Positions 1-64,000 of a DNA stretch of 64,000 nucleotides are shown here, one piece after another (positions within the stretch are counted from its first letter, which is position 1; each line of letters begins with the position of its first letter). Source of the stretch: Aureimonas sp. AU4. Its GTDB lineage: Bacteria; Pseudomonadota; Alphaproteobacteria; Rhizobiales; Rhizobiaceae. The notes below the pieces were generated by a model. That model ran no database searches and was not told the DNA's origin. It was given only the letters and a program-made list of their open reading frames with translations. The position numbers were made by a program, and so were the translations under genes. The stretch covers positions 1 to 64,000 of the forward strand of contig NZ_BBWK01000001.1 of NCBI RefSeq assembly GCF_001463765.1. Reading direction: 5' to 3'.

Positions 1-1
1 G

Positions 2-379
2 GGAACGCTGACGGCCTCGACGGACCTGAAGTCGCTGTCCTCGACCAACGCCGGCGGCCAGGCGGCCCGGGTCAGCGTCACGACGCTCCTGAACGGCGGC
101 GTCCCGCAGTCGACGTGCAGTCTCGCGGTTCAGGTCAACTGCTTCCGCGTGACGTATGTCCCGCCAACGGGCTTTGCGTTCGCTCCGCCGGGCGCCGACG
201 CGAGCGTCCAGTTCGCCGGGCGAATGCAGCCCCAGGGCGGCGCATCGCTGCTCGACCTTCTGTCGGCGGTGGTCCTGCTCGGAACGCAGAACGTCGATCT
301 CAGCTTGAGCGCCACGAAGACGGTGGGCGTCTTCACGGCCGGGACCTACCAGGCCCAACCGACGATCCGCTGCGAGTAG
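2..379 (+). CDS. Hypothetical secreted beta-rich protein, C-terminal part
   Basis: The frame is open from the first bases of the window to a TAG at 377-379, so this is the last 125 residues of a protein whose start lies upstream. It is rich in Thr, Ser, Val and Gly in alternating patterns (for example ASLLDLLSAVVLLG and TVGVFTAGTYQAQPTIRC) and has three cysteines, which suggests an exported beta-sandwich. The ending resembles DUF4402/pilin-like secreted proteins, but I cannot assign a family. The truncation is only the window edge. Confidence 0.55.
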   Translation, partial: GTLTASTDLKSLSSTNAGGQAARVSVTTLLNGGVPQSTCSLAVQVNCFRVTYVPPTGFAFAPPGADASVQFAGRMQPQGGASLLDLLSAVVLLGTQNVDLSLSATKTVGVFTAGTYQAQPTIRCE

Positions 380-505
380 GCGGCGCCGGGAACAGCACGA
401 AGTAGGGCCGGGCAGCACCGCAAGGCGACGACCGCGCCCCGAGCGCGGAAGGCACCCATCCAGCATCATCACCCTTCCGTTCCACCCAAGCCGAGGAGAC
501 GAGCC

Positions 506-757
506 ATGCTCTCCCCCGATCCCATCGACGTGCATGTCGGGCACATCATCCGTGCAAAGCGCTTGGCGATAGGCCTCACGCTCGAGGAGCTTGGCCGCTG
601 CCTTGGCGTCTCGTACCAGCAGGTTCAGAAGTACGAGAAGGGCACCAACCGCGTCAGCGTGTCCACGCTGTACAGGATGGCTTGGGTGCTTGGCATCGCG
701 CCGGATGCGTTCTTTCGGGACCTTAGCACTTACGTCCACCTGCCGAACGGCCGATGA
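506..757 (+). CDS. XRE-family HTH transcriptional regulator (83 aa)
   Basis: A single helix-turn-helix domain fills the protein: VGHIIRAKRLAIGLTLEELG, then GVSYQQVQKYEKGTNRVS, the usual Cro/C1 recognition-helix pattern, then a tail ending in FFRDL. Proteins of this size bind DNA as dimers and are common in alphaproteobacteria, usually as orphan regulators. The ATG at 506 follows GAGGAGACGAGCC, a good ribosome binding site. It stands alone between the upstream secreted-protein tail and a sparse region, so its target is unknown. Confidence 0.85.
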   Translation: MLSPDPIDVHVGHIIRAKRLAIGLTLEELGRCLGVSYQQVQKYEKGTNRVSVSTLYRMAWVLGIAPDAFFRDLSTYVHLPNGR

Positions 758-975
758 CGCAGTTGCACCATCGGGTTGTTGTAAGGGGGGTGATGCTCGC
801 GGCCCCAATCGCATCTGTGACCGAGCTCGGGGGTAAAGCGTGGCTTGCGATCGAATTTGGTTGGCGCCCCGATGCAGACCGGTGAGTGAACCACGTACCG
901 GACTGACGGCGATCCGCTGAGACGATCATAGCCCCAAGGGAGCAACCGTCAGCCGCGACCATGGCGGGCATCGGC

Positions 976-1107
976 TCAGTTCAGAAGCTGGATTGCGGTT
1001 GCGCCATACCATCCGGCAAAGCCGCTGACCCAGGCCAGCCAGGCGCCGATGGCGCCCAAGATGATCGTGCGCAGGTGGGCGAGCCAGTCGACCTTGCCAT
1101 CAAACAT
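976..1107 (-). CDS. Candidate 43-aa small membrane protein
   Basis: Reading the minus strand from ATG at 1107 gives 43 residues ending in TGA. A charged start (MFDGKVDWLAHLR) is followed by one hydrophobic, Trp- and Gly-rich stretch (TIILGAIGAWLAWVSGFAGW), which fits a single transmembrane helix. Upstream lies only a weak Shine-Dalgarno match (GGATTGAG). No known family is recognised. The stretches on either side (758-975 and 1108-1372) show no other convincing gene. Coding is plausible from composition but unproven. Confidence 0.4.
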   Translation of the reverse strand: MFDGKVDWLAHLRTIILGAIGAWLAWVSGFAGWYGATAIQLLN

Positions 1108-1372
1108 ATCGCTCAATCCGATCTAGAGAGAACGTATGGCACGATATGAGACGAGCGTTGCGCAGTCGTGAATTGACTACGTAGGCAAACGCGTAGGCGT
1201 TCGACCTGTCGGGGCAGCTGGCGGGAAAGGTGGATCGCGGATGGACCGCTGCCCGACGTCTTGTTCAGCAACCCTCAGGGGCTCAGTCGGGTGGCAAAGC
1301 GCCAGTCAGGTATGGAGCGCGAAGGCTTTAAAGCGGTCGTCAACCGCAGACCGTACAACTTCGGCCTCTCCG

Positions 1373-1741
1373 CTACCTCACGGGATACGACTGCAAGACG
1401 ATCTCGATATCTCCTCGCGTGAACGGCTTGTCGACAAAGCCGAGCGGTTGCCACTCGTTGGCGGCAGCCCGTGTGAAGGCGTCCGTACGCGCCGATACGA
1501 ACAGGCAAGGAACGTCGTACGCAGCGCGCAACCTTCGTGCAGCGTCAAGGCCGCTCTCCTGGCCAGCCAGCGCAACGTCCATGATAGCCAAGTCAACCGG
1601 GCCCGACGCTGCCGCAATCTGCAGCGCGTGGTCAACTGTTCCAGCAATGCCGACGACGACGTGGCCAACCCGTTCGACGATATCCTCGAGCTCTATTGCG
1701 ATCAGAGCCTCGTCTTCGACAATCATGACGCGAAGCGGCAT
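1373..1741 (-). CDS. Single-domain response regulator
   Basis: This 122-residue protein is a stand-alone CheY-like receiver with no output domain. It shows the acidic pair E9-D10, the likely phospho-acceptor D55 in AIMDVALAG, switch residue S83 in LFVSAR and the conserved K105 in VDKPF. Such proteins pass phosphate between kinases or act by protein contact. It is divergent from a second receiver at 1886, and the 144-base gap carries repeated ACCGTA motifs. No histidine kinase lies nearby, so its partner must be encoded elsewhere. Confidence 0.88.
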   Translation of the reverse strand: MPLRVMIVEDEALIAIELEDIVERVGHVVVGIAGTVDHALQIAAASGPVDLAIMDVALAGQESGLDAARRLRAAYDVPCLFVSARTDAFTRAAANEWQPLGFVDKPFTRGDIEIVLQSYPVR

Positions 1742-1803
1742 ATGGGTCCGTGGGTCTCAACTCATGGCTGGGCGCAATCTCATGGGTTGTATATCGGGTC
1801 GAA

Positions 1804-1873
1804 CGGTACGGTTTTGACCGTATGATTGGGTGCCTAACCGTAGAACTTTGGTAGGAGAGACCGAACCGTACCG
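1804..1873. promoter_or_regulatory. ACCGTA repeat cluster between divergent response regulators
   Basis: Three direct ACCGTA copies lie at 1817-1822, 1837-1842 and 1865-1870, and one inverted copy (TACGGT) at 1807-1812. The outer copies form a 10-base inverted repeat, CGGTACGGTT at 1804-1813 and AACCGTACCG at 1864-1873. The first two direct copies are exactly 20 bases apart, about two helical turns. This arrangement suggests a shared operator for the two receiver genes. The binding protein is not identifiable. Confidence 0.45.
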
Positions 1874-1885
1874 GCAGGCGCCAGC

Positions 1886-2272
1886 ATGACAACGAACGAT
1901 GTGCTCAAGAACGCGGCGGACTCCCCCATCGCCGGCAAGCGTGTCCTGATTGCTGAGGACGACTTCTACATTGCCGCCGATCTAGCCTATGCCTTTGAGC
2001 GGGAGGGCGCCGTTGTGGTGGGTCCGCTTTCCACTTTGGCCGAGGGTGTCGCGGCTGCCTCTAGCGGCAACCCACTCGACGGGGCAGTCCTCGACATCAA
2101 CCTCTTCGGCGAAAGGACTTACCCCCTCGTCGATATGCTGCGCGAGCGAGGCGTACCTTGCGTGCTCGCTACCGGTTACGGCCGCTCCGCGATCCCGATC
2201 CTCTACCAGCACATTCCCCATCATCAGAAACCGTTCGACAGTCAGGCGGTCATCGCCTCACTCTTCGGGTAA
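1886..2272 (+). CDS. Single-domain response regulator
   Basis: This is a 128-residue receiver-only protein. It has the acidic cluster E24-D25-D26, likely phospho-acceptor D70 in GAVLDINLFGE, T96 in VLATGYG and K115 in HHQKPF. The sequence resembles the FixJ/CheY-type stand-alone receivers abundant in Hyphomicrobiales. It is transcribed away from the receiver at 1373-1741 and probably shares its control region. No output domain or cognate kinase gene is present, so its role is signalling of unknown input. Confidence 0.88.
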   Translation: MTTNDVLKNAADSPIAGKRVLIAEDDFYIAADLAYAFEREGAVVVGPLSTLAEGVAAASSGNPLDGAVLDINLFGERTYPLVDMLRERGVPCVLATGYGRSAIPILYQHIPHHQKPFDSQAVIASLFG

Positions 2273-2301
2273 GCGAGACCGGAGGAAACGCAGAAGACTC
2301 G

Positions 2302-2667
2302 TTAGCACGATGTCGGCTTTTGCGGTTGGGCGTGTGCTGGATCGAGCGTCTGCGTTGGGTCGTTTGCTGAACGGCACCTTTCTGCGAAATAAACCTCAGA
2401 GCTGCCAGTCGGTTCTCGGCCCGAATCCTCGAAAGGAAGCATTCGGGAGCCGTCCCTAGTTGCGCACTCTCCATCGGCCCTTCTGGCTACGGGAGAACAG
2501 CGATGGGACATTCGACAGTCCCACCTCGACGCCATGTGCAGCGGCCGCTCTGCCAGCACGTTTGCATCCGTCCGGTGCCTTGACTCGTAGCTGATCAGGA
2601 AACGACAGCGAGGGCATTTGCGGCATGCGACGTGACCATAGTGTCCGAACGGATCAGTTGCCATCAC
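2302..2667 (-). CDS. Doubtful Cys-rich small protein
   Basis: The minus-strand frame begins MMATDPFGHYGHVACRKCPRC, giving a CxxCxxC cluster that could bind zinc, but the second half of its 121 residues looks like unselected sequence. Its start overlaps the start of a plus-strand 58-codon ORF at 2625. I see no family match. Apart from these two competing ORFs, the stretch 2273-2624 contains nothing recognisable. Confidence 0.2.
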   Translation of the reverse strand: MMATDPFGHYGHVACRKCPRCRFLISYESRHRTDANVLAERPLHMASRWDCRMSHRCSPVARRADGECATRDGSRMLPFEDSGREPTGSSEVYFAERCRSANDPTQTLDPAHAQPQKPTSC

Positions 2668-2801
2668 GGTGTGATCAGGACGCTGCCCTTCGCGATGCTC
2701 ATCTTGTGTACACGCTGGCTGACCGCGTTCGGGTTACCAATCCGCGCGCGGCACGTCATCTCGAACAAGCGGCAGACCTTCTGCTACGTGCTTCGTCCTG
2801 A
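2625..2801 (+). CDS. Candidate 58-aa protein upstream of the ECF sigma factor
   Basis: An ATG at 2625 opens a 58-residue frame ending at TGA 2799-2801. The second half (LADRVRVTNPRAARHLEQAA and following Leu/Arg residues) reads like an amphipathic helix. Its stop codon overlaps the likely CTG start of the sigma factor (CTGA at 2798-2801), which suggests translational coupling. It is about the size of small anti-sigma proteins such as NepR but does not show the NepR pattern, so function is unknown. A GTG at 2706 is an alternative start. Confidence 0.4.
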   Translation: MRRDHSVRTDQLPSRCDQDAALRDAHLVYTLADRVRVTNPRAARHLEQAADLLLRASS

Positions 2802-3376
2802 CCCGCCCGACAGCAAGCGCAGCCCACGCGCATCTGGTCCTGTGTCTGCAACGGGTTGCAGCCGGCGACGCGGAGGCTCTGCAACAGCTCTACGTTCAGA
2901 CCGCTCCGAAGCTGCGCCGGGCAGCTCATGACCTTCTGGGCAACCGCGACGAGGCGGACGAACTCGTCCACGACGCTTTTCTCGCGGTTTGGACGCAAGC
3001 GCATCGCTTCGATCCGGCTCGTGGCAGCCCCATCACTTGGCTCCTGGCCATCGTTCGGAACCGGGCAATCGATCGCCTTCGGACACGTCGGTTGGCAGGA
3101 ATCTCTGTACCGCTCGAGGAAGGTTTTGAAATTGCCGACGAACGGCCGGATCCCCTTACCCACGCCACACGCGAGAGCGATGCGGAGCGCCTGCGCCGTT
3201 GTCTCGGTGCCCTCGACTTCCGCGCACAGCGCTTCATCACGCGAACCTTCTTCGAAGGACTACGCTACGAGGAGCTGGCGCAGGAGGAGACGGTACCGCT
3301 GGGAACCGTGAAGACGGTCATCCGACGCGGCTTGATGAAGTTGCGAACCGAATGGGAGAGTGGCGAAACGGATTGA
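2798..3376 (+). CDS. ECF (extracytoplasmic function) RNA polymerase sigma factor
   Basis: The 192-residue protein has sigma-70 region 2 (VAAGDAEALQQLY, NRDEADELVHDAFLAVW, then ITWLLAIVRNRAIDRLR) and region 4 (RRCLGALDFRAQRFI, FEGLRYEELAQEETVPLGTV, TVIRRGLMKLR). ECF factors direct RNA polymerase to stress promoters. In this frame no ATG, GTG or TTG occurs between the upstream stop at 2720 and position 3092, which lies inside the protein, so the start must be CTG, most likely 2798 where it overlaps the upstream ORF stop. A sequencing error near the start is the alternative. No anti-sigma gene follows. Confidence 0.82.
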   Translation: MTRPTASAAHAHLVLCLQRVAAGDAEALQQLYVQTAPKLRRAAHDLLGNRDEADELVHDAFLAVWTQAHRFDPARGSPITWLLAIVRNRAIDRLRTRRLAGISVPLEEGFEIADERPDPLTHATRESDAERLRRCLGALDFRAQRFITRTFFEGLRYEELAQEETVPLGTVKTVIRRGLMKLRTEWESGETD

Positions 3377-3869
3377 TTGCGGGTTGACTCTCGTCAGAGA
3401 TAAATCGTCCGATCTAGCTCGTTACAGCTGGGTAGCACAGATGACAGCCGCCGCTGTCGGACTGCGCGTTGCTTGATTGATAGGACGGCAGGTTCGCGAT
3501 CGCGCGAAATCGAACAGCCTGCTCGTGCGCAGCTTGAGGCTCAGCATAAGCCTGACGGTCGAAGGCGGCCCGACGCGCTCATTCTTGTCGGATCGGGTCA
3601 GCTGTCGTCATCATCGTTAGTGGAGCCGATCATTGGGGTGCTTGCCGTCCGTCAGGCCATTCGTGCTTGGCTGCATGGCCAATCTGGAGCGAACCGAACG
3701 GCCAGCCCGCTATGACGGAGCGGAAGGGGACAGCTTTAAGCGTCATCCAAAGCAGACGAATTATGACCGGTCGCGAGAACGAAAATTACAATGTGGCGGA
3801 GTTGAAACTTTTTTAAGATCGGTACGTAGCTTTATGGCGCGAATCTTCGCGCAGGGGAGAATGACGGCC
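3377..3869. other. Intergenic region between sigma factor and ferritin-like gene
   Basis: About 490 bases without a convincing gene; the plus-strand frame at 3473-3715 has no family features and poor codon preference. The last 100 bases are AT-rich (a TTGAAA at 3802 followed by a T-run) and probably hold the promoter of the ferritin-like gene. I could not identify a clear ECF-type promoter pair. Confidence 0.5.
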
Positions 3870-4793
3870 ATGAGCAGCGATTCCTTCGTTTCTGGTAAGT
3901 CCAAGACAATCGATATGGAGGCCGGGCGCCGGGCCTTCCTGCGGACCGCCGGCCTTGCGACGGCTGGCGCTGCCGTGCTCAGTCTGACTGGCTTGCCGAG
4001 CGAGGCAGAAGCCCAGACCGTCTCGGATACGGCAGTTCTCAACTTCGCCCTCAACCTAGAGTATCTTGAAGCCGAGTTCTATCTTCGGGCGATCCGGGGA
4101 ACTGGTCTGACGGACGCGCAGATCACCGGCACCGGAACGCAAGGCCCGGTACGCCAAGCGGTCGCGGGGCAGTCCGTACCCTTCACGACGCCGGCGATTC
4201 GCGAGTACGCGATGGAAATCGCCTTCGACGAGGAGAACCACGTCAACTTCCTGCGCTCCGCGCTGGGCGGCGCGGCGGCGGCCCGTCCTCCCATCGATCT
4301 CGACTCCTCGTTCAGCGCCGCGGCGCTCGCGGCCGGGCTGATCCAGCCGGGCGGAACCTTCAACCCCTTCGAGAGCGAGAGCAACTTCCTGCTCGGCGCC
4401 TTCATCTTCGAGGACGTGGGCGTGACCGCCTATAAGGGCGCGGCGCGCTTCATCTCCAACAAGGACGTTCTGGAAGCTGCCGCGGGCATCCTGGCGGTCG
4501 AGGCCTATCATGCGGGCATCATCCGCACGATCCTCTTCCAGCGCGGCTTCGTGGATGCGGCCAACCGCATCTCGCAGGCCCGTGACAACGTCGCCGGCAC
4601 GGCGGTCGATCAGGGTATTACTGTATCCGATCCGGCAAGCCCGATGGCGGGGCAGGCCAACCTGGTTCCCGCCGATCGCAACAGCGTCGCCTTCAGCCGC
4701 TCGCCTCAGCAGGTGCTGAACGTCGTGTATCTCGGCGGCGCTCCGAGCCCGGTCAGCTTCTTCCCAATCGGCACCAACGGCGACATTCGCTGA
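3870..4793 (+). CDS. Tat-exported ferritin-like domain protein
   Basis: The 307-residue protein starts with a twin-arginine signal (RRAFLRTAGLATAGAAVLSL, cleavage near EAEAQT). The mature part is a ferritin-like four-helix domain of the Ferritin_2/desiccation-related type: NFALNLEYLEAEFYLRA, then IAFDEENHVNFLR, then LAVEAYHAGIIRT, giving Glu and His ligands for a di-metal site. Relatives occur in Methylobacterium and Deinococcus and are linked to stress. The ATG at 3870 is chosen because GGGGAG lies 10 bases upstream; an ATG at 3861 is too close. It follows the ECF sigma gene, which may control it. Confidence 0.85.
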   Translation: MSSDSFVSGKSKTIDMEAGRRAFLRTAGLATAGAAVLSLTGLPSEAEAQTVSDTAVLNFALNLEYLEAEFYLRAIRGTGLTDAQITGTGTQGPVRQAVAGQSVPFTTPAIREYAMEIAFDEENHVNFLRSALGGAAAARPPIDLDSSFSAAALAAGLIQPGGTFNPFESESNFLLGAFIFEDVGVTAYKGAARFISNKDVLEAAAGILAVEAYHAGIIRTILFQRGFVDAANRISQARDNVAGTAVDQGITVSDPASPMAGQANLVPADRNSVAFSRSPQQVLNVVYLGGAPSPVSFFPIGTNGDIR

Positions 4794-4873
4794 CCGTCGA
4801 AAGCACCCCGATCGCAGGGCGCTAGACGATTTTCGGCTGCGTTCCCTAGCGAACGCGGCCCGTGAAGTAGGGC

Positions 4874-4907
4874 GGCGGGCTTTCCATGAGGAGCCCGCCC
4901 CCCTTTT
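4874..4907 (+). terminator. Rho-independent terminator after the ferritin-like gene
   Basis: GGCGGGCT at 4874-4881 pairs with AGCCCGCC at 4892-4899 around a 10-base loop, followed by C-run and TTTT at 4904-4907. It sits between the ferritin-like gene and the convergent end of the gsp minus-strand operon. Confidence 0.75.
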
Positions 4908-4912
4908 ATCGT

Positions 4913-5539
4913 TCAGGGCGCGGCAGGCGCAGGAGGCGGCGCGCCGAAGGTCAGCCGGAAGGGCGACTCCGCGGCGACCTGCGCGGCGGCCGTTCCCGCC
5001 ACCGTGCCTGGTGGCGCCCCGCCCGGCGACGACGTGACAGGGGTGCGCGGTGCGATTTGGACGGGCGTCGCCAAGGGGGCCGGACGCCCTGGAGCGATGG
5101 CGGCGGCCGGGGCCGGGACGCTCGGCCGAAACAACGCCAGGGTCACGTTGCGTTGACCTTGCTCGAGCCGCACGAGCGCCGTCTCGATCGAGGCGATGTG
5201 CCAGCCGTTCACGCTCTCGCCTTGTGTCAACGTGCGTGCGGTGCCGCTTGCCGTATCCAGGATCACCGCCGACGCCGCCGAAGGCCCGACCAGCGTTCCC
5301 AGGAGACGAAGCTGGTCGGCGCTGGGCTGCGGAACAATCGGCTCCGGCGCGACGAGTGGGCGCGCGGGCGGACTCGGCGGGCGGCGGCTGGGACTGAAGA
5401 GCGGACGACCCAGAGCGTCGCGCATCGACTCAACCGGGATCGCCGCCAACGGGTTGCCGACGCCGGCGTCCACGAGCTGCGCATGGGCCGGACCGCCCGC
5501 CAGCAACGTCGCAAGAAGGATCGCGGGAACCGGCCTCAC
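4913..5539 (-). CDS. Type II secretion protein N/C-like (GspC homology region)
   Basis: The protein is 208 residues with an N-terminal signal or anchor (VRPVPAILLATLLAGG). A GspC-type homology region follows (DQLRLLGTLVG, SAVILDTASG, LTQGESVNGWHIASIE), and the C-terminal half is Pro/Ala-rich. GspC and GspN proteins connect the inner-membrane platform to the secretin. The start is GTG at 5539, overlapping the gspM stop as GTGA. It is the last gene of the leftward gspE-L-M-N operon. No separate gspC exists in the window, so this protein probably fills that role. Confidence 0.75.
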   Translation of the reverse strand: MRPVPAILLATLLAGGPAHAQLVDAGVGNPLAAIPVESMRDALGRPLFSPSRRPPSPPARPLVAPEPIVPQPSADQLRLLGTLVGPSAASAVILDTASGTARTLTQGESVNGWHIASIETALVRLEQGQRNVTLALFRPSVPAPAAAIAPGRPAPLATPVQIAPRTPVTSSPGGAPPGTVAGTAAAQVAAESPFRLTFGAPPPAPAAP

Positions 5540-6087
5540 GAGACCGTCGCCTTCCAGGGCGCCCGCACCACGAGCTCGATGCGCAAGCGCGGATCCGCGC
5601 CCGCTTCCTCGTTCTCGCCGTCCAGCCGCCGCACGTCGAGCCGGGCGAGGGTCATCAGCGGCAGTCCGGTCTCGATGGCGTGAAGAAGCTTCAGAAGGCC
5701 CCCGTTGTCGCCGTCCAGCGTGGCGCGAGCCTCCAGGAAGGCAGCCGCCGTCTCGGCGGTCAACGCGCTCGAGGCGCTTTCGACGATCCGAAACGACGAC
5801 GCCTCGCCCAGGGCGACCAAGCGGCGCTGCAGCTCGGCCTCCGCCAGGCTGCGCGAGGAGCCCTCGATCACCAAGCCGGCCCCGGACTGCGGGGGAGTGG
5901 TGCGGGTCTCTCCGGCCAGCCGCTGGCGAAACCGCTCCAGCTGCGCGTCGGCCAACTCGGTTTGCGAGCGGATATCGGCGGTCGAGGCCGCGTTGCCAAG
6001 CGCCAGCAGGACGAGCACGGGCGGTACGATGACCAGAAGCGTCAGAGCCGTCCATCGGCGAAGAGGCGTGGGGGCGGCGCGGTTCAC
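5536..6087 (-). CDS. gspM: Type II secretion system protein GspM
   Basis: This 183-residue inner-membrane protein has one N-terminal transmembrane helix (ALTLLVIVPPVLVLLALG), a helical linker (DAQLERFRQRLAGE) and a ferredoxin-like periplasmic domain ending in LRIELVVRAPW. This is the layout of the GspM_b family, which binds GspL and stabilises the assembly platform. Its ATG overlaps the gspL stop by 4 bases and its stop overlaps the next gene's GTG, so the genes are translationally coupled. Confidence 0.78.
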   Translation of the reverse strand: MNRAAPTPLRRWTALTLLVIVPPVLVLLALGNAASTADIRSQTELADAQLERFRQRLAGETRTTPPQSGAGLVIEGSSRSLAEAELQRRLVALGEASSFRIVESASSALTAETAAAFLEARATLDGDNGGLLKLLHAIETGLPLMTLARLDVRRLDGENEEAGADPRLRIELVVRAPWKATVS

Positions 6088-7232
6088 GGCGGGTTCTCCG
6101 CGGAAGGTGCTCGCGTGGCGGCGATGTCGAAGCGGTCGCCCCCGCGCGCTTCCCGGGTCACCGCGGACTGGAACTGCACGTCGCGCAGGCCCGCAGCCCC
6201 TTCCAGCACCGGCACCAGCGCCGGCGCGTCGGCGGACCGCCCCTTGATCGCGACCCGTTCCGGGGTGATCTCGAGGTCCGTCAGGAAGGTGTCGTCGGGC
6301 AGCGCAGCGGCCAACCGATCCAGGAACACGAATGTGGCCCCGTCGACGGTCTTGTCGGCCAGAAGCGCGGCGACCGTCGCGTCGTTCCCCGTCGCGGCCC
6401 GGGCCTGGATGGCGCTCCGTTGCCGCTCCAGCGCCGTGCTCGCAGCGTCCAGGTCACCCTGCGCCCAAACTTGAGCGATCAGGCTGGCGAGAAAGACGAC
6501 CAGCGTCAGCGGCAGCGCGAGGAGGCAGAAGCGCCGCAGGCGTCGGTGCCGCCGCGTGCGCATGCGTCCCATCGATCCGCCCGCCAGAAGGTTCACGCCG
6601 AGCGGCTCGGCCAGCGGCTCGGCGGCCGAGCCGAGCGCGCTCGGGCGGACGCCCAGCCCATCCAGCCGCCGCAACGCGCCCAGCGCGATCTCGCGCGAGG
6701 TGGCGAGGACGTCGATCCCCAGCGTCCCGTCGCGCTCGCCTGGCACAAGCGCCAAGCCGTACACGACGTCACCGACACGCCAGGGTGTCAATCGCTCCAA
6801 CCGATGCTGGACCACCGCGTCGGCGAACGGGGCGCTCTCAGTGGGGAGGGGCAGCGTCTGACGCACGACCAGGGCCGGTTCGATCCGCAACTCGACCTGG
6901 TCGGCGGTGCGCAGATCCCGCAGCCACGGCGCGTCCTGACCTGCCGCGCCGTCCGCGATCCGTCCCATCCGCGCGACATGGCGGCCTCGCACCTTGTGGA
7001 CCTCGAACCCGTTTCCGGTGTCGCCGAGGACCCAGCGACGTCCCGGCGCGAGACGGTCCAGGGGCGCGGCGAGGATGCGGGCCGCCTCGTCCGCGAGCTG
7101 GCTCCAGAACAGCCAAAACCGATGCGGGCGCGCGTCTTCCACGCTCGCGGGACCGCTGGCAAGCAACGCCTCGATGGGAACCGTTCGCGGCGATGGATTC
7201 CTGGACGATGCGTGGCGACGCAACGGGTTCAT
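6084..7232 (-). CDS. gspL: Type II secretion system protein GspL / PilN-like
   Basis: The 382-residue protein has a cytoplasmic actin-like half (VELRIEPALVVRQTLPLP, then LERLTPWRVGDVVYG) and a transmembrane helix after a basic stretch (CLLALPLTLVVFLASLIAQV). The periplasmic PilN-type domain follows (FLDRLAAALPDDTFLTDLEI). GspL recruits the ATPase GspE to the inner membrane. I start at ATG 7232 because GAGG lies 8 bases upstream and this leaves 10 bases after gspE; a GTG at 7256 would overlap gspE. Confidence 0.82.
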   Translation of the reverse strand: MNPLRRHASSRNPSPRTVPIEALLASGPASVEDARPHRFWLFWSQLADEAARILAAPLDRLAPGRRWVLGDTGNGFEVHKVRGRHVARMGRIADGAAGQDAPWLRDLRTADQVELRIEPALVVRQTLPLPTESAPFADAVVQHRLERLTPWRVGDVVYGLALVPGERDGTLGIDVLATSREIALGALRRLDGLGVRPSALGSAAEPLAEPLGVNLLAGGSMGRMRTRRHRRLRRFCLLALPLTLVVFLASLIAQVWAQGDLDAASTALERQRSAIQARAATGNDATVAALLADKTVDGATFVFLDRLAAALPDDTFLTDLEITPERVAIKGRSADAPALVPVLEGAAGLRDVQFQSAVTREARGGDRFDIAATRAPSAENPP

Positions 7233-7242
7233 GGCGTTCGCC

Positions 7243-9012
7243 TCAACCGGTGGCACGCAGGACCTCCTCGAAGGAGGTGAGGCCGGCCGCGCATTTGTCG
7301 AGGCCGTCTTCCAGCATGGTGCGCATACCGCTGTTGCGTGCCGCGAGAAGGATCAGGCCCGCGTCGCCGATATCTCTCACTTGCGCGTGGAACGCGGCGT
7401 CCATGCGCAGTAGCTCGAAGATGCCGACCCGGCCGCGATAGCCTGTTTGACCGCAGATGTCGCAGCCACCGGGCGCGAAGAAGGTGTCGGCGGCCTCGCA
7501 GCGCAGACCCCGGTCCACCATCAGCGAGCGTGCCGCTTCCGCCGTGGCGCCGTCGGGCCGGCGGCAGCGCTCGCACAAACGCCGCACTAGGCGCTGGCCG
7601 AGAATGCCGCGCAGGCTGGCTCCGATCAGGTAGCGCTCGACGCCCATATCCAGAAGCCGCACCACGGCGTCCGCAGCCGAGTTGGTGTGAAGGGTGGTCA
7701 GGACGAGGTGTCCGGTCAGCGCCGCCTGGATGCCGATGCCCACCGTCTCGCGGTCCCGCATCTCGCCCACCATGATGACGTCGGGATCATGCCGAAGGAA
7801 GGAGCGTAGTGCGATCGCGAAGCTGAGGCCGATCTGCGGCTTGATCTGCGTCTGGTGGATGCCGGGGATCTGATACTCGATCGGGTCCTCGACCGTGACG
7901 ATCTTGCGTGCGGGATCGTTGAGCAGCGAGATCGCGGTGGCGAGCGTCGTGGTCTTGCCGCTGCCGGTCGGTCCGGTCACGATCACGATGCCGTGGGGCT
8001 CGGACAGAAGCGTCTCGAAGGCGCGCTGGTCCGGGCTGCTCATGCCGATGCGGCCGAAGTCCAGAAGCCGCGGGTCCTTGACGAGAAGGCGTAGCACCGC
8101 CGTCTCGCCGTGGATCGTGGGCATCACCGCGACGCGAAGATCCGCCTCCACGGAGCCCACGCGCAAGTTGGCGCGTCCGTCCTGCGGCAGGCGACGCTCG
8201 GCGATGTCGAGGCCCGACAGGATCTTGACGCGCGAAACGATCGCCGGGGCCAGATGAACAGGAACCTTCTGGTCGCGGCGCAGGAAGCCGTCCACGCGAT
8301 AGCGGACGCTGAGGTGGTCGCGCTCGGTTTCCAGATGGATGTCGGTCGCCCCAAGCTCCACGGCGCGCTCGAGGATCCGGTCGATCAGGCGCACGATCGG
8401 CGCTCCGCGCGCCAGGTCCTTGAGGTCCTCCGCCGCTTCGCCACCCGACGGTGGGCCTTCCGGCTCGGCCAAAGCCATCGTCGCCGAGGCGTCCGGCTCC
8501 TCGCGCTGCAGCGCCCGTTCGAACAGGAGATCGATCTCCTCGAACGACAGGAGACCCGGTTCGGCGGCTTGGCCGAGCGCGATGTTGAGCGCGCGCAGCG
8601 CGTCGCGCCGCGTCGGATCGGCAAGCGCCACCCGGACCGTTCCGTCCGCCCCCTGGAAGGGATAGATGTAGGACTCGCGCAGGAAGCGCCGCGACAGTTC
8701 GCCGAAATGCGACGGACAGCCGGCCACCGTCTCGAAATCGAGGCGCGGCAGGCCGTAGTGGGCCGACAGGTTGTTCGCCAAGGCGTCGGCCTGCACTTCG
8801 CCGTTGCGCCAGACGGCCTCAGGTCCCGCCTCGCCGAACGGCGAGGAGGGTGTGGCCGGCACCTCCGGTACAGCTTCGGGCGGCTCCGAAACCTCGACCG
8901 GGTCGCGCGGTGTCTTCGCGAAGATCGATGTCCAGGACAGAGCTGACTTCCTCGCATGTTGAGGTGGGGAGCGCTTGCCCCATCTTGGGCGGCGCCTTGA
9001 TTTCCATACCAT
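7243..9012 (-). CDS. gspE: Type II secretion ATPase GspE
   Basis: This is the secretion motor. Numbered from ATG 9012 (589 aa), it has an N1E-like domain (YGLPRLDFETV), Walker A GPTGSGKTTT near residue 347, Walker B RHDPDVIMVGEMRD near 407-420, His box LTGHLVLTTLHTN, and the zinc tetracysteine (CERC near 480, CDIC near 517) typical of GspE. The start is uncertain: the frame stays open upstream to 9294, and the first 30 residues after 9012 are not well conserved in character. It is divergent from gspD. Confidence 0.9.
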   Translation of the reverse strand: MVWKSRRRPRWGKRSPPQHARKSALSWTSIFAKTPRDPVEVSEPPEAVPEVPATPSSPFGEAGPEAVWRNGEVQADALANNLSAHYGLPRLDFETVAGCPSHFGELSRRFLRESYIYPFQGADGTVRVALADPTRRDALRALNIALGQAAEPGLLSFEEIDLLFERALQREEPDASATMALAEPEGPPSGGEAAEDLKDLARGAPIVRLIDRILERAVELGATDIHLETERDHLSVRYRVDGFLRRDQKVPVHLAPAIVSRVKILSGLDIAERRLPQDGRANLRVGSVEADLRVAVMPTIHGETAVLRLLVKDPRLLDFGRIGMSSPDQRAFETLLSEPHGIVIVTGPTGSGKTTTLATAISLLNDPARKIVTVEDPIEYQIPGIHQTQIKPQIGLSFAIALRSFLRHDPDVIMVGEMRDRETVGIGIQAALTGHLVLTTLHTNSAADAVVRLLDMGVERYLIGASLRGILGQRLVRRLCERCRRPDGATAEAARSLMVDRGLRCEAADTFFAPGGCDICGQTGYRGRVGIFELLRMDAAFHAQVRDIGDAGLILLAARNSGMRTMLEDGLDKCAAGLTSFEEVLRATG

Positions 9013-9236
9013 GTTCGAGCTGGGGCGGCCACGCTTCGGGCACCCGATCGGTGCCGCGCCGCTGGCGAGGTGAGGGCGCCCGACCCGCAAAATTTGACGC
9101 ATGCCGAAACCGCGATGCGTTGGCTGGCGTAGCTTATCTCGGTGGGTTGTTGCCGATTGGGTATGGTGAAGGCCTCGCCAAGCGCGCAGGAATGACGTCC
9201 GGTCAGCTTGACGCAAGCTTTGGGAATGGGACGGGC

Positions 9237-11420
9237 GTGAGACTGCGATTGCTGCCCCTGATGTTGCTTCTGGCCCTGACGGGTTGCCAGACAAGCGATC
9301 CTGCCGGACCGGAGACGAGCTCCATCTTCACCGGCGCCTTCGACGATCTTGAAGCTCGTCCCGAAGGCAACAACCCAGGCTATGGTGACTTGACGGGTAC
9401 GGCTGGGCGCCGGTCGGGCGGACAAACGCTCGTCCAGAACTACCGTCCCGAGCGCAACGCTCCGCGTGGACTAACGCTGGCATCAACGGGCGGCGCTGGC
9501 GGAGGGTCCTACACGCTCAACTTCGAAAACGCCGACATCAAAGACGTAGCGCGTGCCGTCCTCAACGATGCGCTCGGAGTCAACTACGTCATCAGCGGAA
9601 ACGTGGCAGGCCCCGTCACGCTGTCCTCCTCGCGTCCGGTCAGCCGGGACGAACTCCTGTCGACGCTCGAAACGGCGCTGGATAGTCTTGGCTTCTCGTT
9701 GACGCGCGAGGGAAGCGGTGGCTACCGCATCGCGCCTTCCGGTTCGGCCGGGGCGACCGTGGACGTCGGTACGCGAACGCGCCTGGGCTATGGTGTGTCG
9801 GTGGTGCCGCTACGCTTCGTGAAGGCGGCCACCATGATGGAGCTTCTGTCGGGCTTCGTGGCCCAGGGCGAGAACCTCAAGATCGACGCTGCCAAGAACA
9901 CGATCTACGTGCGCGGCAGCGGTCCCGAGCGGCAGGCGGCAGTCAACGCCATCCTGTCCTTCGACGATGATTGGATGGAGAACCAGTCGGTCTCAGTGTT
10001 CACCCTGCGCGAGGCCAAACCCGAGGCTGTCATCCCTGAGCTGGAGCGCATCTTTGACGCAAGCGGCGACAACGCCGCTATTCAGTTCCGCCCGATCGAA
10101 CGTCTGCGAGGCGTCCTGGCCATATCCCAGAATCCGCGCTTGATCGCGCGAGCGGGAACCTGGGTGCAGCGGCTGGACCGGGACAATCCGGGGGTCGGTG
10201 AAGGCGTGTTCGTTTACAAGCCGCGCCATCGGAGTGCTGAGGATCTGTCGCGCGTCCTGTCCGGCCTCTTCGGTGGCGCAGGAGCAGGCCAGAACAGCGG
10301 GCGGACTCGCTCCAACGCGCTCTTGTCGCAGGCCAGCCAGACAGGGGTCGGGGGCGAGGGTTTCGGCACGGGGGAGGAGCCGTCCAATTCGCGCATCGCG
10401 TCGGCCTTTGATACCGCTAACGGCACGGGCTCCCAGTTCGGCGCGGGCGCCGCACCCGGCGTCATAGACCTGACCACCGATCCGCAGGCGTCGGGACGGG
10501 GCGCAAACGGATCGGCCATTCGGGTCAGCGCCGACACCGCCAACAACGCGGTGGTGACATATACGGACGCCGATACCTACCGAAAGGTTCTGGTCGCCTT
10601 GCGTCAGCTCGACTCGACGCCACAGCAAGTGGCGATCAACGTCACGATCGCCGAGGTTCAGCTGACCGACGCGTTGAAATACGGTGTGCAGTACTACGTC
10701 AACAACCATGGCGTCGGCTTCAACAACTCCGATAACCAGTCGATCAGCGTGCGCGATGTCGCCTCCAGCGTGGTTCAGAGCCAGATCCCTGGCTTCAATT
10801 TTCTGCTCGGCACCAACTCGGATCCGGACGTTGTGATCTCGGCCCTCAGCGTGATCAGCAATGTCGAAATCCTGTCCTCGCCCTCGCTCGTGGTGGTCGA
10901 GAACCACACCGCGACCCTTCAGGTCGGCGATCAGGTCCCGGTCACAACGCGACAGGCGCAAAGCGTCGAGAATGGCCTGGCGCCGCTGGTCAATCAGGTC
11001 GAGTTCCGCGACACCGGCATCATCCTCAACGTCACGCCGCGCATCGGTCAGAACGACGCGGTGACCATGAATGTCGAGCAGGAAATCTCTGCCGTGGTGA
11101 ACGGCAGCAACACGCTGACACCCACCATCTCCAAGCGACGCGTCGCCAGCCAGATCGCCGTGCAGAACGGACAGACCGTTCTCCTGGCGGGGCTGATCTC
11201 CGCCCAGGCCCGCAAGGGCAACAGCGGCGTGCCGGGAACGCGCAACGTTCCCGTTCTCGGCAAGCTTCTTGGTCAGACCGACAACAGCGCCAACCGCACC
11301 GAGCTGATCATGCTGATCCGCCCCGTCGTCGTGCGGTCCAACCAGGACGCGGCCTCCGTGGCGGCCGGGCTGAAGTCGCAGATGTGGGGCCTCGGCATGC
11401 GCAGCTCGCCGCTCAAATGA
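9237..11420 (+). CDS. gspD: Type II secretion secretin GspD
   Basis: The 727-residue outer-membrane secretin begins with a lipoprotein signal (LMLLLALTGC, Cys17), so it may not need a separate pilotin. N-domains follow (NFENADIKDVARAVLNDALG, then further KH-like repeats), with a Gly/Ser/Asn-rich insert near 350-420, and the secretin core (VEILSSPSLVVVENHTA, QVEFRDTGIILNVTPRI, VPVLGKLLG). GTG 9237 is chosen because it gives a normal-length lipoprotein signal. The stop overlaps the prepilin peptidase ATG. Confidence 0.92.
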   Translation: MRLRLLPLMLLLALTGCQTSDPAGPETSSIFTGAFDDLEARPEGNNPGYGDLTGTAGRRSGGQTLVQNYRPERNAPRGLTLASTGGAGGGSYTLNFENADIKDVARAVLNDALGVNYVISGNVAGPVTLSSSRPVSRDELLSTLETALDSLGFSLTREGSGGYRIAPSGSAGATVDVGTRTRLGYGVSVVPLRFVKAATMMELLSGFVAQGENLKIDAAKNTIYVRGSGPERQAAVNAILSFDDDWMENQSVSVFTLREAKPEAVIPELERIFDASGDNAAIQFRPIERLRGVLAISQNPRLIARAGTWVQRLDRDNPGVGEGVFVYKPRHRSAEDLSRVLSGLFGGAGAGQNSGRTRSNALLSQASQTGVGGEGFGTGEEPSNSRIASAFDTANGTGSQFGAGAAPGVIDLTTDPQASGRGANGSAIRVSADTANNAVVTYTDADTYRKVLVALRQLDSTPQQVAINVTIAEVQLTDALKYGVQYYVNNHGVGFNNSDNQSISVRDVASSVVQSQIPGFNFLLGTNSDPDVVISALSVISNVEILSSPSLVVVENHTATLQVGDQVPVTTRQAQSVENGLAPLVNQVEFRDTGIILNVTPRIGQNDAVTMNVEQEISAVVNGSNTLTPTISKRRVASQIAVQNGQTVLLAGLISAQARKGNSGVPGTRNVPVLGKLLGQTDNSANRTELIMLIRPVVVRSNQDAASVAAGLKSQMWGLGMRSSPLK

Positions 11421-11992
11421 GCGCGGGCGCGCGCCTTGCGCCGGGCGGCCTTGCGGGTTGGGGCGCAACCACGCTCCTCATCGCCGGCGCGACAGTTCTG
11501 AGCGGGCGCACCGGCTGGATGGCGACGCTGGCGCTGCCGGCCGCGCTCGGGTTTGTGTGCGCCTGGATCGCCTGGGAAGACCTCGCCGAGCTGACGATCC
11601 CCGACGCCGCGCTGGCCGGCATGGTCGGGCTGGCTGCGGTGGACCTCGCCTCGACCGCGCTCTTCCGGTTCGATCCGGCGTCGGCGACAGGCCTGTTCGC
11701 GCTGGACGGGCTCCTGTGCGGGGGTGCCCTTTGGGTGCTGCGCGAGATCTACTTTCGGCGCCGTGGCCATGATGGGATCGGCTTCGGCGACGTGAAGCTG
11801 GCCGTTGCGGGTGGCTGCCTGTGCGGCTTTGGCGGCTTCTCGCTGGCGTTGCTGGCGGCAAGCCTTGCAGGATTGGTCGTAGCCGCCTTGGCCGCGCGTC
11901 GCGGGGCCGGACGATGGGAAGCGAAGATCGCCTTCGGCGCACTGCTGGCACCCGCCCTTTGTGCGGCTTGGCTCCTGGGTGTCGGACGGTGA
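11417..11992 (+). CDS. A24-family prepilin peptidase (short, CpaA-like)
   Basis: This 191-residue multi-helix membrane protein has the two catalytic aspartates of aspartyl prepilin peptidases, D55 in WEDLAELTIPD and D125 in GFGDVKL. It lacks the N-terminal zinc/N-methyltransferase domain of GspO/PilD, so it should cleave the pseudopilin leaders but may not methylate them. The ATG overlaps the gspD stop (ATGA). Its place inside the gsp operon points to processing of GspG, H, I, J and K. Confidence 0.85.
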   Translation: MSAGARLAPGGLAGWGATTLLIAGATVLSGRTGWMATLALPAALGFVCAWIAWEDLAELTIPDAALAGMVGLAAVDLASTALFRFDPASATGLFALDGLLCGGALWVLREIYFRRRGHDGIGFGDVKLAVAGGCLCGFGGFSLALLAASLAGLVVAALAARRGAGRWEAKIAFGALLAPALCAAWLLGVGR

Positions 11993-12047
11993 TGGTGCAG
12001 GCTCGGCTGACGCACGCAGCATGCCGCGGCGGCGGGCTGCACTGACC

Positions 12048-13259
12048 ATGGCGCGCTTCCAATACAAGGCGTTGAACACTGCTGGAAAGCCGACCGACGG
12101 CGTGATGGAGGCCGCCTCTCCCGCGGAGGTCGCGCGCGCCCTCGGCGAGGCAGGCTTCACGCCGATCTCGGCCAAGCCCCTGGGGTCGGGCGACGGGCGG
12201 ACGTGGCGCGAACGGTTGACGCCCGATCCCCGGCCTGAGGAGATCACCGCCTTCACGCTCGACCTCGCGATGCTGTTGGATGGCGGCGTCGCGCTCGACG
12301 AGGCGCTGGTGATCCTGACGCAGATGGAAACGCGGCGCTGGCTAGTGCGGCTCGTGCGCTCGTTGCACGCCGAGATCTCGGGCGGGCGGTCCTTCTCGGC
12401 CGTCCTGGCGGACCACCCCGCGCTGTTCCCGCCCCTCTACGTAAAGATGGTGGAGGTCGCGGAGATGTCGGGACGGCTGGCGAGCGCTCTCGCCAGCATC
12501 GCGAACGAGCGCCAGCGGCGCGAGGCCCTGCGCAAGCGTCTCGTCGGGGCTGTCGCCTATCCCATGTTCCTGGCAGTGGCTGCGATCGGCGTTCTGTTCT
12601 TCGTACTGCTTTACATCATCCCCCAGTTCGAGGGCGCGATCGAGGGCTTCCGCGACCGGATCGACGGCTCCGCCCTGTTCGTGTTCGAGCTCTCGGAGCG
12701 GGTGCGTGCGGTGTCGGGCTTCATCCTGCCGACGCTGATCGGATGTCTTGTGGTCTTCCTCCTCGCCAAGCGGGCGCTTGCCGGGCGCTCGCTCGGCCTA
12801 GAGCTTCTATCGCGGCTTCCCTTCACGCGTCCGCTCGTCGGCTACAGCCTGACGCTCACCTTCTGCCGCACGCTGTCGATCCTTCTGGCCAACGGCGTCG
12901 ACATCTCCACGTCCCTGCGCCTCATTCGCGGCCTGTCGCGCGTGCCCGGTGCCGCGCAGACGATCGACGCCGTGCTCGCCGACGTCCGGCAGGGCCGGCG
13001 CCTGTCCGCCGCGCTCGCGCAGCGCCCGCTTCTGCCCGCGCATGTCGTTCAGATGCTGCGGGTGGGCGAGGAGGCTGGATCCCTTCCCGAAAGCGCGGCG
13101 CGCGTCTCGGTCTTCTACGAGGCCAAGCTCGATACGGCGCTCGCGCGCTTCACCGCCGTGCTCGGACCCGTCCTGATGATGGGGGTCAGCCTTCTGATCG
13201 GCTGGTTGATCATCTCGATCATGAGCGCTCTCATGAGCATCAACGACCTTCTGGTGTGA
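12048..13259 (+). CDS. gspF: Type II secretion inner-membrane platform protein GspF
   Basis: The 403-residue protein starts MARFQYKALN, the typical GspF opening. It carries two T2SSF repeats (AFTLDLAMLLDGGVALDEAL and YSLTLTFCRTLSILLANGVD) and three transmembrane helices (MFLAVAAIGVLFFVLLYIIP; LIGCLVVFLLA; LMMGVSLLIGWLIISIMSAL). It anchors the pseudopilus assembly platform and contacts GspE and GspL. ATG 12048 is chosen from family length. The stop overlaps the gspG GTG by 4 bases. Confidence 0.9.
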   Translation: MARFQYKALNTAGKPTDGVMEAASPAEVARALGEAGFTPISAKPLGSGDGRTWRERLTPDPRPEEITAFTLDLAMLLDGGVALDEALVILTQMETRRWLVRLVRSLHAEISGGRSFSAVLADHPALFPPLYVKMVEVAEMSGRLASALASIANERQRREALRKRLVGAVAYPMFLAVAAIGVLFFVLLYIIPQFEGAIEGFRDRIDGSALFVFELSERVRAVSGFILPTLIGCLVVFLLAKRALAGRSLGLELLSRLPFTRPLVGYSLTLTFCRTLSILLANGVDISTSLRLIRGLSRVPGAAQTIDAVLADVRQGRRLSAALAQRPLLPAHVVQMLRVGEEAGSLPESAARVSVFYEAKLDTALARFTAVLGPVLMMGVSLLIGWLIISIMSALMSINDLLV

Positions 13260-13723
13260 GTCTGCCGCAGATGCCGCTAATCCGTCCCGCCGACCCGTCC
13301 CGCCGCACCCAGCGCTCCGCCAACGCCGGCTTCACGCTCGTCGAGCTTCTGGTTGTTCTGGTGATCCTGGGTCTCGTGATGGGCCTGGTGGGCCCGCGCG
13401 TCCTGAACTACCTGACCAGTTCGCGCGAGCGCGCCGCCAGCCTTCAGATCTCCTCGTTCAAGTCGGCGATGGATCTCTTCTTCCTAGACACGGGGCGGTA
13501 TCCCACAGCCAGCGAGGGGCTGGGCGCCCTGGTGACGCGGCCCGCCTCGCTTCCCGCCTGGAACGGGCCGTACCTGCAGCAGTCCGGCGTCCCGGCCGAC
13601 CCGTGGGGAAATCCGTACCGCTACGTTCCTTCCAGTCAGGGGGCGCCCTACCGCATCATTTCCAACGGTGCCGATGGGCAGGAGGGCGGTAGCGGATCGG
13701 ATGCCGATATCACGAGCAACTAG
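13256..13723 (+). CDS. gspG: Major pseudopilin GspG
   Basis: The protein is 155 residues with a prepilin leader cleaved at G25|F26 (AG|FTLVELLVVLVILG) and Glu at mature position 5. The C-terminal part matches major pseudopilins: LFFLDTGRYPTASEGLGAL, DPWGNPYRYV and a short acidic calcium-binding tail (GSDADITS). It forms the pseudopilus shaft. The GTG at 13256 overlaps the gspF stop; ATG 13271 is an alternative start. Confidence 0.92.
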   Translation: MSLPQMPLIRPADPSRRTQRSANAGFTLVELLVVLVILGLVMGLVGPRVLNYLTSSRERAASLQISSFKSAMDLFFLDTGRYPTASEGLGALVTRPASLPAWNGPYLQQSGVPADPWGNPYRYVPSSQGAPYRIISNGADGQEGGSGSDADITSN

Positions 13724-14171
13724 CCGTCCCGGGAACACTCGACCGGCGCGCGACCGGCGTGGCGGCTTCGCGTTGATCGAACTCATGCTGGCGCTCGCGA
13801 TCATCTCGCTGCTGGCGGCCCTGGCGCTTCCCTACATGCGCTTCGGGACGGGACCGGGTCTCCAGCGCTACGAGGGCCGGCGTGTGGCCGCGCTTCTGCG
13901 CGCGGACCGCAACGAGGCGTTGCGCAGCGGCCGCACCGTCGTCACGCTGATCGATCTGTCCGGCCGGCGCGTGGTGTCGGGCTCGAGCGGCGGCACGATC
14001 GACGTGTCGGGTGCCCTGCAGCTTTCGAGCCGTCCCGCCGGGCTGAACCGTGTCCTGTTCGCGCCGGACGGTCGCTCGAGCGGGGGCGACATCCTCCTGG
14101 GCGCGAAGGGGCGAAGCCTCGCCGTACGCGTCAGCGACCAGACCGCGGCGGTGCGGATCGAGGAGTTCTAG
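13701..14171 (+). CDS. gspH: Minor pseudopilin GspH
   Basis: The 156-residue pseudopilin has a leader processed at G22|F23 (GG|FALIELMLALAIISLLAA) with Glu at mature position 5. The globular part has the GspH pattern (RRVAALLRADRNEALRSGRT, then VRIEEF at the end). Minor pseudopilins prime pseudopilus assembly. The start overlaps gspG by 23 bases, and the next gene begins 2 bases after the stop. Confidence 0.85.
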   Translation: MPISRATSRPGNTRPARDRRGGFALIELMLALAIISLLAALALPYMRFGTGPGLQRYEGRRVAALLRADRNEALRSGRTVVTLIDLSGRRVVSGSSGGTIDVSGALQLSSRPAGLNRVLFAPDGRSSGGDILLGAKGRSLAVRVSDQTAAVRIEEF

Positions 14172-14173
14172 GC

Positions 14174-14620
14174 GTGCCGCGCGTCGTTCACCCTCCGATC
14201 CGCTCCGTCCGCATTCTCGCCCGCCTGCGCGGACGCGACGGGTTCACCCTGATCGAGGCCCTGGTGGCATTTGTCGTGCTGGCGCTCGTCATGGTGGCGA
14301 TGCAGCGGCTGGCGGTCGGCAATGTCGACGGCGCGCTGCGGGCGGCCGAGCGCGTGGAGGCGACCCGCGTGGCCGAGACGCTCCTGTCGAGCCGTGCGCT
14401 CGGCGCACGCGGGGAGCCGGCCGAGGGGCGGCTCGAGAACCACGGCTGGAGCGTGCGCTTCGAGCCCGTTCCGCTGGCGGCCGGCACCAGCGGCGACATC
14501 GGCGCACGGGTCTTTGAGCCCATGCGCATGATCGTCACGGTTCAGGCGGGGGAGAGGCGCGGCGGCGTCCTCACGGCCGAGGCGATCCGCCTCGTGCGCA
14601 TCGACCGGGCCGAGCGGTGA
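14174..14620 (+). CDS. gspI: Minor pseudopilin GspI
   Basis: This 148-residue protein starts at GTG 14174. The prepilin site is G23|F24 (DG|FTLIEALVAFVVLALVMV) with Glu at mature position 5, and a short beta-rich domain contains GWSVRFEPVP, as in GspI. GspI, J and K form the tip of the pseudopilus. The stop overlaps the GTG of gspJ (GTGA at 14617-14620), another coupled junction in this operon. Confidence 0.85.
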   Translation: MPRVVHPPIRSVRILARLRGRDGFTLIEALVAFVVLALVMVAMQRLAVGNVDGALRAAERVEATRVAETLLSSRALGARGEPAEGRLENHGWSVRFEPVPLAAGTSGDIGARVFEPMRMIVTVQAGERRGGVLTAEAIRLVRIDRAER

Positions 14621-15372
14621 TGGGACCGCAGCGTCGCACGCCGTCTCGCCATCGCGGACGGGACGGCTTTCTTCTCGCCGAGGCGCTGGTGACCATGGCG
14701 ATCGGCGCCTTTCTGCTGGTCGCGATGGTGTCGCTCCTTCACCTCGCGGTGCGGGCCGACGCGCGCACGCAGGATCTGGCCAGCCGGGTCGAGGCGCAGA
14801 CCCGCGCGTTGGAGGCGATCGGGCGGGACCTGCGTCCGGCCCTGCGTGTGCGCTGGAGCGGTCCGGATGCGCCCTTCGTCTTTGCGGGCGGGCCCGACAC
14901 CATGTGGTTCGCCGGGCGCGACGAGACGAGCGGCGAGGTCCGCCTGGTGACCCTTCACGCCGAACCGGGGCGCGTCCTACGCACGAGTGCGGCGCTTCCC
15001 TCGATCGCGACCAGCCCCGACGATCTCGCGGGGGGAAGCCGCAGTGAGATCGAAACCGGCGGCGACCTTGTTCGCTTCAGCTACTTCCAGGCCCTGCCCG
15101 ATGGTGAGGACGTCCTGCTCGACACCTGGACCTCGCCGCTCGCGATGCCGAGCGCCGTGCGCATCGCGATCCTCGATATCCGAACCGGGGAACCGCGCGC
15201 ATCCCTGCGCATCCCGCTCATGATCGACGCTGAGCCCGGATGCGCCGCTCCGAGCCGTGCGGCCTGCTCCTACCGGGAAGCCGGCGATGCCGACGTCGTG
15301 GCACCGACCGATCTTCCGCCCGAGGCTGTGGACGCGGCCGATCCGCTGGGCTGGGCACGCTATGCCCGGTGA
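14617..15372 (+). CDS. gspJ: Minor pseudopilin GspJ
   Basis: The 251-residue protein has a prepilin leader cleaved at G17|F18 (DG|FLLAEALVTMAIGAFLLV), Glu at mature position 5, then an ALEAIGRDLRPAL segment and a long beta domain, as in GspJ. It starts at GTG 14617 or ATG 14620. The C-terminus contains two close Cys residues (GCAAPSRAACS) that could form a disulfide. It overlaps gspK by 11 bases. Confidence 0.82.
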   Translation: MMGPQRRTPSRHRGRDGFLLAEALVTMAIGAFLLVAMVSLLHLAVRADARTQDLASRVEAQTRALEAIGRDLRPALRVRWSGPDAPFVFAGGPDTMWFAGRDETSGEVRLVTLHAEPGRVLRTSAALPSIATSPDDLAGGSRSEIETGGDLVRFSYFQALPDGEDVLLDTWTSPLAMPSAVRIAILDIRTGEPRASLRIPLMIDAEPGCAAPSRAACSYREAGDADVVAPTDLPPEAVDAADPLGWARYAR

Positions 15373-16195
15373 TCCGCGCGCCCGAATGGGGGACCGGAGC
15401 GGCTTCGTGCTGGTCGCCGTCCTGTCGGTCACAGCGCTTCTCGCGCTTCTGACGGGCGGCGCCGTGCTTCTGTCGCGGGGGGCAGTGGAAACCGCGAGCG
15501 TCGGGGACGAAACGCTGCGGGCGCAGGCGCTGCTTCGCTCGGGCGTCGAGCTTGCCGGGCACCAGCTCTTCGTCCTGCGCGTCGATCCCGCGACACTGAA
15601 CGGACAGCAGCTGCGCCTCGACACGGGGACGGTGACGATCTTCGCGGCCTCCGAGGCGGGCCGGGTGGACTTGAACGGCGCGGACGCGGTGCTCCTCGCG
15701 GCGGCCTATCGCGCCTCCGGGCTGAGCACCCTGTCGCCAACAGACTTCGCGGAGCGGGTCGTCGATCGGCGGGGAGGGGGCGGCGGGACGTCGTTCCGCC
15801 TCGTTGCGGACCTCGGCGAGGTTCCCGGCGTTTCGTCCGGCGACGTGGCGGCGCTCGCTCCCTTCCTGACCGTCTACAACCCCGCCGGCCGGATCGACCC
15901 GATGTTCGCCCCGATCGCGCTTCTCCAGGCGCTGCCGGGCGTTCCCGAAGGGATCGGCCCGTCCCTGACGGATGCGCGCGGCCGAGGCGGTCTCGACCGG
16001 CTGTTTCACCTGCGCGCGATCTTCCGAGGCCTCGAGTCCTATCTCGTTCTGGGCGAGGCGCTGCGCGTGTTCAGGGTACGGGTCGAGGCGCAGGGAGCGG
16101 CAGGGGGGCGCGTGACCCGGGTGGAAGCCGTGCTGATCGCCTCGGTCGTCTCCGACCGACCCTTCCAGATCACCGATTGGCGTGCGCTCCCGTGA
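15362..16195 (+). CDS. gspK: Minor pseudopilin GspK
   Basis: At 277 residues this is the largest pseudopilin. The leader ends SG|FVLVAVLSVTALLALL, and mature position 5 is Ala, not Glu. Lack of Glu5 is characteristic of GspK, which caps the pseudopilus. The mature domain includes EAGRVDLNGADAVLL and FLTVYNPAGRIDPMFA, helix-hairpin-type segments seen in GspK. It is the last gene of the rightward gsp operon. ATG 15362 fits the leader length. Confidence 0.85.
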   Translation: MPGDPRARMGDRSGFVLVAVLSVTALLALLTGGAVLLSRGAVETASVGDETLRAQALLRSGVELAGHQLFVLRVDPATLNGQQLRLDTGTVTIFAASEAGRVDLNGADAVLLAAAYRASGLSTLSPTDFAERVVDRRGGGGGTSFRLVADLGEVPGVSSGDVAALAPFLTVYNPAGRIDPMFAPIALLQALPGVPEGIGPSLTDARGRGGLDRLFHLRAIFRGLESYLVLGEALRVFRVRVEAQGAAGGRVTRVEAVLIASVVSDRPFQITDWRALP

Positions 16196-16322
16196 TAGCT
16201 GCCGGCCCGTCACGGGTCTTGCCTACCTCCGATTGAGCGTTGACGCGACGGCGCATTCGATGAACAGAAACGATCATGCGGATAGACGTGTGTACGAGCG
16301 CGCCGCAATCAGGAAACATGGA

Positions 16323-18668
16323 ATGATGCAGACCCCCCTCCAACTTCGTCCCGTGCGTCCCGGTACGGTGCGCGGGCGCGACGGCGATCGGGTCGTCTAC
16401 GATGTCGCCTACGAGGATTTGGCCTTCGAACTGGACGGCCTGCCGTCGGATCTTCCCTTCGGGCTCTACCGCCTGTCGGTGATGACGGACGACGCGCTGG
16501 CCGGGCAGCTCTCGGCGCAGCTGGAGGTGGAACGCGAGGGGACGCGCGAAGGCGTTCGCGTGACGGCGGAGCCGTTTCCCGACCGGGTGGACCTCTACTT
16601 CGTCCTGCTCGGCGACGAGCGCCAGCCTGTGCTGACGATCGCGGTGGATGGTCCCAGTCGCGTGACCCTCGGCACGGCGGACCTTCAGCGCGTGTCCACC
16701 ACGCGTTGGCGGGGCCGTCGTCTGACGAAATGGCTGCGGGCCCGCACCGTCCGGCCGTCCCTCCTCGCCGAGGGGACGCGCGCCCTCATCCGGGACGTGC
16801 GGGAGGGGGGGCTGGTGCGCGAGATGCGCAGGCTCACGGCCGAGGCCGTCAGCCCCTCGATCTGGTCCGAGCGGCGGCGTTTCGACCAGCGCCTGTCGCG
16901 GACGCTGCGCCAAGTGTCGGTGGTCAACCGCGATCTCCTGGCGAGCTGGTCGTCGCGCCGCACGCAGGCGCCCGCGAGCCTGACGCTCGTGATCCCCATA
17001 TTCCGCACGCCTCGCCCTTGGCTCGCGCAACTGGTCGCCAGCCTGCAGCACCAGACCGATCTCGCCTTCGAGGCCGTCTTCGTGCTGGATGGACCGCAGG
17101 ACGACTTGCAGGCCGAACTCCAGCATCTCCTGGACGACCGGTTCGCCCATCGCATCGTGGCACTGCCGGAAAACCGCGGCGTGTCGGCCGCCACCAACGC
17201 GGGCATTCGGGCCGCTTCGGGCGACTTCGTGCTGGTGGTCGATCACGACGACATGCTGGAGCGCCACCTCGTGGAGGCGTTTCGCTGCGTCAGCGCGATC
17301 CGGGACGCCGACCTCCTTTTCGCGGACGAGATCGTCGCCGACGACGCGCTGGAGACGGTTCGTTTGATCGCCTCGCGCGGCCGCTTCGACATCCGCCACT
17401 ACCTGAGCCACCCCTACATCGTGCATCCGATCTTCGTGCGACGCGCCTTGGCCGAGCGGGTTGGCCTTCTCGACGAGACGCTGCGCATCTCGCACGATGT
17501 CGAGTTCGTGCTGCGATGCCTGACCGAGGCGCGGATCGTCGGGCACATCCCCCTTTCCCTTTATGTCTGGCGCACGCATGCGACGAGCCTCGGCCACGCC
17601 GGTGCCGAGGACGTCTATGCCAACACGGGCGCGGCGGTTCGCGCGTATCTGTCGAGGTCGCCCGCCTGGTCGCGCTTCGAGGTCGGGCCGGGAATCAACT
17701 TCAACGAACTGGAGATCCGCCCCCCTCTGCCGGACGGGCTTCGTGTGGCGATCGTGATCCCGACCCGCAATGGCCTCGACGTGCTCAGGCAGTGCCTGTC
17801 CTCGATCTACGAACGCCAGCCCGCAAACCGGACGCCGGCCGACATTCTCGTGATCGATCACGAGAGCGACGACCTGGCCACGCTTCGGTATCTGGCGCAG
17901 GAGAGCGACGCAGGACGCATCCGACTCGCCTCCCACGTAGGCCCCTGGAACTATTCGGCGATCAACAACGCGGCGATCCAAAACCACGTCAGCGGCGCGA
18001 ACTACACGCATGTCGTCCTCATGAACAACGACATCGAACTCGTCACCGACGACTGGCTCGACCGGCTGGCGGCGCAGTTCTCCTGGGGTGATGTCGGAGT
18101 GGTCGGGTGTTGTCTTCTTTATCCCGATGGCCGCGTCCAGCACGGCGGGGTCGTTGTGGGCCTGACCGGTGCTGCAGACCATAGTCATCGCTTCGAGCCC
18201 TTTCTACAGCCTGGGGATGGTCCGCGGTCGCCAGGCCATCTGAGCTCGCTCGTCGCCACTCGCGACTACAGCGCCGTGACGGCGGCTTTGATGATGGTGC
18301 CGCTGCCGTTGTTCGAGGAGGTTGGGGGTCTCGATGAGGCGCTGGCGATCGGCTTCAACGATACCGACCTCTGCCTGCGGATCGGCGCTCTCGGCTACCA
18401 TTCGACCTATGTCGGGAGCGTTGTGGCGATCCACCACGAGTCCGTCACGCGTCGATCCAACGACGGCATCGACCATCCCGACGATACCGCCCTGTTCCTC
18501 GAGCGCTACGCAGACCTTGTCCGGAGCGGGGACCCTCACTACGGGGCGGCGCTGGATTGGACGCAGACGAGGCTGCGCTTGTCCGACTATCCGCAGAAGG
18601 AATTCGCTCCGAGATACACCGAACTGGCAACCGGTACCGGGCCGACTAGGGCACGACGCGACGACTAG
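16323..18668 (+). CDS. Two-domain family 2 glycosyltransferase
   Basis: This 781-residue protein carries two GT-A folds in tandem. The first has TLVIPIFRTPRPWL, ALPENRGVSAATNAGIRAA and the DxD-like VVDHDDMLE; the second has VAIVIPTRNGLDVLRQCLSS, VVLMNNDIELVTDDW and GFNDTDLCLRIGALGY. Such proteins add sugars to surface polysaccharide or O-antigen using nucleotide-sugar donors. The N-terminal ~170 residues are beta-rich and of unknown role. Start chosen at ATG 16323 after AGGAAACATGGA; an ATG at 16260 is possible. It follows gspK by about 130 bases. Confidence 0.85.
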   Translation: MMQTPLQLRPVRPGTVRGRDGDRVVYDVAYEDLAFELDGLPSDLPFGLYRLSVMTDDALAGQLSAQLEVEREGTREGVRVTAEPFPDRVDLYFVLLGDERQPVLTIAVDGPSRVTLGTADLQRVSTTRWRGRRLTKWLRARTVRPSLLAEGTRALIRDVREGGLVREMRRLTAEAVSPSIWSERRRFDQRLSRTLRQVSVVNRDLLASWSSRRTQAPASLTLVIPIFRTPRPWLAQLVASLQHQTDLAFEAVFVLDGPQDDLQAELQHLLDDRFAHRIVALPENRGVSAATNAGIRAASGDFVLVVDHDDMLERHLVEAFRCVSAIRDADLLFADEIVADDALETVRLIASRGRFDIRHYLSHPYIVHPIFVRRALAERVGLLDETLRISHDVEFVLRCLTEARIVGHIPLSLYVWRTHATSLGHAGAEDVYANTGAAVRAYLSRSPAWSRFEVGPGINFNELEIRPPLPDGLRVAIVIPTRNGLDVLRQCLSSIYERQPANRTPADILVIDHESDDLATLRYLAQESDAGRIRLASHVGPWNYSAINNAAIQNHVSGANYTHVVLMNNDIELVTDDWLDRLAAQFSWGDVGVVGCCLLYPDGRVQHGGVVVGLTGAADHSHRFEPFLQPGDGPRSPGHLSSLVATRDYSAVTAALMMVPLPLFEEVGGLDEALAIGFNDTDLCLRIGALGYHSTYVGSVVAIHHESVTRRSNDGIDHPDDTALFLERYADLVRSGDPHYGAALDWTQTRLRLSDYPQKEFAPRYTELATGTGPTRARRDD

Positions 18669-18806
18669 CGTTTCCCCGCAGCTGGATACGCATGTCCTTC
18701 GGTTTGCGAACGGTCCCTTCGTCACGAAACCACGTATATCGGCAGTCCTATTCGCGTCCCATGGCCGGGCGCCCCATCCACATGCCCGTTGCGAAAGATC
18801 TGATCG

Positions 18807-19421
18807 ATGCGTTTGCCTGCCCGAACCGCCCTCCTGCTTCTCGGATCGCTGGCCCTCTCCACCTCGCTCGCCGCCGCGCAGGACGCGCAGCCGATGCGGG
18901 TGCGCGGCACGGTCGCGTCGGTCGACGGCAACACGCTATCGGTCACCTCGCGCGAGGGGCCGGTGGTCCGGATCGCAATGGCGCCCAACGTCGGCCTGCG
19001 CGGCGTGAAGGCGGCGTCCGCCAGCGACATCAAGCCGGGCGACTACGTGGGAGCGGCGACGCTGCCCGGCGAGAACGGCACGGCCGGCGCGCTGGAGGTG
19101 CTGATCTTCCCGGCCGCGATGAAGGGCGCCAACGAGGGCAGCTTCCCCTGGGACCTCCAGCCGGGCTCGACCATGACCAACGCGACGGTGTCGAACGCGG
19201 TGGAAAGCGTGTCGGGCCGCCAGCTGACCCTGACCTATCCGACCGGATCGCAACAGATCACCTTGCCCGACGGCGTGCCGGTCGTGACCTTCGCCGAGGC
19301 TTCGGCCGCCGACCTCAAGGCGGGCGCCCCGGTCTTCGTGCCGGCGACGAAGGCGGCCGACGGGTCGCTCACCACGGCCTTCGTGGTGGTCGGCAACCAG
19401 GGCATCGTTCCGCCTATGTAA
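18807..19421 (+). CDS. Exported DUF5666-like OB-fold protein
   Basis: The 204-residue protein has a Sec signal peptide (LLLLGSLALSTSLAAAQ). Two short beta-barrel-like repeats follow: VRGTVASVDGNTLSVTSREG paired with IKPGDYVGAA, then VESVSGRQLTLTYPTG paired with DLKAGAPVFV. This two-part layout matches DUF5666-type periplasmic proteins of unknown function. It stands alone between the glycosyltransferase and the mobile element, and is the last chromosomal gene before the element's left boundary. Confidence 0.78.
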   Translation: MRLPARTALLLLGSLALSTSLAAAQDAQPMRVRGTVASVDGNTLSVTSREGPVVRIAMAPNVGLRGVKAASASDIKPGDYVGAATLPGENGTAGALEVLIFPAAMKGANEGSFPWDLQPGSTMTNATVSNAVESVSGRQLTLTYPTGSQQITLPDGVPVVTFAEASAADLKAGAPVFVPATKAADGSLTTAFVVVGNQGIVPPM

Positions 19422-19510
19422 CGAAAAATTTTCTTGCTTGTTAAAAGTAAAATCATTCCGAGGACCTCTTGTGTACCCGAAGGGTTGTGGAAAGAACATG
19501 ATGAAATGAA

Positions 19511-19798
19511 TCAGACACTAAGGCCTAAAGAGACGAGGTAGCGTTCGACGACTGGGGAGTCGCGAGAGCCTACACGTAGGAGTTCGAGGGCTTCGCAGTC
19601 GCCGTATCGCTTAGCCTCAAGTGCGGTAGCTGAGATCTCCCATGGTGCTCCAGGTGCGCTCCGTCGTCCGATACCGTCCTGCTTGCACCAACGTCTGATC
19701 GTCTTTTCGTTCTTTCCAGTCCGATAGGCCGCCTCTTTCAGGCTGATAATCTCGTCCTGACGCATCAACACTGGTCGTACGGAGGGCGCAGAGCTCAT
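19511..19798 (-). CDS. Small MerR/excisionase-type HTH protein
   Basis: A 95-residue protein with one helix-turn-helix: ISLKEAAYRTGKNEKTIRRW followed by a wing-like PWEISATALEAKRYGD. This is the HTH_17/excisionase pattern, so it may regulate excision or act as a DNA-bending factor. It is the leftmost gene of the island, separated from the primase by the repeat cluster. Start at ATG 19798 is a choice; 19846 and 19765 are also in frame. It could be a remnant from the phage-like ancestor. Confidence 0.6.
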   Translation of the reverse strand: MSSAPSVRPVLMRQDEIISLKEAAYRTGKNEKTIRRWCKQDGIGRRSAPGAPWEISATALEAKRYGDCEALELLRVGSRDSPVVERYLVSLGLSV

Positions 19799-20035
19799 CG
19801 GACCAGTCCTTGCATCCCAGTGTTTGCGGGCCAACGAGACGCACAACCAACATTATTCGATATCGCGAGAACTGATTTTTCGATCACGAAATAAAATCTG
19901 CGAATGAGACCCCTGTCGGTGTCCACCCCCAAGACTTCGCTGACTTCCGATGCCCCCTCCCGTCGGGGCCGATCGGGATCCGACTTGGCCCCCGAGCGGC
20001 AACGACCGCTGGACATGTAGGGGATCGCTGCTTGT

Positions 20036-20303
20036 GCCACCTGTGACGTCACCTGTGACGCGCGAAGCTCTGCGCCGTAACGGTTTGGAGCAACTGGCAC
20101 AGGTGGCACAGGTGTCTTTTGAAGTTCAGGGAAGAATGAGATTGCTAGAAGGATGGGCTGCGCAGCATGCGCACTACGGTCGTGTACACTCGTGTATGGG
20201 CGATGCAGATTTTGCCTATGCCACCTATGCCACCTGTGCAGCCCTTGCGTCGCAAGGGTTGCAACGAAATTGGCACGTGTGACTGTCACGGGTGCCACCT
20301 GTG
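20036..20303. repeat. Iteron-like GCCACCTGTG repeat cluster, possible replication origin
   Basis: Exact GCCACCTGTG copies lie at 20036, 20229 and 20294 (plus) and 20098-20107 (minus). One-mismatch copies lie at 20048, 20220 (plus) and 20107-20116 (minus). Several are arranged as overlapping pairs with 9- or 12-base periods. A 17-base palindrome (CCCTTGCG-T-CGCAAGGG, 20242-20258) and GTGAC-T-GTCAC (20279-20289) lie among them. The cluster begins about 10 bases past the primase stop, a typical place for the origin of a replicating island. Apart from these repeats the 19799-20312 stretch has no convincing gene. Confidence 0.6.
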
Positions 20304-20312
20304 CCAACCCGG

Positions 20313-22847
20313 TCATAGGCCGAACGCCTTCCTAAGGTCTGGAAGCGACGGGAGGCGATAGCACCATGCGCGTCCGCCATCGCCCGTGCGATGTTGCGAT
20401 GCGAGTGCCTTGGCTTCTGTCTTGGCCAAGGTGACGAGACGCTTCCCAACTCGGACGTCGGTGATCGGCGGTTCGCGACGCTCCTTGCTCCAGCGTTCGT
20501 AGTCTCTGTAGAGGCGAGCGCGCTCTATGAGTACGGGGCCATCCTCCCACGACACGCCGTTTTCGCCTGCATACTGGCCGCCCGTCGCGAGCAGCTCGAA
20601 CCAGAAGCGGTCGAAGCCTTCCAGCGACTCGACCTGCACCTCGGCCAAGGCGTCCGTCGCCGGGCAATTGCGCACGTTGAAGCCGGCCAGGTCGACAGCC
20701 GCGAGATACTTTCGGAGAGCGGCCGGCCCGACGCCGCATCGTTCACGCTCGATGGCGCCGAAGTAAGCCTCGTCTTTCCGGTGAGCGTCGGACACGTTCA
20801 GCACGAAGAAGCGCCGTGCTTCGGCCGATGCGTTCACCGGCTTGACCTCGTTCGATGTGATCCACAAACGCAAGAAGGACTTCTGGCCGGTATCGACGTC
20901 GACACCCTTGCCTTCCTCCGTATGGTTCGGGTTCGTGATAAGCGACTTCAGGACGCCTTCTTTGTCCTTAGCCTTCCCGATCCAGCCAAGCTCCTCGACA
21001 TGCAGGAAGAGCCGGTTCGTCAGGTGCGAGTTGAAAGCACCGGTGATATGCTTGTCCTGCGCCGTGTTCACGTACAGCTTCGGCATCATCGCTTCGACGT
21101 AGTAGCCGACCGTGTCCTTGCCGGTGCCTTCGAGACCCTTCAGCACGACCGCAACCCCGGGCTTCTCGCCTGGTCTCTGAATGAGATGCGCGAACCACCG
21201 GATGAGATAGGCGAAGTGTTCTTCGTCGCCGCTGCAAACGATATTCCGCATATGCGCTAGGATCAGGGCGCACTCTCGGCCGCTCGCGTCGACATGGTCA
21301 TCGCCGTCCAGGGGCGGGAAGCCCCGCCAGCGATTGTAGACACCGGGGGGTGTGCCATTCGGATCAAAGTCCCAACCCTTCGGATAGACGCGGCGATCCG
21401 GCGAGCGGATCCAAGCGTCGTACCGCGAGAGGACCTGCTTGCCTTCCAGAAGCCGAACCTCTCGGTCAGCGTACCGCAGGATCAGGTCTTCCTTCCCGGT
21501 CTTGTAGGTCGAGCCATCGTCTTCCTCAGAGATCGGGAACGCCTTGCCCCGGTGCATGATGATGGCGTGACGTTCGTTCATCTCCGCGACGTAGTAGGGC
21601 ACGTCTTTCGACGGTTTGCCGAGGGTCGTCACCTCTTCCAGACCATCGAAGATGCCCCCACCATCTACCGGTGAGACGGGCTCGGGATCGGACGCTACGT
21701 CCTCAATCAGCCACTGCTGAACGGTCGGAATCACATGCGGAGCGAGCTTTTTGAGTAGCCACATCAGCGTCCCGGCCGACAGGTCCTCGGGCGGGTAAAG
21801 TTCGACGTGCTTCCAAGAATCCTCGACCTCAGCGGGGTCGTGCTTGCCGGCCTTTGCAGACCATAGCATGAGCGCCTCGAGGCCATCGTCGCTGTTGTGG
21901 GAAGCGTCCCACAGCGTCATCTGAACGTGCCGATAGGCGTCCCACGGAACGAGCCTTTCGTTATTCGGCAGACCTTCGGCGAAGGCGAGCAAGGCTTCCC
22001 GTGGCCAAGCACGTTTCGTCTTGAACGGCCGATTGCCCTTGCCCTCGCGTTTGCGTCCGCAGAGGGTCGTCGGGTCCTTTCCGTCTTCAAGACAAGCGGC
22101 CAGCAAGCGGTCGCTCACCTCATGCGGAACGATCACAACATCAGGATTGCTCTCGATGATCCGGCACAACCGCGGCGCATTCTTTGTATGGACCGATCCC
22201 GGCCAGCGGTAGGGATGGCACAAGGCGGCCCCGCTGCCGTCAGCGCCGACAAGGTCGACGGCGCGCCGACGCAGCTGACGAAGCATGAAGAGTTCCTCAG
22301 GGCTGCGCGCTGAGTGCGCCAACCGCCAATGAACGTGCTTCTTCCGCTCATCGTTGGAAGTGACCCCCCCGCTTTCGACAACCATCCACGGATCGCCGAG
22401 CACCTCGCGCAATCGGGCAAGCGAAGCGTCGGGGTTCTCGTCCAGATCAACGCTGAGCGCCGAGCAGTAGGCGACGGACTCTTCGGTGGCCCTGAGCTTG
22501 CTGCCATCGGCCGGCTTGCGAAACAGTACGAGCGGCGGACTAAAGACGCGCGCCGACAGATCAATTCGGCGGGCCGCGTCCTGCGCATGGGTCGTGAGAC
22601 GGCGAACAGCAGCATCAATGTCAGCCGGATCATACTCGATCCAATCCGGATCGGAGTACCGGCGAGGATCGTCCGGCGGCAGTTTCTTTGGGTGCTGCGG
22701 GAAATGGCGGGAGCCGATGAAGCCCTCATTCGCCCTGGCATCATGGAAGAAGCCCACGACGCATGTTCGGATAAGGGACGAGTCAACCGCCACTTCCGTC
22801 TTGGAATTCCTATCCGTCAGCGCTACAACATTGGCAGGCAAGTGCAT
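20313..22847 (-). CDS. PrimPol-type primase with SF3/D5-like helicase
   Basis: The 844-residue replication protein has an archaeo-eukaryotic primase-like N-half: D134/D136 in SVDLDENPD, HVHW at 171-174 and RWPGSVHTK at 214-222. The C-half is a helicase of the phage primase/DUF5906 kind, with Walker A GLEGTGKDT at 571-579, an acidic FLHVEELG and sensor-like LWITSNEVKP. It should start replication of the island. ATG 22847 has AGGAG directly against it, which is poor spacing. The frame is open upstream to a CTG at 22933 that overlaps the previous stop and could be the true start. Confidence 0.85.
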   Translation of the reverse strand: MHLPANVVALTDRNSKTEVAVDSSLIRTCVVGFFHDARANEGFIGSRHFPQHPKKLPPDDPRRYSDPDWIEYDPADIDAAVRRLTTHAQDAARRIDLSARVFSPPLVLFRKPADGSKLRATEESVAYCSALSVDLDENPDASLARLREVLGDPWMVVESGGVTSNDERKKHVHWRLAHSARSPEELFMLRQLRRRAVDLVGADGSGAALCHPYRWPGSVHTKNAPRLCRIIESNPDVVIVPHEVSDRLLAACLEDGKDPTTLCGRKREGKGNRPFKTKRAWPREALLAFAEGLPNNERLVPWDAYRHVQMTLWDASHNSDDGLEALMLWSAKAGKHDPAEVEDSWKHVELYPPEDLSAGTLMWLLKKLAPHVIPTVQQWLIEDVASDPEPVSPVDGGGIFDGLEEVTTLGKPSKDVPYYVAEMNERHAIIMHRGKAFPISEEDDGSTYKTGKEDLILRYADREVRLLEGKQVLSRYDAWIRSPDRRVYPKGWDFDPNGTPPGVYNRWRGFPPLDGDDHVDASGRECALILAHMRNIVCSGDEEHFAYLIRWFAHLIQRPGEKPGVAVVLKGLEGTGKDTVGYYVEAMMPKLYVNTAQDKHITGAFNSHLTNRLFLHVEELGWIGKAKDKEGVLKSLITNPNHTEEGKGVDVDTGQKSFLRLWITSNEVKPVNASAEARRFFVLNVSDAHRKDEAYFGAIERERCGVGPAALRKYLAAVDLAGFNVRNCPATDALAEVQVESLEGFDRFWFELLATGGQYAGENGVSWEDGPVLIERARLYRDYERWSKERREPPITDVRVGKRLVTLAKTEAKALASQHRTGDGGRAWCYRLPSLPDLRKAFGL

Positions 22848-22930
22848 CTCCTGGACCGGGTGGCGACCCGGCTCTTGATTGGTTGGAGGCGAAGGGGTCG
22901 GCGTGGTGGCCGCTCCTTCGCTGACAGCTC

Positions 22931-23206
22931 TCAGGCATGATCCAGTTCGGGCGTTGGATCGAACGCCTCATCAAACAGCTTCCGAGCCCGCTTGCCGATT
23001 GCTTCATTCTGGGTGTTCACGAAGATGAACTCGAGATCGTCGGCTGCCCGACAGATGCGGACGTAATCTCGGACTCGGCGCGCATCCTGCAGGTCGTGAT
23101 CGACCATGCTGAGCAGAAGCGCCTCGGCGTCGCTTGTCGGTAGGTTCGCGACGACGGCCCGGATGTCCGGTACGGCGTCAGTCGGCCGCACATTGAGCGT
23201 GGTCAT
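22931..23206 (-). CDS. Island hypothetical protein (91 aa)
   Basis: Acidic 91-residue protein (many Asp and Glu: NLPTSDAEALLLSMVDHDLQ, RAADDLEFIFVNTQNEAIGK) predicted mostly helical, with no family I recognise. Its ATG overlaps the stop of the 88-aa gene (ATGA at 23203-23206), and it directly precedes the primase, so it is probably co-translated with the replication gene. Confidence 0.6.
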   Translation of the reverse strand: MTTLNVRPTDAVPDIRAVVANLPTSDAEALLLSMVDHDLQDARRVRDYVRICRAADDLEFIFVNTQNEAIGKRARKLFDEAFDPTPELDHA

Positions 23207-23469
23207 GCTCCATCCTTTCTCGCGATCCGACCCCGGACCGGCTTGTTGGCTTTGGCGATGCGTCTGATGCGGGGTGTGGCGCCCTCGCGGGCGAGGCGCG
23301 CGATGACGTTGCGAACCTGAGCCGGGATCTTCCAGCCGGCTTGCTGGCAGCGGCTGAGTGAGCGCAATTCGCGCCAGAGAATGATCGTGTCCCGTTCGAC
23401 CCGCTTGGCGGTCTTGGTGCGCAGGTACTTCGCGGAATGCTCATACTGACGGCGCGGTGAGGTCGGCAT
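23203..23469 (-). CDS. Island hypothetical basic protein (88 aa)
   Basis: Strongly basic 88-residue protein (YEHSAKYLRTKTAKRVERDT, later KANKPVRGRIARK) with a helical core RNVIARLAREGATPR, consistent with nucleic-acid binding but without a known motif. ATG 23469 is preferred over 23565 because it leaves a modest overlap with the 71-aa gene upstream. The stop overlaps the next ATG by 4 bases. Confidence 0.55.
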   Translation of the reverse strand: MPTSPRRQYEHSAKYLRTKTAKRVERDTIILWRELRSLSRCQQAGWKIPAQVRNVIARLAREGATPRIRRIAKANKPVRGRIARKDGA

Positions 23470-23656
23470 CGATGCCCCCGTGTCCTTCGACATGACGACG
23501 TGCGAGCTCATCGATCCGTGCTTCGTCCTCGTCGTCACGCTTCTGCCTGTCGGCGAGGTAGGCACCGGCGAACCGGTCCCAAGTGCGCCGCTCGGCGGCG
23601 AGCCGCCGGTGGTGCATGGCCTGCCGGCGGACGGCTTCGAAGGGACTGTTCCTCAT
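23441..23656 (-). CDS. Island hypothetical charged protein (71 aa)
   Basis: Short helical, highly charged protein (QAMHHRRLAAERRTWDRFAG, then ADRQKRDDEDEARIDELARR). No family is recognised. It starts at ATG 23656, overlapping the stop of the 113-aa gene (ATGA), and its end overlaps the following gene, so it belongs to the same coupled unit. Confidence 0.5.
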   Translation of the reverse strand: MRNSPFEAVRRQAMHHRRLAAERRTWDRFAGAYLADRQKRDDEDEARIDELARRHVEGHGGIDADLTAPSV

Positions 23657-23994
23657 CGCACCGGCTCCTTCTGCAGCAGGTCGAAGAACTTCGGCGTGGC
23701 GAGCACCGCACGGGCACCATGCGCAAAGGTCCCGCCGCCGATCTGGTCAGCGCCGACCTCATCGAGAATGGTGTCGAACGTCTCGCCCGGCTTGATCGAG
23801 TCAACGACCAGCTGGATCAGCGCCCGACACGTCGCGCCGAGAAGGTCACGGCGCTGGCCGGCATCGAGGTTCGGGACCGGAGCCTCGTTCGGCCAGCCTA
23901 CGAAGGCGCGGAACGCTTCTTCGAGATCGCGCTGGCAGAAGGTCCAGTCCGCAGCGTAGAGCAGCGGCAAGATGCTCACGGTCTCGGTGCTCAA
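23653..23994 (-). CDS. Island hypothetical protein (113 aa), TTG start
   Basis: Protein of 113 residues (LPLLYAADWTFCQRDLEEAF, FDTILDEVGADQIGGGTF) with no known domain. The frame continues upstream as a shadow of the AlpA-like gene. The sensible start is TTG at 23994, which overlaps that gene's TGA (TTGA), giving MSTETVSILPLLY. This continues the pattern of 4-base overlaps in the island operon. Confidence 0.6.
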   Translation of the reverse strand: MSTETVSILPLLYAADWTFCQRDLEEAFRAFVGWPNEAPVPNLDAGQRRDLLGATCRALIQLVVDSIKPGETFDTILDEVGADQIGGGTFAHGARAVLATPKFFDLLQKEPVR

Positions 23995-24230
23995 GCTGCC
24001 CGCCCAATGTTGAAAGGCAAGCCAAGCTTTTCGGCGAGCGGCGCGACGGGCACGAGAATGCGGCCGCCGACGCGGATTGTCGGCAGGTCGCCGCGGCGGG
24101 CGGCTTCGTACGCCGCGCTGCGACCAAGGCCGAAGAACACGTGCCCTGCAGTGATAATGTCTGTCGTTGCCAAACCGAGAACGGCTTCGACGTCCGCTCG
24201 CGTGGCAGCTGGGGTGGACTTCTTCGCCAT
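23991..24230 (-). CDS. AlpA/excisionase-like HTH protein
   Basis: The 79-residue protein contains the HTH_17 excisionase pattern: GHVFFGLGRSAAYEAARRGD, then LPTIRVGGRILVPVAPLAEK, typical of AlpA/Xis-type DNA-binding proteins that control excision or early genes. It is first in the leftward island operon and divergent from the ribbon-helix-helix gene, with a TTTCGTAA operator between them. It is the more likely of the two island HTH proteins to be the excisionase. Confidence 0.75.
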   Translation of the reverse strand: MAKKSTPAATRADVEAVLGLATTDIITAGHVFFGLGRSAAYEAARRGDLPTIRVGGRILVPVAPLAEKLGLPFNIGRAA

Positions 24231-24239
24231 CGTTGGCTC

Positions 24240-24304
24240 TTTCGTAAAAAGGTGTTACGAAATGATAGGTAGCCTTCGGGCTTCCATCTGACAAGCGTTT
24301 CGTA
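24240..24304. promoter_or_regulatory. TTTCGTAA operator in the divergent island promoter region
   Basis: TTTCGTAA at 24240-24247 and TTACGAAA at 24255-24262 form an inverted repeat with a 7-base spacer. A third half-site TTTCGTA lies at 24298-24304. They fall in the 100-base AT-rich gap between the leftward HTH gene and the rightward ribbon-helix-helix/integrase genes, a classical place for a switch operator. The ribbon-helix-helix protein is the likely binder. Confidence 0.6.
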
Positions 24305-24332
24305 TTACTTTTTTACTAAAACTGGATCCTGG

Positions 24333-24860
24333 ATGATCGGCAGACCTAAATTATCGGACGGTGCGACGAAGCCGATCCAGCTCAAGATTGGTGAAGAGGA
24401 GTTCGCCGACCTCGAGGAGTGGCGCTTCGCGAACAGAATGGAGTCGCGCTCTGAGGCGATACGACGTTTGATTCAACTGGGTTTGCGCGCCGATCCGCTA
24501 GTTCCACTGACGTTTAGCCGAATACTGGAGGCATTGGAAACAGCTCAAAAACTGCAGGTCCAGATGCAGGGTTTCGACGCAAAAAAGCTGTCTAAAGAAC
24601 AATACTTTGCAAGCGTCGCTACAGCGGTCGGTGAAATGTATGGCGACGTTTTGGACGCGATACTTTCCGCCGCGGCTCAATCAATGGCTTTGGTCAATGA
24701 GGTGGCCGCGATACATCAGAACTCAGATATTAAGGACGCAGTCGCGAAAGCGGACGAGATAAAACAGCATTACCTGAATGAGCTCGAGAAGCTGCGTGGC
24801 GATATCGGCGCGGAAAAAGCGCGACGGCGTTTCGTACTCGATCGGGAGGACGAAGAATGA
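24333..24860 (+). CDS. Ribbon-helix-helix (CopG-like) regulator with coiled-coil tail
   Basis: The first ~50 residues have the ribbon-helix-helix pattern: KPIQLKIGEEEFADLEEW, then ESRSEAIRRLIQLGLRADP. The remaining 120 residues are helical and heptad-like (HYLNELEKLRGDIGAEKA) and may oligomerise. The DNA here is noticeably more AT-rich than flanking genes, a sign of foreign origin. It overlaps the integrase ATG by 4 bases, so regulator and integrase are coupled. Its role is probably control of the divergent promoters. Confidence 0.75.
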   Translation: MIGRPKLSDGATKPIQLKIGEEEFADLEEWRFANRMESRSEAIRRLIQLGLRADPLVPLTFSRILEALETAQKLQVQMQGFDAKKLSKEQYFASVATAVGEMYGDVLDAILSAAAQSMALVNEVAAIHQNSDIKDAVAKADEIKQHYLNELEKLRGDIGAEKARRRFVLDREDEE

Positions 24861-26020
24861 AGGGCTCTATCAAAGAGCGCTCGCCCGGCACGTGGGCGAT
24901 CATCCTCGACAATCCGGAGCGGGATCCGGTCACCGGTAAGCGCCGGCGCAAGTGGCACACGTTCCACGGCACGAAGCGCGAGGCTCAGGTCGAGTGCGCC
25001 CGTCTCGTCACGATGATCAAGCACGGCGGGTACACCGAGCCGACGAAGACGACGGTGGCGCAGTTCCTAGATCGCTGGTTGACGCACGAGAAGGCCAGCG
25101 TCGCGCCGAAGACGCACGAGCGCTACACCGAGATCGCCCGCAAGAACATCATGCCGCTGATCGGCTCGACGACGCTGGCGAAGCTGAAGGTCGAGGCGAT
25201 CGATGCGGCCTGGACGAAGGCACTGGCGAGCGGCCGACGGAACGGGAAGGGCGGTCTCTCGCCCCGCACCGTCCACCATATGCGCCGCGTCCTGATCAAG
25301 GCGCTCAACCAGGCCGTGGTCTGGGAGATGATCCCGAAGAACCCGGCAACGCTCTCCAAGCCGCCGAAGGTCGAACGGAAGGCGATGTCGGCCTACGGGT
25401 CCGACACGACCGCGCAGCTCCTTGAGGCCGTGCGCGGAACGCGGATCTATGTGCCGGTGCTGCTGGCCGTCATGTGCGGCCTGCGCCGCGGCGAGGTGGT
25501 GGCGCTGCGCTGGAAGGACGTCGAGCTGGGCGACAACCAGCGGCGCCTGTCGGTGGTGGCGACGGCCGAGCAGACGAAGACGGGTGTCCGCCAGAAGGAG
25601 ACGAAGACGGGCAGGGGGCGCGTGGTGGATCTCAGCGCCAGTATGACGGCCGAGCTATTGCGGCATCGGGCCGCGCAAGCGGAGGAGCAGCTGCGCCTCG
25701 GCGTGCGCGTGACGCCCGACAGCTTCGTGGTCGCTCAGGTGGACGGCCAGCCGCTCCAGCCGAACTCACTGACGCACGAGTGGGTGCGGATCCTGGCGAA
25801 GTCCGATCTGCCCCGCATCCGCTTCCACGACCTTCGGCATAGCCACGCGACGCAGATGCTTGCGGCTGGCGTCCACCCGAAGGTCGCTCAGGAACGGCTC
25901 GGCCATTCGACGATCGCGATCACGCTCGACATCTACAGCCACGTCATGCCGGGCATGGGCGCCAGCGCAGCCGAGTTGGTTGACGCTGCGGTCCGGCAGG
26001 CGGTAAAGCCGAAGGCGTAG
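24857..26020 (+). CDS. Tyrosine recombinase / phage integrase
   Basis: The 387-residue protein has an arm-binding AP2-like N-domain (GSIKERSPGTWAII), a SAM-like core domain (TVAQFLDRWLTHEKASVAPK) and the catalytic domain. Catalytic residues are visible as Arg in MCGLRRGEVVALRWKDVEL, HDLRHSHATQML (H-x-x-R), and LGHSTIAITLDIYSHVMPGM with His and nucleophile Tyr. It integrates and excises the island. It reads toward tRNA-Ser, whose 5' end lies 81 bases beyond the stop. Confidence 0.93.
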   Translation: MKGSIKERSPGTWAIILDNPERDPVTGKRRRKWHTFHGTKREAQVECARLVTMIKHGGYTEPTKTTVAQFLDRWLTHEKASVAPKTHERYTEIARKNIMPLIGSTTLAKLKVEAIDAAWTKALASGRRNGKGGLSPRTVHHMRRVLIKALNQAVVWEMIPKNPATLSKPPKVERKAMSAYGSDTTAQLLEAVRGTRIYVPVLLAVMCGLRRGEVVALRWKDVELGDNQRRLSVVATAEQTKTGVRQKETKTGRGRVVDLSASMTAELLRHRAAQAEEQLRLGVRVTPDSFVVAQVDGQPLQPNSLTHEWVRILAKSDLPRIRFHDLRHSHATQMLAAGVHPKVAQERLGHSTIAITLDIYSHVMPGMGASAAELVDAAVRQAVKPKA

Positions 26021-26025
26021 AGCCG

Positions 26026-26046
26026 TTCGGTAGCAATTCGGTAGCA
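26026..26046. repeat. Tandem TTCGGTAGCA repeat after the integrase
   Basis: Two perfect TTCGGTAGCA copies at 26026-26035 and 26037-26046 with an 11-base period start 5 bases past the integrase stop. Position and spacing suggest recombinase arm- or core-binding sites near the attachment site, but no second copy was found at the left end of the island. Confidence 0.4.
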
Positions 26047-26100
26047 GCGGACCAAATGAAGAGCGCTGCGAAGCCAGATTTGCCAACGATTACAAGGCTT

Positions 26101-26190
26101 GGATGGGTGGCCGAGTGGTTTAAGGCAGCGGTCTTGAAAACCGCCGTGCGGGGAACCGTACCGTGAGTTCGAATCTCACCCCATCCGCCA
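26101..26190 (+). tRNA. tRNA-Ser (UGA anticodon)
   Basis: GGATGGG at 26101-26107 pairs with CCCATCC at 26180-26186, followed by discriminator G and an encoded CCA. The anticodon stem is GCGGT/ACCGC with loop CT-TGA-AA, reading UCA codons. A long variable arm and the T arm (GTGAG-TTCGAAT-CTCAC) make this a normal class II serine tRNA of 90 bases. It flanks the island with its 5' end toward the integrase. Confidence 0.97.
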
Positions 26191-26464
26191 ACGCTCCTTC
26201 GTTGCCAACAGTGCTCTGTCACCAGGTGATCTCGACAAACTCTCGAGTTCGTGAAGGTTTTGATCGTACGTTGCGGTGAGGGGGGACGCAGGTTGGTATT
26301 GGCATTCCGTCTTGACTATACCGGAAGCGAGGGCCGTCCCAGAGCTTGAACACCGCTAACCCAACACCTTTGGCATTTGCGCTACATCAACGCCGCGGCG
26401 TTCCGGCGCCTCTTACTGAACGACATGGTGATCGCATTCCTGTCGTGAGGTCAGCGAGGTCGCT

Positions 26465-26614
26465 ATGCGCCGCCGGTTGGTTTTCAGTCTGTTGGTTGCC
26501 GTCGTAAATTTGTCCGGATGTGTCACGCCGCACTGTTACCCGCTCAGTCATCGTGCATGCGGACCCGCCGATCCGGTCCGGAAAATGAGCGGGCTATCAG
26601 GACCGTCGCTGTGA
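26465..26614 (+). CDS. Candidate 49-aa lipoprotein
   Basis: ATG 26465 opens a 49-residue frame with a lipoprotein-type signal (MRRRLVFSLLVAVVNLSGC), lipobox LSGC and a short tail containing further cysteines (PHCYPLSHRACG). A GAGG lies 5 bases before the start. No family is recognised. The rest of the 26191-26727 gap shows no other gene; the tRNA terminator and promoter of the following oxidoreductase presumably lie there. Confidence 0.4.
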   Translation: MRRRLVFSLLVAVVNLSGCVTPHCYPLSHRACGPADPVRKMSGLSGPSL

Positions 26615-26727
26615 ATTGCGCTCAAGCGTGATTGCATCTGGAGATCTGTCCCGCGCGGGCAAGCGGGCATCGACACAACGCGGTTCATTGCTGCTAGATA
26701 GGGCTTCGTCGCGATGCGGCGGTCCGC

Positions 26728-27816
26728 GTGTCGATGCCGCGGGATAGGCGAGCGCGGAGGCTTCTCTTGGCATCGGGGCGATTGGGGCTGGCCGTCATTG
26801 GAACGGGTGTGATCGCACGTCGTTTCGCCGCGGATCTGCGATATTCCCGCTCGGCGGATATCGTCTCGGTCGGCGCTCGCGACCCGTTGAAGGCGAAGGG
26901 GTTCGCGGCTGCCATCGGTTCCGGCGTGACGGGCGCAGGGATCGAGGCCGCCATGGCCATGCCGCAGGTCGGCGCTGTCTATATCGCGACCGCAAATGCC
27001 GTTCATGTCGAACATGCCATGATGGCGATCAGGCTTGGAAAGTCAGTTCTTGTCGAGAAGCCACTCGCCGTCTCCCTCTCGGACGCCGAACGCCTGGTCG
27101 AAGTCGCACGGTCGGCTGGCGTCTTCATGATGGAGGCTATGTGGGCTCGCTTCACGCCCGGTCAGCGCCGGTTGAAGGAAATTGCCGACAGCGCCGATCT
27201 GGGTGCGACGCGGCGCCTTCACGCGGATATCGCGTATTTCGATCCGAACCGGAATGCTTCGCACGAGGCTGATGGAGCGTTGCTGGATCTCGGCATTTAT
27301 CCGATTTCCATAGCGCTGCATCTCCTGGGGCCCGTGTCGGAAGTGCTAGCTGCCGGGCGCCGAAGCGCGAACGGCGTGATCGAGCGAGCCGAACTTGTTC
27401 TGCGGCATGGCGACGTCTTCTCCTGCCTTTCGGCCGCATGGGATGCAGACGGCATGAACCGACTTTCCCTGGTGGGAGCGGGCGGGACGGTCGAGGCGGC
27501 GGCACCACTCTTCTCACCGCCATTCCTTACGCTTCGTCGGGCAGACCATCCCCGGCCGGCAAGCGAAGCGGCGGAGCCCGGGATTCAAATCGACCGGCAA
27601 GATAGGATCTCGCGGCTTCGCGCCGTCCGGGCGGTCGCGCACTGCGCCCGCGCCCGGCGCATCCCGACACTCTTCAAAGGCAGTGGATTGCAGTATCAGG
27701 TCGACCATATGGTCGAGTGCCTTCGCGACGGTCTCGCGGAAAGCCCGGTCATGCCATCGGCTGCGAGCCTGGCAGCGCTCGGTATCGTTGAGGCCGCCTC
27801 GCGCAAGATCGTCTAG
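26728..27816 (+). CDS. Gfo/Idh/MocA family oxidoreductase
   Basis: The protein has an N-terminal Rossmann fold (LGLAVIGTGVIARRFAADLR), the cofactor-side motif VEKPLAVSLSDAERLVEVAR and a C-terminal substrate domain with GALLDLGIYPISIALHLLGP, where the HxxxH-like catalytic region lies. Members oxidise or reduce sugars and inositols with NAD(P). The substrate cannot be told. It starts at GTG 26728 or ATG 26734; a TTG at 26767 is nearer the Rossmann fold. Its stop overlaps the convergent partner at a CTAG. Confidence 0.85.
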   Translation: MSMPRDRRARRLLLASGRLGLAVIGTGVIARRFAADLRYSRSADIVSVGARDPLKAKGFAAAIGSGVTGAGIEAAMAMPQVGAVYIATANAVHVEHAMMAIRLGKSVLVEKPLAVSLSDAERLVEVARSAGVFMMEAMWARFTPGQRRLKEIADSADLGATRRLHADIAYFDPNRNASHEADGALLDLGIYPISIALHLLGPVSEVLAAGRRSANGVIERAELVLRHGDVFSCLSAAWDADGMNRLSLVGAGGTVEAAAPLFSPPFLTLRRADHPRPASEAAEPGIQIDRQDRISRLRAVRAVAHCARARRIPTLFKGSGLQYQVDHMVECLRDGLAESPVMPSAASLAALGIVEAASRKIV

Positions 27817-28973
27817 TCTAGCAGCGGCAGGGACGAGAAGCTGCTGCGTGGCTTGTAGGGTGAGGGGAACCGGCCTGCGTCCTGGGCGACCAGTGCGAGC
27901 TCGGTAATGTGGAGTGCGAAATCCGCCGGCATCGGAAGGTCGCGCCCCTGTTTCAGAGCTCGCGCTGTTGCCGCGGGACCGCGCGAGAAATCCATCCGCG
28001 AAGGGAAGCCTGGCGTGATCGCAGCACTTGGACGCAGCGCAAGCCGCTCGCCCAGCCAATGACGACCAGGAAGATATCGCTCAAGGCGGCCGATCGCTTG
28101 CGGAAGCTTCGGGATCCGCGAGCGTGGCCGTCCTTCCGCATCCCGTAGCCAAACGCCGGAACGATAGTTCCATCCATCCGTAACCGTCATCGTACCTTCC
28201 GTGCCCACGACATGGAGCGAACGGTCCCGCGGGGCAGCCAAGCCGCAGGTCAGGCGCGCAACGACGCCGCCGCCGAAGCGAAGGCATGTGACGGAAAAGT
28301 CGCCGGCCCAACCACCCGGCGGAGAGGGAAGGTTCTTTTCATCGAACAGCCGTGCCGAAAAGGCCGTCACTTCGGTCGCGGGGCCGAAGAAGGCACAAAG
28401 CCAAGTGAGGTAGTACCCAGCGTGCTCGAGCGTGCAACCGACGGCGAACTCATCGTGCGCCGGCCAGGGCGCACCCGAGGGAGAATGCCAATCGCGGAAG
28501 TGCTCGCGGAAGACCATCGAGTCCTCCATCTCCGCATAGGCGAGGCGTACTTGGCCCAGGCGTCCGTCGCGAATGGCCTGGCCGGCGGCGAGGGCGGCTT
28601 CGCCGAGGATCGAGCAAGGTGCAGCCGTGATGGCAAGCCCGCGCGCGTGTGCGATGCGAACGAGATCCTCCCCGTCCTCCACGCTCATCGCCAACGGCTT
28701 TTCGGAGTAGACATGTTTGCCGCTTTCCAGCGCGGCTTTCGAGACGTCGTAATGGCTGCCGGGGTTGGTGAGGTTGAGAACCATCTCGACCTCCGGATCT
28801 TCCAGAAGGGCCGCCAGGCTAGGATAGACTGGAACCTTGTGGAAAGACGCGAACACTTTCATTCGCTCGGATCGTCGGTCGTACACTCCGGCGAGCGCGA
28901 GGTCGGGATGATTGCGCAGGGTCAGCATGTAGTAGTCGGCAACATAACCGCAGCCGACGATGGCGATCTTCAT
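27813..28973 (-). CDS. Gfo/Idh/MocA family oxidoreductase
   Basis: The 386-residue dehydrogenase starts with MKIAIVGCGYVADYYMLTLR (GxGxxA), followed by YSEKPLAMSVEDGEDLVRIA and a C-terminal domain with EFAVGCTLEHAGYYLTWLCA. It differs clearly from the neighbouring Gfo/Idh/MocA protein, so the pair are not a recent duplication. Such enzymes often work in sugar or surface-glycan modification. It converges on the 26728 gene with a 4-base overlap of stop codons. Confidence 0.87.
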   Translation of the reverse strand: MKIAIVGCGYVADYYMLTLRNHPDLALAGVYDRRSERMKVFASFHKVPVYPSLAALLEDPEVEMVLNLTNPGSHYDVSKAALESGKHVYSEKPLAMSVEDGEDLVRIAHARGLAITAAPCSILGEAALAAGQAIRDGRLGQVRLAYAEMEDSMVFREHFRDWHSPSGAPWPAHDEFAVGCTLEHAGYYLTWLCAFFGPATEVTAFSARLFDEKNLPSPPGGWAGDFSVTCLRFGGGVVARLTCGLAAPRDRSLHVVGTEGTMTVTDGWNYRSGVWLRDAEGRPRSRIPKLPQAIGRLERYLPGRHWLGERLALRPSAAITPGFPSRMDFSRGPAATARALKQGRDLPMPADFALHITELALVAQDAGRFPSPYKPRSSFSSLPLLD

Positions 28974-29277
28974 GCTGAGTTCCGTATCTGCAGATATTTC
29001 CTGTCATCCTAACGTTCGATGATGAAGGATTGCCGAAGAGCCGCGTATACGCATTGAGTGTCGCCGCTGCGATGTTCTGCGTCGTGACGAGGTCTCCCGG
29101 TCTACACGATGCCCGATATGCGAAATTATTTGTGGAAAAACTAGCCGCGCTCTCCGACACGCCGGCAGGACATGCTCGTGTCGCTTGCTTTTGATTCACA
29201 TGTTGTCAACGATCATGGGCGAGGGATGGGTTTCGACGTTCGCGGCTGCGAACCGTGAAGCCGGGGTAAGACCAATC
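28974..29277. other. Intergenic region, nothing recognised
   Basis: About 300 bases between the start of the minus-strand oxidoreductase and the likely start of rlpA. Both promoters should lie here. I see no tRNA, repeat or small ORF with a good ribosome binding site, apart from an in-frame upward extension of rlpA to 29185. Confidence 0.5.
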
Positions 29278-30447
29278 ATGGGGGTACGGATGTGGCTGAT
29301 CGCGGGATCACGTCGCCGTTGGGTTGCCCGCACGGCACTGATCGCGCTGAGCGCCACGGTTCTGGCGGGATGCCAGTCCCGGTCCCAGTCGTCTTCGACG
29401 CATGGCGATTTGGCGCCCGAGGACGATGCACCAATCTTCAGCTCATCCATCTTCGGCGTGAAGGCAAGTCCGCGTGTAACCCGTTTGAAGCGTGTGCCGA
29501 AGGGCGGGGGCCGTGATCAGACTGGCCAGCCGTACAAGGTTCGCGGCAAATGGTATTATCCAAAGGAAGAGCCCGGCTACGTCAAGACGGGTGAGGCGTC
29601 CTGGTACGGGTCGAACTTCCACGGTCGGCTGACGGCCAACGGTGAAATCTACGACATGTACCACCTGTCGGCGGCGCACCCGACCTTTCCGCTTCCATCC
29701 TACGCTCGCGTCACGAACCGCAAGACCGGTGCGTCAGTGATGGTCCGAGTGAACGATCGCGGGCCCTACATGCATGACCGCGTCATGGATGTTTCGTCGA
29801 AGGCGGCCGAAATGCTTGGCTTCCAACGTGACGGTATCGCGGATGTGAAGGTTGAGTATGTCGGAAGGGCCCCCCTCGAGGGTGACGACACGAAGCTTCT
29901 GATGGCATCGTACCGCCCAGGTGATGCTCGGCCGATCGATGACGGTCTGCCAACCGGCGTGATGATTGCCTCGAATCGTCCCGCAAACCCTGCGCCCTTG
30001 CTCACGGCTGCGGCCTTCTCTCCCCCGAAGCCGGCCGTCGCGCGTTCGACGGCACCCCGTCGCGGAGACGCGATGTCGGTCGAAGACCTGATCAAGGCTT
30101 ACGATGCTCCCGCCGGCGGCGCGATGGCGCCGATACCGACATCTCGCGGGCTGGCTCTGTCCTACGCTCCGCAAACCCCGACCCGAGGGGCGAAGGCCGC
30201 GCTCGGCACCCTACTGAACGACACGGTAGCGCTCTCGAATGCCGGTTCGGAGCGCATTGAGGTCGGAGTGATCGACCGCAACCTGCGCGAAAAAATCTCC
30301 GTTCTCGCAATGACGGCCGGCCTTGAGTTGTCCGACGAGGGTGATGGTGCTGTCGCGATCGCGCTTCCGCCTGGCTCGAATGGCGACGACCTGCTGGCCC
30401 ATGTGTGGAAGGCCGGCGCACGCGAAGCCTTCATCCCGCGCGATTGA
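29278..30447 (+). CDS. rlpA: Septal ring lytic transglycosylase / RlpA-like lipoprotein
   Basis: The 389-residue protein has a lipoprotein signal ending ATVLAGC (Cys32) when started at ATG 29278. The double-psi beta-barrel of RlpA follows: TGEASWYGSNFHGRLTANGE, HPTFPLPSYARVTN, VNDRGPYMHDRVMDVS. RlpA cleaves glycan strands lacking stem peptides, mostly at the septum. The C-terminal ~100 residues (LREKISVLAMTAGLEL to the end) may be a weak SPOR-like domain. It sits just upstream of a DacA-like gene, another cell-wall function. Confidence 0.88.
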   Translation: MGVRMWLIAGSRRRWVARTALIALSATVLAGCQSRSQSSSTHGDLAPEDDAPIFSSSIFGVKASPRVTRLKRVPKGGGRDQTGQPYKVRGKWYYPKEEPGYVKTGEASWYGSNFHGRLTANGEIYDMYHLSAAHPTFPLPSYARVTNRKTGASVMVRVNDRGPYMHDRVMDVSSKAAEMLGFQRDGIADVKVEYVGRAPLEGDDTKLLMASYRPGDARPIDDGLPTGVMIASNRPANPAPLLTAAAFSPPKPAVARSTAPRRGDAMSVEDLIKAYDAPAGGAMAPIPTSRGLALSYAPQTPTRGAKAALGTLLNDTVALSNAGSERIEVGVIDRNLREKISVLAMTAGLELSDEGDGAVAIALPPGSNGDDLLAHVWKAGAREAFIPRD

Positions 30448-30530
30448 TCTGCATTTCGTTTGGAGCATATGGCGCCGATGCGCGCGATGACCGTTTCTGA
30501 TAGGCTCGGTCAACGACGATCGGTAAGCAC

Positions 30531-31736
30531 ATGGACGCCAGGCGAATGAAGCGGGTTCGAAGACGTCGGTGGATCGGCGCGACGCTTGCCGCCGCTTGCG
30601 GAGTGTGTGCACCTACATATTCGCTGGCCCAGGAACCCAAGCCCTTCGCATTCGAGACACCGGCCACCACAGCCTACGTCATCGATGCTGAAACGCGCAC
30701 GGTCCTCTACGAAAAAGCACCCGACGATCGCTTCGAGCCGGCCTCGCTCGCGAAGATCATGACGGTGGAAACCGTCCTTGATGCGATGCAGAAGGGCGAG
30801 GCGACCGCAGAAACGCCCTATCCTGTCTCGGATCATGCCTGGCGCACGGGTGGTGCGCCGTCCCGGACCGCCACCATGTTCGCGGCGGTGCGGTCGTCCA
30901 TTCCGGTCGAGGCTCTTCTGCGGGGCGTCATGGTCCAGGGCGCCAACGACGCCTCGATCATCCTCGGAGAGGGGCTCGCTGGAACCGAAAGCGCCTTCGC
31001 GCTGCGTATGAACCAGCGAGCGGGCGAGTTAGGTCTCCGCAACAGTCACTTTGTGAACCCGACCGGACTACCGGCGGAAGGGCAATACACGACCGCACGC
31101 GATATTGGCCTGCTCTCGTCGCATGTGCGGCAAGCTTACCCGTCCTGGTATCTGTTCTATGCCCAGCCTGAATTCGAGTGGAACAAAGTGCGCCAGCGCA
31201 ACCGCAATCCGCTGCTGCGCGGCAACATCGGCGTGACAGGGCTCGCTACAGGCTTCGCAGAAGGGCAGGGCTATTCGATCTCAGCGCTGATGGAGACCGA
31301 CGGCCGGGCGACGGTCGCCGTGCTCGGAGGATTCTCAAGCGATTCCGTGCGCACGAAAGAGACGGAACGTCTTCTCGTCTGGGCGCGCGACAATTTCGAG
31401 AAGCGCACGCTGTTCGCGCAAGCGGCTGCGGCGGGATACGCCTCGGTCTACGGTGGCCTGGAGACATCCGTTCCGCTCGTCCTGAAGCAGGATCTCGTCG
31501 CCTATGTTCCGAAGGGGCGGGCGGATCTCGTCCGGGCGGAGATACGCTACGACGCCCCCTTGCACGCGCCGATCGAGAAGGACGAGCGCATCGGCAGTCT
31601 GCAGGTCACGGTAGATGGGAAACCTGTGCTCGATGCTGATCTCTTCGCGGGCGCGGCGGTCCATGAGGGTAGCTTCTCGTCACGTGCGATCGGTGCAGCG
31701 CAGGAACTCGCGTTCGGATGGATTCGCCGATTGTGA
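30531..31736 (+). CDS. DacA-like D-alanyl-D-alanine carboxypeptidase with altered motifs
   Basis: The 401-residue protein has a signal peptide (near ATLAAACGVCAPTYSLAQ), an S11 peptidase domain and a PBP5-type C-terminal beta domain ending in an amphipathic tail. The SxxK motif is intact (ASLAKIM). The SxN motif reads GAN (VQGANDAS) where Ser is expected, and KTG reads ATG (TGLATGFAEGQGY). DD-carboxypeptidases trim pentapeptide stems in the periplasm; this one may be weakened, altered in substrate or regulatory. It overlaps tmk by 19 bases. Confidence 0.85.
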   Translation: MDARRMKRVRRRRWIGATLAAACGVCAPTYSLAQEPKPFAFETPATTAYVIDAETRTVLYEKAPDDRFEPASLAKIMTVETVLDAMQKGEATAETPYPVSDHAWRTGGAPSRTATMFAAVRSSIPVEALLRGVMVQGANDASIILGEGLAGTESAFALRMNQRAGELGLRNSHFVNPTGLPAEGQYTTARDIGLLSSHVRQAYPSWYLFYAQPEFEWNKVRQRNRNPLLRGNIGVTGLATGFAEGQGYSISALMETDGRATVAVLGGFSSDSVRTKETERLLVWARDNFEKRTLFAQAAAAGYASVYGGLETSVPLVLKQDLVAYVPKGRADLVRAEIRYDAPLHAPIEKDERIGSLQVTVDGKPVLDADLFAGAAVHEGSFSSRAIGAAQELAFGWIRRL

Positions 31737-32428
31737 TTAATGAAGAACAGGGTTCGGCCGAGTCCCGCGGTTGGTTCGTTACGTTCGAGGGCGGCGAGGG
31801 CGCTGGCAAGACGACGCAGATCGCGCGTCTTGCCAGGACACTGCGTAGTCGAGGGTGCGACGTCGTATCGACCCGGGAGCCGGGCGGTACGCCTGGTGCC
31901 GACGCGATCCGTTCGCTCGTCTTGTCGGGTGCCGCGGAGGACCTTGGAACGGAAACCGAGGCCATTCTCTTTGCAGCAGCCCGCCTTGATCACATCGCGC
32001 TCGTCATTCGGCCGGCGCTTGAGCGTGGCGCGATCGTGCTGTGCGACCGTTTTCACGACTCGACCCGTGTCTACCAGGGGCTCGCCACCGGGTCGGACCA
32101 GGAGTTCCTGAAGATCGTCGAAGACGCCGTGCTGGAAGACATTCGGCCGTCGCTGACGCTCATGCTCGATCTTCCAGCTGAAATCGGTCTCGCGCGTGCC
32201 AGCGCGAGGCGCCAGAATGCGGCTCTTCCCGACCGGTTCGAGAAGGAGACCCTTGCGCTGCACGAGGCTCGGCGCCAGGGTTTTCTCACGATAGCCCGCA
32301 GCGAACCAGACCGCTGCGTGGTGATCGACGCGTTGCAGGAGGAGGATGCGGTGGCGCGTTCGGTTCTCGATGCTTTCGACCTTCGGTTGCCCGGTTGCGC
32401 GAGGAAGGGCGCCGACGCGACGTCATGA
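31718..32428 (+). CDS. tmk: Thymidylate kinase
   Basis: The 236-residue enzyme phosphorylates dTMP to dTDP. It has P-loop FEGGEGAGKTTQ at 23-34, the DRF/H-type substrate motif VLCDRFHDSTRVYQG and a lid segment RRQNAALPDRFEKE. The first 17 residues precede the domain, so the real start could be later. It is inside the dac-tmk-holB-metG-tatD run, and its TGA overlaps the holB ATG (ATGA), the classical alphaproteobacterial tmk-holB pair. Confidence 0.95.
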   Translation: MDSPIVINEEQGSAESRGWFVTFEGGEGAGKTTQIARLARTLRSRGCDVVSTREPGGTPGADAIRSLVLSGAAEDLGTETEAILFAAARLDHIALVIRPALERGAIVLCDRFHDSTRVYQGLATGSDQEFLKIVEDAVLEDIRPSLTLMLDLPAEIGLARASARRQNAALPDRFEKETLALHEARRQGFLTIARSEPDRCVVIDALQEEDAVARSVLDAFDLRLPGCARKGADATS

Positions 32429-33474
32429 TCGAGTCCACCCAGCATCATGACGATATCGAGAACGTCCTTCCGCCTGCATCGACGCTACGACTTCTAGGCC
32501 GCGGCTCAGAATGGTCGGAGCTGTCCGAAGCTTTCGCCTCTGGACGCATGCATCATGCCTGGTTGCTGCAGGGGCCTGCGGGCATTGGTAAGGCAACGAC
32601 CGCCTTCGCCTTCGCGCGGCGTATCGCAGGCGACATGCCGTCGGGCGTAGCCGACGACTTGCGCTTCGATCCGGACTCTGCGGTCGTTCGACAGATCGCG
32701 CAGGCTGCCCATCCTCGTATCCTGCATCTGACCCGACCGCCTGTCGAACGAGGTGAGGGTTTCAAGACGCAGATCACCGTGGACGAAATCCGTCGGCTCA
32801 ATCATTTTTTCCAATCGACGAGCGGTGGCGCATGGCGCGTTGCCATCCTCGACCCTGCTGACGATCTGAATCGCAGCGCGGCCAATGCTCTGCTGAAGAC
32901 GCTGGAGGAACCGCCTCCGCGTTCGCTCTTCCTGATCGTCAACCACGCGGCGGGGCGGATCCTTCCGACGATCCGCTCCCGGTGTCGCGTCCTCCGCTTC
33001 GAGACGCTGCCGGAGAACGTCGTCGCCGGCATTCTGGCAGAGGTTGCTGCCGATGATGACGCGAGCGAACGCCGTCAGGCCGCGGCGAGCTCTGGCGGCG
33101 CTGTGCGTACGGCACTTGCGACCCTTCGAAATGGCGGGCACGAAATCGTCGAGGCGACCGCTCGGCTCTTGTCATTGACCGCACCGGACTGGACCGCTGT
33201 ACACGCGATGACGGATAGCCTAGTGCAGAAGGGCCGCGAGGCTGCGTTCGGCCTTGCGCTTGAGGCCTTCGCCGCACGTTTGGCGGCGGAAGCCGAGGAG
33301 GCGTTGCAGAACCGCCCCCAGGAGGCAGCGCGATTGGCGGCGCTCTGGCAGAGCGAGACTGCAAGGTGGCGAGAGGCGGCGGCCTACAATCTCGACCGCA
33401 AGCAGGTCGTGCTGACCTTCTTTCATAATCTGTACGACCTTCGGCGGCAGCTGAGGGAAGGTGCCGAGGTCTGA
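32425..33474 (+). CDS. holB: DNA polymerase III delta prime subunit
   Basis: This 349-residue clamp-loader subunit shows the AAA+ P-loop LLQGPAGIGKATTAFAFARR, the box TVDEIRRLNHF, NALLKTLEEPPPRSLFLIVN and the SRC motif TIRSRCRVLRF. It helps open the sliding clamp for the replicative polymerase. The start at ATG 32425 is fixed by overlap with the tmk stop. Confidence 0.93.
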   Translation: MIESTQHHDDIENVLPPASTLRLLGRGSEWSELSEAFASGRMHHAWLLQGPAGIGKATTAFAFARRIAGDMPSGVADDLRFDPDSAVVRQIAQAAHPRILHLTRPPVERGEGFKTQITVDEIRRLNHFFQSTSGGAWRVAILDPADDLNRSAANALLKTLEEPPPRSLFLIVNHAAGRILPTIRSRCRVLRFETLPENVVAGILAEVAADDDASERRQAAASSGGAVRTALATLRNGGHEIVEATARLLSLTAPDWTAVHAMTDSLVQKGREAAFGLALEAFAARLAAEAEEALQNRPQEAARLAALWQSETARWREAAAYNLDRKQVVLTFFHNLYDLRRQLREGAEV

Positions 33475-33554
33475 CCGCGACAACGCTTCGTTGAGGCGAC
33501 GCCTGCGATGGGCTATGGCCGCAGGCAAGGCACGCCTCCAGCGCAAGAAGACCC

Positions 33555-35099
33555 ATGGCCGAACGTTTCTACCTGACGACCGCGATCTCCTATCCGAACG
33601 GCAAACCGCATATCGGCCACGCCTACGAGCTGATCGCGACCGACGCGATCGCGCGCTTCAAGCGTTTGGACGGATACGACGTCCTGTTCCTCACCGGAAC
33701 CGACGAGCACGGTATCAAGATGCTGCAGACCGCAAAGGCGCAGGGCATCGAGCCGCAGGAACTGGCGGACCGCAACTCTGCCGAATTTCGGGAAATGGGC
33801 CGGCGCGTCGGCAGCTCGAACGACGATTTCATCCGGACCACGCAGGAACGCCATCGGCGCGCATGCCAGGAGATCTGGCGCCGAATGGAGGCGGCCGGCG
33901 ACATCTATAAGGATTCCTACGCGGGATGGTATTCGGTCCGCGACGAGGCCTACTACGGCGAAGACGAGACACGCCTCAACGAGGCGGGCGTGCGCCTTGG
34001 CCCGCAAGGGACCCCGGTCGAGTGGGTCGAGGAGGAAAGCTACTTCTTCCGTCTTTCGGCCTACGGTGAGCGGCTGCTGGCGCTCTATGAGGAGGTCCCG
34101 GGTTTCATCGCGCCGACCGAGCGTCGAAACGAGGTTCTCAGCTTCGTTCGGTCCGGGCTACGGGATCTTTCGATCTCACGGACGACCTTCGACTGGGGCA
34201 TTCCCGTCCCGGGCGACGAGCGCCACGTCATGTATGTCTGGGTCGACGCGCTGACGAACTACCTGACCGCAACCGGCTTTCCGGATGAAAGCGACCGCAG
34301 CGGCTTCTGGCCGGCGGATCTCCACGTCGTCGGCAAGGATATCGTACGCTTCCATACGGTCTATTGGCCGGCCTTCCTCATGTCGGCTGGCATCGAACTG
34401 CCGCGCCGTGTCTTCGTGCATGGCTTCCTGTTCAATCGCGGGGAGAAGATGTCGAAATCGGTCGGCAACGTCATCGACCCACTTTCGCTCATCGATACCT
34501 ATGGCCTCGACGCCTTTCGCTATTTCCTCCTTCGGGAGGTGCCGTTCGGACAGGACGGCAACTATTCGCACGAGGCAATCGTCGCCCGCATGAACTCGGA
34601 ACTGGCGAACGACCTCGGCAATCTGGCCCAGCGCTCGCTTTCCATGATCGCGAAGAACCTGGATGGAGTTCTTCCCTCGCCGGGTGAACTGACCGCCGAC
34701 GACCACGCCATGCTCGAGCTGAGCGGAACCCTCCTCGAGCGGTGCCGGGAAGCTGTCGACCGCCAGGAACTTCACGGAATGCTGGCGTCGATCGTGTCCG
34801 TCGTATCGGAGGCCAATCGCTATTTCGCCGCACAGGAGCCGTGGGTCCTTCGCAAGACCGATCCGGCCCGCATGGGAACGGTCCTGTACGTGACGGCTGA
34901 GGTGGTGCGCCGTGCGGCTCTGCTCCTCCAGCCGATCATGCCGGACGCGACCGCCAAGCTGCTCGACCTCCTCGCGGTCGGCGATACGGAACGCTCGTTC
35001 GTGGAACTTGCGCAGGGACGCGTCCTCGAGCCCGGGCGCGTCCTGCCGACGCCTGTCGGCATCTTCCCGCGCTATGTCGAGGCAGATGCGCAGGCTTGA
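33555..35099 (+). CDS. metG: Methionyl-tRNA synthetase
   Basis: The 514-residue class I synthetase has HIGH at 19-22 ([13 protein letters not shown]) and KMSKS at 298-302 ([12 protein letters not shown]). It lacks the zinc knuckle cysteines and the C-terminal tRNA-binding extension seen in E. coli MetG, which is the short form usual in alphaproteobacteria. It charges initiator and elongator tRNA-Met. It lies 80 bases after holB, and tatD follows after 2 bases. Confidence 0.95.
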
Positions 35100-35101
35100 C
35101 C

Positions 35102-35911
35102 ATGTCCGAACTGTTTCTCGTCGATAGCCACTGCCATTTGGACTTTGCGGATTTCCAAGCGGAACGCGACGCGATCGTCGCCCGAGCCGGCGATGCGGGC
35201 GTCGGGCTTCTCGTGACGATCTCGACGCGTGTCGCCAAGATCGCCGAACTCCTGGAACTGACGCGGCACTACCCGAACGTGTTCGCAAGTGTCGGCACGC
35301 ATCCGCTCAACGCCGGAGAAGAACCGGACCGCACTGTCGAGGAACTACTCCGACTTTCCGCAGAGCCGAAGGTGGTCGCGATCGGCGAAGCAGGGCTCGA
35401 CTATCATTACGATCGCGCTCCCCGCGACGTCCAGGCGGCCGTCTTCCGCCGTCAGATCGAAGCCGCTCGCCTGATGCAACTGCCACTCGTCATTCACGCG
35501 CGTGCAGCCGACGACGACATGGAGGCGATCTTGGTCGAAGAAAGCGGGAAGGGGACCTTTCCGTTCATCCTGCACTGCTTCTCGTCCGGCCCCCGGCTTG
35601 CGGAAGTCGGCGTCGACCTCGGCGGCTATGTGTCCTTTTCGGGAATCTTGGCCTTCCCGAAGTCGAACGAGTTGAGAGAGATCGCGGCACGGGTGCCCCT
35701 CGACCGTCTTCTCGTGGAAACCGACGCACCTTACCTTGCGCCGCCGCCCTATCGAGGGAAGCGTAACGAGCCGGCTTACGTTGCTCATACGGCCGCGCGG
35801 CTGGCCGAGGTCAGGGGCGTATCGCTGAACGAGATCGGACGGATCACCAGCGACAACTTCTTCCGTCTGTTCGGCAAGGTCCCGGATCCACGTCGTGGTC
35901 CAGCGTCGTGA
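35102..35911 (+). CDS. tatD: TatD family metal-dependent hydrolase
   Basis: A 269-residue TIM-barrel hydrolase of the TatD/YcfH type. Metal ligands appear in VDSHCHLDF, GEAGLDYH, VIHARAADDD, LHCFSSG and VETDAPYLAPPPYRGKRNEP. Relatives are 3'-5' exonucleases or D-aminoacyl-tRNA-linked deacylases in repair. ATG 35102 follows the metG stop directly; TTG at 35096 is less likely. The stop overlaps the next gene's GTG (GTGA). Confidence 0.93.
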   Translation: MSELFLVDSHCHLDFADFQAERDAIVARAGDAGVGLLVTISTRVAKIAELLELTRHYPNVFASVGTHPLNAGEEPDRTVEELLRLSAEPKVVAIGEAGLDYHYDRAPRDVQAAVFRRQIEAARLMQLPLVIHARAADDDMEAILVEESGKGTFPFILHCFSSGPRLAEVGVDLGGYVSFSGILAFPKSNELREIAARVPLDRLLVETDAPYLAPPPYRGKRNEPAYVAHTAARLAEVRGVSLNEIGRITSDNFFRLFGKVPDPRRGPAS

Positions 35912-36720
35912 CGGACCGACTGCGGCTGACCATTCTCGGGTGCGGATCGTCGCCGGGCGTGCCTCGCATCCTCGGAGATTGGGGAAACTGCGATCCGACC
36001 GAGCCGCGCAATCGCCGACTTCGATGCGCGGCGCTCATTCAGCGGATCCGTGCCGACGGCGCGACGACCACGGTGTCCATTGATTGTGGTCCGGACTTTC
36101 GCGAACAGATGCTGGCTGCGCGTGTCCGGCGTCTTGACGGCGTCGTGGTTACGCACCCCCATGCGGACCACATCCATGGTTTGGATGACCTCAGAGGCTA
36201 CGTCCTAGAACAACGCCATCTCATCGACCTCTATGCGGATTTGCCGACCTACGAGCGCATGTTCGAGGCGTTCGCCTACTGCTTCCGGACCCCGGTCGGC
36301 AGTTCCTATCCGCCGATCGTTCGTCATCGGCTCATCAACGCAGGCTCTGCATTCGAGATCGATGGTCCCGGCGGGCCGATCCATTGGAAGCCATTCCGCC
36401 AGACGCATGGGTCAATTCACTCGCTCGGCTTCCGGATCGGCCCGGTAGCCTATTGCAGCGATGTCAGCGATTTTCCACCCGACGCGCAAAATGCGATACG
36501 CGGCGCCGAACTCATCGTCATCGACGCCTTGCAATATCGCCCACATCCCAGCCACTTTTCGCTTGAACAGGCTCTGACTTGGATCGAACGACTAGGGGTT
36601 TCTCGAGCCGTCTTGACGCACATGCATACACCGCTCGACTACGCGACGCTCTGCCGCGATCTTCCGGAGCATATCCGGCCAGCGCATGACGGCCTTGCGC
36701 TCGAGTTTCCGATCGATTGA
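35908..36720 (+). CDS. Metallo-beta-lactamase fold hydrolase (PhnP-like)
   Basis: The 270-residue protein carries the metal site VVTHPHADHIHGLDDLRG (HxHxDH), a further His in FRQTHGSIHSLGFRI, Asp in YCSDVSDFP and a terminal His in VLTHMHTPLD. This pattern matches PhnP-type phosphodiesterases and small MBL hydrolases that follow tatD in rhizobia. Its substrate in the cell is not known. It starts at GTG 35908 and closes the metG-tatD transcription unit. Confidence 0.88.
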   Translation: MTDRLRLTILGCGSSPGVPRILGDWGNCDPTEPRNRRLRCAALIQRIRADGATTTVSIDCGPDFREQMLAARVRRLDGVVVTHPHADHIHGLDDLRGYVLEQRHLIDLYADLPTYERMFEAFAYCFRTPVGSSYPPIVRHRLINAGSAFEIDGPGGPIHWKPFRQTHGSIHSLGFRIGPVAYCSDVSDFPPDAQNAIRGAELIVIDALQYRPHPSHFSLEQALTWIERLGVSRAVLTHMHTPLDYATLCRDLPEHIRPAHDGLALEFPID

Positions 36721-37045
36721 TCGCAGCTCTGCCAAGCGATCGGGCCGCGAGTTACATTCGTTTATTCCCGCGACCCATTGCCGTGATAGCGTCGCACAAC
36801 GCGGGGATTCACACGAAACGGCGCCTTCCTACGATAGTTCCATAATGCATATTATGCCACTTGAGCTGATTTGCGTTTGGAGGGATGATGCGATGTTGGT
36901 CTCATGTCCTCGCAACATTTTCGCTCCGGTCATAGCGTCCCCTTCCATACCGATCGCCGCCGGTGCTTGCTTGCTGCGTTCGACCTCTGGGACGTAGACA
37001 CTGATGATCGCCCCAATTTCCGCCTTCAAGCCAAAGGATCGTCCC
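36721..37045. other. Intergenic region upstream of mazG
   Basis: The region contains an imperfect palindrome (CATAAT-GCAT-ATTATG, 36841-36856), unusually AT-rich for this genome. A strong GGAGG at 36879-36883 lies 9 bases before an ATG at 36893 that opens a 34-codon frame ending at 36997. Whether this peptide is made is unknown; it could be a leader for mazG. No RNA gene is recognised. Confidence 0.35.
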
Positions 37046-37939
37046 ATGCAGCCATCAGCGGATGTCTCGCGTCTCGTCGACATCATGCGAGCGCTGCGAG
37101 CACCGAATACGGGGTGTCCATGGGACCTCGAACAGAATTTCGAGACCATCGCGCCGTATACGATCGAGGAAGCCTACGAAGTCGTGGACGCGATCGAGCG
37201 CCGGGATGCCGTCGACCTTTGTGAGGAACTCGGCGACCTGCTGTTGCAGGTCGTCTATCACTCGCAGCTGGCGGCCGAGGCCGGCCTGTTCACCTTCGAC
37301 GAGGTGGTTCTCGCGATCACGCGGAAGATGATCCGGCGCCACCCGCACGTTTTCGGCGATGCCGAGGCACGTTCAGCTCGCTCGGCCAAGGGACAATGGG
37401 AACAAATCAAGGCTGAAGAAAAAGCCGAGCGCGCTGCGGCTCGGCGGCGAAATGAGCCGCTGGACCGGTCCATCGGAGCCGCTGACTGGAACCGTCCGGC
37501 GGCAAATTCGGCGCATCTTTTGGAAGACGTCCCCGGCGCCATGCCGTCGCTGATGCTCGCTCAGAAGGTTCAGGACAAGGCCGCTCGGGTCGGCTTTGAC
37601 TGGACGCAATTGCCTCCGATCCTGGAAAAGCTTCGCGAGGAAACTGACGAGTTGGAGGCGGCGGCCGCTTCAACGGACGACGCTGCCTGCCGTGATGAAC
37701 TGGGCGATGTCCTTTTCACAGCCGTCAACGTGGCCCGGCGCCTCGGCATAGACGCGGATGCTGCCCTACGCGGAACGATCCGCAAGTTTCGCCGACGCTT
37801 CGCCCTCATGGAAGACGAGGCGCGGCGGAACGGAGAGGAACTGGCCGAACTAGATCTCGACCGCCAGGAAAGCCTTTGGCAGTCGGCGAAAGCGCTCGCA
37901 GCCCGGCAGCCGGATCAGTTGATCCGGACGCCGGGATAG
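37046..37939 (+). CDS. mazG: Nucleoside triphosphate pyrophosphohydrolase MazG
   Basis: The 297-residue protein has two MazG folds, each with metal-binding acidic motifs: first YTIEEAYEVVDAIER with EELGDLLLQVVYHS, second REETDELEAAA with DELGDVLFTAVN. MazG hydrolyses NTPs to NMP and pyrophosphate and can lower (p)ppGpp effects. ATG 37046 is chosen because AAAGGA lies 7 bases upstream; ATG 37004 would add 14 residues. It converges on hflX with a 25-base overlap of the coding ends. Confidence 0.93.
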   Translation: MQPSADVSRLVDIMRALRAPNTGCPWDLEQNFETIAPYTIEEAYEVVDAIERRDAVDLCEELGDLLLQVVYHSQLAAEAGLFTFDEVVLAITRKMIRRHPHVFGDAEARSARSAKGQWEQIKAEEKAERAAARRRNEPLDRSIGAADWNRPAANSAHLLEDVPGAMPSLMLAQKVQDKAARVGFDWTQLPPILEKLREETDELEAAAASTDDAACRDELGDVLFTAVNVARRLGIDADAALRGTIRKFRRRFALMEDEARRNGEELAELDLDRQESLWQSAKALAARQPDQLIRTPG

Positions 37940-39288
37940 CGACTGCCTAGCCGCTGCAGGTCACTACGAGCCTGTCTCGTCACGTCGAGCGTCAAGTTGA
38001 CACCGCCGTCCTCGCGATCTTCGCGATCGCGAACGACCGCATTCTCATAGAGCCACGGCAGAAGCTGCAGGCTGTCAGGCGGAACGTCCAGATGAAGTTC
38101 GTCGGCACGCCCCGCTATGCGCTGTTCGACATCAGCGAGAAGCGCGTCGATGCCTTCCCCGGTGATGGCCGAGACGAGATGGACGGCCTGGTCATCCCCA
38201 TGCGAAGCCGCGGTCGCCTGCAGATGGGCCAACCCAGTCTCGTCGAGTCGATCGATCTTGTTCCAAACCTCGATCACGTGCTCCGAATCCGCGGCATCGA
38301 TATCGAGATCGGATAGGATCTTCCTGACGTCCGATGCCTGCGCCAGAGCGTCGGGATCGGACATATCGCGGACGTGCAGAACCAGATCCGCCTCGATGAC
38401 CTCTTCGAGCGTTGCCCGAAAGGCCGCCACCAGATGGGTCGGCAATTCGGAGATGAAGCCCACCGTATCGGAGAAGATGACCTCGGTCCCGTGCGGCAAC
38501 GTCAAACGCCGAAGCGTCGGGTCCAGCGTCGCAAACAGGAGGTCTTTCGCGAGGACGTTCGCACCAGTGATCCGGTTGAAGAGCGTCGATTTGCCCGCAT
38601 TGGTGTATCCCACCAGTGCGATGACCGGATGCGGAGCCTTCTTGCGTTTGGATCGATGCAGGGTGCGTGTGCGGCGGACCTGTTCGAGCTCCTTCTCCAG
38701 GCGCTTGATCTTGTCCTGAAGCTGCCTGCGGTCGGCCTCGATCTGGGTCTCACCGGGACCGCCGAGGAAGCCGGCACCGCCCCGTTGACGCTCGAGGTGG
38801 GTCCAGGATCGCACCAAGCGCCCACGTTGATAGTTCAGGTGCGCAAGTTCGACCTGAAGCCGCCCCTCCTTGGTACGCGCACGGCGCCCGAAGATTTCCA
38901 GGATCAGACCTGTGCGGTCCAGAACCTTGGCGTTCAGTTCCTTCTCGAGGTTGCGCTGCTGAACCGGCGTCAGCGGATGATCGATGATGACTAGACCAAT
39001 CTCCTCGGCCGCGACGAGCCCTTTGAGCTCCTCGACCTTGCCGCTGCCTAGTAACGTCGCTGGCTGCGCTTTCGCAACCGAGATGAGCCCACGCGCCACG
39101 ATGTCGAGATCGATGGCGGCAGCCAACCCCTCGGCCTCGACAAGGCGATCCTCATCGGCGCGGCGTGGGGCCTCGGGATCGTCCGCCGAGCGCTGCCTGA
39201 GGAGGGGTACGAAGACCCCTGCCCGCGTCGCCTGACTCTTGTGCTCGATGGGCGCCCTTGGCTCCCGCTCATTCGTCCAATCGGTCAA
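37915..39288 (-). CDS. hflX: GTPase HflX
   Basis: The 457-residue ribosome-associated GTPase has an N-domain (VIIDHPLTPVQQRNLEKELN, then RGGAGFLGGPGETQIEADRR), G1 GYTNAGKSTLFN, G2/G3 FATLDPTLRRL and DTVGFISELP, and G4 NKID. HflX splits stalled 70S ribosomes under stress. It starts at TTG 39288, 5 bases after the hfq stop, and belongs to the ntr-hfq-hflX operon order known in rhizobia. Confidence 0.94.
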   Translation of the reverse strand: MTDWTNEREPRAPIEHKSQATRAGVFVPLLRQRSADDPEAPRRADEDRLVEAEGLAAAIDLDIVARGLISVAKAQPATLLGSGKVEELKGLVAAEEIGLVIIDHPLTPVQQRNLEKELNAKVLDRTGLILEIFGRRARTKEGRLQVELAHLNYQRGRLVRSWTHLERQRGGAGFLGGPGETQIEADRRQLQDKIKRLEKELEQVRRTRTLHRSKRKKAPHPVIALVGYTNAGKSTLFNRITGANVLAKDLLFATLDPTLRRLTLPHGTEVIFSDTVGFISELPTHLVAAFRATLEEVIEADLVLHVRDMSDPDALAQASDVRKILSDLDIDAADSEHVIEVWNKIDRLDETGLAHLQATAASHGDDQAVHLVSAITGEGIDALLADVEQRIAGRADELHLDVPPDSLQLLPWLYENAVVRDREDREDGGVNLTLDVTRQARSDLQRLGSRYPGVRIN

Positions 39289-39293
39289 TCAGT

Positions 39294-39539
39294 CTACCCG
39301 GCCGCTGCCTCGTCGCCGTCGTACATATTGACTGGCTGCGAAGGCATGATGGTTGAAATGGCATGCTTGTAGACAAGTTGGGAATGTCCATCCCGCCGCA
39401 GCAGAACGCAAAAATTATCGAAGGACGTCACGACCCCGGTCAGCTTGACGCCGTTCACCAGGAAGATCGTGAGCGATATCTTTTGCTTTCGAACCGTATT
39501 GAGGAACAGGTCCTGCAGGTTCTGCCCGCGCTCCGCCAT
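39294..39539 (-). CDS. hfq: RNA chaperone Hfq
   Basis: An 81-residue Sm-like protein. Sm1 reads [20 protein letters not shown] with FDNFCVLL, and Sm2 is [13 protein letters not shown] (the YKHA motif). Hfq hexamers pair small RNAs with mRNAs. The C-terminal tail is short, as usual in alphaproteobacteria. It lies 140 bases past ntrX and directly before hflX. Confidence 0.97.
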
Positions 39540-39680
39540 CGACTTCCTTCTTCTTGGCTTGCCGACCGATTCAAGGGGTCGGTCATTGCTTATGATTCGA
39601 CCCGTCGAGATCGCGGGTTCGATGACCCGAAGATAGGTTGGCGCTGTCTCGGACGCTAGTGCGCTGTAAGGCGCAACGCG

Positions 39681-41042
39681 TTAGATTCCGAGCGACTTCA
39701 GCTTGCGGTGCAGTGCCGATCGTTCCATGCCGACGAATTCGGCCGTGCGCGAGATGTTGCCGCCGAAGCGGTTGATCTGCGCCACGAGATATTCCTTCTC
39801 GAAGACCTCGCGGGCATCGCGGAGTGGCAGCGCCAGGATGCGTCCGTCCGACTGACTTGGGGTGCGCGGAAGCATGTCGCTCACCTCGTGCGGCAGCATG
39901 TCGGCGGAGATGGCCTCCGAGTCGTCCTGTCGCGACAGGATCATCAGACGCTCGATGTTGTTGCGAAGCTGCCGGATGTTTCCGGGCCAGTCGCTCGACT
40001 GCAGAACGGCCAGCGCCTCCGGGCTCAGGGACTTTGCCCGGATGCCGGTCTGGTCGGCGATCTGGCGCATGAAGGCCTCGATCAGCATTGGAATGTCCGA
40101 ACGCCGGTCAGCCAGAGGCGGCACCGGGATCGGAACAACGGCTAAGCGATGGAAGAGGTCCTCCCGGAACGACCCCTCCGCAATCAACGACTCAAGGTTC
40201 TGCGCAGTGGACGAAATGATGCGCACGTCCACCTTGACCCGCTTCGCACCGCCGACCCGCTCGAAGGTCTGCTCTGTGAGGACGCGCAGGATCTTGTTCT
40301 GCGTCTCGCGTGGCATGTCGCCGACCTCGTCGAGGTAGAGAACGCCGCCATGCGCTTCCTCGAGGGCGCCCACCTTCCGCTCGACGCCCGGCGGCGTCTC
40401 GGTTCCGAAGAGCTCGATCTCCATCCGGTCCGGGGTGATCGCCGCCGCATTCAATGCGACGAAGGGGCCTTTGGCACGGGTCGAGGCGGCATGGATGGCG
40501 CGAGCCACCATTTCCTTGCCGGACCCGGAGGGGCCGAGGATCATTACGCGGCTGTTGGTGGGGGCGACGCGCTCGATCGTGGCACGCAGCTGATTCATCG
40601 GGTGCGACTTGCCGAGAAGCTCGGGCGAGTCCGACGAGCGGCGCCGCAGCTCGCTGACCTCGCGCTTGAGTTTGGAGATCTCGAGCGCGCGTTCCGCGAC
40701 ATGCACGAGGCGGTCCGCCTTGAAGGGCTTCTCGATATAATCGTAGGCACCGCGCCGGATGGCCGAGACCGCGGTCTCGATGTTGCCGTGGCCCGAGATC
40801 ATCACGACGGGAACTTCAGGGTGCTGGACCCGGATCGCATCCAACACGTCGAGTCCATCAAGACGGCTGCCTTGAAGCCAGATGTCGAGGAAGATCAGGC
40901 GGGGAACGCGGTCCGCGATCGATTGGAGAGCCTGGTCCGAATTGCTCGCCGTGCGTGTCTCGTGTCCCTCATCCTCCAGCAGGCCCGCGACGAGTTCCCG
41001 GATGTCGGCTTCGTCATCGACGATCAGGATGTCCGATGCCAT
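39681..41042 (-). CDS. ntrX: Nitrogen regulation response regulator NtrX
   Basis: The 453-residue protein has a receiver (phospho-acceptor D53 in FLDIWLQG), an AAA+ domain with Walker A GPSGSGKEM, and a Fis-type HTH at the end (NISRTAEFVGMERSALHRKL). The sigma-54 contact loop GAFTGA is missing: the site reads ETPPGVERKVGALEEAHGG. This is known for alphaproteobacterial NtrX, which can act without sigma-54. Its ATG overlaps the ntrY stop by 1 base. It controls nitrogen, respiration and envelope genes in relatives. Confidence 0.94.
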   Translation of the reverse strand: MASDILIVDDEADIRELVAGLLEDEGHETRTASNSDQALQSIADRVPRLIFLDIWLQGSRLDGLDVLDAIRVQHPEVPVVMISGHGNIETAVSAIRRGAYDYIEKPFKADRLVHVAERALEISKLKREVSELRRRSSDSPELLGKSHPMNQLRATIERVAPTNSRVMILGPSGSGKEMVARAIHAASTRAKGPFVALNAAAITPDRMEIELFGTETPPGVERKVGALEEAHGGVLYLDEVGDMPRETQNKILRVLTEQTFERVGGAKRVKVDVRIISSTAQNLESLIAEGSFREDLFHRLAVVPIPVPPLADRRSDIPMLIEAFMRQIADQTGIRAKSLSPEALAVLQSSDWPGNIRQLRNNIERLMILSRQDDSEAISADMLPHEVSDMLPRTPSQSDGRILALPLRDAREVFEKEYLVAQINRFGGNISRTAEFVGMERSALHRKLKSLGI

Positions 41043-43276
41043 CAGTGCTCACCATTCGTGTTCGGTCTGTTTTCGTGCAGCCTTGCGGCAGTCATCGGCG
41101 ATGCCGGGAGGCGGATGCGCACGAGAGCGCCATGCGGCACGTCCCGCGCGTCGTCCAGCTCGATGCTTCCGCCGTGTTCCTCGACGATCTTGCGAACGAT
41201 CGCCAAACCCAACCCCGTCCCCTTTTCGCGCGTCGTCATATAGGGTTCGAGAAGGCGATCTCGACCCTCCTGCGGAAATCCTCGACCGTTGTCGCTGATC
41301 TCGACGACGTGCTCGCCGCCCTCGCGCCGTGCGGTCATACGGATGTGGCCGGCGTGGCCTTCCAGCGTTTCCATCGCCTCGACAGCGTTCTTCACGACGT
41401 TGCCGAAGGCTTGGCTGAGAAGTCGGATATCGAATGAGCCAAGTAAGGGCTCCTCCCCGATCAGGGTCTCGAAGGTGATACCATGGTCTCCCATCTCCCG
41501 CATGAAGACGGCCTCGCGCAGCGCTTCCCGCAGGTCGCGGTCCTCGAGGCGCGGCTTGGGCATGCGGGCGAAGGTCGAGAATTCGTCGACCATCCGCCCG
41601 ATGTCCGACACCTGCCGGATGATCGTGTCGACGCAGCGATCGAAGACCTCGCGGTCGTTTTCGATCAGTTTGCCGTAGCGGCGACGAATTCGCTCGGCCG
41701 AAAGCTGGATCGGCGTGAGCGGATTCTTGATCTCGTGCGCGATGCGCCGGGCGACGTCTGCCCAAGCCGACGAGCGCTGGGCGTCCACCAGATCGGTGAT
41801 ATCGTCGATCGTGATGACGCTCGGACGCAGGCCCGTCCCGCTCTCCTCGGAGGTGACGCGGATCGTGAGGGTTCGCTCGCGTTCGCGAACCCTCAGCTTG
41901 ATCTGCTCCTGGTACTCGGCGTGGCGGGATGAACCCGCGGCGCGGTAGATTTCATCGATCGCTGGGAAGCGTTCCGACAGCGCGTGGCCGACGACATCGG
42001 CCGAGCGAACCCCGAGGATGCGTTCGGCCGAAGGGTTGAGCATGCTCACGCGGCCTTCGTGACTGACGCCGATCACACCGGCGGTAACCCCGGACAGGAC
42101 GGCTTCCGTAAAACGTCGACGTTCGTCGATCAGGTCCTTGGCATGCACCAGTTCATGCCGCTGGCTGCGCAACTGCCCGATCATGTTGTTGAACGTGTTC
42201 GAAAGGGAGCCGACGTCCCCATCCGATACACGCACGGGAACCGAGACGTTGAGGTTGCCCTCGCTCACCTCGTCGGCCGCGCCTATGAGCAGGCGGATCG
42301 GCCGAACCAGCCGGTCGGCCACGCCGATACCCGTCCAGATGGCGGAAAGCAGGACGATCAGGGTGATCCCGAGATACAGGAGCGCGAAGGCGATCTGCAG
42401 GTTGAAGCGGTTGCTCTCAAGGCTGGAGTATTCGGCCGAGCGCTCTTCCATCAGGCGAAGCGCGGAGATGACCTCGGGATCGACCGCCCGAACCGTGTAG
42501 AGATAGACGTCGCCGAAGCCGCGAAGGCGCGTCACTGCGCCGACAAGGTTCGTGACCCCGGGCGGAATGAAGACGAGATTGCCCTGGGACGCCTGCTCCA
42601 ACGCATCGTTGGGCGGGACCGGAAGCGGCCGTTCCACCGGAACATCGGCGCGCAGGAACGGCGTTCCGTCCTCGCGAAGGAGCTGGGCGCCGAGCAGGGA
42701 GCGCCCCCTCGCCTGCTCCGTCATGAGTTGTTGGAAACCCATCCGGTCGAGATCGTACAGCTGCCGCTGCGCGCCAAGGTCGTACGCCATCGACATCGTC
42801 GAACCCTGCAGGTTGCGCGCGTTCTCGTTGACGTAGGCATGAGCGACGCTGGTCGACGACTCGACGATGGTACGGGTCCGAATCTCGAACCATCGGTCGA
42901 GGCCGAGGTCTAAAGTGATACCGGCGACGATGGCGACGAGGAGGGCCGGAAGAGCCGCCACGATGGAGAATAGAATGACGATGCGAACGTGAAGCCGTGA
43001 CGCCGCCTTGCCCCGGCGGCGCGCGAGCGTCATGCGCGTGACCTCGCGTCCGATCAGCACGCAGAGAAGCATTACGAACGCGCCGTTCACGATCGACGCG
43101 ATCTTCACGACCATATCGGTCGGCGCAATGGGCGTAAGGCCCATCAGCACCACAAACGAGATCGCGCCAGTCACAAGAGCGCCGACAACCGCAAGGATAC
43201 CGGGAACGAGCATGAACCGACGCCGCTCACCGAGCGGCGTCAAATCGTCTCCCGATGACAAGGAATGCGCTGTCAT
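41042..43276 (-). CDS. ntrY: Nitrogen regulation sensor kinase NtrY
   Basis: This 744-residue membrane kinase has several N-terminal transmembrane helices (ILAVVGALVTGAISFVVLMG; VIVNGAF-type second; ILFSIVAALPALLVAIVAGI; ALLYLGITLIVLLSAIWTGI). A HAMP region (VADRLVRPIRLLIGAADEVS), a PAS domain and the HisKA motif ADVARRIAHEIKNPLTPIQL come next, then the ATPase boxes NAVEAME, DNGRGFP, GTGLGLAIV. It phosphorylates NtrX. Start at ATG 43276. Confidence 0.93.
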   Translation of the reverse strand: MTAHSLSSGDDLTPLGERRRFMLVPGILAVVGALVTGAISFVVLMGLTPIAPTDMVVKIASIVNGAFVMLLCVLIGREVTRMTLARRRGKAASRLHVRIVILFSIVAALPALLVAIVAGITLDLGLDRWFEIRTRTIVESSTSVAHAYVNENARNLQGSTMSMAYDLGAQRQLYDLDRMGFQQLMTEQARGRSLLGAQLLREDGTPFLRADVPVERPLPVPPNDALEQASQGNLVFIPPGVTNLVGAVTRLRGFGDVYLYTVRAVDPEVISALRLMEERSAEYSSLESNRFNLQIAFALLYLGITLIVLLSAIWTGIGVADRLVRPIRLLIGAADEVSEGNLNVSVPVRVSDGDVGSLSNTFNNMIGQLRSQRHELVHAKDLIDERRRFTEAVLSGVTAGVIGVSHEGRVSMLNPSAERILGVRSADVVGHALSERFPAIDEIYRAAGSSRHAEYQEQIKLRVRERERTLTIRVTSEESGTGLRPSVITIDDITDLVDAQRSSAWADVARRIAHEIKNPLTPIQLSAERIRRRYGKLIENDREVFDRCVDTIIRQVSDIGRMVDEFSTFARMPKPRLEDRDLREALREAVFMREMGDHGITFETLIGEEPLLGSFDIRLLSQAFGNVVKNAVEAMETLEGHAGHIRMTARREGGEHVVEISDNGRGFPQEGRDRLLEPYMTTREKGTGLGLAIVRKIVEEHGGSIELDDARDVPHGALVRIRLPASPMTAARLHENRPNTNGEH

Positions 43277-43351
43277 GAGCACGCCCACCGTGAATCACGT
43301 GGCATGATTGCAACGCAATGTGTCTAAATTGCAACGAAGATTTCGGCGTCG

Positions 43352-44800
43352 TTATCTTATCGAGCGAACGATCGAGATGTCGAGATCCCGGATCTTCTTG
43401 CGAAGGGTATTTCGGTTCACACCGAGGAGGTCGGCTGCCTTGACCTGGTTGCCGCGCGTTGCGGCAAGGGCCGCAGCGATCAGCGGATATTCTACCTCGC
43501 GCAGAATGCGACCGTGAAGACCCGGCGGTGGAAGTTCATTGCCGTAGGAGGTGAAGTAGTCGGCGAGGTAGCGTTCGACCGACGCGGACAGGTCGATCGG
43601 CTTGTTGCCGTCACCCTCGCTGCCGGTCGGGCGCGCGTGGTCGGCGGCGAGCTCATGCTCAACGAGCTCGGCTGTGATCTCGTCCTGTGGGTAGAGCGCA
43701 CACAGGCGTCTCACAAGGTTTTCCAGCTCGCGCACGTTGCCAGGCCATGAGTAGCGCCTCATGACATCCAGAGCACCGGACGTCAGCGTCTTGCGAGACA
43801 GGCCGTCCTTCTGCACGAGCGAGAAGAAATGATTGGTCAGGTCGCTCAGGTCCTCGATGCGCTCTCGCAACGGCGGAAGGCGTAGAGGGACGACGTTCAG
43901 ACGATAGAAGAGATCCTCGCGGAACAGCCCGCGCTGAATGAGCTGGCGCAGGTCCTTATTGGTCGCAGACACAATTCGAACGTCGGTCGCGATCGGGGTG
44001 CGCCCGCCGACGACCGTGTACTCGCCCTGCTGCAGAACGCGAAGCAAGCGGGTCTGCGCCTCCATCGGCATGTCGCCGATCTCGTCGAGGAAGAGCGTAC
44101 CACCCTCTGCCTGCTCGAAACGCCCACTCGTGCGGGTCTGCGCGCCGGTGAACGCACCCTTCTCATGACCGAAAAGTTCTGATTCGATCAGGTCGCGCGG
44201 AATGGCGGCCATGTTGATCGCGACGAACGGACCCTTCCGCCGGCGGCCGTAGTCGTGCAACGCTCTCGCGACGAGTTCCTTACCTGTTCCGGACTCTCCC
44301 GTGATCGTGACGGTCAGGTCGGTCTGCATCATGCGTGCCAGCGCGCGGTAGATATCCTGCATGGCAGGCGAGCGGCCGACTAGGGGGATCGCCTCGCCGC
44401 CGTCTTCCGCGCCACCTAGGCGAGCCTGCGCTTTTGGCTCCGCCAGTGCCCGCCTGACGATCGTAACCAGTTCCGCCAAATCGAAGGGCTTCGGAATATA
44501 GTCATAGGCCCCCTTCTCCGAGGCCTTGATCGCCGTCATGAACGTGTTCTGCGCGCTCATGACGATAACCGGCATGTCCGGTCGCGTGTTCTTGATCTTC
44601 GGCAACGTGTCGAAGACGTTGCCGTCCGGCATCAGAACATCGGTGATGGCAAGGTCACCGTCGCCTGAGCTGATCCATCGCCAAAGCGTTGCGATGTTCG
44701 ATGTCACGCGCACCTCGAAGCCAGCCCGCATGAGGGCCTGGCTGATCACGGTCCGGATCGCGGCGTCGTCGTCCGCAACGAGAATCTGCGAACTGGCCAT
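43352..44800 (-). CDS. ntrC: Nitrogen regulation response regulator NtrC
   Basis: The 482-residue sigma-54 activator has D54 in the receiver ([10 protein letters not shown]), Walker [20 protein letters not shown], an intact GAFTGA ([13 protein letters not shown]) and Fis-type [23 protein letters not shown]. With NtrB it turns on glnA, nif/amt-type genes at low nitrogen. Its ATG overlaps the ntrB stop (TGATG), so the two are coupled. Confidence 0.96.
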
Positions 44801-45930
44801 CAGCGACTCCGTCGTCCAGAGGTGTTGGAAGCGTCCGAACGCTGTGGTTCGCTCCAGGCAGGCATGAGCACCCGGAACATGGTTTGGCCCGGGTGGGACT
44901 CGCATTCTATGACGCCGCCGTGGTCGCCGACGATCTTGGCGACCAGGGCAAGACCCAGACCCGTCCCGCTTGGCTTCGTCGTGACGAAGGGGTCGAAGAT
45001 GTGTTCGCGGATATCGTCCGGCACGCCGACGCCGTTGTCCTCGACAATGAATTCGAGGGGTAGCGTCACCCGGGACTTCGTACCGGGGACAGACAACCGC
45101 ACGCCGGGGCGAAAGGCCGTCGAGAGCCGGATCTCGCCGTCTTCCCGGTCTTTCAGCGCTTCGCTGGCATTCTTCAGCAGGTTGAGGAAGACCTGGACCA
45201 GTTGATCGCGGTTCGCGAAGACCGGCGGAAGTGACGGATCGTAAACTTCGTGAATGCGAATGCCACGTGCGAAGCCGCTCTTTGAGAGGGTCTTCACATG
45301 CTCGAGCACGGAGTGAATGTTGACCGCCGACCGCTCGATCGGCCGTTGGTCCGAAAAGACCTCCATTCGGTCGACGAGTTTGACGATGCGGTCGCTTTCC
45401 TCTTGGATGAGGCGCGTGAGGACACGGTCCTCGTCCGTCGCAGCGGTCTCGAGGAGCTGCGCCGCGCCCTTGATGCCCGACAACGGGTTGCGAATTTCAT
45501 GAGCCAGCATCACTGCGAGACCCGTGACCGTGCGCGCAGCCGAGCGATGCGTGAGCTGGCGGTCCATCTTGTCGGCGATTGAGCGCTGCTGAATCATGAT
45601 GACGACATGATCGGCTCGATCCGGCAACGCCGAGACGTAGACGTCGACCAACCGCTCGCCCCCGAGGCGCGGCGAGGAGATGTCGACGCGGTACTCACTG
45701 ATGCGGGATTGGTGATCCCGCACCTGTTCGATCAGACGGAAGATCGGGCTATCGGAAGGAATGAATTGCTGGAGGCTGCGTTTGGCGAGGCTGGCCGCGC
45801 TCGACGAGAAGAACTGCTCGGCATCCGAATTGACGAAGACGAAGCGATTTGCCCCGTCGCAGACGAGAACCGGATGAGGAAGCGCATTCAGGACTCCGGC
45901 TTCTTGTTGCGAGAGGAGCGTCTCGGGCAT
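44800..45930 (-). CDS. ntrB: Nitrogen regulation sensor kinase NtrB
   Basis: This 376-residue soluble kinase has a PAS domain ([20 protein letters not shown]), phospho-acceptor His144 in [15 protein letters not shown], and ATPase boxes [32 protein letters not shown]. It responds to PII protein and phosphorylates NtrC. ATG 45930 is placed 4 bases after the dusB stop, the standard nifR3-ntrB arrangement. Confidence 0.95.
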
Positions 45931-45934
45931 GGCG

Positions 45935-47014
45935 TCAGGCTGCCTTCCGTTGGATGCGTGCAGACTCAAGCTCCGCTGCCGAGACACCAGCGAAGAGGCG
46001 GCGAAGGGAGGCGAAAACCTCGTCGGAGCTGCTCTGGCGCAAGAGCACTGCCGTCTCACTCGACAGCTCACCCACGAGCCTTGCAAGGCCCTCCAGATAC
46101 CAGCCGAGGTGTTTGCGGGCGTGGCGCACCCCGACCGAAGGCCCGTAATGCGTCAGCATGGCGTCGTAATGCTCTGTCGTGATGTCGGCCATATCGCGTT
46201 GCGCAAGGTCGACCATGCTCGCTCTTCCGGCAAGGAGCGCCGGTGCCCAAGGGCGACCGCACGCACCGCGGCCGACCATCAGGCCTTGGCAACCGCTTCT
46301 TGCCCGCATGAGCGGGACCTGATCCGGATCGGTGAGGTCACCGTTGGCTGTCACCGGCAAGCCTGTCGCTCGTGCGACGTCGGCGATTGCTGACCAATCG
46401 GCATGGCCTTCATAGAATTGGTCGCGCGTGCGTCCATGAACTGTCAGACGCACCGCACCCTCTTCCGAGGCGGCTTTTGCGATATCCGCTGCGTTGAGCT
46501 GCGATCGATCCCAACCGAGCCGCATCTTGACGGAAACAGGGACGGAGCCGGCGCCACGCTTCGTTGCGGCGACGATGCGCCGAGCAAGATCCAAGTCACG
46601 CATGAGCGCCGCGCCGGACGCACCGCCCACAACCTTCTTCGCGGGGCAGCCCATATTGATATCGATGTGGTCGGCGCCACCGCCTGCGAGGTGGCGCGCC
46701 GCCTCCTCCATCGCCTTCGGCTCGCGCCCTGCCAACTGCACGGCATGGACGCCATCGCCGGCTCGCTGCGAGCGAAGGAAGCTTTCGGCATCTCCGCGCA
46801 CCAACTCACCACTCGCGACCATCTCGCTGAAGACGATAGGCGTTCCGAAGGATCGGACCAGTCGCCGAAACGGAACATCTGTGATGCCCGAGAGGGGCGC
46901 CATAACGACGTCGAACGGGTCTCGCGCCGAACTCGCTGCTTGAATGCCCGCTGGACATACAGTTGCTCGAGATGGCGCAGGATTCGTCAGCATCCTTGTA
47001 CCATATCGAGGCAT
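45935..47014 (-). CDS. dusB: tRNA-dihydrouridine synthase B (NifR3)
   Basis: An FMN-binding TIM barrel of 359 residues, with [40 protein letters not shown] (catalytic Cys), [14 protein letters not shown] and [11 protein letters not shown]. It reduces uridines in the D-loop of tRNA. The family founder in this gene order is nifR3. Start at 47014 or ATG 46993. It heads the ntr operon on the minus strand and is divergent from ispDF. Confidence 0.95.
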
Positions 47015-47142
47015 GCTTAAATCGCAAGCACGAAACGGGTGCAGTGCAACACCAGGGCGCTCATGTGCTATGGAGTCGGCTCATTGCGAAATCGCCGGCA
47101 ATATGATCTTCCGGCCCGTTCAGGTTTTTGGAAGGCTCACCC

Positions 47143-48312
47143 ATGAGAGTTGCGGCCATTCTCGTTGCGGCCGGGCGCGGCGAGCGCGCAGGACCGTCCG
47201 CGGATGGACCGAAGCAGTACCGAACAATCGGCGGACGGGCCGTGATCGCCCACACTTTAAACGCCTTCCGCGCCGCAGGCACAGTCACTCAGATCGTAGT
47301 CGTCGTTCATCCCGACGATATCGAACGCCTACGGACTGCAAGCGACACGGGCGACTGCCTGATCGTCCCGGGCGGCCCCACACGGCAAGCATCCGTTTTG
47401 GAAGGACTACTGGCGCTTCGCTCCCATGTGCCGGACATCGTGCTGATCCATGACGCCGTTCGACCCTTCGTCACGGCCGAACTGATCGATGAAGTCGTGA
47501 AGACAGTAGCGGAAAGCGGTGCCGCCCTCCCTGTGCTCCCCATCACGGATACGGTCAAATCAGTCGATCCCGTCGGGAAAGTCATCACCACGGTACCGCG
47601 GGCAGGCTTGTTTGGTGCTCAGACGCCGCAGGGCTTCCGCTTTCGTGAGATTCTCGCAGCTCACCACGCCGCGGCGGCCAGCGAGGACGTCGTGTTCACC
47701 GACGACACCTCGATCGCGGAATGGCACGGGATCCCGGTGCAGACCATTCTCGGCAGCGTCGACAATGTGAAGCTGACGACAGCACGTGATATCCAGATCG
47801 CCGACGAGCGACTGAAGGGATTCCTCACGATGGTGGATGTGCGAACCGGGAATGGATACGACGTTCACCAGCTCGTTGCGGGAGATGGCGTGACGCTCTG
47901 CGGGGTGCGTATTCCCCATGACCAGACGTTGCTCGGGCACTCCGATGCGGATGTCGGGCTACACGCGCTTACGGATGCGCTCCTGGCCACATGCGGCGGC
48001 GGCGACATCGGTCTTCACTTCCCTCCGAGCGATCCGCAGTGGAAAGGCGCGTCGTCGGATCGTTTCCTGCGGCATGCCGCAGAGATGGTCTCTGCGAAGG
48101 GCGGCCGCATCTGCAACGTCGATGTCACGCTGATCTGCGAGGCCCCGAAGATCGCACCCCATCGCGAGCGCATGACACGGGCCATCGGGAATGTGCTCGG
48201 TCTGGATGCCGACCGGGTTTCGGTGAAGGCCACGACCAACGAGACCATCGGTTTTGTCGGGCGCCGCGAGGGAATTGCGGCCATCGCGACGGCAAGCGTT
48301 GTCTATGCTTGA
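47143..48312 (+). CDS. ispDF: Bifunctional IspD-IspF (MEP pathway)
   Basis: This 389-residue fusion has two domains. IspD spans residues ~1-225 ([42 protein letters not shown]) and makes CDP-methylerythritol. IspF spans ~230-389 ([58 protein letters not shown]) and makes the cyclodiphosphate. Fusion is normal in alphaproteobacteria. ATG 47143 has GGAAGG 7 bases upstream. It overlaps cinA by 8 bases. Confidence 0.96.
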
Positions 48313-48835
48313 CGCGGAAATCGAAGACACGGCTGCGCGCCTGATCACTCTGCTGTTGAAGAAAGGGCGGAAAGTCTCGACGGCGGAGTCTTGCACGGGC
48401 GGACTCCTCGCCGGCGCGATCACCTCCATTTCCGGGTCGTCCGCTGTCTTCGACCAAGGCTTCGTCACCTATTCGAACGCTGCCAAACATGAGCTTCTGG
48501 CGGTGCCGCAGAGGCTACTCGATACATTCGGCGCCGTTTCGAGTGAGGTTGCCGAGGCGATGGCAAGAGGCTTGCGCGCGAGGACGCAAGCCGACTACTC
48601 GATCTCCGTCACCGGCATCGCCGGTCCCGGCGGCGGCACGGGCGCGAAGCCTGTAGGTCTTGTTTATTTCGGCATCGCGACCGCGGCCAGCGTCGTTACA
48701 TTCGAGCAACGCTTCAAGACGCTCGATCGTGCGGGCATAAGGCGAGCGAGCGTCCTGTTCGCCCTGGCTGCCGTCACGCGCAGCGTCGAAGCCGACCGCT
48801 GCGGTCAGGCGCTTGACGGCGACGCACGGCCGTAG
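48305..48835 (+). CDS. CinA-family nicotinamide-nucleotide amidase (PncC)
   Basis: The 176-residue protein is the C-terminal CinA domain alone. Motifs: [54 protein letters not shown]. It deamidates NMN to nicotinate mononucleotide in NAD salvage. It overlaps ispDF by 8 bases, and its end overlaps the convergent ratA-like gene by 31 bases. Confidence 0.92.
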
Positions 48836-49269
48836 ACGACATCCGCCCGCTCTTCGAACGCATTGGCGAAGCGACGAAACGCGTAGTCGAACATCGAGCC
48901 CATCAAGAGTCCCAGGGCCCGACTCTTGAACTCGTAGTCGATGAAGAACCGCACCTCACATCCCGAACCCGCAGGCAGGAAGGTCCAACGGTTCTCGAGG
49001 TAGCGAAACGGCCCGTCGACATAGGAGACGTCGATCTGCCGTTCGTCGGGCCGCAGGAGAACCTGGGAGGTAAAAGTCTCTCGGACAAGTTTGTAGGCGA
49101 CCGTCATATCCGCGATGAGCAGCGTCTTGCCGTCCCGCTCACGGCGCGAGCGGACCACGAGGTTCTGACAAAGCGGCAGGAAGCGCGGGTAATGCTCGAT
49201 ATCGGCGACCAAATCGAACATCTGGTCGGGAGTATGGGAAACCGTGCGCGCGTTTTCGAATTTCGGCAT
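48805..49269 (-). CDS. RatA/Coq10-like SRPBCC protein
   Basis: A 154-residue START-like domain: VSHTPDQMFDLVADIEHYPR, FLPLCQNLVV, then RWTFLPAGSGCEVRFFIDYE and FRRFANAFEERA. Homologues are called RatA toxin or Coq10, the latter binding ubiquinone. In Hyphomicrobiales it always follows lipA, so a lipid/quinone role is more likely than toxin activity. It is 6 bases past lipA. Confidence 0.9.
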   Translation of the reverse strand: MPKFENARTVSHTPDQMFDLVADIEHYPRFLPLCQNLVVRSRRERDGKTLLIADMTVAYKLVRETFTSQVLLRPDERQIDVSYVDGPFRYLENRWTFLPAGSGCEVRFFIDYEFKSRALGLLMGSMFDYAFRRFANAFEERADVVYGRASPSSA

Positions 49270-49275
49270 CCAGCG

Positions 49276-50244
49276 TTAGGCCGCCTGACGCGCCACGCGG
49301 GCGGCCTTGAGACGGGCAAAATCATCACCCGCGTGGTGCGACGACCGCGTCAGCGGGCTTGAGGCCACAACCAGAAAACCCTTCGTGTACCCGACCGTTT
49401 CGTAAGACTTGAACTCCTCCGGCGTCACGTAACGCTTCACCTCATGGTGCTTGCGCGTCGGCTGAAGGTACTGACCGATCGTCATGAAGTCGACGTCGGC
49501 TGTCCGAAGGTCGTCCATGAGCTGAAGAACCTCGTTCCGCTCTTCGCCCAGACCGACCATGATGCCGGACTTGGTGAAGATCGTCGGGTCGAGTTCCTTC
49601 ACGCGCTGCAGCAACCGGATCGAGTGGAAGTATCGAGCACCTGGCCGCACCGTCAGGTAATTGGAGGGCACCGTTTCTAGGTTGTGGTTGAAGACGTCGG
49701 GACGTGCATCGACCACAGCCTCAAGCGCCCCCGGCTTGCGAAGGAAGTCCGGGGTGAGGATTTCAATGGTCGTAAGCGGGGCGGCAGCACGTATCGCACG
49801 GATGGTGTTGACGAAGTGTTGCGCGCCACCGTCGGCCAGATCATCCCGGTCCACCGAGGTGATGACGACGTGGCTCAGACCCATGCTCGCAACGGCACGT
49901 CCGACGCTGGCGGGCTCATCACGATCCAATGCGTGGGGCATTCCGGTGGCGACGTTGCAGAAAGCACAGGCTCTCGTGCAGATGCCGCCCATGATCATGA
50001 ACGTCGCGTGCTTCTTTTCCCAGCAGCCGCCTATGTTCGGACAGCCAGCCTCCTCACACACGGTAACGAGCTTATTCGATTGGACGATCTCGCGCGTCTC
50101 GAAATAGCCCTTCGAAACGGGGGCCTTGACGCGGATCCAGTCAGGCTTGGGGAGAACCGGCGTGTCCGGCCTGCGAGCTTTTTCCGGATGACGCGGCCGA
50201 GGCACGGCCTCGGCCGACGAGCGCTTATCGAGAATGGTGACCAT
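49276..50244 (-). CDS. lipA: Lipoyl synthase
   Basis: The 322-residue radical-SAM enzyme inserts sulfurs into octanoyl groups on PDH and OGDH. The auxiliary-cluster cysteines are in [13 protein letters not shown], and the SAM cluster in [10 protein letters not shown]. The C-terminal RSS motif appears as [10 protein letters not shown]. It is placed downstream of the pdh genes whose E2 and E1-beta lipoyl domains it modifies. Confidence 0.96.
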
Positions 50245-50286
50245 GACACTCTAACTAAGCAAGGCCACCAATGAACGCAACGCGAC

Positions 50287-50544
50287 TTATGCGCGACCGC
50301 GGATGGCACGCCACAGGAAGATGAGGATGCACGCGCCGATGATTGCGACGATGAACTGAACGTACCAGATCGGCGTCGTGTACACGCCGAGCAGATTCAG
50401 AATGAAGTTGAGGAACAGGGCGCCGACGATGCCCAGGATGATATTCGTCAGAAGGCCGATATTGGCCTTCATGATCTTTTCCGCGACCCACCCGGCAAGA
50501 CCGCCGAGAATGATCGACATAATGATACCCTGTCCGTCCATGCG
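50287..50544 (-). CDS. GlsB/YeaQ/YmgE-family small membrane protein
   Basis: An 85-residue, Gly-rich protein with three transmembrane stretches (MSIILGGLAGWVAEKIM, NIILGIVGALFLNFILNLLG, WYVQFIVAIIGACILIFLW). This is the transglycosylase-associated/YeaQ stress protein family, whose function is not settled. ATG 50544 follows CAGGAG by 6 bases. It lies between lpd and lipA, a conserved place in rhizobia. Confidence 0.88.
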   Translation of the reverse strand, partial: RMDGQGIIMSIILGGLAGWVAEKIMKANIGLLTNIILGIVGALFLNFILNLLGVYTTPIWYVQFIVAIIGACILIFLWRAIRGRA

Positions 50545-50661
50545 AAACTCCTGTTCGAGCTGCGGCAAAACTGCACGCCCAGAAGCGTAAATGGGTCGAA
50601 ATTCGGGCGGTCAAGAAGAGGTGACATCGGAAAGATGTGGTCACCACCCCCTGACGCGAAT

Positions 50662-52113
50662 TCACATGTGGATGACCTTGCCGTAGGCGTCGAGAACGCT
50701 CTCGTGCATCATTTCCGACAGGGTCGGATGCGGGAACACCGTGTGCATCAACTCTTCCTCGGTCGTCTCGAGACCCATGGCGATGACGAAGCCTTGGATG
50801 AGTTCGGTCACCTCGGCTCCAACCATATGCGCGCCCAGCAGCTCGCCGGTCTTGGCATCGAAGACGGTTTTGACCATGCCTTCGGGTTCACCAAGCGCGA
50901 TGGCCTTGCCGTTCCCGACGAAGCGGAAGCGTCCGACCTTCACCTCCCGACCGTTCTCCTTGGCACGCGCTTCGGTCAGGCCGACAGATGCGATCTGCGG
51001 TTGGCAGTACGTGCAGCCCGGGATCTGCGTGCGCTTCATCGGATGGGTTTCGAGGCCCTTGATGGCCTCGACGCAGATCGTCCCCTCGTGTTCCGCCTTG
51101 TGGGCCAGCATGGGCGCTCCAGCGACATCACCGATCGCGTAGATGCCGGGGATGTTGGTTCGACCCGCACCGTCGATCTTGATGATCCCGCGATCTATCG
51201 CGACGCCGAGACCCTCTAGATTCAACCCTTCGGTATTGCCCTGCACACCGACGGCGGAAATCAGACGCTCGGCCTGTAGGGTCTGGGTCTTGCCGTCCTG
51301 CTCGACGACGACCTCGACGCCGGGGCCGGACTTGGTCACCTTCGCGACCTTGGCGCCCGACAGGATCTTCATGCCCTGCTTCTCGAACTGCTTTCGGGCG
51401 ACAGCCGCGATCTCGGCATCCTCCACCGGCAGGATCTGGGGCAGCAGTTCGACGACCGTTACCTCAGCGCCCATCGATCGATAGAACGAGGCGAACTCGA
51501 TGCCGATTGCGCCCGAACCCATGACGATCAACGACTTCGGCATGGACGCCGGCTTCATCGCCTCGAAGTACGTCCAAATTCGATCGCCGTCCGGCTCCAT
51601 GCCCGGCAGAACGCGAGGGCGCGCGCCCGTCGCTATGATCACGTGCTTCGCCTGATAGGTTCCGTGCGGCAGAACGTTCTTTGGAATAGGGTTCTGCGGC
51701 TGAACCGCGGGCTTCGATGGCGCGCCTACCTGTATCTCGGCTGGCCCACCCTTTCCGGCCTTCGTGATCTTCGCTTCGCCCCAGATCACGTCGACCTTGT
51801 TCTTCTTCAGAAGCATAGCAACGCCGCCGTTAAGCTGCGCCGAGACACCGCGCGAGCGTTTGACGACGGCGTCGACGTCGAATCCGGGCTGCGCGATCTT
51901 CAGACCGTAGCTCTCGCCATGCTGCGCGTAGTGGTAGATCTCGGCCGAACGCAGAAGGGCCTTGGTCGGAATGCATCCCCAGTTCAGGCAGATCCCGCCA
52001 AGGTGTTCTCGTTCAACGACCGCGGTGCGGAAGCCCAGCTGCGCGGCGCGAATGGCCGCCACGTAGCCACCGGGGCCGCCGCCGATGATGAGGATGTCGT
52101 AGGAGTCAGCCAT
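50662..52113 (-). CDS. lpdA: Dihydrolipoyl dehydrogenase (E3)
   Basis: The 483-residue flavoenzyme reoxidises the lipoamide of PDH. FAD motif IGGGPGGYVAAIRAAQLGF, redox disulfide GGICLNWGCIPTKAL, NAD site VMGSGAIGIEFASFYRS, and C-terminal catalytic HTVFPHPTLSEMMHES are all present. A ~15-residue insertion near GAPSKPAVQPQNPIPKN is seen before the first NAD half, as in some alphaproteobacterial E3s. It is downstream of the SGNH gene. Confidence 0.96.
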   Translation of the reverse strand: MADSYDILIIGGGPGGYVAAIRAAQLGFRTAVVEREHLGGICLNWGCIPTKALLRSAEIYHYAQHGESYGLKIAQPGFDVDAVVKRSRGVSAQLNGGVAMLLKKNKVDVIWGEAKITKAGKGGPAEIQVGAPSKPAVQPQNPIPKNVLPHGTYQAKHVIIATGARPRVLPGMEPDGDRIWTYFEAMKPASMPKSLIVMGSGAIGIEFASFYRSMGAEVTVVELLPQILPVEDAEIAAVARKQFEKQGMKILSGAKVAKVTKSGPGVEVVVEQDGKTQTLQAERLISAVGVQGNTEGLNLEGLGVAIDRGIIKIDGAGRTNIPGIYAIGDVAGAPMLAHKAEHEGTICVEAIKGLETHPMKRTQIPGCTYCQPQIASVGLTEARAKENGREVKVGRFRFVGNGKAIALGEPEGMVKTVFDAKTGELLGAHMVGAEVTELIQGFVIAMGLETTEEELMHTVFPHPTLSEMMHESVLDAYGKVIHM

Positions 52114-52164
52114 CGATCAGCGTCCTGAAGGGTTGAGGTGAGAGGGCTGCGCCGGGCGCAGCGT

Positions 52165-52803
52165 TCATAGAAGCGCTTCGAGGGTCGCCGCGATGGAGAC
52201 ACCGAGCTTTCGGGTGTTCTCGGCATCCAGGTGGATTCCATCGGTGGGCGTGGCCATACAGACTTCCGAGGCGGCGACATGGATGCATCCGAGGCGACGG
52301 GCGAGCGCATCGTAAAGCGGCGCGAACTGCGAGGACTCAGCTTGAGCGAACCCGAACATCGCATCGAAGTCCTCGTCCTGGGTTTCCACGAGCGAGGGGG
52401 GCGATACGATGATGATCTCGGGGGCATCGAAGTCGAAACCGTAGGGAAAGCTGCGGGCGATCTCGACCAACCGCTCCATGCCCCATGCCGCCTCGCGTGC
52501 CCGACCACCGCCCGTGTGGCGCTTGAGGTCGTTCGACCCGAGCGCCAGAACGAGAATGTCGATCGGTGCGTGAGTCGCTAGGATCGTCGGAAGGACGCGG
52601 GCGCCGTTGCGATCGCCTGCCGAAAGATAATCGTCATAGGCCGTCGTCCGGCCGTTCAGGCCTTCCGCGATGACGCGCGCACGGGTCCCAAGTGTTTGCT
52701 GGACGACGCTCGGCCAACGGTCCTCGAACCGGTGACGTCCCTGCCCATCCGCATCGAACCCCCAGGTCAGCGAGTCGCCATAGCAAACGATCGTCGAAGT
52801 CAT
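52165..52803 (-). CDS. SGNH/GDSL hydrolase
   Basis: The 212-residue esterase-fold protein has catalytic blocks GDSLTWGFD (Ser), AEGLNGRTT, ALGSNDLKRH and DGIHLDAENT (Asp-His). Similar arylesterase-type proteins lie between pdhC and lpd in rhizobia, though the link with pyruvate dehydrogenase is unexplained. No signal peptide is visible, so it is probably cytoplasmic. Start is ATG 52803, 20 bases past pdhC. Confidence 0.88.
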   Translation of the reverse strand: MTSTIVCYGDSLTWGFDADGQGRHRFEDRWPSVVQQTLGTRARVIAEGLNGRTTAYDDYLSAGDRNGARVLPTILATHAPIDILVLALGSNDLKRHTGGGRAREAAWGMERLVEIARSFPYGFDFDAPEIIIVSPPSLVETQDEDFDAMFGFAQAESSQFAPLYDALARRLGCIHVAASEVCMATPTDGIHLDAENTRKLGVSIAATLEALL

Positions 52804-52823
52804 GACGTCCGCTTCCCTCAAGC

Positions 52824-54263
52824 TCAGACCAGCATGCTCATCGGGTTCTCGATGAAGCGGCGGAAAGCCGACAACAGTTCGGCCCCCAAGGCTCCGTCGA
52901 CGGCGCGGTGATCCGTCGACAGCGTCACCGTCATCACGTTGGCGACCGTTACCGCTCCGTTGCGGACGACCGCCCGTTCCTCGCCCGCACCAACCGCCAG
53001 GATCGTCGCGTGCGGCGGGTTGATCACGGCCGCGAAGTCGCGGATGCCGAACATGCCGAGATTGGACACAGCCGTCGTTCCGCCCTGGTACTCTTCGGGC
53101 TTCAGCTTGCGCGAGCGCGCCCGCTTGGCGAGATCCTTCATCTCGTTGGAAATGGCCGAAAGGGTCTTCTCGTCCGCCCGCCGGACGATCGGGGTGATCA
53201 AACCGCCTTCGATCGACACCGCGACACCGACATCGGCATGCTTGTGCTTCAGCATCGCCTGCTCGGTCCACGAGACATTCGCGTCCGGCACGGCTTGGAG
53301 AGCACAAGCCATGGCCTTGATGACCATGTCGTTGACCGAAAGCTTGTAGGCCGGCTTGTCGCCCACCTCGGTCCGAATGGTCGGAGCCGCCGCATTCAGT
53401 TGCTTGCGTAGCGCCAGCAGGGCGTCGAGCTCGCAGTCCAGGCTAAGATAGAAGTGCGGGACGGTTTGCTTGGACTCGACGAGACGCTTGGCGATCGTCT
53501 TGCGCATGCCGTCGTGCGGAATCTTCTCGTAGGAGCCTTCCGCAAAGAGCTTGAGAATTGCGTCGTCCGAGGCAGGCTTCGTCGGAGCAGAAGCGGCCTG
53601 AGCGGCGGGAGCGGTTGCAGGGTGCTGAGGCTCGGAAGGTTGCGCTGCCGGCTTGCCAGTGGCTGCGCCCATTGCGGCCGCCTCGACATCGGCCTTCACG
53701 ACACGGCCGCGCGGACCCGAACCCGAGACGGCGGAGAGATCGACGCCCTGCTCCTTCGCCAGGCGCCTCGCCAACGGGGACGCGATCGTGCGGCCTTCAG
53801 ACCTGGCTGTGCCGGAGGATGGCGCCAACTCACGCGAGCTCCCGCCGTCCGATGCCGTCTCGGAGGGACGCTGATAGGAACGCTGCGAAAGATCCTTCGC
53901 TTCCTCCTGTCCGACGACGACCGCGTTGTCGCCCGTCGCGCCGCCCTTCGGCTTCGCATCGCCCGCTGCATTCGTGGCGGTCGCCTCTTCGGCGCCGGAG
54001 GAAGCGGCGCTCGCATCCTCGCCATCAGGAGCGAGGATCGCGATGACGGCGTTGACCTTCACGCCCTCGGTTCCGGCCGGGACGACGATCTTGGCGACTG
54101 TGCCCTCGTCGACGGCTTCGACCTCCATGGTCGCCTTGTCGGTCTCGATCTCCGCGATCACGTCGCCGGAGGAGACCTTATCGCCCTCCTTGACCAGCCA
54201 CTTCGCCAGGTTCCCTTCCTCCATGGTCGGGGAAAGCGCCGGCATCGTCACGTTGATCGGCAT
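52824..54263 (-). CDS. pdhC: Pyruvate dehydrogenase E2 (dihydrolipoyl acetyltransferase)
   Basis: The 479-residue protein has one lipoyl domain with lipoyl-Lys43 ([12 protein letters not shown]), an Ala/Pro/Ser linker, the peripheral-subunit-binding domain ([20 protein letters not shown]) and the catalytic core ending [18 protein letters not shown] (His and Asp). It moves acetyl to CoA and forms the complex core. ATG 54263 has AGAGGA 9 bases upstream. Confidence 0.96.
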
Positions 54264-54277
54264 GGTGGACGGTCCTC

Positions 54278-54760
54278 TCACTCGCCCTTCGCGTGGGCAT
54301 CGGTGTCTTCGGCATGCGCGGCCCAGTTGCTCAGGTGGCGCGTCCAGTCGTCGTGATGGCTTTGCATGTAGGCGAGGCGATCCCTTTCGGGAGCCGCCAT
54401 CCAGCCCTGATGTTCGATGGTGACAAGCGACCCATCGCCCTCCGACTCGATCCAGATCGACACGATCGTATCGAATCCCCAGTCGTCGTCCGCCCAGACC
54501 ATCACAAGGCCATTCGGTGGATGGAAGGACGTCACCTGTGCCCGCACGGTCCGCCCGCGCCCCTCGGGATCAACCCAGGGGGCAACGAATTGGCCATCGG
54601 CCTTCGCGTCGAAGTCCACATGCGTCCGCCACCATTTGCGGAAGCAGTCGGGGTCCGTCAAGCACGTCCAAGTTCGCTTCGGCGTTGCCGAAACATGCCT
54701 GACGATGCGGAGCGTCCCCTCGCCGCCCTCGACGGGCGGCGAGACTTCGAGCTCGTCCAT
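54278..54760 (-). CDS. SRPBCC (AHSA1-like) protein in the pdh operon
   Basis: This 160-residue START/AHSA1-like protein reads [61 protein letters not shown]. Such folds bind hydrophobic ligands or chaperones; no specific role is known. It overlaps the pdhB stop (TGATG) and lies 14 bases before pdhC, so it is co-transcribed between E1-beta and E2. That insertion is not part of the usual operon. Confidence 0.82.
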
Positions 54761-56187
54761 CAATCGCGGTAGCAGACGGCGCGCACCGCCTCGATCACAT
54801 CCTTGACCGAGGGCAAGGCCAGCTTCTCGAGGTTGGCGGCGTAGGGCATCGGCACATCCTTGCCGCACACCTTCAGCACCGGTGCGTCGAGGTCATCGAA
54901 GGCGCGAACCATCAGCTGAGACGCGATCTCGGAGCCGATTGAATTCTGCGGCCAGCCTTCCTCGACCGTCACGCAGCGATTGGTCTTGCGCACCGAGCGC
55001 ACGATGGCGTCGACGTCCATCGGCCGGATCGTGCGCAGGTCGAGGACCTCGGCGTCGATGCCTTCCTTCTCCAGCTGCTCGGCGGCTGCGACCGCGTAGG
55101 TCATGCCGATGCCGAAGGAGACGATCGTCACGTCCTTGCCCTTGCGGTGGACGCGGGCCTTGCCGATCGGCACCGTCCAATCGTCGGTCTGCGGAACGTC
55201 GAACGAATGACCGTAGAGGATCTCGTTCTCGAGAAACACGACGGGGTTCGGATCTCGGATCGCCGACTTGAGCAAGCCCTTCGCATCGGCCGCCGTGAAG
55301 GGCTGAACGACCTTCAGGCCCGGGATGTGACTGTACCACGCCGCATAGTCCTGACTGTGCTGCGCCGCGACGCGGGCGGCGGCACCGTTGGGACCACGGA
55401 AGACGATCGGGCAACCCATCTGGCCACCCGCCATATAAAGCGTCTTGGCCGCTGAGTTGATGATCTGATCGATCGCTTGCATGGCGAAGTTGAACGTCAT
55501 GAACTCGACGATCGGCTTCAGTCCACCGAAGGCCGCGCCGACGCCCATGCCTGCAAAGCCATGCTCGGTGATCGGCGTGTCCACGACGCGGCGCGCACCG
55601 AACTCCTCGAGGAGACCCTGGCTGATCTTATAGGCGCCCTGGTATTCGGCCACCTCTTCGCCCATCAGGAAGACGCGCTCGTCGCGGCGCATCTCCTCGG
55701 CCATGGCGTCGCGCAGAGCCTCGCGGACGGTCTGCGTTGCAAGCTTCGCACCCGCCGGCACCTCCTCGGCGTAGTCGCCGTCGGGATCGCCGACTTCGGG
55801 ATGCGACAGGCCGGAAGCGGGAACGGGCGCGCCCTTGGACTTTTCGCCGTCGCTCGCCTCGGGCTTGGCCTCCCGTGGAGCCTCGGCCTTCGCCGGTTGC
55901 GATGAAGCCGCAGCCGGCATGGCATTGGTGTCGCCAACGCTCTCACCGTCGGCAAGGAGAACGGCGATCGGCGTGTTGACCTTCACGTTCTCGGTGCCGG
56001 CCTGAACGAGGATCTTGCCAAGCTTCCCCTCGTCGATGGCTTCGACCTCCATGGTCGCCTTATCGGTCTCAATCTCCGCGATCACGTCACCGGGGGCAAC
56101 GGTATCCCCCTCGTTCTTGACCCACTTGGAAAGGGTGCCCTCTTCCATCGTCGGCGAGAGGGCGGGCATCAGGATTTCGGTCGGCAT
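54760..56187 (-). CDS. pdhB: Pyruvate dehydrogenase E1 beta with N-terminal lipoyl domain
   Basis: The 475-residue protein begins with a lipoyl domain (Lys43 in [12 protein letters not shown]), then an Ala/Pro/Glu-rich linker to about residue 145, then the transketolase-like E1-beta ([63 protein letters not shown]). A lipoyl domain on E1-beta is a known alphaproteobacterial feature. With PdhA it decarboxylates pyruvate. Confidence 0.96.
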
Positions 56188-56196
56188 GGTTCGCCC

Positions 56197-57288
56197 TTAC
56201 TCCGCAGCCTGCGGGATGTCGTCGGCATAGATGTCGGTCCACAATTCCGACACGTCGGGCTCGGGATCGTTCTGTGCGAACTCCGCCGCATCGGCCACGA
56301 TCTCGCGGACCTCCTTGTCGACGGCCTTCAACTCGTCCTCGTTCATGGCGTGGGCGCCAACGAGACGGGCACGGACCTGCTCGATCGGGTCAGATTCCGA
56401 CCGCATCTTCTGAACCTCGTCGCGCGTGCGATATTTCGCGGGATCCGACATGGAGTGGCCGCGATAGCGATAGGTGAGCATCTCGAGGATGATCGGGCCC
56501 TCGCCCGAGCGGCAATGCTCCAACGCCATGTCGCCAGCCGCCTTCACGGCGCGCACGTCCATGCCGTCGACTTGAATGCCTGGAATCTTGAAGGAAATGC
56601 CGCGGTGGGCGAAATTCGTCTCGGCCGACGCGCGATTGACGGCCGTTCCCATTGCGTACCGGTTGTTCTCTATCACGTAGATGACCGGGAGCTTCCACAG
56701 CGAGGCCATGTTGAAGCTCTCGTAGACTTGGCCCTGGTTTGCGGCCCCATCGCCGAAGTAGGTGATCGAGACGGCGTCGTTGCCCTTGTAGCGGTTGGCG
56801 AAGGCGAGCCCGGTACCGAGCGAGACCTGGGCGCCGACAATGCCGTGTCCACCGTAGAAATGCTTCTCCTTCGAGAACATGTGCATAGAGCCGCCCTTGC
56901 CCTTCGAGTAGCCGGAGCGGCGACCCGTGAGCTCGGCCATGACGCCGCGCGATTCCATTCCGGTCGCGAGCATGTGACCATGGTCGCGATAACCGGTGAT
57001 GACCTCGTCACCTTCCTTCATCGCCATTTGCATGCCGATGACCACGGCCTCCTGGCCGATGTAGAGGTGGCAGAAGCCACCGATGAAGCCCATACCGTAA
57101 AGTTGGCCAGCCTTTTCCTCGAAGCGACGAATCAGGAGCATGTCGCGATAGGCACGGAGTTCTTCGTCCCGACTGAACTCGACGGGCGGAGGCGGCTCGA
57201 GAGCGCGGAGCGTATCGACGATCGCGCCGGCGGCGCGTGCCTTCTCCGTCGCAACTTTGGGACTGGTCTTCGGCTTGCTGGCGGCCAT
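56197..57288 (-). CDS. pdhA: Pyruvate dehydrogenase E1 alpha
   Basis: The 363-residue protein has the thiamine diphosphate motif TYFGDGAANQGQVYESFNMA with VIENN, HGHMLATGM and the phosphorylation-loop-like YRYRGHSMSDPAKYRTRDE. Start ATG 57288 follows a disordered basic tail (KPKTSPKVATEKARA). It is first in the pdhA-pdhB-SRPBCC-pdhC-SGNH-lpd-yeaQ-lipA-ratA run, with 143 bases upstream that should contain the promoter. Confidence 0.96.
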   Translation of the reverse strand: MAASKPKTSPKVATEKARAAGAIVDTLRALEPPPPVEFSRDEELRAYRDMLLIRRFEEKAGQLYGMGFIGGFCHLYIGQEAVVIGMQMAMKEGDEVITGYRDHGHMLATGMESRGVMAELTGRRSGYSKGKGGSMHMFSKEKHFYGGHGIVGAQVSLGTGLAFANRYKGNDAVSITYFGDGAANQGQVYESFNMASLWKLPVIYVIENNRYAMGTAVNRASAETNFAHRGISFKIPGIQVDGMDVRAVKAAGDMALEHCRSGEGPIILEMLTYRYRGHSMSDPAKYRTRDEVQKMRSESDPIEQVRARLVGAHAMNEDELKAVDKEVREIVADAAEFAQNDPEPDVSELWTDIYADDIPQAAE

Positions 57289-57431
57289 GACGGATCCGTC
57301 TTCTCGCGTCCGCAGGGCGGACAGTGAAGACGACACTATCAGGTCACGCACCCAAGCAACAAGCGAATGCTCGGCATGAACCGCTTATCGGTCAAGCCTC
57401 GCAAATTGACGCACATATAACCGAAATTCAG

Positions 57432-57764
57432 TTACTCTTTTTGGCCGAAGAGGATGACGATCTCATCGGTGTTGGCGGTATTAAGCGTGCGACGTGCGCG
57501 TTCATCGATCATGTCGCGCTCAAGGGTGCCGTCGCTCAGCAGTTCCACTCGCTTCTCAATGCCCGTGCGCTGGTCGAGAAGGCCGTCCAGTGTCGCCTGT
57601 TTCGCCGCAAGTTCCGCACGGAGTTGAACGCCTGCCTCCGTACCATAGCGACCGCTCTCCGAATGCGTGACGAAATAGCCGAGGCAAGGCAGAGTGATGG
57701 CCGGAACCACGAGCAGCCGTAAGGGCGAGCGGCGATACTGACGTGTCTGGGTCGGAAGGCTCAT
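57432..57764 (-). CDS. Septum formation initiator (FtsB/DivIC-like)
   Basis: A 110-residue bitopic membrane protein: a short basic N-terminus, one helix (LRLLVVPAITLPCLGYFVTH), then a coiled coil (LRAELAAKQATLDGLLDQRT) and the DivIC motif TLERDMIDERARRTLNTA. FtsB partners with FtsL and FtsQ in cell division. Its position between eno and pdhA is the normal one in alphaproteobacteria. Confidence 0.9.
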   Translation of the reverse strand: MSLPTQTRQYRRSPLRLLVVPAITLPCLGYFVTHSESGRYGTEAGVQLRAELAAKQATLDGLLDQRTGIEKRVELLSDGTLERDMIDERARRTLNTANTDEIVILFGQKE

Positions 57765-57846
57765 GCATCGATCATCCCAAAACATCGTGAGTGAAGCGTT
57801 AAGGCCGTAATGGCCTCAGGGCGCTATGTTTGCGCTGCTCGGAACG

Positions 57847-57870
57847 AAAACGGGGCGCCAGGGCGCCCCG
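57847..57870 (-). terminator. Rho-independent terminator of eno
   Basis: On the minus strand CGGGGCGCC-CT-GGCGCCCCG (57851-57870) is followed by TTTT (57847-57850). It ends the eno transcript and is almost identical, with flanking bases, to the terminator after secG. Confidence 0.8.
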
Positions 57871-57893
57871 TCGACATCGAGCTCGTGACGACG

Positions 57894-59177
<1,284 letters not shown>

Positions 59178-59225
59178 TCACCCGTTTGGAGGTTTCGCGC
59201 GAGGGCCTGACGGCCGCCCGGGCGG

Positions 59226-60059
59226 TTAGAAGCCCTTGGCCACAGCGTCCAGCGCCTGCAGCCGTTCGAGAAGCGCCGGCATGGCATCGAGCGGTACCAT
59301 GTTCGGTCCGTCCGACGGCGCGTTGTCCGGATCTTCATGCGTCTCGACGAAGAGGCCGGCCACGCCCACTGCTACGGCGGCGCGTGACAGTGTCTCGACG
59401 AAACGGCGCTCGCCGCCCGAGGAGCCGCCCTGCCCGCCCGGTTGCTGGACGGAATGGGTGGCGTCAAAGACGATCGGCGCGCCGGTCTCGGCCATGATCG
59501 GAAGCGCTCGGAAGTCGGAGACGAGCGTATTGTAACCGAACGAGGCGCCGCGTTCCGTCAGGAGGATCGTATCGTTGCCCGAGTCGAGCAACTTGCCGAG
59601 GACGTTTCGCATGTCCCACGGCGCCAGGAACTGGCCCTTCTTGACATTCACCACCCGTCCGGTCCGTGCCGCCGCGACCAAGAGGTCGGTCTGACGGCAA
59701 AGGAAGGCTGGTATCTGCAACACGTCGCAGACCTCCCCCACTTCCGCGCACTGCTCGGCTGTATGAACGTCCGTCAGCACCGCGACGTCGAACTCACGTT
59801 GAACCTCGTCGAAAACCGGCAACGCGCTATCGAGGCCGATGCCCCGGCGGCCGTTCATGCTGGTGCGGTTCGCCTTATCGAAACTCGCCTTGAAGACGTA
59901 GCCGATGCCGAGATCGCTCGTGATGCGCTTCATGCGTTCGGCGATCATCATGGCATGATCGCGGCTTTCCATCTGGCAGGGGCCGGCGATCAAGGCGAAG
60001 GGTCGATCCTGAGCGAAGTCGACGCCGCGCAGGGTGATGCGGGAACGAGGTTCGATCAT
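59226..60059 (-). CDS. kdsA: 3-deoxy-8-phosphooctulonate synthase
   Basis: The 277-residue enzyme condenses PEP with arabinose 5-phosphate to make Kdo-8-phosphate for lipopolysaccharide. Motifs: [102 protein letters not shown] 60059 lies 5 bases past pyrG; an in-frame TTG at 60068 overlaps it. Confidence 0.96.
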
Positions 60060-60064
60060 GGGGC

Positions 60065-61804
<1,740 letters not shown>

Positions 61805-62398
61805 CTAGGGATTCGTCGGTGCCGGCGTGGTCGTGCCTGCCGCCGGCGCCTCGACCGGAGGAACGGTCGGCGTGACGGTTGCGTTCGGCGCTTCCGGCGC
61901 GGGGTTCGCGGGAATGGTCCCGGTGGACGGCGCGCTCAGCGCTGCCGCACCGGTCGGTACCCCGCTGCTCTGTGCGGGTGCGGCCGGAGCGGCAGCCGGT
62001 GCAGCAGGAGCCGTCGTCGGCGCGGCGCTTCCCGTGCCCGTCGGAACCTGCGGACTCGTAGGCGCCGCGTCCGGCAGCGGGCCAAGCTGGTCCAGCAGAT
62101 TACCCTGACTTCCAGCCGGAGCGGCACCACCCTGCTGGGCCGGGATGCGGTCCAGAATGTCGAGCGGATTGTTGCCGCCGTAGCGCGCAAGGATGCCGAG
62201 CGCCATCGACGTGATGAAGAACAGTGTCGCCAGGATCGCGGTCGTGCGCGTTAGCACGTTGGCGGCGCCGCGCGCCGTCATCAGGCCGCCACCGCCACCC
62301 CCCATGCCGAGGGCGCCGCCTTCCGAGCGTTGCAGGAGGACCACCACGACGAGCGCGAGCACGATCAGGAGGTGGACGACGATCAGAACAGTTTGCAT
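61805..62398 (-). CDS. secG: Preprotein translocase subunit SecG with long tail
   Basis: SecG normally has about 75-130 residues; this one has 197. Two transmembrane helices flank the conserved loop: LIVVHLLIVLALVVVVLLQR, EGGALGMGGGGGGLMTARGA, then AILATLFFITSMALGILARY. The last ~110 residues are Ala/Pro/Thr-rich (TTAPAAPAAAPAAPAQSSG) and probably disordered in the cytoplasm or periplasm. SecG assists protein export through SecYE. Confidence 0.92.
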   Translation of the reverse strand: MQTVLIVVHLLIVLALVVVVLLQRSEGGALGMGGGGGGLMTARGAANVLTRTTAILATLFFITSMALGILARYGGNNPLDILDRIPAQQGGAAPAGSQGNLLDQLGPLPDAAPTSPQVPTGTGSAAPTTAPAAPAAAPAAPAQSSGVPTGAAALSAPSTGTIPANPAPEAPNATVTPTVPPVEAPAAGTTTPAPTNP

Positions 62399-62483
62399 GG
62401 AACGGACGCGCAATCGCTGGAAAGGTTGCGCGCCTTCTACATGACAGCTCCGGGAACGCCAACCCGGGGCTTGACGCCCCCGC

Positions 62484-63248
62484 TCATCGCTCCCGAGCCA
62501 GCCTTGCGATGGCGAGAAAATCCTCCGCCTTGAGGCTTGCGCCACCAATCAGCGCACCGTCCACATCATCGACAGCGAAGAACTCTGCGGCATTGGAAGG
62601 CTTGACCGACCCACCGTAGAGAATGCGCACGCGCGAGGCAAAGGCGTGGCCGAAGCGTAGCGCCAAGCGGTTGCGCAGAAAACCATGGACTTCCGCCACA
62701 TCGTCTGCGGTCGGGGTCTTGCCGGTACCTATCGCCCAGATGGGCTCGTACGCGATCACGAGCGCTTCCGGCGTCGCCTCGTCTGGAACGGAGCCGTCGA
62801 GTTGGCGGCCCAAGACGGTCAGCGTCTCCTTGGCGTCGCGTTCCGCTTCGCTTTCACCGACGCAAATGATGGGCTGCAGATCCGCCCTGATGGCGGCCTG
62901 CGCACACGCTCGCACGTGATCGTCACTCTCCCGGTGATCAGACCGTCGCTCCGAGTGCCCAAGTATCACGTATTCGGCACCCGCCTCGCGAAGCATTTCG
63001 GCCGACAGATCGCCGGTATGCGCGCCTTTCGCGTTGTGATGACAGGTCTGCGCGGCGACCCTGACCTCGTTTGGAAGGCGATCCCGCACGGCGGAGAGAA
63101 GCGTCGCCGGCGGCGAAACAAGGAGTTCGCCCGGTCCCTCTTCCCCACGTGCGACCGCGGCCGCAATCGCATCGATCTCCGCCAGTTCCGCACGCATGCC
63201 GTTCATCTTCCAGTTACCTGCAATCAGGAGACGTCGACCCATTCCCAT
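62484..63248 (-). CDS. tpiA: Triosephosphate isomerase
   Basis: The 254-residue TIM barrel has GNWKMNG near the start, catalytic His in [17 protein letters not shown], catalytic Glu in [18 protein letters not shown] and phosphate loop [13 protein letters not shown]. It interconverts dihydroxyacetone phosphate and glyceraldehyde 3-phosphate. Start at 63248 or ATG 63242. It is divergent from ppiD with a 144-base control region and upstream of secG. Confidence 0.97.
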
Positions 63249-63392
63249 CCTCCGCTGACGATCGGTGGCTTGGCTAGCAGTCCGATACGCGAAGTCAAAT
63301 CACGCCCGGCTGCTGTCAGGCTTTCCTTCAGCGGGTGAAATGCCTATTGCCGTCGTTCAAGATCGTTCCACAGACGCGGGAGTACGCGACCG

Positions 63393-64000
63393 ATGATGAA
63401 GCAGATGCGCCGTGGCGCCTCCGGCTGGGTGGCCAAGCTCTTTCTGGGTGGCCTCGCCGTCAGCTTCGTCGGCTGGGGAATTGCAGATTTCCTACGTCCG
63501 CGCGGGGCCGGCCGCGATGTGCTGACGGCCGGATCGACACATGTCTCGGTCTCCCAATACCAGACCGCCTACCAGCAGGGACTCCAGACGCTGGCGAACC
63601 AGATCGGTCGCCGCCCGAGCGCGGAGGAAGCGGAAATCTACGGCGTCGACCAGCAGACGCTAGCGATCCTCTCGTCGACAGCGGTTCTCAGCGAGGAGGC
63701 GCGGCGCTTGGGAATGGGCGTCGGCGACGATGGACTCGTTCGCCTGATCCAGGAACAGCCTGCCTTCCAGGATCAGGTCGGCAATTTCTCGCGCCAGCAG
63801 ATGCGCACGGTCCTTGCGAACGCCGGGTACTCGGAGACGAGCTACCTCGCCGAATTGCGCAACGAGGCCGAGCGGGGCCAACTCCTCGACAGTGTTTCGA
63901 CCGGCGCATCGGTTCCGGCTGTGTTCGTTGATGCCCTTGGCGCCTATGGCGGCGAGCGGCGAGATGTCTCCTACATGCAGTTGCAACCGCAGGCACCCGA
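63393..64000 (+). CDS. ppiD: Peptidylprolyl isomerase PpiD (5' part)
   Basis: The frame opens at ATG 63393 and is still open at the window end, giving about 202 residues. A short basic N-terminus (MMKQMRRGASGWVAK) is followed by one membrane anchor (LFLGGLAVSFVGWGIADFL), then the SurA-N-like chaperone region (YQTAYQQGLQTLANQIGR, YGVDQQTLAILSSTAVLSEE, FSRQQMRTVLANAGYSE). PpiD is a periplasmic foldase near SecYEG. The parvulin domain would lie beyond the window. Its place next to tpiA is usual for this group. Confidence 0.9.
   Translation, partial: MMKQMRRGASGWVAKLFLGGLAVSFVGWGIADFLRPRGAGRDVLTAGSTHVSVSQYQTAYQQGLQTLANQIGRRPSAEEAEIYGVDQQTLAILSSTAVLSEEARRLGMGVGDDGLVRLIQEQPAFQDQVGNFSRQQMRTVLANAGYSETSYLAELRNEAERGQLLDSVSTGASVPAVFVDALGAYGGERRDVSYMQLQPQAP

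Follow-up and report, generated by a model that had tools for sequence, protein, structure and literature searches.

A phage-satellite-like element at tRNA-Ser(TGA) of Aureimonas sp. AU4 that may span two contigs and carry a tail tape measure gene

An integrase, a pair of divergent regulators, four small genes and a primase–helicase lie within about 6.6 kb beside a tRNA-Ser(TGA) gene of Aureimonas sp. AU4. Is this a complete minimal satellite or one end of something larger? We analysed the locus in a window of 64,000 nucleotides (the whole stretch studied, positions 1–64,000 of contig NZ_BBWK01000001.1), together with the rest of the genome and related elements. The best explanation, with a probability of about 0.55, is that an integrative element resembling phage satellites occupies tRNA-Ser(TGA), that the window holds its attR half, and that it follows the helper-dependent cycle proposed below.

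Features of the window and extent of the element

19422–19510: junction; similarity to the relative G402 stops at 19510, and a DUF5666 gene that belongs to a different context ends at 19421
19511–19765, minus strand: helix–turn–helix (HTH) protein, excisionase- or regulator-like (phrog_2655 excisionase, 1.2e-5)
20035–20303: iteron-like cluster, five copies of TGCCACCTRTG on both strands
20313–22847, minus strand: primase–helicase (PriCT_2, 3.7e-6; DUF5906, 9.9e-14)
22931–23206, minus strand: small protein, 91 aa, with a match in G402 (45% identity over 58 aa); no family
23203–23511, minus strand: small protein, 102 aa; no family at E ≤ 0.01
23441–23656, minus strand: small ORF, 71 aa, overlapping the next ORF; no family
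23653–23979, minus strand: small protein, 108 aa, with a 54% identical homologue at the same place in G402; no family at E ≤ 0.01
23991–24230, minus strand: AlpA-like HTH regulator (HTH_17, E = 3e-4, below cut-off), divergent from RHH
24333–24860, plus strand: RHH-like regulator (phrog_4738 transcriptional repressor, 2.3e-10), overlapping the integrase start
24857–26020, plus strand: tyrosine integrase (Pfam Phage_integrase, E = 6.9e-26)
26026–26049: two GGTAGCA repeats next to attR, probably arm sites of the integrase
26101–26139, plus strand: attR core, the first 39 nt of the tRNA-Ser(TGA) gene at 26101–26190

The right border of the element falls inside the tRNA-Ser gene, which the integrase adjoins, and a second copy of the 39-nt core is present on another contig of the same genome (C75:8537–8575), where the attL arm beside it aligns with the arms of three relatives. 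The GGTAGCA motif also occurs in the attL arms of C75, G397, G402 and G398, and its repeats beside attR probably act as arm sites. Core copies in 13 genome loci were identical at 38–39 of 39 positions. The tRNA-Ser site of genome G401 is seemingly empty, and its flanks resemble one stretch on each of the two AU4 contigs; with 4 of 15 first-look candidates scored, a single integrase of the family reached E ≤ 1e-60 in the AU4 genome.

These borders replace the compact 6.6-kb extent that a sequence-only reading had proposed. Positions 1–26000 of the window contain no second core copy (the longest match to the tRNA region is 11 nt), and C75 carries the partner core, which disfavours a stand-alone element. 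It is highly improbable that the locus is a minimal satellite of some 6.6 kb and that a different element left its core on C75, although the gene set is like that of minimal satellites such as PICMIs and the relative G447 measures only 11.5 kb; the window has no left-end core, and the C75 genes match those that follow the HTH gene in G402. Given the second core, the shared attL arm and the C75-like genes after the HTH gene in G402, we read the locus as the integration/replication half, on the attR side, of a larger island that resembles phage satellites and continues on C75. Summing contig parts as assembled, the element comprises at least 15.2 kb without the type II secretion (T2SS) segment left of 19510 and at least 34.7 kb with it.

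This segment is foreign to the element, either inserted or joined by an assembly error. G402 has an HTH protein 80% identical to that at 19511–19765, and there tail genes come next. Apart from matches of chance length, window positions 19390–19640 have a counterpart elsewhere in the genome in just 30 nt of a DUF5666 paralogue, and C75:1–400 had short matches only; the lack of a repeat makes a repeat-driven misjoin at 19422–19510 less likely. A genomic island of 34.7 kb or more that exists for its cargo, the type II secretion cluster, and is carried by a phage-derived integration module would agree with the summed contig parts inside the cores, the GC content (0.69 in the segment, 0.62 for the element part, 0.63 downstream), the presence of a close GspD in 1 of 20 other genomes of the genus (G401, 81%) and the 58.3 kb between the cores of G402, a single-contig stretch whose attL part includes host-like genes. 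We consider such an island very unlikely: the other 12 of the 13 complete genome elements span 15.7–31.0 kb, the window junction adjoins the HTH gene and not the attL part as in G402, and contigs C75 and C1 are not joined.

Integration, control and replication genes

Profile matches and gene calls confirmed the integrase, RHH, AlpA-like HTH, four small ORFs, primase–helicase and second HTH of the sequence-only reading. Relatives of the integrase at E ≤ 1e-60 occur in 20 of 394 genomes of the family, AU4 included, with that of G402 as sister in the tree; among the matches listed in a search of genome contigs (80 loci), two exceeded 44% identity. The RHH and AlpA genes diverge at 24230–24333. 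All 19 relatives examined have the RHH-like gene, whose product also gave a Pfam RHH_1 match below cut-off, and in all 19 the AlpA-like gene aligns with the gene at the same place. The second HTH protein has a PADLOC mad1 match (3.1e-5 over 28 aa). The capsid-redirecting or defence roles considered for the four small proteins found no support: none had a match at E ≤ 0.01 in Pfam, PHROGs or PADLOC, where all four were queried, or in NCBIfam, where three were.

The helicase part of the primase–helicase matches the PDB primase 6k9e/6k9c (E = 1.8e-8). No record among 264 from phages and 9 from plasmids covered 80% of the primase, and searches of IMG/VR with the primase, the tape measure protein and the 108-aa protein found no relative. 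An alignment of three primases (AU4, G280 and G446) used as the query found three loci, the best 40% identical and on a 49-kb viral contig, of which 22 kb were read without a match to any other query gene. The repeat cluster noted earlier is real and beyond chance—all five TGCCACCTRTG matches in the window are confined to 20035–20303, while shuffled windows held on average 1.09 matches with one mismatch allowed, and five anywhere were reached in 2 of 100 shuffles. G446 carries AAACCCCT five times at the equivalent place; in G402 no 8-mer is repeated three times there, so it has no comparable iterons. The cluster is a possible replication origin. The earlier assignment to a satellite-type element of an alphaproteobacterium draws support from the integrase, the RHH/AlpA pair, the primase–helicase with its iteron-like cluster and the core-bounded relatives.

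The tape measure half and its relatives

The attL half on C75 encodes, inside the core, a tail tape measure protein (TMP; phrog_16823, E = 1.5e-120), and the claim of an element without virion genes has to be given up. The TMP gene runs for 925 codons without a stop, and the called genes of the element are open. Four genes follow the TMP, and C75 also carries a defence-like pair (PADLOC beta, 9.3e-82; cll, 1.1e-53), which sits at the element end opposite the four small proteins. On one contig of G402, the HTH gene is followed by a TMP and proteins of 260, 175 and 207 aa related to those of C75. Compared with phages, three C75 proteins gave no match, one weak match and no match, respectively. 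The objection that the locus might be only part of a larger prophage or ICE was half borne out: it belongs to a larger phage-like element, but PHROGs identified neither capsid nor portal among the 17 called proteins, and Pfam results for the element proteins included no conjugation genes. Terminase was represented by one weak partial match (61 residues of a 260-aa protein, 1.8e-7) and lysis by no firm gene (one holin-like match, E = 0.065); no tail chaperone or hub was recognized in the element.

C75 ends inside the TMP gene, leaving about the first 260 TMP residues and the stretch up to 19510 unread, so head genes could still sit in this gap. A complete prophage that the draft assembly has broken apart, with its head genes in the gap or on other contigs, would fit this and the presence of head genes in relatives; we regard it as distinctly unlikely, since the sister G402 has, on one contig, no head genes between its HTH gene and TMP, unlike head-bearing relatives (which carry them in one operon, either past the TMP or on the stretch from the small genes to it), and since the only PF05065 capsid in the AU4 genome belongs to a GTA-like cluster on C54. 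In a search of the AU4 genome for the missing TMP start, a query of 60 residues of the G402 TMP had no match, and one of 244 residues matched the C75 start, a longer, different TMP on C87 and one sequence at chance level.

The relatives share the integrase–RHH–AlpA module and differ in payload. We counted 23 non-redundant elements with the core, after dropping G407 (a copy of G397) and G438 (of G153) and setting aside, as no left core was available, six genome loci (G372, G073, G070, G344, G134 and G127), G398 (split over two contigs) and 21 of the 33 IMG/VR records fetched (52 loci; 47 records searched for PF05065). For IMG/VR records the threshold for accepting a core was 28 of 39 positions shared with any known core, and the cores found shared 36–39; six IMG/VR elements are in records that hold the left core only and end just after the integrase. 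Capsid, portal, terminase and TMP occur together in 10 of the 23. Four others measure 34–42 kb (G412, G414 and G426, 40–42 kb; G431, 34 kb) with the same integrase type and site core, and were judged prophage-like by size and gene lengths. No capsid or portal was found in the remaining nine by partial scans: six have a TMP (G358, G290, G083, G402, G446 and G448), two a tail fibre (G280 and G011) and one neither. The called proteins examined in PHROG scans numbered 18 of 28 in G446, 19 of 29 in G290, 16 of 33 in G083, 15 of 32 in G358, 4 of 32 in G280, 4 of 22 in G448, 2 of 26 in G011, 1 of 14 in G447 and 1 of 59 in G402; the remaining typing used HMMs from head-bearing elements (also PF05065 for G446–G448) on genes called with a simple purpose-made caller. 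The payloads are a tape measure, or ruler, in AU4, G290 and G402; ruler and hub in G083 (phrog_177) and G446 (own HMM); ruler, chaperone (phrog_313) and terminase in G358; and tail fibres in G280 and G011.

A decayed prophage, the remnant of a tRNA-Ser siphophage that is now in pieces, without its head genes and no longer a working unit, would account for the integrase, AlpA and RHH shared with head-bearing and 34–42-kb elements, for the break in the AU4 element at 19422–19510 and for a somewhat lower coding density in head-less elements (0.73–0.91, eight elements) than in head-bearing ones (0.86–0.94, ten elements). Such decay is unlikely given the open genes of the AU4 element, TMP included, and the pattern among relatives: head-less members lie on separate branches, with at least five changes of the TMP-without-capsid/portal state on the tree, six of the nine keep a long TMP (698–1126 aa), and sizes are similar (11–23 kb except G402).

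Known satellites and a proposed cycle

P4-like satellites combine a primase–helicase, nearby iterons and an AlpA/Vis-like regulator. The AU4 element likewise has its own primase–helicase beside an iteron-like cluster and an AlpA-like regulator, but P4 morphogenesis genes did not appear among the PHROG matches for its 17 proteins. Capsid-forming PICIs (cf-PICIs) bring their own capsid and packaging genes. Ten relatives resemble them in having capsid, portal, terminase, AlpA and integrase within 15.7–31 kb, but no capsid was found in the AU4 element and the head-bearing relatives also carry the TMP and often a major tail protein. PICIs of Gram-negative bacteria are described as elements of ~15 kb with divergent regulators beside int followed by a replication module and origin, with phage-dependent induction, packaging and interference, without phage structural or lytic genes and at attachment sites never held by prophages (PMC6092414). 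The AU4 element has a comparable integrase, AlpA and primase, a divergent RHH/AlpA pair beside int, then the primase–helicase and iteron-like cluster as putative origin, and a PICI-like size if C75 and the window are contiguous; it differs in its structural gene, the TMP, and in a tRNA-Ser site also used by the prophage-size elements G412, G414, G426 and G431. A 41.8-kb prophage is likewise listed at tRNA-Ser(TGA) (PMC5537653).

The closest parallel in function comes from PLE satellites of Vibrio cholerae (PLE11, PLE1 and PLE4), which use their own tape measure protein with the helper's capsid; PLE11 also carries a tail chaperone and hub, and satellite-encoded tape measures, shown for PLEs in 2026, are predicted in PLE-like elements and some cf-PICIs (PMC12987554). 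The likeness lies in a satellite-encoded TMP, which on C75 is known from sequence alone, and, among relatives, in the chaperone of G358 and the hubs of G083 and G446; it is one of described gene content, host class and helper differ, and the AU4 element has no recognized chaperone or hub. The satellite-like reading is favoured by the C75 core, the relative-like attL arm, the single integrase and the likeness of the G401 flanks, by the TMP and related proteins after the HTH gene in the sister G402, and by the recurrence of TMP-without-capsid elements and the similar working of PLE11. Counting against it are the same integrase type and site in prophage-size elements, the unread gap, the join of HTH gene and T2SS segment without a repeat that would account for a misjoin, the lack of a recognized chaperone or hub (unlike PLE), the lack of comparable iterons in G402 and the 61-residue terminase-profile match.

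In the proposed cycle, growth of a helper phage would lead AlpA to turn on the leftward operon, the integrase would excise the element, perhaps with the second HTH protein (19511–19765) as excisionase, and the primase–helicase would replicate it from the iterons. The tape measure of the element would then enter a tail otherwise made by the helper, and element DNA would leave in a chimeric particle whose head is borrowed. The family members are most likely satellite-like elements, some of which would supply a tail part and borrow the capsid. More tentatively, in a reading less likely than not, one integrase–RHH–AlpA module at tRNA-Ser may serve a class of satellites in these bacteria, each swapping in only the virion fragment to be replaced in the helper particle.

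The locus illustrates that a draft contig can pass half of a tail-carrying element off as a minimal satellite. An alphaproteobacterial family with a shared chassis and differing virion fragments would show that the supply of tail parts is widespread, and would offer natural comparisons (ruler alone, ruler with hub, fibre alone), with the prediction that the tail length of the particle follows the TMP of the element. If one module with swapped virion fragments holds true, forming chimeric particles would be a strategy of satellites in general, and members with tail fibres could choose the cell that the particle enters.

Integrase half, borders and probable second half of the element

The genes of the sequence-only reading, which described a compact satellite island of about 6.6 kb (19440..26060) with its own primase-helicase and no virion or transfer genes, were recovered by gene calling and profile searches.

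Features of the window half
19511-19765, minus strand, HTH protein
20313-22847, minus strand, primase-helicase
22931-23979, minus strand, four small ORFs
23991-24230, minus strand, AlpA-like protein
24333-24860, plus strand, RHH-like protein
24857-26020, plus strand, tyrosine integrase
26101-26190, plus strand, tRNA-Ser(TGA), after the integrase

The RHH gene is divergent from AlpA and overlaps the integrase start. TGCCACCTRTG occurs five times at 20035-20303, directly 3' of the primase gene, with no further match (≤1 mismatch) in the 64-kb window; shuffled windows contained 1.09 matches on average, and 2 of 100 reached five anywhere. At the equivalent position, the related element G446 carries AAACCCCT five times, and the relative G402 has no 8-mer present three times. 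With the integrase, RHH/AlpA pair, primase-helicase and repeat cluster present, the element is likely satellite-like.

No match longer than 11 nt was found between window 1-26000, which starts at base 1 of its contig (C1), and the tRNA region. The second copy of the core (nt 1–39 of the tRNA gene) lies on another contig, C75, at 8537-8575. The arm beside it can be aligned with the attL arms of three relatives (G397, G402 and G398) and contains GGTAGCA-type repeats like those adjoining the integrase. This core copy and its relative-like arm place attL on C75 and attR in the window. In genome G401, tRNA-Ser is present without integrase-side sequence; its downstream flank is similar to window 29413-29976 and its upstream flank to a C75 stretch, a weak link, given that about 11 kb rather than 0.3 kb separates that stretch from attL. 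At E ≤ 1e-60 a single integrase match came from the host genome, in which four of the 15 first-look candidates were scored.

From attL to the contig end, C75 encodes eight called proteins inside the core.

Features of the C75 half
7326-8087 (locus L036), 253-aa protein: PADLOC cll, 1.1e-53; NCBIfam sce7726, 1.4e-28
6268-7329 (L036), beta protein: PF14350, 4.3e-45; PADLOC beta, 9.3e-82; PD-Lambda-2_C, 1.5e-8
inside core, 154-aa protein
inside core, 208-, 239-, 176- and 260-aa proteins
open to contig end, tape measure protein (TMP), 925 aa read: phrog_16823, 1.5e-120

With a partner core and further genes on C75, the element is not a compact 6.6-kb island, and the TMP inside the core contradicts its description as virion-free. 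None of the eight proteins matched a capsid or portal. Over 61 residues the 260-aa protein matched a profile annotated as terminase large subunit (1.8e-7); a profile search with its relative from G358 gave nothing. The sce7726/cll and beta-protein genes are convergent and adjoin attL, and both match PADLOC defence models.

The two halves are most likely one element, judging by gene order in G402, the sister in the integrase tree, where the HTH gene (80% identical) is followed on one contig by 315 nt (a small RHH-like ORF, read by eye), a TMP and related 260-, 175- and 207-aa proteins. The TMPs share about 34% identity over the last 600 aligned columns; the intervening 229-aa (G402) and 239-aa (own) proteins do not match each other. 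Similarity to G402 stops where the HTH gene ends (window 19510). Left of this point lie DUF5666, glycosyltransferase and type II secretion (T2SS) genes; relatives of the DUF5666 gene have different neighbours, and G401 has its T2SS cluster and tRNA-Ser on different contigs. The T2SS-side sequence may have been joined to the element by either insertion or misassembly. The T2SS cluster itself (4913-16195, GC 0.69) is followed by the glycosyltransferase and DUF5666 genes; of the 21 genus genomes, the own one among them, seven gave a GspD match at E ≤ 1e-20, the only close one (81%) being in G401.

Payloads of related elements

The integrase was matched at E ≤ 1e-60 in 20 of 394 family genomes, own included. 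Seventeen of the other 19 loci were retrieved together with their flanks; with two same-genus loci and the window, all 20 sequences examined contain integrase, RHH and AlpA genes, beside tRNA-Ser(TGA) in 17, tRNA-Sec in two and tRNA-Ser(CGA) in one. The tRNA-Sec integrases (G070 and G016; L096, L097) are of the same type, and the 39-nt core differs in G016. A left core, identical to the own tRNA at 38 or 39 of 39 positions, was found in 13 of 19 genome loci, with core-to-core sizes of 15.7–31.0 kb in 12 and 58.3 kb in G402. The latter stretch (contig C45 12401-70825; L039, L057, L058, L040) has a TMP element at its integrase end and, elsewhere, host-like genes such as one for a DnaE2-like protein (assigned by eye). 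IMG/VR contributed 52 loci; among 33 fetched records, four have both cores and eight the left core only, two of these eight being copies of genome elements. The non-redundant elements with a core number 23.

Capsid, portal, terminase and TMP occur together in ten (G397, G148, G153, G334, G276, G054, G016, G409, G435 and G432). Nine, typed as head-less from scans of part of their proteins, had no capsid or portal found.

Payloads of the nine head-less elements (partial scans)
G358: TMP, tail chaperone, terminase, HEPN_AbiU2 protein
G290: TMP
G083: TMP, baseplate hub; integrase 39% identical
G402: TMP plus host-like genes
G446: 870-aa primase; weak TMP (1.2e-5); hub by own HMM
G448: terminase, head protease, TMP, tail protein
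G280: tail fibre; no TMP found
G011: terminase by own HMM, tail fibre; no TMP found
G447: terminase; 11.5 kb

Among 51 further proteins scanned from G446, G290, G083 and G358, none matched a capsid, a portal or a large terminase. The hits included small terminases (two members with phrog_57, one with phrog_141) and one neck/tail-completion, one tail and one virion structural protein. The capsid profile PF05065 matched 23 of 47 IMG/VR records, and none of G446, G447 and G448. The remaining four elements (G412, G414, G426 and G431; 33.7–41.8 kb) were classed by size, not profiles; the IMG/VR records G412, G426 and G431 (34–42 kb) have the same integrase–RHH–AlpA module, and gene lengths, read by eye, suggest podovirus-like prophages. 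The HEPN_AbiU2 gene of G358 (L083 11319-12113, E 4.6e-29) lies within the element bearing TMP and terminase, and the three-gene tail-fibre cassette of G280 (L084 7373-9485) in an island in which no TMP or capsid was found.

Integrase tree and known satellites

In a tree built from 50 integrases, 47 of them different (G083 left out), the head-less state (nine rows, own included) needs six changes, at least five of them forced by supported branches, and is weakly clustered (24 of 500 shuffles equally low); head-bearing rows need nine. In the prophage group, five of nine rows were assigned by size alone. We read these patterns as payloads probably having been repeatedly exchanged or lost behind one integrase–RHH–AlpA module. 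Payload loss by decay would likewise produce repeated changes; coding density is 0.73–0.91 in eight head-less elements versus 0.86–0.94 in ten head-bearing ones.

According to PMC6092414, PICIs have no structural genes and occupy sites free of prophages; the own element, in contrast, carries a structural gene (the TMP on C75), and its site is also used by prophage-size elements. PLE11 encodes a TMP, a chaperone and a hub of its own and assembles chimeric tails; its authors regard PLEs as the first family of satellites known to act in this way, and predict tmp genes in PLE-like elements and a sampling of cf-PICIs (PMC12987554). Among the matches listed for tail/TMP satellites, Rhizobiaceae PICIs, alphaproteobacterial satellites and Rhizobiales tRNA-Ser islands (titles and abstract starts; preprints and most subscription journals outside scope), this family was not described.

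Candidate helpers in the same genome

In the host genome, PF05065 found a single capsid; it belongs to a head–tail cluster on contig C54 (43162-57306; L336, L337), which, from its gene order, we take to resemble a gene transfer agent. A second TMP (1743 aa) lies within a tail-gene cluster on contig C87 (L333, L334) and is 42% identical to the element TMP over 414 residues. Three C87 genes, including a tail fibre, occur in the same order as in the G280 fibre cassette, with identities of 50, 33 and 51% (the third across 104 of 171 aa). TMPs of 109-kb Rhizobium phages share 57% identity with residues 628–772 of the element TMP and 52% with part of the C87 TMP. Were the helper to use a long TMP like that on C87, particles of the element would be predicted to have shorter tails.
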